Virus record (IMG/VR): IMGVR_UViG_3300017769_000071
Location: 1 to 31,712 of that record
DNA: 31,712 nt
Direction: 5' to 3' (one strand)
Source of the DNA: a virus
In this document: positions 1 to 31,712 of the stretch, in pieces
How positions within the stretch are numbered: position 1 is the stretch's first letter
How the letters are laid out: each line of letters opens with the position of its first letter
Translations under genes and position numbers: made by a program
The notes under the pieces: generated by a model
The model's database searches: none
Told to the model about the DNA's origin: nothing
What the model saw: only the letters and a program-made list of their open reading frames with translations

Positions 1-447
1 ACGCAGACCACGACAGCTATTCGTATAGCTAGTGCCGTTTCTGAAGCTGACTTTCTGTTTGTTCAGTCTGCAAACGGAAATGTAACTAAGGTCGGCGTGT
101 CTACTCTGGACTTTAACTTTACCCAGACTAGCACAGGCAACATAGTTTTATCTGGCTCGTCTGGCATAGAGTTTGTATTCTCGCAAGACACTGACGGGAT
201 TCTTGTAAGATCTGCTGTAGCAGAACTTGTTGCCTCCTTTACGCAAACAACAGCAGCTAGTCTTGTCGCGTCAGGTGTTAGTAGCATGGAGTTCTTGTTT
301 GTAATGACAACAGACGGTGGTTTGTTGTGGGTGCCGATTGATCCCGGTGGTACACCTAACTGGTCGGCAATAAGTCATACGGGCGACTCGTGGACAGAAA
401 TCAATGCTGGTGGTACAGTAAACCAGTGGACAGAAGAGGTGGTCTAG
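1..447 (+). CDS. Tail appendage-like repeat protein, 5' end missing
   Basis: The reading frame is open from the first base, so the true start lies left of the window; a GTG at 97 is only an internal codon. The visible 148 residues consist of about five degenerate 20-residue units with alternating hydrophobic residues (LDFNFTQT, IEFVFSQD, LVASFTQT, MEFLFVMT), followed by a Trp/Gly/Thr-rich tail. Such beta-strand-per-repeat proteins are typical of phage tail appendages or virion-surface decorations; this is inference from repeat character and position. It ends one base before the next ATG, so the two genes are probably translationally coupled. Family not recognised. Confidence 0.6.
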   Translation, partial: TQTTTAIRIASAVSEADFLFVQSANGNVTKVGVSTLDFNFTQTSTGNIVLSGSSGIEFVFSQDTDGILVRSAVAELVASFTQTTAASLVASGVSSMEFLFVMTTDGGLLWVPIDPGGTPNWSAISHTGDSWTEINAGGTVNQWTEEVV

Positions 448-1299
448 ATGGCTAGTACATACACAGTAAACAGTGGGATAGAAAAACCCGGCTCCGGCGA
501 ACAGTCGGGTACATGGGGCGATACCACTAATACAAACTTTGACATCATAGACCGCGCACTCAACGGCGTTGGTGCGATTACCTTGTCTGGTACAACCCAC
601 ACGCTGACAACCTCTGATGGTTCTTTGTCTGATGGTCACTTTAAGGTTCTTGTTCTTGGCGGCTCACCTAGCGGAACCAACACGATTACCATAACCCCGA
701 ATGATCAGGACAAGATGTTCCTTGTTCATAACAACACGGGTCAGTCCGCAATATTTAGTCAGGGTTCAGGGGCAAATGCTACAATACCCGCAGGTGATTT
801 CTCTTGGATTTTTGCTGACGGTGCGGGTTCAGGTGCGGCAGTAACGCTTGCTACTGTGGACACGGCGCAGCTTGCAGACAGTTCGATTACATCAGCTAAA
901 ATAGCAGATGGAGGCATTGCCACCGCAGATATTGCAGACAGCGCCATTACCTCTGCAAAGATTGCTGATGGTACGATTGCCACTGCTGACATTGCAGATG
1001 ATGCTGCGACATCCGCTAAAGTAGCCATTGATGTACAAACAAAATCTGGCACGGCAAGTGTCACTATGTCAGCAACGGCGGTGCAGACATTTATTAAACA
1101 TTCTGGCACAGGCACTTTATCTATTGGTGCAGGTCAGTATGACGGTCAAACAGTTAACATTGGATCAGTAGGAACCATGACGCTTTCGTGGCACGGTTCG
1201 TCAAAGGGCGTTAGTCTTGGCAACCAAGCCAAACTAGCTAGTGGTGTTTACGATTCAAGTGCAGGGTACTGGTTCTTCAGTGAAACAGTGACATCATAA
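448..1299 (+). CDS. Tail fibre-like protein with 20-residue repeats
   Basis: 283 residues. The N-terminus (TYTVNSGIEKPGSGEQSGTW) resembles the attachment end of virion proteins common in marine podoviruses; this is from memory of the family. Residues about 144-192 hold two full and one partial copy of a 20-residue repeat with the pattern D-S-x-I-T-S-A-K-I-A-D-G-x-I-A-T-A-D-I-A, the kind of low-complexity shaft repeat seen in trimeric fibres. The C-terminal 80 residues look like a small beta-rich head domain. It starts directly after the previous stop and is followed after one base by the next gene, so all are likely cotranscribed. Exact role (fibre, spike or adaptor) cannot be told. Confidence 0.7.
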   Translation: MASTYTVNSGIEKPGSGEQSGTWGDTTNTNFDIIDRALNGVGAITLSGTTHTLTTSDGSLSDGHFKVLVLGGSPSGTNTITITPNDQDKMFLVHNNTGQSAIFSQGSGANATIPAGDFSWIFADGAGSGAAVTLATVDTAQLADSSITSAKIADGGIATADIADSAITSAKIADGTIATADIADDAATSAKVAIDVQTKSGTASVTMSATAVQTFIKHSGTGTLSIGAGQYDGQTVNIGSVGTMTLSWHGSSKGVSLGNQAKLASGVYDSSAGYWFFSETVTS

Positions 1300-1300
1300 T

Positions 1301-2536
1301 ATGCTTGTTGCAAAAGGACTTTCAAAGATTAACCTAACCTCTGGAGGTGATGTATCTTCAGTCGCAGGTAATTCGTATGCGTTGCCTGTGCAAAAGATAG
1401 AGGTTACTTCGTCCTTTACTGGCGTTATCACCATACCTAACAATGATAATCACGTTATTGTTGATTTGGAAATTGGTAGCAACGATATTGGGGGTAATGG
1501 CTCAACACCTATCGTGTACAACAACTCTAACAGTGTAACACTTCGCCTGTCTGGGTCTGGCAAGATAGGTTCAGGGACAATATCTAGCGGGTCTTTTGTC
1601 GCTAAAACCACAGATTCAACAGTTGCCTTTACCGACAGCTTCGTGCCTTTCGCTAGTTCTGACAGTAAAGATTACACTTTGCCACAAACCACAAAGAGCA
1701 AAGTGAATGGACTATCTACTTTTGTCACCACAACAGATGCCGTGGTAAGGACAGGTGGATCAGCCTCAACAGATGGAGCAGGCACAGGCACATATACCGT
1801 AGCTCAAACAGGGCGCGTATACTTCATCGTTCAGGGTGGTGGTGGAGGCGGTGGAGAATGGTATGGTCGTGGCCCCGGTGGAGGTGGCGGCGGTGGCGCT
1901 TATGGATATTTTAATAGTTTAACTGCGGGAGTATCCGTTAGTGTTGCTTATGGAGGTTCTGGTTCTGGCAATGGCGCTGATCCTGCGGGGGGTGGTAGTG
2001 GCTCTACGCTTTCCATAGGTGGAACTACTTTGGTTACAGGCGCAGGTGGCGGTGCAAAGTATAACGGTAATGGCGGAGGTGGTGGCGCAGCGACTGTTGT
2101 AACTAATAACGGCACATACCCCATAACAAGCACCACAGCTAGAAACGGCACAAGTGGTGGTGGAGATGTTTTAAATGGCGGCACTGGCAATGGTGGGCAA
2201 GGATGGTTTACTCAAGATGGTGAGGATGACTACAATTGGCGCACTAACACCGTAAACGCTAACCCCGGCCAAAAATGGATCTCTGGCACAAACCACGGTT
2301 GGGGTGACGGTGGTGGCGGAGGGTACTCTCAAAACAAAGGTGGTAACTCTGGCACACCGGGGATTGTATTTCTATGGCAAAATTCTTACACAGTTACAAA
2401 TGCGGGTGATCCGTATTATCCAGCGGTAAAGGCTTTCGGTGGTTCTGGTGTAACAACAAATGCACAAGGAACACCAAGCGCTGGCATTTCACTTAGCGAC
2501 TTTTCTGGACAGTACACAAGAGCGGAGCTTTCATAA
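1301..2536 (+). CDS. Polyglycine-rich adhesin-like tail protein
   Basis: 411 residues. An N-terminal beta-rich part of about 170 residues precedes a strongly glycine-rich region at about residues 178-346, containing many runs of four to seven Gly separated by short hydrophobic or aromatic segments. This resembles the polyglycine-sandwich receptor-binding tips of gp38-type phage adhesins, where Gly runs pack as PGII helices and the loops between contact the receptor. That family comparison is established knowledge; its application here is inference from composition and from position after a fibre-like gene. The stop overlaps the next start (TAATG). Glycine runs also make the DNA repeat-like, so this gene is a likely place for variation between related phages. 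Confidence 0.65.
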   Translation: MLVAKGLSKINLTSGGDVSSVAGNSYALPVQKIEVTSSFTGVITIPNNDNHVIVDLEIGSNDIGGNGSTPIVYNNSNSVTLRLSGSGKIGSGTISSGSFVAKTTDSTVAFTDSFVPFASSDSKDYTLPQTTKSKVNGLSTFVTTTDAVVRTGGSASTDGAGTGTYTVAQTGRVYFIVQGGGGGGGEWYGRGPGGGGGGGAYGYFNSLTAGVSVSVAYGGSGSGNGADPAGGGSGSTLSIGGTTLVTGAGGGAKYNGNGGGGGAATVVTNNGTYPITSTTARNGTSGGGDVLNGGTGNGGQGWFTQDGEDDYNWRTNTVNANPGQKWISGTNHGWGDGGGGGYSQNKGGNSGTPGIVFLWQNSYTVTNAGDPYYPAVKAFGGSGVTTNAQGTPSAGISLSDFSGQYTRAELS

Positions 2537-4413
2537 TGCCTTTGACTAAGCTTCAGTTTAGACCCGGCGTAAACAGAGAAGTTACCTCGTACAGCAACGA
2601 GGGCGGCTGGCGTGATGGTGACAAGATTCGCTTTCGTTTTGGCTACCCTGAAAAGATTGGTGGTTGGGAGAAGTACGCCTCGTCAACGTACCTTGGCTCT
2701 GCCCGTGCGCTGCACAACTGGATTGCGCTTGATGGCTCTAACTATCTTGGTATCGGCACTAACTTGAAATACTACATTGAAGAGGGCCAATCTTTTAACG
2801 ACATCACACCTATACGTTTAACTACAAGTGCAGGTGATTGCACGTTTGCCGCAACAAACGGCAGTGCGGTTATTACAGTAACAGACTCCAGTCACGGCGC
2901 AGTCGAGAACGACTTTGTTACGTTTTCTGGTGCGGCAAGCCTTGGAGGCAATATCACTGCGGCTGTGTTGAACACAGAACATCAGATCACACAGATTGTT
3001 GACGCCAATAGCTACAAGATTACGGCGTCTGCTACAGCTAGTGGCTCTGATAGTGGCAACGGTGGATCTAGCACTGTTGGTGCGTATCAAATAAATGTGG
3101 GTCTTGATACCACGGTTGGCGGTACAGGTTGGGGTGCAGGCACATGGGGCAGAGATGGCTGGGGTGATGCGGCGTCTAGCGGTCTTGTCACAACCACGCA
3201 GATCAGGCTGTGGTCACATGATAACTTTGGTGAAGACCTACTTATCAATCCCCGTGATAGTAACATCTACTATTGGGACAGAAGCAACAACCTGTCTACA
3301 AGAGCGATTGAGTTGTCCACACTTAGTGGGACAAAGACCAGCGTTCCACAGATTGCAAAGCAGGTTCTTGTCTCTGATCAAGATAGGCATGTTATTGCTT
3401 TTGGTTGCGATGCTTTGAACGCAAGCAATACAGCTAACCAAGGCAACGGCACACAAGACCCGCTGCTCATACGCTTTTCTGATCAAGAGAACCCCTTAAT
3501 CTGGTATCCGGCGGCAACCAATACAGCAGGAGACTTGCGCCTTGGATCAGGGTCTACCTTTGTACAGGCCGTTGAAACAAAGCGTGAGATACTGGTGTGG
3601 ACTGACACTGCCCTCAGTTCCATGAGGTTTATCGGTCCTCCGTTTACTTTTGGCATACAGCAGCTTGCCTCTAACATTACAATAGCTGGGCCAAATGCTG
3701 CTGTTGGTACAGAAGATGTTGTGTACTGGATGGGTATTGACAACTTCTACATCTATGCGGGTCAAACACAGCAGCTACCTTGCTCTGTAAAAGACAAGGT
3801 GTTCCTTGATTTCAATCAAAGTCAGAGAGACAAGGTCATAGCTGGGGTTAACTCTGAATTTTCAGAGGTTGTATGGTACTACCCTAGTTCTAGCAGTTCT
3901 GAAAATGACAGATATGTTATATATAACTACGCTGAAAAGGTCTGGTACTTCGGTAACCTTGCCCGTACCGCATGGTTAGATCGTGGTGTAAGATCTTTCC
4001 CATTAGCGGCAGGTAATCAATACCTGTATAACCATGAACTTGGGTACGATGACGATGGGTCAGCTATGAATTCGTACATTGAATCCTCACCTATGGACAT
4101 CGGTGATGGTGACAAATTTACATACATAAACCGTGTAATTCCCGACATTACCTTTGACGGATCAACAAATCTTAGTAGCCCACAAGCCACTTTTACCGTA
4201 AAGTCCCGAAACTTTCCGGGGGCTGGGTTTGATAATACAGCAGCAGGAGACACAATACGCACGGCTGCTTCGCCCGTTGAAACGTTCACAAACCAGTTGT
4301 TCTTGCGGTCCCGTGGTAGGTCTTTTGCTTTACGAATAGAGTCATCTGCGCTAGGCGCGAGATGGAAGCTTGGTAGCCCACGCATAGATATACGACAGGA
4401 TGGTAGGCGCTAA
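2536..4413 (+). CDS. Packaged-DNA stabilisation protein (P22 gp10-like tail hub)
   Basis: 625 residues, longer than P22 gp10 (about 470). The N-terminal segment (RPGVNREVTSYSNEGGW and RFRFGYPEKIGGW) is the signature I associate with the phage stabilisation protein family in marine podoviruses. The rest is beta-rich with repeated Trp/Tyr and Gly blades (ALHNWIALDGSNYLGIGT, VVYWMGIDNFYIY, VIYNYAEKVWYFGNLART), fitting a beta-propeller. In P22 this protein closes the portal after packaging and links neck to tail spike. Starts on TAATG with the upstream adhesin gene and ends on TAATG with the next gene, which is strict coupling. The family is likely; the precise structural position is inferred from P22. 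Confidence 0.75.
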   Translation: MPLTKLQFRPGVNREVTSYSNEGGWRDGDKIRFRFGYPEKIGGWEKYASSTYLGSARALHNWIALDGSNYLGIGTNLKYYIEEGQSFNDITPIRLTTSAGDCTFAATNGSAVITVTDSSHGAVENDFVTFSGAASLGGNITAAVLNTEHQITQIVDANSYKITASATASGSDSGNGGSSTVGAYQINVGLDTTVGGTGWGAGTWGRDGWGDAASSGLVTTTQIRLWSHDNFGEDLLINPRDSNIYYWDRSNNLSTRAIELSTLSGTKTSVPQIAKQVLVSDQDRHVIAFGCDALNASNTANQGNGTQDPLLIRFSDQENPLIWYPAATNTAGDLRLGSGSTFVQAVETKREILVWTDTALSSMRFIGPPFTFGIQQLASNITIAGPNAAVGTEDVVYWMGIDNFYIYAGQTQQLPCSVKDKVFLDFNQSQRDKVIAGVNSEFSEVVWYYPSSSSSENDRYVIYNYAEKVWYFGNLARTAWLDRGVRSFPLAAGNQYLYNHELGYDDDGSAMNSYIESSPMDIGDGDKFTYINRVIPDITFDGSTNLSSPQATFTVKSRNFPGAGFDNTAAGDTIRTAASPVETFTNQLFLRSRGRSFALRIESSALGARWKLGSPRIDIRQDGRR

Positions 4414-4643
4414 TGTCATCTAATCAGATTGCACCACCAAGACTGCCGGAAGCACCGACAGAGTATTCGGTTCAGTATATGTCTGATTTAATTCGTTCTC
4501 TTGAGTTGTTTATAGCACAAGAACGCAACCCCGGAGAGTTACGAGGCACTAAGATTACACTAACTAATTTGCCTACAAGTGCCACAGGTTTAGAGACAGG
4601 TGCGCTGTACAATGACAGTGGAACTGTGAAAATAGTGACATAA
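4413..4643 (+). CDS. Small virion-module protein of unknown function
   Basis: 76 residues, starting on the TAATG overlap with the stabilisation protein gene. It begins with a Pro-rich stretch (PPRLPEAPTEY), continues with one amphipathic helix (YMSDLIRSLELFIAQE) and ends in a short Thr/Gly segment (LTNLPTSATGLETGALYNDSG), a pattern often seen in small neck or tail adaptor proteins of podoviruses. No family is recognised. The stop overlaps the 5' end of a predicted promoter that begins at 4635, so transcription for the following internal virion genes may be boosted from within this gene. Confidence 0.6.
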   Translation: MSSNQIAPPRLPEAPTEYSVQYMSDLIRSLELFIAQERNPGELRGTKITLTNLPTSATGLETGALYNDSGTVKIVT

Positions 4644-4663
4644 AAACATTTTACCCGTATAAT
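4635..4663 (+). promoter_or_regulatory. Predicted sigma70 promoter inside the late operon
   Basis: GTGACA at 4635-4640, a 17-base spacer and TATAAT at 4658-4663, only one mismatch from consensus in total. It would start transcription about 20 bases before the gene at 4689. The -10 box lies inside an O2 element (4653-4674), so whatever binds O2 could block this promoter. It has no O1 inverted repeat. Confidence 0.6.
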
Positions 4664-4674
4664 TGTACTGGTTT
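4653..4674. promoter_or_regulatory. O2 palindromic element
   Basis: ACCCG, ten central bases TATAATTGTA, then CTGGT; four of five arm positions pair. This is the only intergenic O2 copy seen outside 20-30 kb and it covers the -10 box of a predicted promoter. Confidence 0.5.
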
Positions 4675-4688
4675 ATGAGGGAAAACCC

Positions 4689-5483
4689 ATGGGACTCAAT
4701 CTAGGAAAGCTTATAAAGCAAGCAGCGCCTATAGCTATAGGGGCTTTTGCACCGGGAATGATGCCTGCTGGGATGAACCCTTTTTTAGCTTCGGCTCTTG
4801 CTTCTGGCATAGGTGGAGTGGCTCTTGGACAAAAACCAAAAGACGCTTTGAGATCAGCGTTACTTGGTGGCATAGCTGGCGGAGCTATGAGTAAGTTTGC
4901 TCCCGGTGCTGAACAAACAGGTATTATGCAAGGTGCTGGTAAAGCTTCAGTTACCCCTCAAACTCAAGCTGAAATAGCAATGGGAAAAGTAAATCCTCCA
5001 GCAGCCCCCGTTGCTCCCGTTGCTCCCGCAGGTACAACAATGAGCGGCAAGCTACTTGCTAAGTTTCCCGGACTTTCAGGAAGCGAAGATGACCCTAGCC
5101 TATTGTTTAACATTTTAAACTCACAGCTTGGCGAAGGTTTGGCGGCTGGACTTTTGGCGCAGCTTTTAGCTGGTGGTGATGAAGATGATCCACAATCTCT
5201 TGGCTCTTTTGAGCGCCGTGCGTTTGGTGCAGGTGGACCCGGAGGCAAGTTAGGTGGTATCAACTACATGGCAGAAGGTGGGGATCCTATGTACTTTCCG
5301 CGCCGTAATGGCGGCATAGGACCGGGCGAAGGATCAGGAACAAAAGATGATGTTCCTGCTTTGCTGATGGATGGAGAGTTTGTTATGACCCGTGATGCAG
5401 TAAAGGGCGCTGGCGGCGGGAGCCTGAACAAAGGCATAAATAACATGTATAACATGATGGACAATTTTGAGAGGATGGCGTAA
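4689..5483 (+). CDS. Internal virion protein, Gly/Ala-rich, with GEFVM motif
   Basis: 264 residues. RBS GAGGGA precedes the ATG. The first 80 residues are Gly/Ala/Met-rich and moderately hydrophobic (AAPIAIGAFAPGMMPAGM, ASALASGIGGVALGQ), compatible with membrane insertion during DNA ejection. A Pro/Ala-Val linker (PPAAPVAPVAPAG) follows. The C-terminal VPALLMDGEFVMTRDAVKGA at about residues 222-241 matches a motif repeatedly found near the ends of phage tape-measure and internal virion proteins. The specific function is unknown. It forms a coupled group with the following gene (TAATG overlap at 5483) and is the first gene after the promoter at 4635. Confidence 0.65.
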   Translation: MGLNLGKLIKQAAPIAIGAFAPGMMPAGMNPFLASALASGIGGVALGQKPKDALRSALLGGIAGGAMSKFAPGAEQTGIMQGAGKASVTPQTQAEIAMGKVNPPAAPVAPVAPAGTTMSGKLLAKFPGLSGSEDDPSLLFNILNSQLGEGLAAGLLAQLLAGGDEDDPQSLGSFERRAFGAGGPGGKLGGINYMAEGGDPMYFPRRNGGIGPGEGSGTKDDVPALLMDGEFVMTRDAVKGAGGGSLNKGINNMYNMMDNFERMA

Positions 5484-6418
5484 TGGCTACTCAAACTGTA
5501 GAACAGGTCCAGCGCCTAGCGCCGTACTTAGAAGGATTAGAAAAAAGATTACTGCAAAGTGCCTTCGGAGAGTTTGATGGCGATGAGCAAACGAGTAAAG
5601 GTCTTTTAGATACCGCTCTTAATTTGCCTCAGTTCCAAATAGCTGGTCTTGATCCGCTGCAACGACAAGCGTTAGCGGCAGCGCCACAAATGTTCGGGTC
5701 TTATGCTCCTGCTCTTAGAACTGCATTGGGACAAACAGGTGCAAGCCAATTAGCATTAGGCGCTGGATTGGGTTCTTTGATGGACCCCGCCACATCTATG
5801 GCGAGATTTTTTAACCCATTTGAAACACAAGTTGTAGATCAGACTTTAGCAGATATTGCTCGCGCAGGAGATATTCAACGACAAGGTATTGGTGCCAAAG
5901 CTGTGGGTGCGGGTGCTTTTGGTGGATCTCGTCAAGGCATTGCAGAAGCAGAATTAGGTAGAAATGTACTGGATCAACAAACAAAGGCAGCGGCTGCATT
6001 ACGCAGAGGTGGCTTTGAAACAGCTTTAAAAGGCTCACAAGACGCTGCTCGTTTGATGGGTGGTCTTGGGCAGGCATACGGCTCTTTAGCTGGCACAACG
6101 GCTGATATAGGTCGTGTGGGATCAGAGCTTGGCCGCGCTGATCTCGGTATGCTTACGCAGCTTGGAGGTATTGGCAGAAACTTCCAATCTCAAGTCCTTG
6201 AGGCACAGCGTCAAAATCTGTTACAACAACAGCAAGAGCCATTTACCAGATTGCAACTTGGTTCTCAGTTGCTTAAAGGCACACCAAGCGGTAGCCTTGG
6301 GTCAACCTTTAAGTCTGCAACAACGCCTGATACAAATCCATTCTTGGCTGGCATTGGTGCTTACACTGCGCTGCAAGGCATATCGCCTAGCGGCGGTGGT
6401 GCCGCAGCTAACGTGTAG
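5483..6418 (+). CDS. Internal virion protein, marine-podovirus type
   Basis: 311 residues, mostly Ala/Gly/Gln-rich helices. Residues about 129-160 (DIQRQGIGAKAVGAGAFGGS followed by RQGIAEAELGR) form a segment I recognise from many marine phages, where the protein lies between the neck protein and the large internal proteins and before the lysozyme. In T7-like phages the equivalents form the ejectosome conduit; that role here is inference from order and composition. Starts on TAATG with the upstream gene; the next gene follows 14 bases later with its own RBS (AGGAG). Confidence 0.65.
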   Translation: MATQTVEQVQRLAPYLEGLEKRLLQSAFGEFDGDEQTSKGLLDTALNLPQFQIAGLDPLQRQALAAAPQMFGSYAPALRTALGQTGASQLALGAGLGSLMDPATSMARFFNPFETQVVDQTLADIARAGDIQRQGIGAKAVGAGAFGGSRQGIAEAELGRNVLDQQTKAAAALRRGGFETALKGSQDAARLMGGLGQAYGSLAGTTADIGRVGSELGRADLGMLTQLGGIGRNFQSQVLEAQRQNLLQQQQEPFTRLQLGSQLLKGTPSGSLGSTFKSATTPDTNPFLAGIGAYTALQGISPSGGGAAANV

Positions 6419-6432
6419 GTTAGGAGATATAG

Positions 6433-8757
6433 ATGGCTGAAACAATTATTGACCGTCTAAACCTCATGTTTGGGCCTAATAGACCCAATCCCTTAACTAT
6501 GGAGAATATGCGTGGGACAGTAGCATCTGACACGGCTCTTGCGAAAAAACTTTATCCTCAACCAAAAATTTCTGACGCTGTGCGAAATTCTGGTCTTGGT
6601 AAAGTTTTTAGCGGGGAACAATACGGTTCTTTTGTTGATGGCCCTAATCAGTTTAGAGATGAAGAAACATTAGGAGGTCAAATAGGTCGAGGCATATTAG
6701 ATTTTGTAGTAAACCCAACGTTAGAAGCTGGAAGAATGCTGACTTCACTTCCAGACGAAGCTATTAATCTTGCTCAGGCTGGATACAATATTTCACAACT
6801 GCCTACAGCCACTGCTTATAACAAAGAAATATCAGGTATAGTCAAAGCCTTGGCCTCTCAAAGAGAACGTCAAAAAGGTCAACTTAGAACGGTTGATAGA
6901 GCTAAATTAGGTGGTATAAATCCCAGTTCTGGAATAATTGCAGGAGGCCCAACATATCAACAGATTCCTACGTCTGCTGAAGCAGATGCTGGATTAAATG
7001 CTGAAATAGAAAGATTGCAAGGCTTATCTCAATCATTAGGCGCTACTCCTTCTGATTCAGGACAAAGATCTGTTATTGGTAGTGATACAGATGTGGCGCT
7101 AGGTTCATACGGTATGGTTCCTATGGGCTTACCCCCTGAAAGTTTCTTAGGAACAGAGCAAGATGTTCAATTTGTAGAGGGCGATGATCAACTCACTAGT
7201 AGAATAAAAGACATCATTTCTGATGATGCTACAGTGAGTGGTGTCGGCACTAAAGAGGGTGATGGCACTACAGAAGGTGGTGGCACTACAACTGAACAGT
7301 CATCAGGTTTAGGTTCAACAGATGATTTGCAATTTTTAGGCGAAGAGCAAAAAGGTGCTGATACAGGTGGCGGAACGACAACTAGTGACGAAGCGACAAC
7401 TGGTGGCGGTAAAAGCGGTGAACAAATAAACAAAGATCTATATCAAGGACTGTTGGATCAATCTTTAAAGTCTTACAATGAAGCTGTAGGTATGGCTCCC
7501 CCTGAAGCTCAAACAATGCAGCAATATAAAGACGAGTTTTCAAAAGCCACAGGCATAGACATTTCTGGCGATCCAGACAACAAAGCCGCGCTTACAGCGT
7601 TTGGCTTAGCTCTTATGCAAAACAAAGCTGGTAAAGGCTTTAATGTCGGAAAACTTCTGTCAGAAACGGGTAAGGCTGGTGAAAAAGCACTGCCACTTAT
7701 TCAAGAAGCTAGAAAAGAAGCCAGACAGGCACAAATTGCTGCTGGCAAGTACGCTTTGACTGAAAGCAAAACAGATACGGCAAATCGTCAAAAGTTCTTA
7801 ATTGATCAGGCTAAATATCTTAGAGATCGCCGTGATACAATTCTTGGCGCTCAAGTTACTAGAATTAATCAAATTGAAGATCGTGAAGATAAGCAGGATG
7901 CTGCTGCTGCTTTGCAATCAGCTAAAACTAGATATGACACTGCTGTAAAAGAGATTGAATGGAGACAAGACGCAGAAAAAGCTTTCGCAGAAGGCAAAGA
8001 AATAAAAAACATGCTTAAACAAGAGCCAATCAGTGGTAACAAACAGTTTGTAATACATAAAGGTATGCCCAAAGCTGGGGGGCAGCTTATATTAACTGAT
8101 GCACAAAATGATGCTAAAAAGTTTGGTCGTGGATATGGTAATATTTTAGAGGCACAAAACACTATTGATAACAGTATTAGAATTTTAAGAGAGATTGAAA
8201 AAAGTCCAGAGGGGTCAACTGCCGAATCAATTATCGAAAGCGCACAATCGCTATTTAAATCCGTGGTTCCAGAAAATCCCAATGCAAAGATATTTGAAGA
8301 TATAGCAATATATAACACAGACGGTTCTATTACTTTAAAACAAGGTATTTCTAAGGAAGCTTTATTAAAGTCAATGAGGAACGGAATCATTAGTGAATAT
8401 AAAAGATTTCTTACTCAAGAAACTGGCAATGGAATATCAGAGGGAGATGTTAAAAGAATAGATGAACTCTTAGGAAAGCCCGGAGCATTTAAAAATATAG
8501 CAGAGGCTATCGCCGGACTTCAAGAGGCTCGCGGTATTTTTGAAAACTCAAAATTAGAATTTGAAGATTCCCTTGCTCAATTCACAGACAGAACTAATTA
8601 CGATAGCGATGAAGCGTTTAAGTTAGGGTCTACTACTGCACAGCAAGGAATTTTTTATGGTATTGGGAACAGAGGCGATAATTATCAAGCAATAGACTTT
8701 AGTAAATTACCTATAGATGATGCTAGTGGTTTACCTGTTTTTGATTTAACCAAATAA
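6433..8757 (+). CDS. Large internal virion protein 1
   Basis: 774 residues, RBS AGGAG. Domains visible: an N-terminal 280 residues of mixed composition; a low-complexity Gly/Thr/Glu linker at about residues 269-330 made of GTTEGGGTTT-like blocks; a long charged, probably coiled-coil helical region at about 426-522 (RKEARQAQIAAGKYALTESK and onward); and a C-terminal alpha-helical part. No catalytic motif is recognised. Size, order and composition fit the large internal or ejection proteins of podoviruses. The codon use is more A/T-rich than in genes 1-4413, as is that of the next gene, so the two may share a separate evolutionary history from the tail genes. Confidence 0.6.
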   Translation: MAETIIDRLNLMFGPNRPNPLTMENMRGTVASDTALAKKLYPQPKISDAVRNSGLGKVFSGEQYGSFVDGPNQFRDEETLGGQIGRGILDFVVNPTLEAGRMLTSLPDEAINLAQAGYNISQLPTATAYNKEISGIVKALASQRERQKGQLRTVDRAKLGGINPSSGIIAGGPTYQQIPTSAEADAGLNAEIERLQGLSQSLGATPSDSGQRSVIGSDTDVALGSYGMVPMGLPPESFLGTEQDVQFVEGDDQLTSRIKDIISDDATVSGVGTKEGDGTTEGGGTTTEQSSGLGSTDDLQFLGEEQKGADTGGGTTTSDEATTGGGKSGEQINKDLYQGLLDQSLKSYNEAVGMAPPEAQTMQQYKDEFSKATGIDISGDPDNKAALTAFGLALMQNKAGKGFNVGKLLSETGKAGEKALPLIQEARKEARQAQIAAGKYALTESKTDTANRQKFLIDQAKYLRDRRDTILGAQVTRINQIEDREDKQDAAAALQSAKTRYDTAVKEIEWRQDAEKAFAEGKEIKNMLKQEPISGNKQFVIHKGMPKAGGQLILTDAQNDAKKFGRGYGNILEAQNTIDNSIRILREIEKSPEGSTAESIIESAQSLFKSVVPENPNAKIFEDIAIYNTDGSITLKQGISKEALLKSMRNGIISEYKRFLTQETGNGISEGDVKRIDELLGKPGAFKNIAEAIAGLQEARGIFENSKLEFEDSLAQFTDRTNYDSDEAFKLGSTTAQQGIFYGIGNRGDNYQAIDFSKLPIDDASGLPVFDLTK

Positions 8758-8766
8758 GGAATTATT

Positions 8767-11712
8767 ATGGGTGAAATTTTAATTCAATCCCCCAGCGGTC
8801 CTTTTAAAGTAAAAATAGCTGGTGACTCTCCTACGGGTGATGAGCAAATAAAAATTGCTAATATTATTCGTGGGCAAAGACAGCCTTCTGCTGAACCTCA
8901 ATTCACTGCTTCTACAAGTTCTGGACAAGAACAATTGTTCGATACTAAAACTGGTATTCAAGATTTTGGGTTAAGGTCAGGGTTGTCTTTAGCAGACAAT
9001 GAAGCTGAACAAGAAGCCAGCCTGCAAAAACGCGGTCTTGGCGAAGGTGATTACACTCGTGATAATCGCGGTAGGTTAGCTATTACTCCACAAGGCGGAG
9101 CCAAGCTTGGATTAGATTTAGAAAAGCCAACATTGATTGATGAAGAAGGCTTCTCTATGAGCGATATAACATCTGATCTTACAACTTTCATTGGTGATAT
9201 AGGTGGAGGTGTTGCTGGCACGTTGGGTGGTGCAGCATTGGGTTCAGCTATTCTTCCCGGCATAGGAACATTCATAGGCGGCGTTCTTGGTGCTGGCGTA
9301 GGCACAGCGGGAGGTGATTTAGCAGAAGAAGGTGTAGAAATATTATCTGGAGTTTCCCGACAAACCGCTCAAGAAATAGCTAATGACGCTAAAGTAAACT
9401 TTTTGATCGGCGCTGGGTCAGAGTTTGCTATTGGCGGTGCTATTAGGATAGTTGCTCCGTTCTTTAGGGGGCTAAAAGGTCAGCAACTCCCTGATGAAGA
9501 TATTATTCTGGCTGGTCAATCAATAGAGGAGTTTGGCATTGATCCGTCAATTGGTGCAATTGGAGGATCCCCTCTTATTGCCAGACAGCAAAAAATAGGA
9601 GAAACAATTTTTGGCGGGTCAAAAAGATTAAAACAAAATTATAATTCAATGATCAATAAGATAAACAAGTACAAAGACGAAATAGGCGTTCCTGTTGGTT
9701 CAGTTACTGAAAGAGAGGCTGGACAATCTTTAGTAGCTAGTATTGCCGCAAAAAATGCAGCCTTAAAACAAGCTGAAATGGAAGCTAAAGAGTCCGTCAT
9801 TTCAACTTTTGATCAATTAGCAGTTGATATGGGCGCTGCTGCTGTAAAAGATGAGCAAATTAATCAAAACGTTTTTTCAACAATAGCTCAATCATTAAAG
9901 AATTTTGATGAATTATCAGCAACAAAATTTTCAAGCATAGATGAAACAATAGAGTCTGTAATTGGCTCATCTGAAATTATTAAAACTGGGAGAGGTTCTC
10001 TTATAAAAGAACATGCAAAACAATTACAAAAAACATTTAAACCAGCAATAGCGGCTGGTGGATTGTCGCCAAAAAATATTGATGAAGCAGCGGCAGTTGA
10101 CGCTGTAATTAAGGGAATTAATGCTTTAGGTGAAAAATCATCTTTTGCACAAATATACGTTTTAAGAAGGCAGCTTTTTGACTCTAAACACGCTTTTGAT
10201 GGAAGAGGCGGTTCAAAAAGATTAAATGATGCGGTCAACCTAGTTGATGATTTGTTAAATCCAGCAGCTATTGAAGAGGCTATAACAGCATCTAGGGCTG
10301 CTGGCATAAATTTGACTGAAGAGGGTCTTGCAACTCTTAGACAAGCCGCAGACGAACTCCCCGGTGCAAGAGCGTTTTTCCGCCAAGGTCAAACCGCAAT
10401 TGAAAAAATGCAAGCAGCTACAGGAATCAAAGATCTCCAAACATTTGCAAGAGCAGGAGAAATACCTCCTAACGTTGATTTCATGAAGCAAATCATAAAA
10501 AAGGGCCAACCAGAATCTTTACGCAAATCAATAGATGTTGTGCGAAAAAATATGGGTGGAGATGCAGCCAATCAATTTAGAAGAAAGCTTGCATCTGAAT
10601 ATTTGCGCGATGCTATCTCGGCGGCTGGAACAAAAGCAGATGACCCACTTACATTTAAAGGATCTTCATTTTCCAATGCAATTGACGATTTAGGGGAAAC
10701 GGGCAAAATACTATTTGGCGATGATTATGGTAAAATAAAAAATCTTTCTAATCAAATTAGACAAACAACTATGGCAGGAACAAAGCAGGCAGTTGATGTA
10801 GAGCGCTCACTGGCGGCTCTGGTAGGTAATGAGGCTCCTGATGCTCTTGTTGATACCATGCGTAACCTAGCAAAAGCACAGAGCGATGCTTTTACAGCTA
10901 AAAGAAATTCAATATTTAAACGGATTGCTTCTGGTCAATTTGATGACAGTGTAGATGAGGTTGTTGGTTTTGTTACAGCGCCAAAAGCGAGTGCTAGTGA
11001 AATATCGTCTATTATGAATGTATTGGATGACACTCAAAGAGAGCAAATCAAATCAATATATATGCAAAATATTTTGGATGACTTTGGGTCAGACGTAATG
11101 ATTAAAGGTGATTCTCTAAAAAAGTTTGCTAACACTTTGTCAAAATCGGCTGAAGGAGGAAAGCTTCAAGCTGTGTTTGGCAAAGAAATGGGCGATGATA
11201 TGGCTAAGTTTGCAAAAGTTCTCACCTTTAACACTAGAGGTGTAAACGGTGGTGATCTTGTTGCAGCTAACATTGCCGCATCTCCTTTGCAGAATATTGG
11301 TGCAATTCTTCGATTTGGTGTGATGGGAAATCTTTTAAGCTCAAGATTTACTTACAGAAGAGTTTTGAAAGATTATGAAAGACTTTCTAAAGGATTGTCT
11401 ACTAAGGAAAGAGCAGCTACTTTTGGAAAAGTATTAGCTGCTGCCCTTGTACAGACTCCGGGTCAAGTTGCTCAAGAAGGGACCAGAAAAGCTGAAAGAC
11501 AAATATCTAATTTAGTTCAAAATTCACCTTCATTAACGCCAGCACCAGCATCTGGAATTGGTCAAGTTGACCCTACGCAACCGTTGAATCCTAACGTAGC
11601 TGCCGTTGGTAATACATCAAGTATCAGACAACAAGCGGCGCAAAATCCTGCCGTAGCGCAAGCGCTAGGTATTAACCCTGCGACTGCTACCTTGTTGGGA
11701 ACAGGACCATAA
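8767..11712 (+). CDS. Large internal virion (DNA ejection) protein 2
   Basis: 981 residues, the largest gene here, RBS AAGGA. The N-terminus (ILIQSPSGPFKVKIAGDSPT) has the form seen at the start of internal proteins of marine podoviruses. Residues about 140-190 form a long Gly/Ala/Ile-rich hydrophobic stretch (GGGVAGTLGGAALGSAILPG, IGTFIGGVLGAGVGTAGG) that could insert in the host membrane, as proposed for ejection proteins. The rest is mainly helical, and the last 80 residues are Pro/Ala/Gln-rich. No transglycosylase motif is seen. It overlaps the lysozyme gene by TAATG, which puts cell-wall cleavage and ejection functions side by side. Confidence 0.65.
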   Translation: MGEILIQSPSGPFKVKIAGDSPTGDEQIKIANIIRGQRQPSAEPQFTASTSSGQEQLFDTKTGIQDFGLRSGLSLADNEAEQEASLQKRGLGEGDYTRDNRGRLAITPQGGAKLGLDLEKPTLIDEEGFSMSDITSDLTTFIGDIGGGVAGTLGGAALGSAILPGIGTFIGGVLGAGVGTAGGDLAEEGVEILSGVSRQTAQEIANDAKVNFLIGAGSEFAIGGAIRIVAPFFRGLKGQQLPDEDIILAGQSIEEFGIDPSIGAIGGSPLIARQQKIGETIFGGSKRLKQNYNSMINKINKYKDEIGVPVGSVTEREAGQSLVASIAAKNAALKQAEMEAKESVISTFDQLAVDMGAAAVKDEQINQNVFSTIAQSLKNFDELSATKFSSIDETIESVIGSSEIIKTGRGSLIKEHAKQLQKTFKPAIAAGGLSPKNIDEAAAVDAVIKGINALGEKSSFAQIYVLRRQLFDSKHAFDGRGGSKRLNDAVNLVDDLLNPAAIEEAITASRAAGINLTEEGLATLRQAADELPGARAFFRQGQTAIEKMQAATGIKDLQTFARAGEIPPNVDFMKQIIKKGQPESLRKSIDVVRKNMGGDAANQFRRKLASEYLRDAISAAGTKADDPLTFKGSSFSNAIDDLGETGKILFGDDYGKIKNLSNQIRQTTMAGTKQAVDVERSLAALVGNEAPDALVDTMRNLAKAQSDAFTAKRNSIFKRIASGQFDDSVDEVVGFVTAPKASASEISSIMNVLDDTQREQIKSIYMQNILDDFGSDVMIKGDSLKKFANTLSKSAEGGKLQAVFGKEMGDDMAKFAKVLTFNTRGVNGGDLVAANIAASPLQNIGAILRFGVMGNLLSSRFTYRRVLKDYERLSKGLSTKERAATFGKVLAAALVQTPGQVAQEGTRKAERQISNLVQNSPSLTPAPASGIGQVDPTQPLNPNVAAVGNTSSIRQQAAQNPAVAQALGINPATATLLGTGP

Positions 11713-12155
11713 TGAACAAAGAACAATTGCGTGAAGAAATAGCCGAAGACGAGGGCTGTAAATTTGAGGTGTACCTAGATCATCTGGGCCTTCCCACGTT
11801 CGGCATTGGCGCTCTGGTGAAGGAGGGTGACCCTGAATGTGGTCAGCCTGTCGGAACCCCTGTAAATGAAGAGCGTGTACGTCAACGGTTCAATCTGGAT
11901 ATTGCAGTGACTATAGAAGACTGCAAGGTTCTGTATGACGACTTTGATGACTTACCCGAAGAGTGCCAGCACATTATAGCTAACATGATGTTCAATATGG
12001 GCAGACCAAGACTTAGCAAGTTCAAAGGCATGAAGGCCGGTGTTGATGCTCGTGATTGGAATCGCGCAGCAGACGAGATGGTGGACAGCCGTTGGTATGA
12101 TCAGGTAACTAACCGTGCCAAGCGTTTAGTGGCTCGTATGAGGGCATTGTCCTAG
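11712..12155 (+). CDS. T4-type lysozyme (GH24 endolysin)
   Basis: 147 residues, close to T4 lysozyme (164). It hydrolyses the MurNAc-GlcNAc bond of peptidoglycan. The catalytic Glu-Asp-Thr set is preserved with T4 spacing: E14 (EDEGCKF), D23 (YLDHLG) and T29 (LPTFGIG), that is +9 and +6 as in E11, D20 and T26. The C-terminal Trp-containing helix (WNRAADEMVDSRW) and VTNRAKRLVARM match the family. No signal peptide or N-terminal membrane segment is seen, so release would need a holin or pore, or the enzyme could act from the virion. It is the last gene of the late operon; a minus-strand gene meets it end to end after eight bases. Confidence 0.92.
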   Translation: MNKEQLREEIAEDEGCKFEVYLDHLGLPTFGIGALVKEGDPECGQPVGTPVNEERVRQRFNLDIAVTIEDCKVLYDDFDDLPEECQHIIANMMFNMGRPRLSKFKGMKAGVDARDWNRAADEMVDSRWYDQVTNRAKRLVARMRALS

Positions 12156-12163
12156 AATTATGC

Positions 12164-12352
12164 TTACACAGCATCCTTCAGTTTAGCCGCAGACCCAATA
12201 CCCTTATCAGAATACTTGCTGTCAAATGCGTCAGCCGTTAGCTTGCTAATTTGTTGACGCACATTCCTATGATCATCTTCAGCCAACTTGCACAGCTTTT
12301 GATATGTTGGTAAATCCACTGCAACAGACTTGTATCTTTTTGTATCAGTCAT
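12164..12352 (-). CDS. Small ribbon-helix-helix DNA-binding protein
   Basis: 62 residues and the only minus-strand gene in the window. The pattern KSVAVDLPTYQKLCKLAEDD, a short beta strand with alternating residues followed by two helices (NVRQQISKLTADAF), fits the Arc/MetJ/CopG ribbon-helix-helix fold, which binds inverted repeats as dimers. It sits convergent to the lysozyme gene and divergent to the DUF1064 gene, and its 5' end overlaps a predicted forward promoter at 12330-12358, so it may autoregulate or control the replication operon. It is also a candidate binder of the O1 or O2 elements. Its start is supported by a weak GGGAA upstream. Confidence 0.65.
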   Translation of the reverse strand: MTDTKRYKSVAVDLPTYQKLCKLAEDDHRNVRQQISKLTADAFDSKYSDKGIGSAAKLKDAV

Positions 12353-12358
12353 TATAAT
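12330..12358 (+). promoter_or_regulatory. Predicted sigma70 promoter for the replication operon
   Basis: TTGTAT at 12330-12335, 17-base spacer, TATAAT at 12353-12358. It reads toward the DUF1064 gene (ATG at 12394) and overlaps the 5' end of the divergent ribbon-helix-helix gene. Confidence 0.55.
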
Positions 12359-12393
12359 TTCCCATGACGACCCATTAATAAAGGCATATTATC

Positions 12394-12771
12394 ATGTATA
12401 CCTATAAACGCAAGAGCAAGTACGGCGCACAAAAAACCAAGTTCATGGGAATTACTTTTGACTCCAAATGGGAGGCAGAAAGATGGGGTGAACTGACTGC
12501 AATGGAACGCGCTGGGTACATTGTAAATCTGGAGCGCCAGATACCTTATGACATCTTAGTGAACGGTATGAAGATATGTAAGTACGTTGCAGATTTTAGA
12601 TATAGTCAAGTAGATGACTACGGAAACGAAACTCAAATAGTCGAGGACGCAAAAGGCGTAGAGACACCTGAATTTAAATTAAAGAAGAAGCTGATGAAGG
12701 CCGTTTTTGAAATAGATATTTACCTTTCTAAAAAAAATAAAAATAATTTTTTAAAAATACCGTTGACATAG
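12394..12771 (+). CDS. DUF1064-family PD-(D/E)XK endonuclease
   Basis: 125 residues. The sequence follows the DUF1064 plan: KYGAQKTKFMGITFDSKWEAE at the N-terminus, then the hydrophobic strand KYVADFRY and IVEDAKG. Likely catalytic residues of the PD-(D/E)XK fold are E27 or E29, D67, and E84/D85 with K87. Family members are phage-encoded, nuclease-like proteins, sometimes discussed as junction- or branch-cleaving enzymes; the actual substrate is unknown. Position at the head of the replication operon, before Sak4-like ATPase and ssDNA-binding genes, suits recombination or replication fork processing. The stop codon lies inside a second predicted promoter (12763-12791). Confidence 0.8.
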   Translation: MYTYKRKSKYGAQKTKFMGITFDSKWEAERWGELTAMERAGYIVNLERQIPYDILVNGMKICKYVADFRYSQVDDYGNETQIVEDAKGVETPEFKLKKKLMKAVFEIDIYLSKKNKNNFLKIPLT

Positions 12772-12791
12772 AACTATCAAAGCCTTACTTT
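12763..12791 (+). promoter_or_regulatory. Predicted sigma70 promoter
   Basis: Perfect TTGACA at 12763-12768, which also carries the last codons of the upstream gene, a 17-base spacer and TACTTT at 12786-12791. It drives the gene at 12829, which has a strong RBS (GAGGAGA). No O1 inverted repeat is present, unlike the promoters after 20.7 kb. Confidence 0.6.
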
Positions 12792-12828
12792 CTCCAAATG
12801 GTTTTAGCGAACTGCGAGGAGAAAGCTG

Positions 12829-13260
12829 ATGAACGCTATGAACAACACTAATGATCTGTCCGCTCTTTACAACAAGCGCGAAGAGATCAAATCTAAAATC
12901 CAAGACCTTCAGGGAGAACTGAAGATCTTGAGCAACTCCCTAAAAGATATGTTTGAAGATACTGCCCAAATGCAGCTTGCCCAACAGGGTAAGGATTTTG
13001 GTCAGACCAGTATGACTAGTGGTGATTACAAGGTCACTCTTGATTACCGCAAGCGTGTCGAGTGGGATCAAGACGAACTGGTAAATGCTCTTAATGACAT
13101 GGACCCAGACACAGCAAGGCACTTTGCTACTGTTAAATACAGTGTTGCAGAGGCTAAGTTTCAGAACGCTCCACCAGAAATCAAGGCGTCTTTATCAGAG
13201 GCTCGCACTGTATCTCTGCAAGGCGTTACTGTGGATATTAAGAAAGTGGAGGGCAACTAA
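12829..13260 (+). CDS. Coiled-coil protein upstream of Sak4-like ATPase, function unknown
   Basis: 143 residues. An N-terminal helical coiled coil (residues about 10-45, YNKREEIKSKIQDLQGELKI) is followed by a beta-rich part with DYKVTLDYRKRVEWDQDELV and VKYSVAEAKFQNAPPEIKAS. I recall similar small proteins beside the Sak4-type ATPase of other phages, so a role in recombination or ssDNA handling is plausible, but no domain is named with confidence. It ends on a TAATG overlap with the ATPase gene, which indicates equal, coupled production of both proteins. Confidence 0.6.
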   Translation: MNAMNNTNDLSALYNKREEIKSKIQDLQGELKILSNSLKDMFEDTAQMQLAQQGKDFGQTSMTSGDYKVTLDYRKRVEWDQDELVNALNDMDPDTARHFATVKYSVAEAKFQNAPPEIKASLSEARTVSLQGVTVDIKKVEGN

Positions 13261-14114
13261 TGTTAAAGATTATTTCCGCAGAACAACGGCTGGCAGAAAA
13301 ACGCGGTCACAAAATTGTGATCGCGGGTCAGTCTGGTGTGGGAAAAACATCACTGGTGCGTACACTAGACATGAGCAAAACATTGTTCATGGACCTAGAA
13401 GCTGGTGATGCCGCCATTGAAGGATGTGAAGTCGATGTCATTAGACCACGCACTTGGCAAGAGTGTAGAGACTTTGCATGCTTCCTTGGCGGGGCTAATC
13501 CTGCGTTGAATGAGGACTCTCCGTATAGCATGTCACACTATGAATATGTGTGTCAGACCTACGGTGATCCTGAAGCTGTACTAGCTAAATACGATACTAT
13601 ATTTATTGATAGTATTACTGTTGCTGGGCGGCTTTGTTTTACACACAATCAAAATCAACCAGATGCTAGATCAGACCGTACAGGCAAGTTAGACACTCGT
13701 GCAGTGTATGGGGCGCAGGGTCGTGAGATGATGGCATGGTTAACTCACCTTCAACATATTCGTGAAAAGAATGTTATCTTTGTTGGTATTCTTGATGAGA
13801 AGACTGATGAGTATGGACGGCTTAGTTACGACTTGCAGATTGAAGGCGCAAAGACAGGGCGTGAGTTGCCCGGAATTGTCGATGAGTTGATTACTATGAC
13901 GACAATCCCAGCAGACGATGGAACTATGTTCAGGGCTTTCGTATGCACAACTTTGAATAGGTGGGGATACCCTGCTAAAGACAGAAGCGGTAGACTTGAA
14001 GAGATTGAAGAGCCGCATCTTGGCAAACTGTTTACAAAAATGTCTGGCCCAAGACCAGAAGGAATGCAGTTTGTAAATCCAAAAACGATCAATAATACAG
14101 AAGAGGAATCCTAG
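13260..14114 (+). CDS. Sak4-like RecA-fold ATPase (recombination)
   Basis: 284 residues. Walker A is GQSGVGKTS at residues 23-31 and Walker B is YDTIFIDSI with Asp117; a further strand (KNVIFVGIL) follows. The short RecA core with an E-A-G-D region after the first strand pair matches the phage Sak4 single-strand annealing/recombinase-like family, which works with a cognate ssDNA-binding protein. Exactly such a candidate follows two bases downstream. The pair would promote annealing or strand exchange during phage replication. Coupled by TAATG to the upstream coiled-coil gene. The assignment as Sak4 rather than another AAA-like ATPase is likely but rests on motif order and context. Confidence 0.75.
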   Translation: MLKIISAEQRLAEKRGHKIVIAGQSGVGKTSLVRTLDMSKTLFMDLEAGDAAIEGCEVDVIRPRTWQECRDFACFLGGANPALNEDSPYSMSHYEYVCQTYGDPEAVLAKYDTIFIDSITVAGRLCFTHNQNQPDARSDRTGKLDTRAVYGAQGREMMAWLTHLQHIREKNVIFVGILDEKTDEYGRLSYDLQIEGAKTGRELPGIVDELITMTTIPADDGTMFRAFVCTTLNRWGYPAKDRSGRLEEIEEPHLGKLFTKMSGPRPEGMQFVNPKTINNTEEES

Positions 14115-14115
14115 A

Positions 14116-14745
14116 ATGCTTGATCTAAATAACGTACCACCAATGGAAGGCTCTGGCGGTGGAGATTTTGAATTAATGCCTGATGGAACTATTGTTCGTG
14201 CAATCGTATCACTACAAGGTGGTGATATTGAAATGCCGGAATATGGTGGGGGTACTTTCTTCAAAGAGTCACAAACAACTACAGCTAAATGGCTGCCTAT
14301 TGAGTTGACCATTGTTGGTGGTCCATTTGATAAACGCAAAGTATGGCAGAATATCTTTGTTGATGGTGATGCTCGTGATGACAACGGCATGTCGAAAGCC
14401 AAGAAGATTGGTCTGAACACCATTAAACAGATGGTCGATAGTGGGTTTGGCATTTCACCTAAAGATGAAAGCGAGGACGCTAGGGCTAAACGTGCATCTA
14501 TCCAAGGCATCAACATGATTAACAACATGGAGATTTGTTTTGTGATTGGTGTTGATCCGGGGAATAACGGCTACCCAGCTAAGAACAAGATGAAGACTGT
14601 CTTGACCCCAGACTCCCAGAAGTATATCTCTGGTGGCAATGTTGTCACTGGTTCTGCTACACTTGCACCACCAGCACAACCAGTACAGGCTCCTGTCGCT
14701 CCCGCAACACCAAAACAGGGAGTGACACCATCATGGGCGCGATAG
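14116..14745 (+). CDS. DUF669-like ssDNA-binding protein, Sak4 partner
   Basis: 209 residues. The sequence runs as expected for DUF669-like phage OB-fold proteins: GDFELMPDGTIVRAIVSLQG, a strand with LPIELTIVGGPFDKRKVWQN, and a helical region. The C-terminal 40 residues form a flexible Pro/Ala/Val/Gln-rich tail ending in WAR, comparable to the protein-interaction tails of ssDNA-binding proteins, although not acidic. Family and pairing with Sak4-type ATPases are established for other phages; ssDNA binding is inferred here. The 3' end overlaps the next gene by 13 bases. Confidence 0.65.
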   Translation: MLDLNNVPPMEGSGGGDFELMPDGTIVRAIVSLQGGDIEMPEYGGGTFFKESQTTTAKWLPIELTIVGGPFDKRKVWQNIFVDGDARDDNGMSKAKKIGLNTIKQMVDSGFGISPKDESEDARAKRASIQGINMINNMEICFVIGVDPGNNGYPAKNKMKTVLTPDSQKYISGGNVVTGSATLAPPAQPVQAPVAPATPKQGVTPSWAR

Positions 14746-15053
14746 CATCATTGTGGCAATTTATTAGCGGCAAACCTTCGCAGGTCGCTAAACTCGGTAC
14801 GGAGGACGCCGGGGCCGTAAAGTCCTCCATTACTACTGATGCTCCTTTTGAACAAGATGTTCCATTCTTTTGCTCTAAGACATTGCGTCTTATGTCACGC
14901 AAGAAAGGTGTTACTGTTGCGGAAGCAGCAGAAGCTACTGGCAAGAGCAAGGGTTCTATCTATCAAGAGATAACTCTTATCAGAAAAGCTGGATATAAAG
15001 TCTACAAACACTATGAGAAGGCATCGCGTTCTCACAGGTATACGTTGGGCTAG
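14733..15053 (+). CDS. Winged-helix DNA-binding protein in the replication operon
   Basis: 106 residues. After a Gly/Ser-rich N-terminus, residues about 50-106 contain a helix-turn-helix (VTVAEAAEATGKSKGSIYQE) and a basic wing-like segment (KAGYKVYKHYEKASRSHRYT), the arrangement of small winged-helix proteins. It could be a local regulator or a replication accessory factor that binds an origin. The gene overlaps the upstream ssDNA-binding gene by 13 bases and stops three bases before the helicase start. No family name can be given. Confidence 0.6.
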   Translation: MGAIASLWQFISGKPSQVAKLGTEDAGAVKSSITTDAPFEQDVPFFCSKTLRLMSRKKGVTVAEAAEATGKSKGSIYQEITLIRKAGYKVYKHYEKASRSHRYTLG

Positions 15054-15056
15054 ACA

Positions 15057-16736
15057 ATGATCTTGCGAGAGTATCAGGAGATTGCAGTCAATGACGCTTC
15101 TGATGCACTTGATAAGCACGGTAACACTTTAGTCGTTGCGCCAACTGGAGCCGGAAAGACAATCATGCTTTCTGCTCTGGTTGGCAAACGCTATAAGAGT
15201 TCACAAAATGTGCTTATCTTGCAGCATCGTGACGAATTGGTTTCACAAAATTCCAACAAATTTCATCGTGTCAATCCATCCTTGAGCAGCAGTGAAGTGA
15301 ACGCTGCTCAAAAGGATTGGTCTGGTGACGCTGTATTTGCAATGGTTCAGACGCTATCTCGTGAACAGAACTTGGACAATATGCCCAAGCTTGATCTGAT
15401 CGTGGTGGATGAGGCGCATCACACTATTGCGGATACATATCAACGTATCATTAAGGCCGCTAAGAAGGCCAATGAGGGGGTGCAAATTGTTGGCTTTACC
15501 GCTACCCCCAACAGAGGTGACAAAAAAGGTTTACGAGACGTTTTTACGAACTGTAGTCATCAGATAGATATTTCTACATTGATACGCGAAGGCTTTCTCG
15601 TACCACCTAAAACATATGTGATTGATGTCGGGGTGCAGGACGAATTGCGTCAAGTACGCAAGTCCGCATCTGATTTTGACATGGCAGATGTTGAGAAGAT
15701 CATGAATCACCGTGCAATCAATCAACGTGTGGTCGAAGAATGGGATGCAAAATCTGGTGATCGTCAGACAATCGTGTTCTGCTCTACCATTAAGCATGCC
15801 GAAGATTTATGCAAAGAATTTATTAGCTATGGTATTGACGCGGCAATGGTTACAGGCAAAACGCCTAAAGATGAACGTGCGGAAATACTTGCAGATTTGA
15901 GCAATGGCGATATTCAAGTCGTTGTTAACGTAGCTGTTCTTACAGAGGGGTTTGATTCACCTCCTGTATCTTGCATTGTTCTTACTCGCCCCTGCTCATA
16001 CAAGGCCACTATGGTGCAGATGATTGGTCGGGGTTTACGCACAGTAGATCAAGATGAATTTCCGGGCGTGATAAAATCAGATTGCATTGTTATGGACTTT
16101 GGTACGTCTGTGCTGACGCACGGCTCACTTGATGATGCTGTGGATCTTGACGGTAAAGAAGCAAGTGGCAGTGGCGAGCCTCCTATTAAGATTTGTTCTA
16201 ATTGTAAGGCAGAGATACCGCTTGGCGTTAAAGAATGCCCCATTTGTGGCCATGAAAGTGAAAGACCAGAGCCGGAAATCTTGGAGAATTTTATTCTTAC
16301 TGAGGTCGATCTTATGAACAGATCTCCATTTCGTTGGATAGACTTGTTCGGTACAGGTTCATGTTTGGCTGCGGCAGGGTTTAATGGATTTTCTCTTATC
16401 GCCGAAGTTGATGGACTTTGCATGGCTATTGTAAAGAAGAACAAAGGCAAAACCAGAGTGATTAGCATCGGCACTAAACGTCAAGTTATGGCGGCGGCTG
16501 ATGACTTCATGAGACAGAACGAATCTGGTGATACTGCAAACAAAACAAAGCGCTGGCTAAATGATTCTCCTAGTCAAAAGCAAAGAGATTTGTTGGCACA
16601 GAACGGTGTAAAAGTAAGTCCATTAGATTTTTCTTGGACCAAGTACAGGGCCGCTTGTATGCTTAATTATGTTTGGAATAAGAGATTTGTAGACAATATT
16701 GTTTACAATATAGTTGCAGAGAAGCAGAGCGCATGA
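15057..16736 (+). CDS. SF2 DEAH-box DNA helicase with zinc ribbon
   Basis: 559 residues. Motif I is APTGAGKT at 28-35, motif II DEAH at 118-121, motif III TATP at 148-151 and motif VI QMIGRGLR near residue 321. A zinc ribbon of the form C-x2-C-x10-C-x2-C lies near residues 380-396, followed by a C-terminal domain of about 150 residues with a KTKRWLNDSPSQKQRDLL stretch. This is the Irc3/XPB-like group of phage SF2 helicases, likely used to unwind or remodel DNA in replication or recombination, powered by ATP. Its stop overlaps the next start by four bases (ATGA). Motifs are complete, so it should be active. Confidence 0.9.
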   Translation: MILREYQEIAVNDASDALDKHGNTLVVAPTGAGKTIMLSALVGKRYKSSQNVLILQHRDELVSQNSNKFHRVNPSLSSSEVNAAQKDWSGDAVFAMVQTLSREQNLDNMPKLDLIVVDEAHHTIADTYQRIIKAAKKANEGVQIVGFTATPNRGDKKGLRDVFTNCSHQIDISTLIREGFLVPPKTYVIDVGVQDELRQVRKSASDFDMADVEKIMNHRAINQRVVEEWDAKSGDRQTIVFCSTIKHAEDLCKEFISYGIDAAMVTGKTPKDERAEILADLSNGDIQVVVNVAVLTEGFDSPPVSCIVLTRPCSYKATMVQMIGRGLRTVDQDEFPGVIKSDCIVMDFGTSVLTHGSLDDAVDLDGKEASGSGEPPIKICSNCKAEIPLGVKECPICGHESERPEPEILENFILTEVDLMNRSPFRWIDLFGTGSCLAAAGFNGFSLIAEVDGLCMAIVKKNKGKTRVISIGTKRQVMAAADDFMRQNESGDTANKTKRWLNDSPSQKQRDLLAQNGVKVSPLDFSWTKYRAACMLNYVWNKRFVDNIVYNIVAEKQSA

Positions 16737-17002
16737 ACCGTGGTGAAGTAAAATTTAGTGTTTTGTTCAAGGAAAACATTTGCATGGAGGCATCGTACTT
16801 CATGATGTGTGGTGATCCAGAGAACCTAGATGAATTGCAAGAAGCAATAACAAAACTGTTGTGCAAAATAATAACAGGTAGAGAGGATGAGTTTGTTCGG
16901 GCTGAAGCCGTTGTGGACATACAAGACCACCCTAATTACTACTGCGCGACATTTGCAGATTTAGAAGGGCCAGACGGATGGGCGAGCAAGACGGTGCATT
17001 AA
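16733..17002 (+). CDS. Small protein of unknown function
   Basis: 89 residues, starting on an ATGA overlap with the helicase stop, so it is probably translated by coupling. It contains a beta-type N-terminus (VKFSVLFKENICMEASYF), an acidic helix (ENLDELQEAITKLLCKII) and a C-terminal segment with HPNYYCATFADLEGP. Four cysteines are present but not in a clear metal-binding pattern. No family recognised. The 3' end overlaps the next gene by 25 bases in another frame. Confidence 0.5.
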   Translation: MNRGEVKFSVLFKENICMEASYFMMCGDPENLDELQEAITKLLCKIITGREDEFVRAEAVVDIQDHPNYYCATFADLEGPDGWASKTVH

Positions 17003-17202
17003 AACAAGTAGGAAAATTGTTCGGCAAAATTGGGTGGGATAAACGACTTCAAGACTTGTCGATGGACGAAGTAGTGGGAATTGTTCTGGTTATCCAGAAG
17101 GTAGAAGGGATTGATGATGTTTACACAGAAGAACACCTTGCAGACCTTTTTAACAAGTACGGAAGAGAACCAGAACAATTCGATTACGACATCCCCTTCT
17201 GA
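16978..17202 (+). CDS. Small acidic protein of unknown function
   Basis: 74 residues. Mostly helical, ending in the acidic, aromatic tail FDYDIPF. That tail type is typical of small phage replication proteins and of ssDNA-binding protein C-termini (DDDIPF-like), so it may dock on a replication partner; this is inference only. The coding region holds an unusual pair of exact 13-base inverted copies of an O2 half-site (17079 and 17168). Overlaps its upstream neighbour by 25 bases and the nuclease gene downstream by up to 86 bases. Confidence 0.5.
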   Translation: MGEQDGALKQVGKLFGKIGWDKRLQDLSMDEVVGIVLVIQKVEGIDDVYTEEHLADLFNKYGREPEQFDYDIPF

Positions 17203-17908
17203 AGACATTATCGCTGAGTTGAATCGGGCTATCATTGAAAAAGAATATAAGCAGCCAGAACGTAAATATCTTGGCGCTTCATCTCTTGGTGACTCATGTT
17301 CTCGTAAACTTCAATATAGATACATAGGTCAACAAAAAGATTCTGATAAAGGGTTTCCTGCCAATACATTAAGAACATTTGCTCTGGGTCATACCATCGA
17401 AGATATGATGATTATGTACTTCCGTGACGCTGGCTTTGATCTCCGTACAGACAAACAAGGCGAACAATTTGGTTTTGAGACTGCCAATGGTGAAGTCCGT
17501 GGACATATTGACGGTGTAATATGTAGCGGTCCAGTACACCTCTCATACCCTATGTTATGGGAATGTAAGTCTGCATCTGACAAGAAGTTCAAAGAGTTCG
17601 TGCGTAAGGGTATGGCAGAAGCTAACCCAGTGTATGCAGCACAGGTTGCCTTGTATCAAGCCTACATGAACCTGTCAGACAATCCCTGCTGCTTTACTGT
17701 TTTGAATAAGAATACAAGCGAGATATACATAGAGCTTGTTCCGTTTAATCCGAATCTGGCACAAGCTACAAGCGATAAAGCGGTAAACATTATAAAGGCT
17801 ACACAGGCACAAGAGATGCTGCCTCGTGTGGCGCAAAACGATGACTACTTTGCATGTAAGTGGTGTGAGTTCCGCAACACTTGCTGGGAAAAAGAAGGGG
17901 TGGCGTGA
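17117..17908 (+). CDS. Cas4/RecB-type PD-(D/E)XK nuclease with Fe-S cysteines
   Basis: 263 residues from the third of three consecutive possible start codons (TTG 17111, ATG 17114, ATG 17117); AGGGA at 17106-17110 best serves 17117. Motifs: one Cys near residue 61 (GDSCSRKLQYRY), Asp near 132 in GHIDGVI, Glu and Lys near 149-151 in WECKSA, QVALYQAYM, and a C-terminal C-x2-C-x5-C (CKWCEFRNTC). This is the layout of Cas4 and AddB-like exonucleases in which four Cys hold a 4Fe-4S cluster. It probably resects dsDNA ends for the Sak4-like pathway encoded upstream. The start overlaps the preceding gene strongly. Confidence 0.85.
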   Translation: MFTQKNTLQTFLTSTEENQNNSITTSPSEDIIAELNRAIIEKEYKQPERKYLGASSLGDSCSRKLQYRYIGQQKDSDKGFPANTLRTFALGHTIEDMMIMYFRDAGFDLRTDKQGEQFGFETANGEVRGHIDGVICSGPVHLSYPMLWECKSASDKKFKEFVRKGMAEANPVYAAQVALYQAYMNLSDNPCCFTVLNKNTSEIYIELVPFNPNLAQATSDKAVNIIKATQAQEMLPRVAQNDDYFACKWCEFRNTCWEKEGVA

Positions 17909-17916
17909 ACCACCCC
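17897..17916. other. Hairpin at the nuclease stop codon
   Basis: GGGGTGG and CCACCCC pair perfectly over 7 bp with a six-base loop that contains the TGA stop of the nuclease gene. There is no T tract, so it is not an obvious terminator; it may limit translational coupling or protect an mRNA end between the nuclease and primase-helicase genes. A 19-codon reading frame with AGGA ahead of it follows at 17930. Confidence 0.4.
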
Positions 17917-17951
17917 ATAGGAAAAAACAATGCTTGATGAGGTACAATATA

Positions 17952-20120
17952 ATGAGTGTGGTAAGGTTTGGCAATACTACATCTGGTAGGTCGGCACATG
18001 ATTTAGTCGAAGAAATTTCTCGCAAGGTTCCAAGAACAGAACAAATTCGGATCTTGCAAGACACGTTTCCTGCTGGTCGCATCCATGGAAAAACATTTTA
18101 CATCGGGTCACTGCTTGGTGATCCGGGGCAATCATTGAAGATCGACATTGATCCACAGTCCGCGCACTTTATGCAAGGCCAAGATTTTAATGGCGGTGTT
18201 GGTGTCGGGGGTATCGTCAAGATATTGATGGAGGCCCGTGGCATGAAGATGCCAGAGATCAAGAACATGTTCTCTGATTATCTGGACAATGTGGAGCCGC
18301 AAATTGTTCGGGATAATGCGCCAATAGAAAATCCCATAAAGCCACAGTATAACGTGAACACTCCATATGATGCTGAGTATACATACACAACTGCTGACGG
18401 CGAGGTGTTGGTTTCTGTTAGGCGGTATAACGTCAAAGACATCGCTGGCAACCCAATGCTCAACACGAAGGGTAAGCCAAAGAAAGAGTTCAGACCTTTT
18501 GTTGAGGGGGCTGCGTACTCTAAGTTTCCTGACATCAGGCCGCTTTATAACATCCCAAACATTATGGCATCTGACCGTGTTGTATGGGTAGAGGGCGAGA
18601 AATGTGCAGATGCTCTAAACCATGCAGGATACACGGCAACATGTACAATTGGTGGTGCAGGGGCGCTCACAAAGAAAACAGCACCACAGTTTGACTTCTC
18701 CCCATTGCAAGGCAAGGAGCTAATCCTATGGCCTGACAATGACACAGGTGGCAAGAGGCTGGCTGATCTTATTCAGGACTTGGCTTTGGCTGCTAGCGCA
18801 AAGTCGGTAACAATGCTGACCCCACCTATGGGTAAGCCGGAGGGCTGGGATGCTGCTGACGCTTTGGCTGAAGGTTTCAACATTGAAAGCTTTGTCAACA
18901 CCAAGGCAAAGATCACCAAGACAAATATCAACCTGCTGGATGATTCGTTTTTGGTCAGTCGTTTTGAGGGCCACGCACCAGAACAAAAGTTCTTGATTGA
19001 AGGCACGTTTCCGTTAGGTGTACCCATTTTGTTTGCTGCTGCTGGTGACGCAGGTAAGGGCATGATGACGTTGGACATGGGCATGAAGATCGCATCGGGC
19101 AAACCCATGACTACTGCTTTCGGGGGGTTGGTCAAAGAGTTCGGTAACGTGGTGATCTTTACTGCGGAGGATGATGAGGCTGAAATGCACAGAAGGGTCG
19201 AAAGACTTGACCCGTTTGAAGAGCGAAGAGGCTACACCAATGATCTGAAGATTGTGTCATTACCCAATGTGGGCGGTGTGTTCGCTATCTTGAATGAGGT
19301 CGGGGGCGAGTTCGGGACAACCGAAGAGTTTGAGAAGATATACGAACAAATCATACAGATGAATAATCTGAAGCTGATTATCTTTGATCCGCTCGCATCT
19401 TTTGTACACGCTGATGTAAATGCTGACCCTGCTGCGGGTGCCGCCCTTACAGGTCTGCTGGCTAGGATAGCCACAGAAACAGGTGCATCTGTACTGGTTT
19501 GTCATCATATGACGAAGATCAAGGATGATGCAGTGGTCAAGACACCAGAACAAGCTCGTAACTTGATTCGGGGTACAACGGCTCTGGTTGACGGTGTGAG
19601 GTCATCATTTGCCATGTGGCAGGTAGATACAACCCGTGGCAAGAAAACATGTGAACGTCTGGGTCTACCATATCAACGCAATAGCTGCTTTGACGGGGCA
19701 GTGGTCAAGTCTAATGGTCCTGCTTCTCGTGACATCAGGCATTTTGTTCGGGATAGCATGACGGGCTTGCTGAAAGATCGCACCGAAGAAATCAAGGCTC
19801 TTAGCACTGGGTCCGCACTTGAGATGAAGCTGGACGCAATGGCTGACTGGATTATTCATTGTGAGCGCGAGGGTGTTGCTCTAACGCATATGAGCGGCAA
19901 CAACGGGGTGCATAAAAGATCTGAGGACGCTGATGCTCCTGAAATATTGCAGGGCATCGGGAAACAAACTTTGGAGAAATATGTTCGGGATCTACAACAA
20001 GCTAATCGTATTGATAAGTTCCAACTTACTGCGGCAGGAGGTAAGGTATGGCTAGGGGCAGTTAATGGTCCAATGAGTCGGGGTGAATATGAGCCTGTAA
20101 CAGCAAGAGATAATATATAG
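17952..20120 (+). CDS. Primase-helicase: TOPRIM plus RecA-fold ATPase
   Basis: 722 residues from ATG 17952, chosen because GAGG lies nine bases upstream; an in-frame ATG at 17937 and a GTG at 17826 inside the nuclease gene are less likely. An N-terminal domain (MQGQDFNGGVGVGGIV) resembles the domain before phage TOPRIM primases. TOPRIM follows with VEGEK near 212 and LWPDNDTGG near 260. The C-terminal RecA/RepA-like ATPase has a Walker A of form AAGDAGKGM near 361-371, where Gly follows the Lys instead of Ser/Thr, Walker B LIIFDP near 478 and an HH motif (VLVCHHMT). It would prime and unwind at the fork. No zinc finger is apparent, so primase activity is less certain than ATPase activity. Confidence 0.8.
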   Translation: MSVVRFGNTTSGRSAHDLVEEISRKVPRTEQIRILQDTFPAGRIHGKTFYIGSLLGDPGQSLKIDIDPQSAHFMQGQDFNGGVGVGGIVKILMEARGMKMPEIKNMFSDYLDNVEPQIVRDNAPIENPIKPQYNVNTPYDAEYTYTTADGEVLVSVRRYNVKDIAGNPMLNTKGKPKKEFRPFVEGAAYSKFPDIRPLYNIPNIMASDRVVWVEGEKCADALNHAGYTATCTIGGAGALTKKTAPQFDFSPLQGKELILWPDNDTGGKRLADLIQDLALAASAKSVTMLTPPMGKPEGWDAADALAEGFNIESFVNTKAKITKTNINLLDDSFLVSRFEGHAPEQKFLIEGTFPLGVPILFAAAGDAGKGMMTLDMGMKIASGKPMTTAFGGLVKEFGNVVIFTAEDDEAEMHRRVERLDPFEERRGYTNDLKIVSLPNVGGVFAILNEVGGEFGTTEEFEKIYEQIIQMNNLKLIIFDPLASFVHADVNADPAAGAALTGLLARIATETGASVLVCHHMTKIKDDAVVKTPEQARNLIRGTTALVDGVRSSFAMWQVDTTRGKKTCERLGLPYQRNSCFDGAVVKSNGPASRDIRHFVRDSMTGLLKDRTEEIKALSTGSALEMKLDAMADWIIHCEREGVALTHMSGNNGVHKRSEDADAPEILQGIGKQTLEKYVRDLQQANRIDKFQLTAAGGKVWLGAVNGPMSRGEYEPVTARDNI

Positions 20121-20130
20121 GGAGAATTGT

Positions 20131-20373
20131 ATGTCAAAATTACCAAATCGTAGACCGTGTGTAACTGAGGATGTGGGAATGGGTCTGTCTGTTACAGTTA
20201 GTTACCATCCAGAAACAGGTGAGTCTTGCGAAGTATTTATGTCGGGTCGGGGTAAGGCATCGGACAATCCCATGCAAGAAGCCCTGTACAACCTCGGAGT
20301 CAAAGCATCGAAGTTGATGCAGCACAAACCTTTAGCTGCTGAAGAAGAAGAGCAGCAGGCGTCTAACAAGTAG
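20131..20373 (+). CDS. Small conserved-looking phage protein (TSCPD-like segment)
   Basis: 80 residues with RBS GGGAG. The middle (TVSYHPETGESCEVFMSGRG, then a helix ending in KASKLMQH) recalls the TSCPD-like small proteins common in phages, similar to a C-terminal piece of ribonucleotide reductase; this is a low-confidence resemblance and no catalytic role can be claimed. The C-terminus is an acidic EEEEQQ tail. Its TAG stop lies inside an O2 element at 20365-20386, which fills the whole gap to the next ATG. Confidence 0.5.
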   Translation: MSKLPNRRPCVTEDVGMGLSVTVSYHPETGESCEVFMSGRGKASDNPMQEALYNLGVKASKLMQHKPLAAEEEEQQASNK

Positions 20374-20386
20374 AATTGTTCTTGTT
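20365..20386. promoter_or_regulatory. O2 palindromic element with fully paired variant arms
   Basis: AACAAG, ten central bases TAGAATTGTT, then CTTGTT. The arms pair 6 of 6 but differ from the usual AACCAG/CTGGTT, so both sides changed together. It spans the stop codon of the upstream gene and ends directly at the next ATG. Confidence 0.5.
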
Positions 20387-20581
20387 ATGCAGCACCCACC
20401 ACAAATTTTAATTCACCCGTACCCGGATCATGTCTTGATTACGATTGACGGAGTTCAGTATCGTAAACCAATGAAACCAGAACAAATGATCTGGTTATCT
20501 AAGCTGCTGCTAAAAGCGGTGTTGGAAACATACAGGGAGAACAAAGATGGCGAAAGCGAGGCACCACCGCAACTTGTATGA
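20387..20581 (+). CDS. Small protein of unknown function
   Basis: 64 residues. Begins QHPPQILIHPYPDHVLITID and ends with a helix and an acidic tail (ENKDGESEAPPQLV). No clear RBS, because the O2 element occupies the leader, so the O2 arm or a hairpin formed by it may control translation. Within the gene at 20475-20496 there is AACCAG, ten bases, CTGGTT, a perfect 6-bp O2-like dyad encoded by KPEQMIW. Overlaps the next gene by 35 bases. Family not recognised. Confidence 0.5.
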   Translation: MQHPPQILIHPYPDHVLITIDGVQYRKPMKPEQMIWLSKLLLKAVLETYRENKDGESEAPPQLV

Positions 20582-20783
20582 AGGCAAGAACGCAGGAGCT
20601 TCATCTATACATGGTATGGACCAAGTTCATGAACGAGAAAAAGAAGCGAACAGATTGGCCTCTCAAAAGGCCAGTGACATGTTGCCCCCTAACGCTTTTG
20701 CCGATGATATAGAGGATGACGATACAAAGCCATATCGTCCCAGTATAACGTGGATCCCAAGCAAGTCTGCAATAGACATGTAA
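20547..20783 (+). CDS. Small hydrophilic protein of unknown function
   Basis: 78 residues, with GGGAG about seven bases before the ATG. Basic N-terminus (KARHHRNLYEGK), a charged helix (VHEREKEANRLASQKA), then an acidic stretch (DDIEDDDTKPY). It looks like a small, soluble phage accessory protein and no fold is recognised. It is the last gene of the replication operon; the first O1 promoter begins ten bases after the stop. Confidence 0.5.
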   Translation: MAKARHHRNLYEGKNAGASSIHGMDQVHEREKEANRLASQKASDMLPPNAFADDIEDDDTKPYRPSITWIPSKSAIDM

Positions 20784-20792
20784 AATTAATGC

Positions 20793-20821
20793 TTGACATA
20801 TAGCAATCATTGCTATATACT
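20793..20821 (+). promoter_or_regulatory. O1-controlled promoter 1
   Basis: TTGACA (20793-20798), 17-base spacer, TATACT (20816-20821). The spacer holds GCAATCATTGC at 20803-20813, which extends to a perfect 19-bp palindrome TATAGCAAT-C-ATTGCTATA. A dimeric repressor here would block RNA polymerase directly. Downstream leader contains a GGGCC/GGCCC hairpin. Confidence 0.8.
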
Positions 20822-20874
20822 ACTCATATCGTTAATCCTCTAACCGGGGCCGTGGCCCTAGAAAGGTGGTCGAT

Positions 20875-21162
20875 ATGACCAATACAAAACCTAACCTTAT
20901 GTGGCTGGAGATTGAATACACAGCCGACACTGAATTGCTGAAAGAGAGAATTGATAAATTAAATCAATTCGCATCCAGCGCTGGTTTGTTATTTGAGGGA
21001 CAGGAGTTCTTCTTATATGAGCATAAGGGGCAAAAATATTTTGGCTTCCAAACTGGCTCATCCGGTACGTTTACTCATAGCTTAGATTGGGGGCATTGGT
21101 TTGATCTTGATTATCATGCTGCGAAGAATGCTCCGACATTAGAGGAGTTAGTACACGGTTAA
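20875..21162 (+). CDS. Small protein of unknown function
   Basis: 95 residues from ATG 20875, chosen over a GTG at 20866 because of the AAAGGTGG RBS. Alternating beta and helix: LMWLEIEYTADTELLKERID, then FASSAGLLFEGQEFFLYEHK and a Trp/His-rich end (DWGHWFDLDYHAAK). No family is recognised. It forms a one-gene transcription unit with its own O1 promoter upstream and a strong terminator immediately downstream, the typical form of an accessory (moron-like) gene. Confidence 0.55.
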   Translation: MTNTKPNLMWLEIEYTADTELLKERIDKLNQFASSAGLLFEGQEFFLYEHKGQKYFGFQTGSSGTFTHSLDWGHWFDLDYHAAKNAPTLEELVHG

Positions 21163-21166
21163 TATT

Positions 21167-21208
21167 ATGCCCGCTAATTAAGTCGAATTAACGGGCATGT
21201 ATTTTTTT
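21167..21208 (+). terminator. Rho-independent terminator
   Basis: ATGCCCG at 21167-21173 pairs with CGGGCAT at 21192-21198, with an inner TAATT/AATTA stem, followed by seven Ts. It ends the unit at 20875 just before the next promoter. Confidence 0.8.
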
Positions 21209-21210
21209 GC

Positions 21211-21240
21211 TTGACACTATGCAAACACTACATGTATAAG
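21211..21240 (+). promoter_or_regulatory. O1-type promoter 2, degenerate operator
   Basis: TTGACA at 21211-21216 and TATAAG at 21235-21240 with an 18-base spacer (or GTATAA with 17). The spacer has GCAAACACTAC at the O1 position, so only the left half-site is intact. It may escape or only weakly obey the O1 regulator. Confidence 0.65.
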
Positions 21241-21272
21241 CTATACATAACTATCAAACGAGAGGTAAAGAC

Positions 21273-21470
21273 ATGGATAACGATCAGATCAATGAGTTGA
21301 GGAAGATGAGCCGTGTAGACGTTGTTTACATATATGAGGAGGTTCACGATCTCTTAAACAGCAAGGATTGGGCAGAGCAGTCATACAAAGCTTCAAGGTT
21401 GTTGGGCATGCTGGCTCACAATTTTCATGCAGACACAGGCCACAAGATTGGCACTGTAGCGGAGTTGTAA
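21273..21470 (+). CDS. Small helical protein of unknown function
   Basis: 65 residues, leader and RBS of the type GAGAGGTAAAGAC that recurs in this region. Three short helices (QINELRKMS, VYIYEEVHDLLNSK, YKASRLLGMLAHNFHAD). No family recognised. First gene of a three-gene unit, with one base between its stop and the next ATG. Confidence 0.5.
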   Translation: MDNDQINELRKMSRVDVVYIYEEVHDLLNSKDWAEQSYKASRLLGMLAHNFHADTGHKIGTVAEL

Positions 21471-21471
21471 G

Positions 21472-21879
21472 ATGAAACGTAGCATTACAATTTATCGCAC
21501 ACCCACAGATGAGTGGTGGGCAAAGACGCTAGAGAATTTGTGGGTCACAGTTCTTGAGGGCGGCAGTAACTATTGGGTAGACAAGATTGACTACGACATG
21601 CCTGAAGGCATGTTGTTCAAGGACGATCTGCCAAGTTTGAAGAGCGGCGCACATCTCGCAGAAAATTTTGAGGTGAAGATCCATCATGGCTCCGATGGTT
21701 GGGAGCCGGATGATCAAGGTGAAGTAGAAACAGTAAAGACATTTGACGTTATGTATCAGGGTATCAATCGTCTGCCTGATAAGTTGAAACTCGTTATTGC
21801 TGATGATGGCGATTGGGATGCTAATGACGCTGATCATATCTTTCAGCTAGGTGTGTTTGGAGAGGTTCGTTATGGATAA
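21472..21879 (+). CDS. Conserved phage protein with GGSNYWV motif
   Basis: 135 residues. The segment LWVTVLEGGSNYWVDKI near residues 24-40 is a motif I know from many unrelated phages (ALEGG-x-x-YW), whose proteins have no assigned function. The middle is acidic and Trp-rich (HHGSDGWEPDDQGE) and the end repeats the acidic Trp theme (IADDGDWDANDAD). It overlaps the next gene by eight bases, so the two should be coupled. Unknown role in early infection. Confidence 0.55.
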   Translation: MKRSITIYRTPTDEWWAKTLENLWVTVLEGGSNYWVDKIDYDMPEGMLFKDDLPSLKSGAHLAENFEVKIHHGSDGWEPDDQGEVETVKTFDVMYQGINRLPDKLKLVIADDGDWDANDADHIFQLGVFGEVRYG

Positions 21880-22063
21880 TTACGAGGTTATAGTGATCAA
21901 GCATTGGTCAGGTAAAACATATAATGTGAATTTGGCTTCTTTTGACAAGAAGGGCTATGGCGTGAGTTACGGCAAAGCATTCAATGTTTCAAAGAAAGAA
22001 GCTGATAAGGAGGCGAAACGTGTCGCCGATTTGTATGGTGTAAAAGAAATTATTTATACTTAG
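21872..22063 (+). CDS. Small basic protein of unknown function
   Basis: 63 residues from ATG 21872, chosen over an in-frame GTG at 21851 because GGAGAGG lies seven bases before it. Beta-hairpin-like N-terminus (YEVIVIKHWSGKTYNVNLAS) followed by a basic helix (FNVSKKEADKEAKRVADLYG). It could be a small nucleic-acid- or host-protein-binding factor, but nothing specific supports that. Followed by a T-rich run and then O1-type promoter 3. Confidence 0.5.
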   Translation: MDNYEVIVIKHWSGKTYNVNLASFDKKGYGVSYGKAFNVSKKEADKEAKRVADLYGVKEIIYT

Positions 22064-22075
22064 TCATTTTTTTTA

Positions 22076-22104
22076 TTGACAAGTATGCAATGACTTCTTA
22101 TATT
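22076..22104 (+). promoter_or_regulatory. O1-type promoter 3
   Basis: TTGACA at 22076-22081, 17-base spacer, TATATT at 22099-22104. The spacer has GCAATGACTTC at 22087-22097, which keeps the left half of the O1 repeat and the final C only. Drives the gene at 22149. Confidence 0.75.
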
Positions 22105-22148
22105 GACTATACAAGACTATCAACCAAAATGTTAGAGAGGTAAAAACA

Positions 22149-22907
22149 ATGGTTGCGAAAAAAACAAATGAGACTATTGAGATCCATAGTGTAAAGCGTG
22201 GAAACATTACTTTGCGTATGATTGGTCAGACGCCGCTGTACTTCAACAGCATGTCTGCGAAGGCCATGCGTGATCTTCTTGTGGGAGGTGGCAGAAAAAC
22301 CGCCGCTGAAAAAAGGGAGATCAAACACAATCCTGAACAGGAGTTTCGTGAGAGTGTGTATACCAAGCCTGATGGCGATACTTATCTTTGCTTCCCCGCG
22401 CCGGGTGTAAAGAGTGCCATGGCTACGGCAGCACTGGAAACTGCTGGCATCAACAAGACAAATGTTAATCGTGGCATTTTTGTGCCGGGTGATCACATTC
22501 AGATTTGGGGCAAGCCTTACCTGAAGATGGACATCGTAAGATCGGCTGACATGAATAAGACGCCAGATGTTCGTACTCGTGCATTCCTGCCTGATTGGGT
22601 TGCTGAAATTAACATCAAGTATGTTGTGCCTACTTTCAGCGCTCATTCCATTATGTCTCTTTTGAATAACGCAGGGGCAATGGTGGGCATTGGTGACTTC
22701 CGTCAGGAAAAGGGTCGTGGTTCTTATGGCACCTTTGCAGTCGCTAGTTCTGAGGATATGGGTGAGTATCAAGAGTTGTGGGACAGCATTACACAGGAAA
22801 GTCGTGAGGTCCAAAAACTTGCGATGGAAAATCCTGATTACGCTGATGAAAAGACTGCTGAATTAATGCAGTTCTTACAAGAAGAAAGGGTGCGTAGAGC
22901 AGCCTAA
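22149..22907 (+). CDS. Conserved phage protein of unknown function, 252 residues
   Basis: The pattern LRMIGQTPLYFNSMSAKAMR, then NPEQEFRESVYTKPDGDTYL, FPAPGVKSAMATAA and finally AMVGIGDFRQEKGRGSYG matches a family I have seen in many siphoviruses and podoviruses, always annotated hypothetical. It has a beta-alpha organisation and no recognisable catalytic motif. An RNA- or DNA-binding fold is possible but not shown. It is a one-gene unit with its own promoter at 22076 and a strong composite terminator at 22912, which indicates high, isolated expression. RBS GAGAGG. A long reverse-strand frame over this gene is a shadow. Confidence 0.7.
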   Translation: MVAKKTNETIEIHSVKRGNITLRMIGQTPLYFNSMSAKAMRDLLVGGGRKTAAEKREIKHNPEQEFRESVYTKPDGDTYLCFPAPGVKSAMATAALETAGINKTNVNRGIFVPGDHIQIWGKPYLKMDIVRSADMNKTPDVRTRAFLPDWVAEINIKYVVPTFSAHSIMSLLNNAGAMVGIGDFRQEKGRGSYGTFAVASSEDMGEYQELWDSITQESREVQKLAMENPDYADEKTAELMQFLQEERVRRAA

Positions 22908-22911
22908 GAAA

Positions 22912-22993
22912 AGAGGGGCGGCGACTTTGGCAAATTTGACGGCACTTTCAGTGGTAAACTCCCCGTCATCTGTTGTCGCCCCTCTGTTTTTTT
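22912..22993 (+). terminator. Composite terminator with inner hairpin
   Basis: AGAGGGGCG at 22912-22920 pairs with the CGCCCCTCT that precedes a run of seven Ts (22987-22993). Within the loop GACGG (22939-22943) pairs with CCGTC (22963-22967). The large loop is uncommon for a simple terminator and may form a structured 3' end of the upstream mRNA. The pentamer array begins a few bases later. Confidence 0.7.
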
Positions 22994-22996
22994 ATG

Positions 22997-23630
22997 TATA
23001 GGGTCGCGGTTAGATATGTTTAGTTCTGGTATGGCGAGGCGGTTTTGGCATGTACTGGGCAGGTAAGTTCGGGAATGGCGGGTTATGTTTTGGTGCGGCG
23101 AGGCGGTTGTGGTTTGACGGCTTCCGGTGTTTTCTGGTCGGTTCCGGCCCGGCTGGGTAGGGTCTGTTACGGCGGTTTCGGTATGGTCAGGTCTGTTAGG
23201 GCTACATGGGTTTAGGCAAGGCGGTTCAGGAAAGTTTCGGTCTGGATCGGCACGGCACGGCTAGTTACGGCAAGGCGGTTTAGACGGGGCATGTTATGGT
23301 ATCTATGTTTTGGTCAGGTCGGGCGTGTTCGGGCTGGTTCAGTTAAGGCGGTTTCGGTATGGTTTGTTGAGGTCCGGTTATGCGCGGCAAGTTTAGTCGG
23401 TCATGGTTGGGAGAGGTGAGGTCAGGTCAGATCAGGTGCGGCGCTTTGTGGCGGTTCTGGTAGGTCAGGTCTGATAGGTTTAGGATGGCGGGTCAAGGCG
23501 GTTAAGGCCGGTTAAGGCGGGGTACGTCCGGTTAAGTTCCGGTGTGTTGGGTCTAGGTGTGTCATGGCGGTCTAGTTGAGGTGTGATGTGGCAGAGCAAA
23601 GTGTGTTCTGTCGGGTTCAGTCAAGGTAAT
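22997..23630. repeat. Degenerate G/T-rich five-base word array, non-coding
   Basis: About 630 bases made of short G-rich words. GGCGGTT occurs eight times and GGTCAGGTC four times, and a 17-base unit is exactly repeated at 23171-23187 and 23347-23363. The words keep a five-base phase over long runs: between 23491 and 23570, 15 of 16 consecutive pentamers start with G, and between 23226 and 23275 eight of ten end in GG. One sampled line (23161-23220) is about 38% G, 32% T, 15% A and 15% C. Stops occur in all frames and no credible gene exists on either strand. It lies between a terminator and an O2 element. Function unknown. Confidence 0.8.
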
Positions 23631-23649
23631 AAGTAAAATTGTTCGTGTG
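23628..23649. promoter_or_regulatory. O2 element, core conserved, arms poor
   Basis: AATAAG, TAAAATTGTT, CGTGTG. The core is conserved but the arms pair poorly. It closes the pentamer array and lies 17 bases before the next ATG. No -35 box is found at 17 bases, so it is not an evident sigma70 promoter. Confidence 0.4.
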
Positions 23650-23666
23650 AAAAAAAGGAGGGCAAA

Positions 23667-24167
23667 ATGGCCTATTTTTCAAAAAAGACTAAACAGAGAA
23701 TAATGGATGACTACCTGAATTTAACAGGTCGGAATATCTATGTTCCCGAAGAATTTTTGTTGTGGTTGAAGGATCAACCAGATCATGAAGCGCATAAGGC
23801 GTTCTGGGGAACCAATGACGAAGATGCTGCAATGCAGTGGCGTATTGATCTGGCGCGAAGGTTCGCATCCGGCCTACGCATCGTTGCCAAGACAGAAGTG
23901 ATTGAAAGCGAAATGCGCCGTGTTAAGGTTACTGAGTACCCGGCGTATATCTCTCCGGTCACAACAAGGCGTCAGGGAGGGGGCTATGAGCCTTTTAATC
24001 CTAATAGCGAAGAATCACAGGCCGAATTACGCCGTCAGGCGGGGGTTGCATTGGCAGCATGGCTTAATCGCTATCGTGGCGCGGCTGAGAACGTTGGCTT
24101 GGACATGACGCCAATTGAGCGCATAGCAGAAATGTTGCGCGATGAAAAAGTGGAGGCCGCTGAATAG
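23667..24167 (+). CDS. Conserved phage protein of unknown function, 166 residues
   Basis: Strong RBS (AAGGAGGG). Residues about 36-70 (DQPDHEAHKAFWGTNDEDAA, then MQWRIDLARRFASGL) match a pattern I recall from alphaproteobacterial phage and prophage proteins, DPxHPAHxWFxWDDxxAAxxYRxxxAR, followed by a basic VRR-like strand and a GGGY-x-PF motif. Those proteins have no assigned function. The C-terminus is helical (RRQAGVALAAWLNRYRGAAE). It lies between the pentamer array and a structured intergenic region, upstream of the small terminase gene, so a link to packaging or DNA handling is possible but unproven. Confidence 0.6.
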   Translation: MAYFSKKTKQRIMDDYLNLTGRNIYVPEEFLLWLKDQPDHEAHKAFWGTNDEDAAMQWRIDLARRFASGLRIVAKTEVIESEMRRVKVTEYPAYISPVTTRRQGGGYEPFNPNSEESQAELRRQAGVALAAWLNRYRGAAENVGLDMTPIERIAEMLRDEKVEAAE

Positions 24168-24362
24168 AACAAGGGGCGTAGTATACCTTTCTGGGCGAGG
24201 AGCATTAGGTTTGTCCTCGTCCTAGCCTCCCGATGGCGGAACACAACGCCGCAGATCCCTAAATTAAAGCCACCCTACCGAATAGACATGGGCGTTAATC
24301 ATGGGCAAAGACAGGCTACGCATAATAGAAAAACTGTCTAATCTGCGGAACACCTAAATTAT

Positions 24363-24385
24363 ACCAGTTCTTGATTTGTTCTGGT
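24363..24385. promoter_or_regulatory. O2-like dyad with 13-base spacer
   Basis: ACCAG and CTGGT pair but are separated by 13 instead of ten bases. The right half GATTTGTTCTGGTT is the exact reverse complement of the half-site at 26102-26115. Confidence 0.35.
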
Positions 24386-24474
24386 TTTGGTTTAGAGGTT
24401 TAAAAAACCAAAGTTGGTACCCCAAAGTTGATAAAGTTGTTCGTTATCAAGGGGTTAAGAGGTTTTGGTTTGGG

Positions 24475-24504
24475 TTTGCAATGATAGCAAAAACAAAGTA
24501 AAAT
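24475..24504 (+). promoter_or_regulatory. Possible promoter with O1-like site
   Basis: GCAATGATAGC at 24478-24488 differs from O1 by one base. A weak TTTGCA (24475-24480) with TAAAAT (24499-24504) at 18 bases could form a promoter for the zinc-ribbon and terminase genes. The operator would then cover the -35 box rather than the spacer. Confidence 0.35.
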
Positions 24505-24633
24505 AGGGGTCGTAAGTCATTGAAAAGGTTCAAACTTTGTGGTTTGGTTTTTTCACCCTATTACATAGGGGTATAGGTATATAAACCTATACCCTGTAGC
24601 ATGGTGGTCAGCAGCGCCAAAATGGAGGTAAAT

Positions 24634-24876
24634 ATGAACCAGAGTAATTGTTCTTATTGTGGGGAGCGTAAAGGGTATATCGTGCTGAGTAATAAGCAGT
24701 GGTGCGAAGTGTGCTGGGAAGATGCACAGAACAATTTCAACAAAAACTATGAAGAGTTGCTAGAGCGCAGGTATCTGATCAAAGGCATGCGAGATGCAGG
24801 TTGGCAGATTACCATGAAAGGCAATATGTATTATCCAGATGATGAACACAGCAACGTGTTCCATATAAGCTTCTAG
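24634..24876 (+). CDS. Small zinc-ribbon protein
   Basis: 80 residues from ATG 24634, preferred over an in-frame ATG at 24601 because GGAGG lies five bases before it. CSYCGERKGYIVLSNKQWCE followed by VCWED gives a C-x2-C and C-x2-C pair near residues 6-27, a classic zinc ribbon. The C-terminal half is helical and aromatic (EELLERRYLIKGMRDAGW). It is likely a small regulatory or nucleic-acid-binding protein. The first codons lie in an O2 element. It ends nine bases before the small terminase ATG, with GGAGGG in between, so the two are probably cotranscribed. Confidence 0.65.
   Translation: MNQSNCSYCGERKGYIVLSNKQWCEVCWEDAQNNFNKNYEELLERRYLIKGMRDAGWQITMKGNMYYPDDEHSNVFHISF
24637..24658. promoter_or_regulatory. 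O2 element inside a gene start
   Basis: AACCAG, AGTAATTGTT, CTTATT; four of six arm pairs. It overlaps codons 2-9 of the zinc-ribbon gene, so it could act on transcript or translation initiation, or be coincidental in coding sequence. Confidence 0.3.
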
Positions 24877-24885
24877 GAGGGCAGC

Positions 24886-25410
24886 ATGCCAAAGGTCGGA
24901 GAGGACTTGCCAAAGGAACAGCGCGAAGCTGGTCTAAGGCGTTTGAAACCACAGCAACAGGAATTTCTTGATTACTATCTGCACAAGGATATGACGCAGA
25001 CAGAAGCAGCGCGAAGAGCGAAGTACAAAAACCCGACAGTGCAAGCTGTCAGGCTATTGCGTAATCCAGTGGTACAAGACCGTTTGCAAGAGATGAGATT
25101 GGAGGCCCAAGCAAGGTTCGGGGTCACAGTGGACAAGTCTATTCGGGACTTGAAAAAGATTCGGGATCAAGCGTGGGAGATGGGTAAGTTCAGCGAAGCA
25201 ATTCGGGCTGAAGAGTTGCGCCTGAAAGCTGCGGGACTACTGATCAACAAGCAGCATGTCATCAAAGAGGAAATAACTGCGTCTACAAAAGAGGAAATAG
25301 CGAAGAAACTAGAGGACTTCAGGAGACTCGCAGAGGGTCGTATGCGTAACGTAACACCAGATATGGAAGCAATAGAGCATGAACCACAAGATATAGTAGC
25401 GGATAATTGA
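24886..25410 (+). CDS. terS: Terminase small subunit
   Basis: 174 residues, RBS GGAGGG. The N-terminal part RLKPQQQEFLDYYLHKDMTQ, TEAARRAKYKNPTVQAVRLL and RNPVVQDRLQEM is the helix-turn-helix region of the Terminase_2 small subunit family; a helical oligomerisation part (SIRDLKKIRDQAWEMGKF) and a charged tail follow. It recognises the packaging start site on phage DNA and delivers it to the large subunit, which is not in this window. Unusually it lies among small accessory genes rather than directly before the large subunit. The pentamer array about 1.3 kb upstream is a candidate recognition region. Confidence 0.85.
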   Translation: MPKVGEDLPKEQREAGLRRLKPQQQEFLDYYLHKDMTQTEAARRAKYKNPTVQAVRLLRNPVVQDRLQEMRLEAQARFGVTVDKSIRDLKKIRDQAWEMGKFSEAIRAEELRLKAAGLLINKQHVIKEEITASTKEEIAKKLEDFRRLAEGRMRNVTPDMEAIEHEPQDIVADN

Positions 25411-25430
25411 GAATCGACTAATTGTTCTCG
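25409..25430. promoter_or_regulatory. O2-related element after terS
   Basis: Core ACTAATTGTT with GAGAA (25409-25413) and TTCTC (25425-25429) as paired flanks. It overlaps the terS stop codon region. Confidence 0.35.
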
Positions 25431-25467
25431 TTTGCCTTGGGCGGGGGGACGGGGCGGAGCCTGCGGG

Positions 25468-25489
25468 TTCCAGTAGAATTGTTCGGGTT
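25468..25489. promoter_or_regulatory. O2 element
   Basis: TTCCAG, TAGAATTGTT, CGGGTT. Core conserved, arms mixed between the CCAG and CGGG types. It leads into the TTCGGG repeats upstream of the terminator. Confidence 0.4.
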
Positions 25490-25543
25490 CGGGATGGTCT
25501 TCGGGCTTCGGGCTTCGGGTTCGGGCTTGACTCGGCCTTCGGG
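25482..25543 (+). repeat. TTCGGG hexamer cluster
   Basis: Seven TTCGGG copies at 25482, 25488, 25500, 25507, 25514, 25520 and 25538. In RNA each UUCG with flanking G/C could be part of stable tetraloops, and the G3 runs give a G-quadruplex motif. Confidence 0.65.
25503..25525 (+). other. G-quadruplex motif
   Basis: Four GGG runs at 25503-25505, 25510-25512, 25517-25519 and 25523-25525 with loops of 4, 4 and 3 bases, fitting the canonical G3N1-7 pattern on the + strand (DNA and mRNA). Confidence 0.55.
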
Positions 25544-25578
25544 GTCGGGCCATGATTGGTTGATTCCTCCCAAGACCT

Positions 25579-25610
25579 CCCCGGTGGCACCCGTGCTGCC
25601 GGGGTTTTTT
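25579..25610 (+). terminator. Rho-independent terminator after terS
   Basis: CCCCGG (25579-25584) pairs with CCGGGG (25599-25604), and the inner GGCAC pairs with GTGCT through wobble-tolerant bases; six Ts follow. Strong terminator for the terS unit, with O2 copies on both sides. Confidence 0.8.
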
Positions 25611-25626
25611 GTTCGGGGTCGGGAAG

Positions 25627-25648
25627 ACACAGTACAATTGTTCGGGTC
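25627..25648. promoter_or_regulatory. O2 element
   Basis: ACACAG, TACAATTGTT, CGGGTC. Core identical to the copies at 25761, 26165 and 27082. Lies just after the terminator. Confidence 0.45.
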
Positions 25649-25696
25649 CAACCCCGGTGTTATGTGTGCCAGTTGTGTTAGTCGTCAATGCTTTGT

Positions 25697-25753
25697 CCAA
25701 CAGCAGTGTTACTGTTACCAGTTGTATTCCCAACAGCAGTGTTATTGCTACCA
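25697..25753. repeat. Two 24-base direct repeats
   Basis: CCAACAGCAGTGTTA then two variable pyrimidines and TACCA, at 25697-25720 and 25730-25753, start to start 33 bases. They differ at two positions, both C/T. A weaker third unit (CCAAC, GTGTTA, CCAGTTGT) precedes and a partial one (ACAGCAGTGGTAAT) follows at about 25790. Confidence 0.6.
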
Positions 25754-25760
25754 TTGGTAA

Positions 25761-25782
25761 AACCAGTACAATTGTTCCTTGT
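25761..25782. promoter_or_regulatory. O2 element
   Basis: AACCAG, TACAATTGTT, CCTTGT. Left arm and core consensus, right arm diverged; an alternative GTACAA/TTGTAC pair exists within it. Confidence 0.45.
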
Positions 25783-25873
25783 ACGGATAGACAGCAGTGG
25801 TAATCTCGGCGTTGGGAAAACAAGAAGAAGCAGTTGAGGACAATCTGTATGATAAAAAAATATTATTTTCTTG

Positions 25874-25902
25874 TTGACTCACCTGGCAATGATTGCTATA
25901 TA
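25874..25902 (+). promoter_or_regulatory. O1-controlled promoter 4
   Basis: TTGACT at 25874-25879, 17-base spacer, TATATA at 25897-25902. GCAATGATTGC sits at 25886-25896, perfect O1. Drives the small membrane protein gene at 25933. Confidence 0.8.
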
Positions 25903-25932
25903 TAATAGGTAAGTTAAACAAAGGAGGCAAAA

Positions 25933-26103
25933 ATGACTAAGGGAGATCTAGTAACGGGACTCGGCTTCGTCCTCGTGTTGTTGATGTCGGGGCTAGAGCC
26001 AATGCCTCACAACTTCCAAGCTTTCTGGTTTCACATCGGGCTTCTGATGATCGGGGTGGTAGCTATGGCTACGGGAGTATGGATGAGGTGGAAGCGAATC
26101 TAA
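25933..26103 (+). CDS. Small two-helix membrane protein
   Basis: 56 residues. AAGGAGG precedes the ATG by about six bases, and O1 promoter 4 lies 30 bases upstream, so this short frame has better expression signals than most neighbours. Two hydrophobic segments (VTGLGFVLVLLMSGL, then HIGLLMIGVVAMATGVWM) are separated by a polar turn (EPMPHNFQAFWF), and the protein ends with basic WKRI. The shape fits a small holin or a superinfection-type membrane protein, but no family is recognised and the distance from the lysozyme argues against a simple lysis cassette. A one-gene unit with a terminator 23 bases after the stop. Confidence 0.65.
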   Translation: MTKGDLVTGLGFVLVLLMSGLEPMPHNFQAFWFHIGLLMIGVVAMATGVWMRWKRI

Positions 26104-26115
26104 CCAGAACAAATC
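26102..26115. promoter_or_regulatory. O2 half-site
   Basis: AACCAGAACAAATC beginning within the stop codon. Only the left half of O2 is present. It precedes the terminator at 26126. Confidence 0.35.
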
Positions 26116-26125
26116 ACTGAGACTC

Positions 26126-26151
26126 ACCCGGCTTCCGCCGGGTATTTTTTT
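26126..26151 (+). terminator. Rho-independent terminator
   Basis: ACCCGGC (26126-26132), TTCC loop, GCCGGGT (26137-26143), then a run of seven Ts. Confidence 0.85.
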
Positions 26152-26164
26152 GTCCGCAGGCTAT

Positions 26165-26186
26165 AACCAGTACAATTGTTCGTGCT
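26165..26186. promoter_or_regulatory. O2 element
   Basis: AACCAG, TACAATTGTT, CGTGCT. Placed after the terminator and before O1 promoter 5. A GC-rich hairpin and an A-run/T-run hairpin follow before the promoter. Confidence 0.45.
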
Positions 26187-26248
26187 ACTTCTGAGCGCCG
26201 GAAGCCGCAGCACGGCTGCAAAAAAAAACTTTTTTGTGCTTTTTCTTA

Positions 26249-26277
26249 TTGACACTGCTTGCAATGATTGCTATTTA
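26249..26277 (+). promoter_or_regulatory. O1-controlled promoter 5
   Basis: TTGACA at 26249-26254, 17-base spacer, TATTTA at 26272-26277, with perfect O1 GCAATGATTGC at 26261-26271. Drives 26310 and the GGCT-like gene. Confidence 0.8.
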
Positions 26278-26309
26278 TATACCTATCGAAACAAGAAGAG
26301 GTAAAGACA

Positions 26310-26612
26310 ATGTACAAGTACCAAGAAATCAAAGAGCATTTTGTTGAGTGGATGGAAGAGCAAGACGCTGAGTGGCTACAGGCTAACAAAGACGACTGGC
26401 ATCACCACGCCTTCAACATGGACTATTACATCATTGGAACACACAAAGCCAAAGAATGGATGGGTGACAAAGTTTTTGACATCATTGAAGCCATCAAGAC
26501 CTACGAGCAAGATAACTTTGGTGAAGTGACAACAGACTTTTCCGACCCAGAAAAGCTAGTGAATATGTATGCTTATATTGTGGGTGAAGAAGTCGTGAAC
26601 GAATGGAGATAA
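26310..26612 (+). CDS. Acidic protein of unknown function
   Basis: 100 residues from ATG 26310, which has GAGG in the recurring leader GAAGAGGTAAAGAC; an upstream TTG lies inside the promoter and is excluded. It is acidic and Trp-rich (YKYQEIKEHFVEWMEEQDAE, WLQANKDDWHHHAF), helical, with a DYYIIGTHKAKEWMGDKVFD centre. It may be an inhibitor-type small protein, since such acidic Trp-rich shapes are common among phage counter-defence proteins, but that is a guess. The next frame, the GGCT-like gene, follows after four bases. Confidence 0.55.
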   Translation: MYKYQEIKEHFVEWMEEQDAEWLQANKDDWHHHAFNMDYYIIGTHKAKEWMGDKVFDIIEAIKTYEQDNFGEVTTDFSDPEKLVNMYAYIVGEEVVNEWR

Positions 26613-26616
26613 AGAG

Positions 26617-27015
26617 ATGTTATACTTTTCTTATGGTTCAAACTTGAACCAATCACAAATGGCTTTCCGCTGTCCTACAGCGGAGCCGCTTGGGTCCGCA
26701 TACTTTCCCGGCTGAAAACTGGTGTTTAAGGGTGTTGCCGATATTGTTATCGGGGAACCTGAAGACTTGCTACCTGTCGGGATCTGGAATATTGGGCCTT
26801 GGGATGAGGCAGCACTAGATCGGTATGAAGGCTTCCCGCGTTTATACAGGAAGGAAACAATTAACGGGATGATGACTTACATTATGAACAAACACGGGTT
26901 GCATCCACCGTCAGTCGATTACTTCAACACGATTTTGATCGGGTATGATGACTTCGGGCTTGATACTTCGGCGCTTTACTCGGCGCTTGATGAGTCAGAG
27001 CTTTCTGTAGCCTAG
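26617..27015 (+). pseudogene. Gamma-glutamylcyclotransferase-like protein with in-frame TGA
   Basis: One continuous frame of 132 residues apart from TGA at codon 33 (26713-26715). Before it: MLYFSYGSNLNQSQMAFRCP, TAEPLGSAYFPG. After it: KLVFKGVADIVIG, PVGIWNIGPWDEAALDRYEG, FPRLYRKE, PPSVDYFNTILIGYDDFGLD. This is the AIG2/GGCT fold of the phage type, with substrate loop YGSNL and catalytic Glu near codon 71. Family proteins typically have Trp at the TGA position (PGW-x-LVF-x-GVADI, from memory), and TGG to TGA is one base. GGCT enzymes release 5-oxoproline from gamma-glutamyl amines or peptides. The gene may be inactive, read through, or carry a sequencing error. The 3' part alone could start at GTG 26722. 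Confidence 0.75.
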
Positions 27016-27031
27016 TAAAATTGTTCTGGTT
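27010..27031. promoter_or_regulatory. O2 element over the GGCT stop codon
   Basis: GCCTAG, TAAAATTGTT, CTGGTT. The TAG stop at 27013-27015 is part of the left arm. Right arm is consensus. Confidence 0.45.
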
Positions 27032-27039
27032 CCGAAGAG

Positions 27040-27069
27040 ATCCCCGCAGCACGGTGCGGGGATTTTTTT
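27040..27069 (+). terminator. Rho-independent terminator
   Basis: ATCCCCGCA (27040-27048) pairs with TGCGGGGAT (27055-27063), then seven Ts. O2 copies lie 9 bases before and 13 bases after. Confidence 0.85.
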
Positions 27070-27081
27070 GTCCCCGGAAAA

Positions 27082-27103
27082 AACCAGTACAATTGTTCCG
27101 TTT
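27082..27103. promoter_or_regulatory. O2 element
   Basis: AACCAG, TACAATTGTT, CCGTTT. With the copy at 27010 it can form 12 of 13 base pairs around the terminator. Confidence 0.45.
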
Positions 27104-27153
27104 ATTTACTAAAGATTCAACGCAAAAAAAGTATCAATCGCTACTTTTTGTTG

Positions 27154-27182
27154 TTGACTGTTTGCAATGATTGCTATAACTT
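27154..27182 (+). promoter_or_regulatory. O1-controlled promoter 6
   Basis: TTGACT at 27154-27159, 17-base spacer, TAACTT at 27177-27182 (TATAAC two bases earlier is an alternative -10). Perfect O1 GCAATGATTGC at 27164-27174. An AAAAAGTA/TACTTTTT hairpin lies just upstream. Confidence 0.75.
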
Positions 27183-27216
27183 ATGTATATCGTTAACAAG
27201 TAAGAGGTATAAAACA

Positions 27217-27429
27217 ATGTTTAATTACGCACATGTTGTAAAGATGGCTGGATGGAAGCTTTATCATGTAATGACACCAGCAGATGATCTTCTTGTGTCT
27301 GTCGCGCCAAATGTAGATCTTGATGATAACGTCACTGCTTTCTGTCATGAGGAGCAAGAGATGATTAAGATTCAGGGATGGAATTGTACATTCCAAGAGA
27401 TTGATTACATGACAGGAAAGGAATTGTAG
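27217..27429 (+). CDS. Small protein of unknown function
   Basis: 70 residues from ATG 27217 with AGAGG upstream; earlier in-frame starts lie in the promoter. Contains AHVVKMAGWKLYHVMTPADD and a C-terminal KIQGWNCTFQEIDYMTGKEL, with regular aromatic residues suggesting a small alpha/beta fold. No family recognised. One base separates its stop from the next ATG. Confidence 0.5.
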   Translation: MFNYAHVVKMAGWKLYHVMTPADDLLVSVAPNVDLDDNVTAFCHEEQEMIKIQGWNCTFQEIDYMTGKEL

Positions 27430-27430
27430 T

Positions 27431-27679
27431 ATGTGGTTCGCTAGTGTTTCTCCGAATATCTGGATTGTCGATGATGGCACACTGGATACAGTAGTCAGGT
27501 TTTATGATGGCAAAGACACACAAACTTATCGTTACGATACCGAGTATCGTAATGGTTTCCCTGATGACGATCAATTTCTGCGAGAGGTATACAAAGAATT
27601 AAATGCGTATGTTGTGCAGAATGAGATTAGGTCAGTGCATACTGGTAACTCAAACCCAGCAGGCAATCCTTGGGATTAA
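27431..27679 (+). CDS. Small protein of unknown function
   Basis: 82 residues, beginning MWFASVSPNIWIVDDGTLDT, with a beta-rich first half and an acidic helix (DDDQFLREVYKELNAYVVQN). Ends with a Pro/Trp tail (NPAGNPWD). Second gene of the two-gene unit from O1 promoter 6, closed by a terminator 20 bases later. No similarity recognised. Confidence 0.5.
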   Translation: MWFASVSPNIWIVDDGTLDTVVRFYDGKDTQTYRYDTEYRNGFPDDDQFLREVYKELNAYVVQNEIRSVHTGNSNPAGNPWD

Positions 27680-27699
27680 ATAATTCGATCTAATACGAG

Positions 27700-27724
27700 C
27701 CGGGCAGCGATGCCCGGTTTTTTT
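27700..27724 (+). terminator. Rho-independent terminator
   Basis: CCGGGCA (27700-27706), GCGA loop, TGCCCGG (27711-27717), seven Ts. Confidence 0.85.
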
Positions 27725-27731
27725 GTGTTCA

Positions 27732-27753
27732 AACTAGTATAATTGTTCTGAAT
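27732..27753. promoter_or_regulatory. O2 element
   Basis: AACTAG, TATAATTGTT, CTGAAT. The core contains TATAAT but there is no -35 box at 17 bases (CGGTTT), so a promoter is unlikely. Confidence 0.4.
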
Positions 27754-27858
27754 CGGGGAATCGGGGATCGGGGATTCTGTTGCCTGCCCCATAGTATTTT
27801 GAGCGCTTCCGTCCTCCTAACATAAACCCCCCACGCGCGTTCTTTTTTTCTTTTTTTT

Positions 27859-27875
27859 GAACAATTGTTCTGGTT
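27859..27875. promoter_or_regulatory. O2 element, palindromic core
   Basis: GAACAATTGTTC is a perfect 12-bp palindrome followed by TGGTT, the full right arm. It follows a T-rich tract and lies 47 bases before O1 promoter 7. Confidence 0.45.
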
Positions 27876-27921
27876 ATTTTTAAGTCATTGTTTTTAAACA
27901 ATAAAACAGTGCATTTTTTTA

Positions 27922-27950
27922 TAGATTTGTGCAATGATTGCTGATATACA
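27922..27950 (+). promoter_or_regulatory. O1-controlled promoter 7
   Basis: TAGATT at 27922-27927, 17-base spacer, TATACA at 27945-27950, with perfect O1 GCAATGATTGC at 27931-27941. The weaker -35 suggests lower basal activity. Drives the amidoligase gene. Confidence 0.7.
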
Positions 27951-28005
27951 ATAGAGACAAGGCCGAAGGTAGGCCTGCAAAACTAGAAAAAAGGTAGTAA
28001 AAACA

Positions 28006-29382
28006 ATGACTTACAATTTTGAAACAGACTTTCCGACATTTGGCGTTGAATGGGAATGGTGCAATGCAAGGCCAGCAATTATCAATCCGACTGATGATAC
28101 TAGGGTTAAAGCCAAAAAAGAGGCTTTTAATCAGGCTGGCGAAATAGCCCATGGTTTTAAAGCACATCGTAATAATTGGGATTACGAAAATTGGGCCAGA
28201 GAATTGACAGCACTTGGCTTTGACTGGGTTTTCTATCAGGGTGTTGACCGTCATTCTTCCCCTGAAAGCACTCAAGGCATTAAATGCGAGGCTACCAGCC
28301 CACCATTCTCAATTCTTTCAATGCAAGCCAAGTCTGACATCAAGCGTTTTTTAAATGCCATTGAAAGCCTTGGTGGTAGGGGTTGGCACCAATACCGCTT
28401 TGAACAAGAGTACAAGGCTGGCATGCACTGTCACATTGGCAACGCTTGGATATTGGCAAGTCACCAGTCACCAGATCAACATTGGCATGAAAGCAAGCAA
28501 TACATGGCATCGTCAAAACGCCACTATTCTGGCGCGACTGGTGATGTTATGCCATTGGAATTAGCAAAGGATGTTATCACTAGATTTGCTGGCGCACAGC
28601 ATGACGCATGCTTGCCATATGACAGGCGTCAATCATCTGGCAACTATGGCCATGGCCTCTGGCCTTGTACTGATATCAGACACGTTGCTGAGAATGGTCA
28701 AAGTCATTCTGATTTCTGGAATGCTGACACGCCAGCAAGTGCCGCCAGAATATTAGGCCGTCACGGTAGCAGTTCAAAATTTGCCGCTGTTTCGCTTGAT
28801 ACATGGACAAGACTTGGCACTGTAGAATTTAGACAACACCAGACAACACTTAGTGTTGATAAGCTTTGGCATTGGCTTGGCTTGATTGATAACGCTTTTA
28901 GGACCAGTGCCAAAGGCCGTATCAATTGGCTGGCCATAGGCCAGAGTGCAACACCAAGTGTTGTATCAACGCCAGAGCAATTGTTTCGCGCCCACAGTCG
29001 TCTAGGTTTGATCTACACAATGATAAGGCGCGATGGGGGTGCTACCACTCAAGACTTGATTAACGCCACTGGCATTGAGGCTCAAAGCATACGCGCCAGA
29101 ATGACAGAGATCCGCAATCGTCTCTCAGCCTCTGGTGTTGATGGTCAATCAGCACTGGTTACACACACGCAACAAGCCTATGGCAACGCTTATGGCGCAA
29201 GCCAAGGCCGTCATGATTTGAATGGCTATGAGGTATTGAGAGAAGTCACAACAACGCCAGTTCAACTTGATCCACTGCTATCAGAGAATGCCAGAGGCCC
29301 GGCCTCACTTTGGTATGGTTTATCAGACGATGCCTTTGAATATTTCCAGAGGCGAATACACACATATCGCAATAGCGCATGA
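28006..29382 (+). CDS. Amidoligase (Amidoligase_2-like) with C-terminal winged helix
   Basis: 458 residues. Amidoligase motifs: FGVEWEW at 12-18 with E15 and E17, GMHCHIG near 139-145, and GTVEFRQH near 272-279. These are the metal and ATP-binding positions of the glutamine-synthetase-like COOH-NH2 ligases predicted to join carboxyl and amino groups on peptides or small molecules. Residues about 340-375 (GGATTQDLINATGIEAQSIR, then ARMTEIRNRL) read as a winged helix of the kind used to bind DNA, an unusual addition. Gly is mostly GGC and GGCC is frequent, unlike neighbours, suggesting a separate origin. A one-gene unit with its own promoter and terminator. The substrate is unknown. Confidence 0.75.
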   Translation: MTYNFETDFPTFGVEWEWCNARPAIINPTDDTRVKAKKEAFNQAGEIAHGFKAHRNNWDYENWARELTALGFDWVFYQGVDRHSSPESTQGIKCEATSPPFSILSMQAKSDIKRFLNAIESLGGRGWHQYRFEQEYKAGMHCHIGNAWILASHQSPDQHWHESKQYMASSKRHYSGATGDVMPLELAKDVITRFAGAQHDACLPYDRRQSSGNYGHGLWPCTDIRHVAENGQSHSDFWNADTPASAARILGRHGSSSKFAAVSLDTWTRLGTVEFRQHQTTLSVDKLWHWLGLIDNAFRTSAKGRINWLAIGQSATPSVVSTPEQLFRAHSRLGLIYTMIRRDGGATTQDLINATGIEAQSIRARMTEIRNRLSASGVDGQSALVTHTQQAYGNAYGASQGRHDLNGYEVLREVTTTPVQLDPLLSENARGPASLWYGLSDDAFEYFQRRIHTYRNSA

Positions 29383-29394
29383 CCATGCGCTATA
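29373..29394. other. Hairpin spanning the amidoligase stop codon
   Basis: ATAGCGCAT and ATGCGCTAT pair over 9 bp with a GACC loop; the TGA stop lies in it. No T-run follows; the true terminator is at 29411. Confidence 0.5.
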
Positions 29395-29410
29395 TCTCTT
29401 AACCATGATT

Positions 29411-29437
29411 AGGCCGCCACTGGCGGCCTTTCTTTTT
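29411..29437 (+). terminator. Rho-independent terminator
   Basis: AGGCCGCC and GGCGGCCT pair around an ACT loop, followed by TTCTTTTT. Confidence 0.8.
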
Positions 29438-29455
29438 GTCTGGTGGGTATGTAGT

Positions 29456-29475
29456 ACCCGAACAATTGTACGGGT
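29456..29475. promoter_or_regulatory. O2 element with fully paired GC arms
   Basis: ACCCG, AACAATTGTA, CGGGT. All five arm positions pair, with bases different from the AACCAG type. It lies after the terminator. Confidence 0.5.
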
Positions 29476-29698
29476 TCAGTGGCGCTCAGATCGCCGCTAT
29501 TGGCATTGTTGCTGCTGGCAGGTACCCTAAGCCTGCAAATATCCGCAAAATATCGGGCGCATGGGTATATGTCCCCCCCTTATAAAAAAATCTTGACACG
29601 GCGATGGGTTGCGCCAAGTTCCCCATAAACAACCACCAGATTTTACGCAGATATACCCCCCTAAAAATTTTGCAAAAAAATTTTATAATATTTTCTCA

Positions 29699-29727
29699 TA
29701 GACTTCTTGCAACCTTTGCACTACATT
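29699..29727 (+). promoter_or_regulatory. O1-type promoter 8, variant operator
   Basis: TAGACT at 29699-29704, 17-base spacer, TACATT at 29722-29727. TGCAA-CCT-TTGCA at 29708-29720 is a perfect dyad in the same place as O1 but with altered inner bases. It drives 29753 and the XRE gene, which could make this the autoregulated site. Confidence 0.65.
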
Positions 29728-29752
29728 CTATTCATAACCAAAGGAGGGTGTA

Positions 29753-30004
29753 ATGAAGACTTTTAAGCTAAACGTAGGTGGTGATCCCATCTTCTTTGAA
29801 GCTTCAGATGCGTCTGGGTTTCTGGACGCATGGGGCGTCATTAACAGAAACTGGTCGCCGGATGCTGACAAATGGAGAAGGGCTGCTGCTCAACTTGCTT
29901 GTGACTTTTCTGGCAAGCCAATGCGCTTTGACAATGACTCAAATCTTGCTACCGACATGATGGAAGCTGGCATGTTGGAGGAGGTAGGAGATGCACAAGG
30001 CTAA
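29753..30004 (+). CDS. Small acidic protein of unknown function
   Basis: 83 residues with a strong RBS (AAAGGAGG). Short beta start (KTFKLNVGGDPIFFEAS), then helices with WRRAAAQLACDFSGKPM and an acidic end (MMEAGMLEEVGDAQG). No fold recognised. It overlaps the repressor-like gene by 14 bases, and the two are likely produced together from promoter 8. Confidence 0.55.
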   Translation: MKTFKLNVGGDPIFFEASDASGFLDAWGVINRNWSPDADKWRRAAAQLACDFSGKPMRFDNDSNLATDMMEAGMLEEVGDAQG

Positions 30005-30371
30005 AGAATCATACAGCATGTGGAGCGGCAAGATGCTTGTAGACAAGCGTAAGTCGTTAAACATGACACAAATGGCGATGGCTCGTACTTTGGGTGTGAG
30101 CCATCGTATGTATTGTTATTATGAGAAGGGTGAGCAGAACATTCCACGCTCTGCCGAATTAGCTGTGCGTTGGATGGAATACAACAGTGCTGACGGCATA
30201 TTTCGTGTAGCGCCAAATCCTGACAAGAGTTTAACGTCATTTGACCGTGAGCGTATAATCAGACTGTGCGGTGCATTGGGTGGTACGGAGGGTACTGACG
30301 CTCAAATGGACAAGATTTTACAGCAGTCAAAGAAGGAGCTTGAGTATCTGTTGTCAAAGTTTGAAGAATGA
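29991..30371 (+). CDS. XRE-family helix-turn-helix regulator
   Basis: 126 residues. An HTH of Cro/CI type at about residues 22-55 (LNMTQMAMARTLGVSHRMYC, then YYEKGEQNIPRSAELA), followed by a helical C-terminal part (TDAQMDKILQQSKKELEYLL) that could dimerise. XRE dimers bind short dyads like GCAAT-N-ATTGC, so this is the best candidate for the O1 regulator, and it is itself downstream of an O1-type promoter. No LexA-like cleavage domain is present. RBS GGAGG; overlaps the upstream gene by 14 bases. Confidence 0.8.
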   Translation: MHKAKESYSMWSGKMLVDKRKSLNMTQMAMARTLGVSHRMYCYYEKGEQNIPRSAELAVRWMEYNSADGIFRVAPNPDKSLTSFDRERIIRLCGALGGTEGTDAQMDKILQQSKKELEYLLSKFEE

Positions 30372-30410
30372 CCTATCATTGGCTCCATGTATTTTCCGTA
30401 GGGGATGGTC

Positions 30411-31712
30411 ATGGCGAATTTTATGGGGCCGATGGCACCGCCACAGGCGGCGCAACCACAACCACCGCAGTTAGACGTTAGAACGAATCCGGCACAACGA
30501 GCGCAGTTTAAGAACTTCATGTCGAGCATGTCTGCTCCCATGATGCCGACCACTGCGCCTGTTGCTCCGATGCTTCCTGCGCCAAGCCCCATGGACCAGA
30601 TTGACATCTTTGATCCTGTACAGGCCATGGCTTCTGGCGGCGTTGTTGGTGGCCTTGAGGATTTAGGCAAGATGTCTGGTCAGATGGTTGAGGCTTTGAA
30701 CACTGTTGTTTATGGCGGTGGTCAGGGTGGTGGCATGGGCGGTATGCCTTCTGTTCAGCCGTTGCCTGACACGGGACAAATAGCAACACAATTTCCTATG
30801 AATAATGCGATAACGCAGTTTCCTAGTCTTCCTACTAAGATGTCTCCGGGCATAAGCACTGGACCGGGTGCGAATCTTTTAGACATGCAATCCAGATATG
30901 ATGAGGCTGTAGCGGATGCCAGAAGGCAGCGTGAGGGTGGTTTCATGGGCCGCGTGGTGTTGCCCGGTGAGATGTCGTTTGATGATTTTAGTGAGTTTAA
31001 CTCAGTTGCAGACAATTATGAGCCTTTGCAGGGCGTGGGTTCACAGCCATACATAGGTAATCCCATATTTGATCAGATCCGTGCTTTTGCTGACGGTGGA
31101 GCCGCTGGTGACGGTGGCAGGGAACGTGGTCGTGGTGGTTTTCAAGGCGCTGGAGATGCTGGCTTTGCTGGTGGAGGTAATTTCCCTTCAGAAACCAGCG
31201 GTGGTGGGAACCAAGACAGCGGTAAGGATGACAATGAGTCCGCTGTTGATGCGGCTTTAAATAGAATAATTGATCAAATAAGAGATCCTGATCCAGATCC
31301 TGTTATTAATCTTAATCAAAGATTAGCTGAAACTCAATTGGACCCTATGGGTACTTTGGTTGAGCAAGTAACTCCGTCTGAAGACACATCTAACACCAGT
31401 TCAGCAGTGGGTAATGTTTCTCAACAACCCGGTTCTGGTATAGCCGCCGTTACAACAAATAAAGGCTATGATGGCTTTACTTTTGACAATTTGACAGATC
31501 TTTTTGAGTTGCAGGCTATGCAAGCGGCTTCTGCTCAAGATACCGAAGGCACAATTGCAGAAAACGCATCAGATGATGTTGTTGACGCTGCTGTAGGGCG
31601 GCGGTTTTTGACCCCCGGAATGGATGGCCCTACTCCTGCACAATTAGCCACTCAATCAATTCCTGACGAGCTTTCTGGTCAATCTCCGTTTACGAGTGGT
31701 GGAGTTCCTAGA
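30411..31712 (+). CDS. Pro/Gly-rich, probably structural protein, 3' end missing
   Basis: 434 codons without a stop up to the window end. ATG 30411 with AGGGG six bases before it is preferred; ATG 30405 is in frame. Starts MANFMGPMAPPQAAQPQPPQ, then FKNFMSSMSAPMM and PVQAMASGGVVGGLEDLG, with Gly-rich blocks (YGGGQGGGMGGM, FADGGAAGDGGRERGRGGFQ) and later acidic, disordered-looking stretches. ASGGVVGGL-like and FADGG-like motifs occur in internal virion proteins of marine phages. It could open the late structural module that would continue right of the window. Specific role unknown. Confidence 0.6.
   Translation, partial: MANFMGPMAPPQAAQPQPPQLDVRTNPAQRAQFKNFMSSMSAPMMPTTAPVAPMLPAPSPMDQIDIFDPVQAMASGGVVGGLEDLGKMSGQMVEALNTVVYGGGQGGGMGGMPSVQPLPDTGQIATQFPMNNAITQFPSLPTKMSPGISTGPGANLLDMQSRYDEAVADARRQREGGFMGRVVLPGEMSFDDFSEFNSVADNYEPLQGVGSQPYIGNPIFDQIRAFADGGAAGDGGRERGRGGFQGAGDAGFAGGGNFPSETSGGGNQDSGKDDNESAVDAALNRIIDQIRDPDPDPVINLNQRLAETQLDPMGTLVEQVTPSEDTSNTSSAVGNVSQQPGSGIAAVTTNKGYDGFTFDNLTDLFELQAMQAASAQDTEGTIAENASDDVVDAAVGRRFLTPGMDGPTPAQLATQSIPDELSGQSPFTSGGVPR

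Follow-up and report, generated by a model that had tools for sequence, protein, structure and literature searches.

Most of the small accessory genes in the DNA window analysed here, which is the entire 31.7-kb record, lie behind promoters that carry the same 11-bp palindrome (O1, GCAATNATTGC; GCAAT-N-ATTGC) between their -35 and -10 boxes. The sites, their slot and their conservation support O1 as a repressor-type operator within the promoter core, which would define a regulon of most small accessory genes. O1 is probably the operator of the phage's own XRE-type helix-turn-helix (HTH) protein (XRE), a dimer of which would sit on the palindrome in the spacer and block RNA polymerase, giving a shut-off of the Aca or Cro kind.

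The original prediction proposed eight -35/-10 pairs sharing an operator in the spacer. All eight -35-like boxes are present, with spacers of about 17–18 bp, and five exact O1 sites and three weaker ones occupy the same slot (Table 1). The -35 box is TTGACA or TTGACT at 20793, 21211, 22076, 25874, 26249 and 27154, and weaker at 27922 (TAGATT) and 29699 (TAGACT). A search of the window with a strict promoter pattern gave 0 matches; because the spacing varies, local patterns were used instead. All five exact sites are confined to 20.8–27.9 kb and none falls in the structural genes, where an equal frequency of O1 would have undermined the predicted regulon. The regulon covers most small accessory genes; its proposed extension to nearly all of them goes too far, as g166 (23667) and g86/TerS (24634/24886) score at background. 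Furthermore, no O1 promoter was found ahead of the small ORFs at 20131–20783.

Table 1. Promoters, conserved sites and XRE-operon genes of the putative O1 regulon.
Feature	Coordinates	Strand	O1 site	Context
Promoter, TTGACA-17-TATACT	20793..20821	+	exact, GCAATCATTGC at 20803-20813	precedes ORF 20872-21162; same O1 site in L105/L103
Promoter	21211..21240	+	degenerate, GCAAACACTAC at 21221-21231	precedes ORFs 21273-21470, 21472-21879, 21851-22063
Promoter, TTGACA-17-TATATT	22076..22104	+	partial, GCAATGACTTC at 22087-22097	precedes ORF 22149-22907
Promoter	25874..25905	+	exact, GCAATGATTGC at 25886-25896	precedes ORF 25933-26103
Promoter	26249..26282	+	exact, GCAATGATTGC at 26261-26271	precedes ORF 26310-26612 and gamma-glutamylcyclotransferase-like gene (26617-27012)
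Promoter, weak -35	27922..27952	+	exact, GCAATGATTGC at 27931-27941	precedes 458-aa ORF 28006-29382
Promoter	27154..27183	+	exact, GCAATGATTGC at 27164-27174	precedes ORFs 27217-27429, 27431-27679
Promoter of g83-XRE operon, TAGACT-17-TACATT	29699..29727	+	weaker, GCAACCTTTGC at 29709-29719	
O2, CAGTACAATTGTTC	25764..25781	+		about 104 bp upstream of 25874 promoter
O2	26168..26185	+		about 75 bp upstream of 26249 promoter
O2	27085..27102	+		about 63 bp upstream of 27154 promoter
O2, GAACAATTGTTC	27857..27874	+		about 59 bp upstream of 27922 promoter
g83, 83 aa	29753..30004	+		first gene of XRE operon, conserved together with XRE
XRE-type HTH protein, 126 aa	29991..30371	+		proposed O1-binding autorepressor

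We also identified a second conserved site, O2 (GWACAATTGTTC), 50–110 bp upstream of most O1 promoters, which had not been predicted. O2 was rejected as an RNA hairpin: it has no covariation, and its commonest change (T/T, position 5 of the arm) abolishes pairing there.

The five exact O1 sites in the window compare with 0.10 expected from dinucleotide shuffles, and 0 of 100 shuffles reached five. When a match at 8 or more of 10 positions and a location 10–13 bp behind a -35-like box were required, the window had seven sites, whereas 150 control palindromes matched to O1 in composition averaged 0.68 and none reached seven (0/150). O1 is the top enriched short dyad of the window and likewise of 861 kb of sequence from relatives that were selected via another gene. 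Exact promoter-anchored O1 occurs 33 times in 80 primase-selected loci (0.08 for control palindromes) and 43 times in 74 XRE-selected loci (0.00 for controls), counts that are not independent events because many of the contigs are closely related. The records are without exception metagenomic contigs, and many are fragmentary. A recent copying of promoter cassettes was ruled out, as the sites form 84 clusters under 80% identity and yet O1 is kept.

O1 starts 10–13 bp after the start of the -35 box, in a spacer of mostly 17 bp, and the information in the bases between the two falls to about 0.05 bits. The fixed slot, movable phase and low intervening information indicate that O1 is a separate element rather than part of a copied promoter. 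Its location within the spacer every time, together with O2 as a second site upstream, would also suit a MerR-like activator site or an element intrinsic to the promoter. This is highly improbable: spacers of about 17 bp and near-consensus boxes need no activator, the phase from -35 to O1 shifts by up to 3 bp, and orthologous promoters occur with strong and with weak O1.

The exact promoter and O1 pattern is restricted in its distribution. Among the 88 loci fetched from matches in viral contigs, 82 hold homologues of this phage group, and the remaining six comprise one short end fragment (L092) and two unrelated sequences, one identical in L098, L141, L160 and L167 and the other in L110, whose O1 matches are probably due to chance. 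Across 84,980 genomes of bacteria and archaea the pattern had 9 matches against about 5.6 expected, which is chance level, and no relatives of XRE were found in the same genomes. By these searches, O1 is specific to this uncultured marine phage group. The distribution bears on whether a host regulator binds O1 and ties the phage genes into a host regulon. The promoters are of the host sigma-70 type, as such a regulon would have; the chance-level count in the genomes, though the collection may lack the host, and the 82 viral loci from a single phage group make a host regulator very improbable.

Orthologous promoters conserve O1 gene by gene. Of 57 distinct contexts of the g83-XRE operon promoter, 53 have O1 at 8/10 or better, whereas the control region upstream of the terminase small subunit does so in 3/57; in clade C, 31/31 XRE operon promoters carry the site. 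This conservation backs the weak sites of the window. For example, 21211-type orthologues keep a weak site (GCAATCACTTC or GCAAACACTTC), and those of the 22076 type read GCAATCTTTGC or GCAGTGTTTGC at the O1 slot. Exact O1 is found in 33/41 leaders of the 26249 type and 8/14 of the 27922 type, and weaker sites at the XRE operon, g65 and g252. The proposal that graded matches produce graded repression is supported as to operator quality, which is graded and conserved for each gene; graded repression itself would be a putative consequence. Two records (L014 and L076) have no O1, but both stop just after the primase gene, ahead of the accessory region, which makes them uninformative.

XRE contains an HTH_3-type DNA-binding domain, with model helices at residues 13–22, 27–34, 38–46 and 53–65. 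The window protein scores 21.4 bits as HTH_3 (cut-off 23) and the same locus exceeds the cut-off in 3/18 records; an HTH_3 match is present in 13/18 records, solely at the XRE locus in all but one of the 13. The nearest folds over the HTH are Aca10 (Z 10.1), SO3848 (Z 10.1) and Aca2 (Z 10.0), and the C-terminal half is poorly modelled (pTM 0.49). Sequence searches matched Aca2 and Aca10 in the PDB only at E 0.02–0.25, and the Aca family models (NCBIfam and Pfam; 17 XRE members) gave no match, only sub-threshold HTH families. The recognition-helix residues SHRM (37–40) do not vary, even among XRE proteins with as little as 30% identity. Among the XRE-selected loci, which were picked without regard to O1, exact O1 occurs in 31/41 with an XRE of at least 60% identity and in 20/21 at 42–57%.

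The original prediction offered two candidate binders, XRE and a ribbon-helix-helix (RHH) protein (12164). XRE is the likely one because it is the sole HTH_3 regulator in most records, the O1 of its operon is near-universal and SHRM is invariant. The RHH protein and a 106-aa HTH protein (14733) are both of small DNA-binding types, and conservation of RHH extends over clades A and C. Binding of O1 by either is nevertheless quite improbable. In place of O1, the RHH promoter contains conserved ATGGG repeats, clade C records with O1-type promoters yielded no 106-aa protein, and neither gene has O1, whereas the XRE operon carries it in nearly all relatives.

The assignment of O1 to XRE is also consistent with their co-variation in the most divergent clade (C), where the operator is relaxed to GYAATNATTRC. 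Operator positions 2/10 are C..G in 59/59 sites of clades A and B but in 8/41 clade C sites, and positions 1/11 remain G..C. XRE residues 41–43 change from YCY to WNH in the same clade. Residues 42/43 align with Q37/Q38 of Aca10, the counterparts of the DNA-reading positions Q33/Y34 in Aca2 (PMC9410881). Clade C has a lower G+C (0.38 versus 0.46), which could favour C-to-T changes at positions 2/10; positions 1/11 show no drift, however. We would expect clade C XRE to accept GCAATCATTAC more readily than the XRE of the window does, with residues 41–43 carrying the difference. This natural shift of operator and recognition helix offers a ready test of DNA reading by an Aca-like HTH fold.

In the proposed circuit, host polymerase would fire the accessory promoters early in infection while XRE accumulates from its own weaker promoter, which has a usually imperfect O1. 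Accumulated XRE would first silence those accessory promoters that have a strong O1 and afterwards limit its own synthesis. Such a circuit would resemble Cro, or an Aca autorepressor spread over many operons, more than a lysogeny repressor. Lambda Cro is a phage HTH repressor that lowers the expression of early genes, and its own, via graded operators; its targets are two promoters, each with three operators, and it competes with CI. XRE would likewise be a phage-made HTH repressor that reduces early-gene expression and its own by way of graded operators, but each of its many operons would have a single operator, and no CI partner is seen.

Many strong operators on early-type promoters are also the architecture of P1 C1 and the phiC31 repressor, which are multi-operator immunity repressors. 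Like these and mycobacteriophage L5 gp71, XRE would be one phage repressor with many identical operators across one genome, and it is weakly similar to RstR/DicA-type repressor models. It could then be a CI-like immunity repressor of a temperate phage, with O1 silencing the accessory genes in the prophage. This is unlikely. P1 C1, the phiC31 repressor and L5 gp71 maintain lysogeny, whereas tyrosine integrases (PF00589) were found in 0/20 and serine recombinases (PF00239) in 0/18 related records, many of them fragmentary, and a fragment that lacks an integrase or XRE proves little. That no integrase was found makes an early shut-off of the Aca or Cro kind likelier than lysogenic immunity. Furthermore, the lack of XRE relatives in the 84,980 genomes means that no prophage was seen, and XRE is co-directional with its would-be targets and adjoins structural genes rather than diverging from an early operon. 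The stoperators of the L5 gp71 immunity repressor (PMC9283540) are asymmetric and spread outside promoters, whereas O1 is symmetric and lies inside promoter spacers.

The preferred reading, autorepression by XRE, has its closest parallels in the Aca autorepressors (Aca1, Aca2 and Aca10) of acr-aca operons (PMC8434428, PMC9410881, PMC9410906). As in those systems, a small HTH protein is the second gene of a short operon and the core promoter of this operon contains an inverted repeat; Aca10 and Aca2 are also among the nearest solved folds, with alignable DNA-reading residues. Unlike Aca targets, the 11-bp dyad recurs at about eight operons within a single phage; XRE matches no Aca family model and no known acr gene lies alongside. 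The archaeal rudivirus SIRV2 has a shared early-gene regulatory sequence that is the proposed target of Aca8 (PMC11065993). In both viruses, one conserved sequence stands over most dispersed small early genes and the regulator's own, and repression following early expression is a proposal. SIRV2 has archaeal TATA/BRE promoters and conserves the entire promoter region, whereas the phage described here has bacterial sigma-70-type promoters, a dyad that is discrete and movable, and O2 as a distinct site. Our literature searches on lytic-phage regulons turned up no closer case.

These parallels raise the tentative and rather doubtful possibility that the O1 regulon comprises early anti-defence and host-takeover genes behind an O2+O1 module, under an Aca-like repressor of clade-shifted specificity. 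If so, O1 and O2 could help to catalogue the anti-defence genes of bacterial phages, just as the SIRV2 sequence did for archaeal viruses, and O1 would be a bait for more early counter-defence genes. The uncultured marine phage group also gains, from sequence alone, a testable circuit with a named operator, a candidate repressor and a predicted gene list. Comparison of g83 with known anti-CRISPRs gave no fold match (best Z 2.5, a weak and uninformative comparison), and its predicted structure has no PDB or family match. The g83 model is confident (pLDDT 89.6) and, were the anti-defence reading true, g83 would be the first anti-defence candidate.

O1, an 11-bp palindrome (GCAAT-N-ATTGC) in the -35/-10 spacers of eight accessory-gene promoters, was originally predicted from eight promoter boxes and their 11-bp slots, all of which match the description. 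Exact GCAATNATTGC occurs five times in the window versus 0.10 expected, always inside the accessory region. Sites with at least 8 of 10 matches anchored behind a -35-like box numbered seven, compared to 0.68 for control palindromes (n = 150, none at seven). GCAAT-1-ATTGC is the most frequent 5+5 dyad of the window when every dyad is counted (spacers 0–12) and also the most frequent (spacers 0–8; 49 distinct contexts) in 861 kb around 80 primase relatives, a sample picked blind to O1. The combination of O1 and promoter motif is at chance level in bacterial and archaeal genomes, and the viral contigs matching it are nearly all members of this phage group.

The window is an entire 31,712-bp virus record carrying tail, lysis, recombination and replication genes and a small-gene region at 20–30 kb. 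A close cultured relative is absent (top tail-protein match, 41%; top primase match, 44%), and the relatives are metagenomic contigs, whose type suggests a marine origin. All of the evidence is comparative sequence from contigs that are fragmentary and, in some cases, close kin.

A profile built from 84 clusters of promoter-anchored sites (>20% different over 44 bp) reads, in order, -35 box, a stretch of near-zero information, O1 and a T/A-rich -10 region. Information in O1 is highest in the outer GCAA/TTGC and the centre is free. O1 starts 10, 11, 12 or 13 bp past the beginning of the -35 box, and most -35/-10 spacers measure 17 bp. This shifting distance and the low information in between mark O1 as a separate element laid over a sigma-70 promoter.

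The gradation of site quality seen at first reading is a conserved property of each promoter, because orthologous leaders keep exact or weaker O1 sites gene by gene. For the 26310 gene, 33 of 41 leaders carry exact O1, and for the 458-aa gene 8 of 14 do; the sites upstream of 21273 and 22149 are weaker, yet conserved. The operon of g83 (an 83-aa protein) and XRE (a phage helix-turn-helix protein) has at least 8 of 10 matches in 53 of 57 leaders (exact in 9), mostly GCAATCTTTGC, GCAACCTTTGC or GCAATCGTTGC. Only background scores were found in orthologous leaders of the terminase small subunit, g166, g86, endolysin and structural genes. Some relatives have a 9/10 site at the replication operon (12829), whose promoter lacks O1 in the window; orthologous promoters in some relatives read GCGATGATTGC or half site GAAAAGATTGC. 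Most O1-promoter genes have no recognisable function, the exceptions being the 458-aa protein (weak Amidoligase_2 match) and a gamma-glutamylcyclotransferase-like gene. At a position that is Trp in most relatives (FPGW), the latter carries TGA, shared with the 90% identical locus L124 and replaced by a sense codon in other relatives; this TGA may be a stop, a recoding site or the mark of a pseudogene.

XRE is the candidate O1 binder. Among loci selected by XRE, blind to O1, 31 of 41 in one of the two nearer clades and 20 of 21 in the other contain an exact O1, and XRE is the sole HTH_3 match in most records. No XRE relatives were found in bacterial and archaeal genomes. The ribbon-helix-helix (RHH) protein, also proposed as a binder, is disfavoured, as its gene's promoter lacks O1. 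The conserved leader of the RHH gene repeats ATGGG in many relatives, likely a separate autoregulatory operator. A 106-aa HTH protein, also considered, was searched for in clade C records and not found. g83 accompanies XRE in each of the three clades; its confident predicted model (pLDDT 89.6) had no match in the PDB.

In the most divergent phages (clade C; 32 contigs, XRE identity 30–33%), the same slot holds GCAATNATTAC, GTAATNATTGC or GTAATNATTAC alongside GCAATNATTGC, and each of the 31 XRE-operon leaders long enough to contain an O1-like site has one. Operator positions 2/10 are C..G in 59/59 clade A and B sites versus 8/41 in clade C (one permissive search). XRE residues S37, H38, R39 and M40 are invariant in all clades, and at residues 41–43 clade C has WNH in place of YCY. 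When the clade C XRE profile is aligned with Aca10 without gaps, R39 falls on Aca10 R34 and residues 42/43 on Q37/Q38. These Aca10 residues and their Aca2 counterparts (R30, Q33, Y34) are listed as important for promoter recognition in PMC9410881.

The predicted XRE structure is of good quality across the HTH (pLDDT ~90, residues 11–50) and poor beyond it (pTM 0.49). Its top structural alignments are Aca10, SO3848, Aca2, NE0471, Aca1 and HigA2 (Z 8.4–10.1); Aca10's own list comprises Aca2, NE0471, SO3848, HigBA2 and Aca1 (PMC9410881). As the fold is common, these matches denote resemblance rather than membership. Aca10 and Aca2 are the proteins closest to XRE, but we do not claim Aca-family membership because no Aca family model matches and no known acr gene lies beside XRE. 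The nearest concept to the O1 regulon is the sequence common to early genes of SIRV2, together with Aca8, whose proposed target it is (PMC11065993).

Promoter anatomy suggests that XRE dimers would block O1 promoters by occlusion. Promoters with strong boxes and perfect O1 would be highly active early and the first to be silenced; the XRE operon, with its weaker -35 and usually imperfect O1, would stay on longer and fix the final repressor level. Searches of 18–20 records turned up no integrase or resolvase, so we prefer an early shut-off in a lytic cycle, of the Cro or Aca type.

The next most enriched dyad in the 861 kb is GWACAATTGTTC (O2). Its core lies within 300 bp upstream of 110 of 152 distinct O1-type promoters, mostly 50–110 bp before the -35, versus 18 of 152 in an equal downstream stretch. 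This conserved palindrome, as (AACC)NGWACAATTGTTCG, has about 11 copies in the window, all of them in the accessory region, where they often flank terminators. RNA-type covariation was absent from the arms, so O2 is probably a second protein-binding site.

Coordinates of features in the window
Feature	Position	Remark
RHH gene leader	12352-12393	minus strand
Replication operon promoter	12760-12830	TTGACATAGAACTATCAAAG
O2 sites	20368, 23631, 25471, 25630, 25764, 26168, 27013, 27085, 27735, 27857, 29458	+ strand coordinates
G-rich repeats	22930-23620	
Terminase small subunit	24886-25410	
Gamma-glutamylcyclotransferase-like gene	26617-27012	
g83	29753-30004	
RNA-type stem	30376-30389 with 30422-30435	14 bp

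About 650 bp of G-rich degenerate repeats (GGCGGTTTCGGTATGGT-like) are apparently non-coding, and similar repeats lie upstream of g166 homologues in relatives. The first structural gene after XRE has its ribosome site and start codon enclosed in a conserved RNA-type stem; 99.6% of cells are paired in 20 relatives, and changes are mostly to G-U. This stem possibly blocks translation of read-through transcripts. In other clades, different hairpins cover the same ribosome site.

Follow-up and report, generated by a model that had tools for sequence, protein, structure and literature searches.

The window analysed here, a 31,712-nucleotide stretch of a marine phage record, contains an open reading frame on the plus strand (positions 28006 to 29382; ATG start, TGA stop) that encodes a 458-residue protein with two-domain homologues in 35 other virus contigs. 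The gene lies downstream of that for the terminase small subunit (24886), an arrangement kept in related contigs, among cargo genes that include a gamma-glutamyl cyclotransferase (GGCT; 26617), small genes and an XRE-type protein (29991); the terminase large subunit was seen downstream of the cargo in loci L002 and L011. We looked for unannotated amidoligase copies between terS and terL of the terminase relatives HTVC027P and DSL-LC04 and found the genes there to be unrelated, so in marine phages the terminase interval seems to accommodate variable cargo. The small-to-large terminase interval (24886 to 31712 in the window) carries different cargo in HTVC027P, HTVC023P and DSL-LC04. Among named phages, those closest in terminase (56-62%) have Pelagibacter, a gammaproteobacterium or no known organism as host.

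Residues 1-313 (28006 to 28944, plus strand) form the amidoligase core, which is predicted to adopt a glutamine synthetase fold (E15xE17, E95, H141xH143, E274xR276) on the basis of invariant residues, PF12224 matches and structural comparison with VIA-align. The E-x-E, H-x-H and TVEFRQH motifs noticed in a first-pass annotation of the DNA are present, as E15-x-E17, H141-x-H143 and T272-V-E274-F-R276-Q-H278, and the ligand residues are among those invariant in an alignment with five annotated phage amidoligases that share 19-25% identity with the window protein (G13, E15, E17, D81, E95, S98, H141, H143, R207, C221, G271, E274 and R276). We take the E-x-E and E-x-R residues to be those of the glutamine synthetase site. 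In Pfam searches with the window protein alone, Amidoligase_2 matched residues 251-291 with an E-value of 0.025 and HTH_24 matched with an E-value of 0.2, and the protein by itself scored under the Pfam cut-offs (14.9 versus 22 for Amidoligase_2; 20.2 versus 29.5). These weak scores arise because the protein is divergent, not because the families are absent. Of the 43 aligned homologues, 41 match Amidoligase_2 (PF12224) at E ≤ 0.01, the best at 3.7e-46, and L116 and L026, from the same clade as the window protein, score 47 and 52 bits. The amidoligase assignment made at first pass is supported, although the window protein itself is below the cut-off.

Following the core is a predicted winged helix of the DUF3489 type, at about residues 325-418 (28978 to 29259, plus strand), assigned from DUF3489 matches and an AlphaFold2 model. 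DUF3489 (PF11994) matched residues 328-370 of the window protein with an E-value of 6e-4, under the curated Pfam cut-off, and matched 30 of the 43 aligned homologues at E ≤ 0.01 (best, 3e-15). AlphaFold2 run with the 43-sequence alignment modelled both domains (pLDDT 84.9, pTM 0.74; an earlier input of three near-identical sequences gave a pLDDT of 33 and was discarded), and the winged helix in the model consists of helices 332-341, 348-355 and 359-375 and wing strands 384-387 and 407-410. A winged helix had been proposed at residues 340-375, with structure prediction and HTH profiles as checks; the predicted fold and the DUF3489 match both agree that the domain is real, but that range covers only its helical core. 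The recognition helix keeps Arg363 in 32 and Arg370 in 40 of the 43 sequences, and the long wing is conserved as well (Q389, Q390, Y396, G397, Y408). The net charge of the domain is nearly neutral in the window clade (-1 to +3), whereas the winged helices of distant relatives are mostly basic (about +2 to +10). No part of the protein is more constrained than the winged helix: between the window and L001, pN/pS was 0.08 for the winged helix and 0.15 for the core, indicating that the domain is under strong constraint, whatever its ligand.

The model aligned with glutamine synthetase (7tf9) at a VIA-align Z score of 11.4 (rmsd 3.8, 225 aligned; Z 10-11 is the range for glutamine synthetases) and with YbdK (1r8g) at a Foldseek E-value of 2e-3 and a VIA-align Z score of 10.6. 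The window protein is thus like both enzymes in fold, but it is only about 11-16% identical to them and has an extra domain. Searching BFVD by fold returned 27 proteins at E ≤ 1e-3, many of them named amidoligase, with a DUF3489 protein as a weak match at rank 44, and a PDB sequence search with the window protein returned no significant match. Because the structural alignments to glutamine synthetase extend to residue 458, the last helix (residues 441-457; 29326 to 29376, plus strand) belongs to the enzyme: it is one of the core helices of the ligase fold and comes after the inserted domain. A profile of this helix (about xxFYxxRxxxL) also places it in the enzyme, as 29 of the 43 amidoligases without a winged helix matched it at the extreme C terminus, versus one match to shuffled sequences. 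In the model and in these sequence comparisons, the winged helix is inserted ahead of the final core helix and not appended to the enzyme.

An IMG/VR search with the alignment to the five annotated phage amidoligases recovered contigs whose match extends to the C-terminal end, at identities of 88, 50, 44, 41, 33 and 28%, and a profile of the C-terminal part matched 35 other virus contigs at 178 bits or more. Amidoligases with DUF3489 also occur on bacterial contigs, from Spirochaetia and Desulfovibrionales, and both domains are clear in L089 (3.7e-46 and 3e-15). A tree built from the catalytic part, with poor support for its deeper branches, placed the window protein in a clade of 18 rows (SH-aLRT 99), all of which have the C-terminal domain. 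Judged by sequence, the two-domain design is a real family, conserved across the whole clade and in about 35 other virus contigs, and comparison shows the predicted window protein to be a phage amidoligase of the Amidoligase_2 family with an inserted DUF3489 winged helix. With the window protein as query, tblastn found no match in named phages at 1e-5 (weak amidoligase matches appeared at E up to 10) and nothing relevant in plasmids. We found no report of an amidoligase-winged helix fusion in the open-access literature; an earlier description is possible outside that scope.

The first-pass annotation held that a ligase able to bind nucleic acid as well would be unusual. The pairing of ligase and winged helix is real but only partly unusual: it is conserved clade-wide, and HTH-like domains occur on many other amidoligases. 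Extensions were C-terminal in 38 of 84 representative amidoligases, N-terminal in 31 and at both ends in two: L067, apparently through a misassigned start codon, and L052, which has pentapeptide repeats. Most of the N-terminal extensions examined were small and HTH-like, and these fell into two or more unrelated kinds (HTH_23 in 8, HTH_38 in 6 and HTH_18 in 5 of 20, all with weak E-values), and some of the C-terminal extensions are not winged helices. That HTH-like domains are found at the N terminus of other amidoligases, and almost never at both ends, indicates that pairing with an HTH domain recurs. Extension type required about 17 changes on the tree, versus 36 for shuffled labels; the split is partly inherited, and the 84 representatives are not 84 independent observations. 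The N-terminal 80 residues of L056 and L079 form a zinc-ribbon-like extension with no HTH. Phage Amidoligase_2 proteins such as Arthrobacter phage Salgado gp98 and those of Vibrio phage 1.293.O and Bacillus phage 055SW001 have catalytic residues in common with the window protein, but the annotated phage amidoligases that we examined lack the DUF3489 domain, and those of Salgado and a Porphyromonas phage have an N-terminal HTH-like extension instead. DUF3489 proteins, in turn, have the winged-helix helices and the recognition-helix arginines in common with the window domain; here, though, the domain is not free-standing but lies within an enzyme and, in the window clade, is nearly neutral in charge.

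The GGCT gene (GGCT/AIG2-like; 26617 to 27015, plus strand), which matches PF06094 at E 4e-6 and phrog_2520 at E 7e-26 when an in-frame TGA at 26713-26715 is read through, lies 0.99 kb upstream of the amidoligase gene. Of the 84 representative amidoligases, 39 have a GGCT in the locus sequence available (31 within 1.5 kb, 36 on the same strand), often immediately downstream at 9-60 bases, and Vibrio phage 1.293.O, Bacillus phage 055SW001 and phage C75C1 resemble the window in having a GGCT near the ligase. GGCT is rare beside N-terminally extended amidoligases (3/31), indicating that the pair is not obligatory. The GGCT frames of the window, L001 and L002 each have one TGA, at codon 33, in a Trp position; no interruption occurs in any other GGCT copy recovered, and W or Y is commonest at that column (W 23, Y 16 and H 8 of 58 homologues). 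Purifying selection acts on either side of the TGA: the window and L001 differ by 6 synonymous and 0 nonsynonymous changes before it and by 29 and 13, respectively, after it. A sequencing error was rejected as the explanation, since contigs of three metagenome records carry the TGA and synonymous divergence between the window and L001 is 0.40; an altered genetic code was rejected because TGA ends several ordinary genes in the window, the amidoligase gene included, and selenocysteine is unlikely because none of the homologues carries Cys at that column. It is possible that the UGA is read as Trp or that translation re-initiates at a GTG nine bases on, at 26722; a hairpin about 25 bases downstream of the TGA (z -1.4 and -2.6) is not decisive. 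The GGCT of the window clade may, judging from its reading frame, not be a plain active enzyme, and with its conserved in-frame TGA it is a checkable candidate for recoding.

An 11-base palindrome, GCAATNATTGC, occurs five times in the window (20803, 25886, 26261, 27164 and 27931), always between genes, versus 0.02 copies expected from base shuffles; in several units it sits between a -35-like and a -10-like box, and it is conserved in related contigs. One copy, GCAATGATTGC, lies in the amidoligase promoter region (27931 to 27941), another in that of the 26310-GGCT unit (26261 to 26271, with TTGACA upstream and TATTTA downstream), and a third in that of the 27217-27679 unit (27164 to 27174). 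Because the palindrome precedes both the GGCT unit and the ligase gene, the two are probably co-regulated. The palindrome is a candidate operator, perhaps for the XRE-type HTH protein (29991 to 30371, plus strand; HTH_3 E 2.5e-4), a candidate regulator of the palindromic promoters, and an XRE gene is present in all ten family loci that have the palindrome, the window included. A second intergenic palindrome, near CCAGNACAATTGTTCTGG in sequence, recurs at 25470, 25629, 25766, 26167, 27012, 27084, 27737, 27856 and 29457 (nine window matches with up to three mismatches, versus 0.01 expected); it flanks a terminator-like hairpin in places and is also found in related contigs.

Ligase chemistry is established for the glutamine synthetase fold, and for the window protein it follows from family membership. 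Phage amidoligases are common; published suggestions are that they alter the cell wall to block superinfection or take part in the synthesis of secondary metabolites (PMC10580990). We propose, with a probability of about 0.6, that the window protein is an ATP-dependent carboxylate-amine ligase with the winged helix as its targeting module; it is most likely a gamma-glutamyl or isopeptide ligase steered to its acceptor by that domain. ATP would activate a carboxylate as an acyl phosphate, with the glutamate gamma-carboxyl or a peptide carboxylate as the likeliest candidate, and attack by the amine of a second molecule would yield a gamma-glutamyl amide or an isopeptide bond. The winged helix, between the last two core helices, would bring the ligase to the acceptor, and GGCT would trim or remove gamma-glutamyl groups.

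The domain may, as the first-pass annotation had it, direct the ligase to a DNA-bound host protein or act as a protein adaptor. We tentatively favour, at slightly less than even odds, recruitment through nucleic acid or a nucleic-acid-bound partner, which would fit the retention of Arg363 and Arg370, the basic domains of distant relatives and the repeated recruitment of HTH-type domains; the near-neutral charge in the window clade argues against strong DNA binding here. That same neutrality, together with the long conserved wing (Q389, Q390, Y396, G397 and Y408) and the insertion of the domain inside the enzyme fold rather than on a tether, is what would be expected if the winged helix were instead a protein or peptide adaptor, akin to a RiPP recognition element, that holds the acceptor near the active site, off DNA. 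We regard an adaptor as a lesser though real possibility, given that the recognition-helix arginines are conserved, that the domain is basic in distant relatives and that no candidate precursor peptide was identified beside the gene. BirA is a biotin protein ligase joined to a winged helix, and in this it is like the window protein, but its ligase fold is unrelated, its winged helix is N-terminal and its operator is known. By analogy with BirA, the winged helix might bind an operator such that the ligase autoregulates its own gene and the GGCT unit, and the promoter regions of both this gene and the GGCT unit, as well as those of neighbours, do contain GCAATNATTGC. Such autoregulation is improbable, however: every family locus with the palindrome has a separate XRE-type protein, more than ten loci that lack both the XRE gene and the palindrome (e.g. 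L018-L023, L110-L114 and L120) retain the winged helix, and the domain is not basic.

Modification of the envelope, as in superinfection exclusion, has been proposed for phage amidoligases such as that of phiEco32 (PMC10580990, PMC11318856, each citing Iyer et al. 2009), and the winged helix might then be merely an oligomerisation or stability element. A stability role does not predict that several HTH-like types should be attached at either end of amidoligases, and we consider this explanation unlikely. It is likewise doubtful, although worth stating, that phage amidoligases as a class are HTH-recruited, probably nucleic-acid-targeted, protein-modifying ligases, with HTH-type domains acquired independently, at either end, in several lineages. 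If so, amines or glutamates would be joined to nucleoid, transcription or packaging proteins rather than to the cell wall. Most of the sampled forms have an HTH-type module at one of their ends, and what this module binds offers a direct handle on the substrate. With regard to the origin of the gene, the bias toward GGC among its Gly codons (22 of 36) and the excess of GGCC are real (12 copies, or 8.7/kb, versus 52 in the other 30 kb; 64, or 2.0/kb, in the whole window), but the horizontal acquisition read from them in the first-pass annotation does not follow, since the excess is largely an effect of codon use (the gene's own codons in random order gave a mean of 8.2 GGCC, P(≥12) = 0.10) and the place after the terminase small subunit gene is kept in relatives. 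No acquisition event is required to account for the composition. Recent acquisition of the amidoligase gene alone is very improbable: its GC content is much the same as that of the window (0.468 and 0.451), its neighbours are the same in related contigs, and its tree group within the clade consists of genes with those same neighbours. Relative to their own loci, the genes of L011, L012, L017, L018 and L024 have no marked GGCC excess, whereas that of L001 does.
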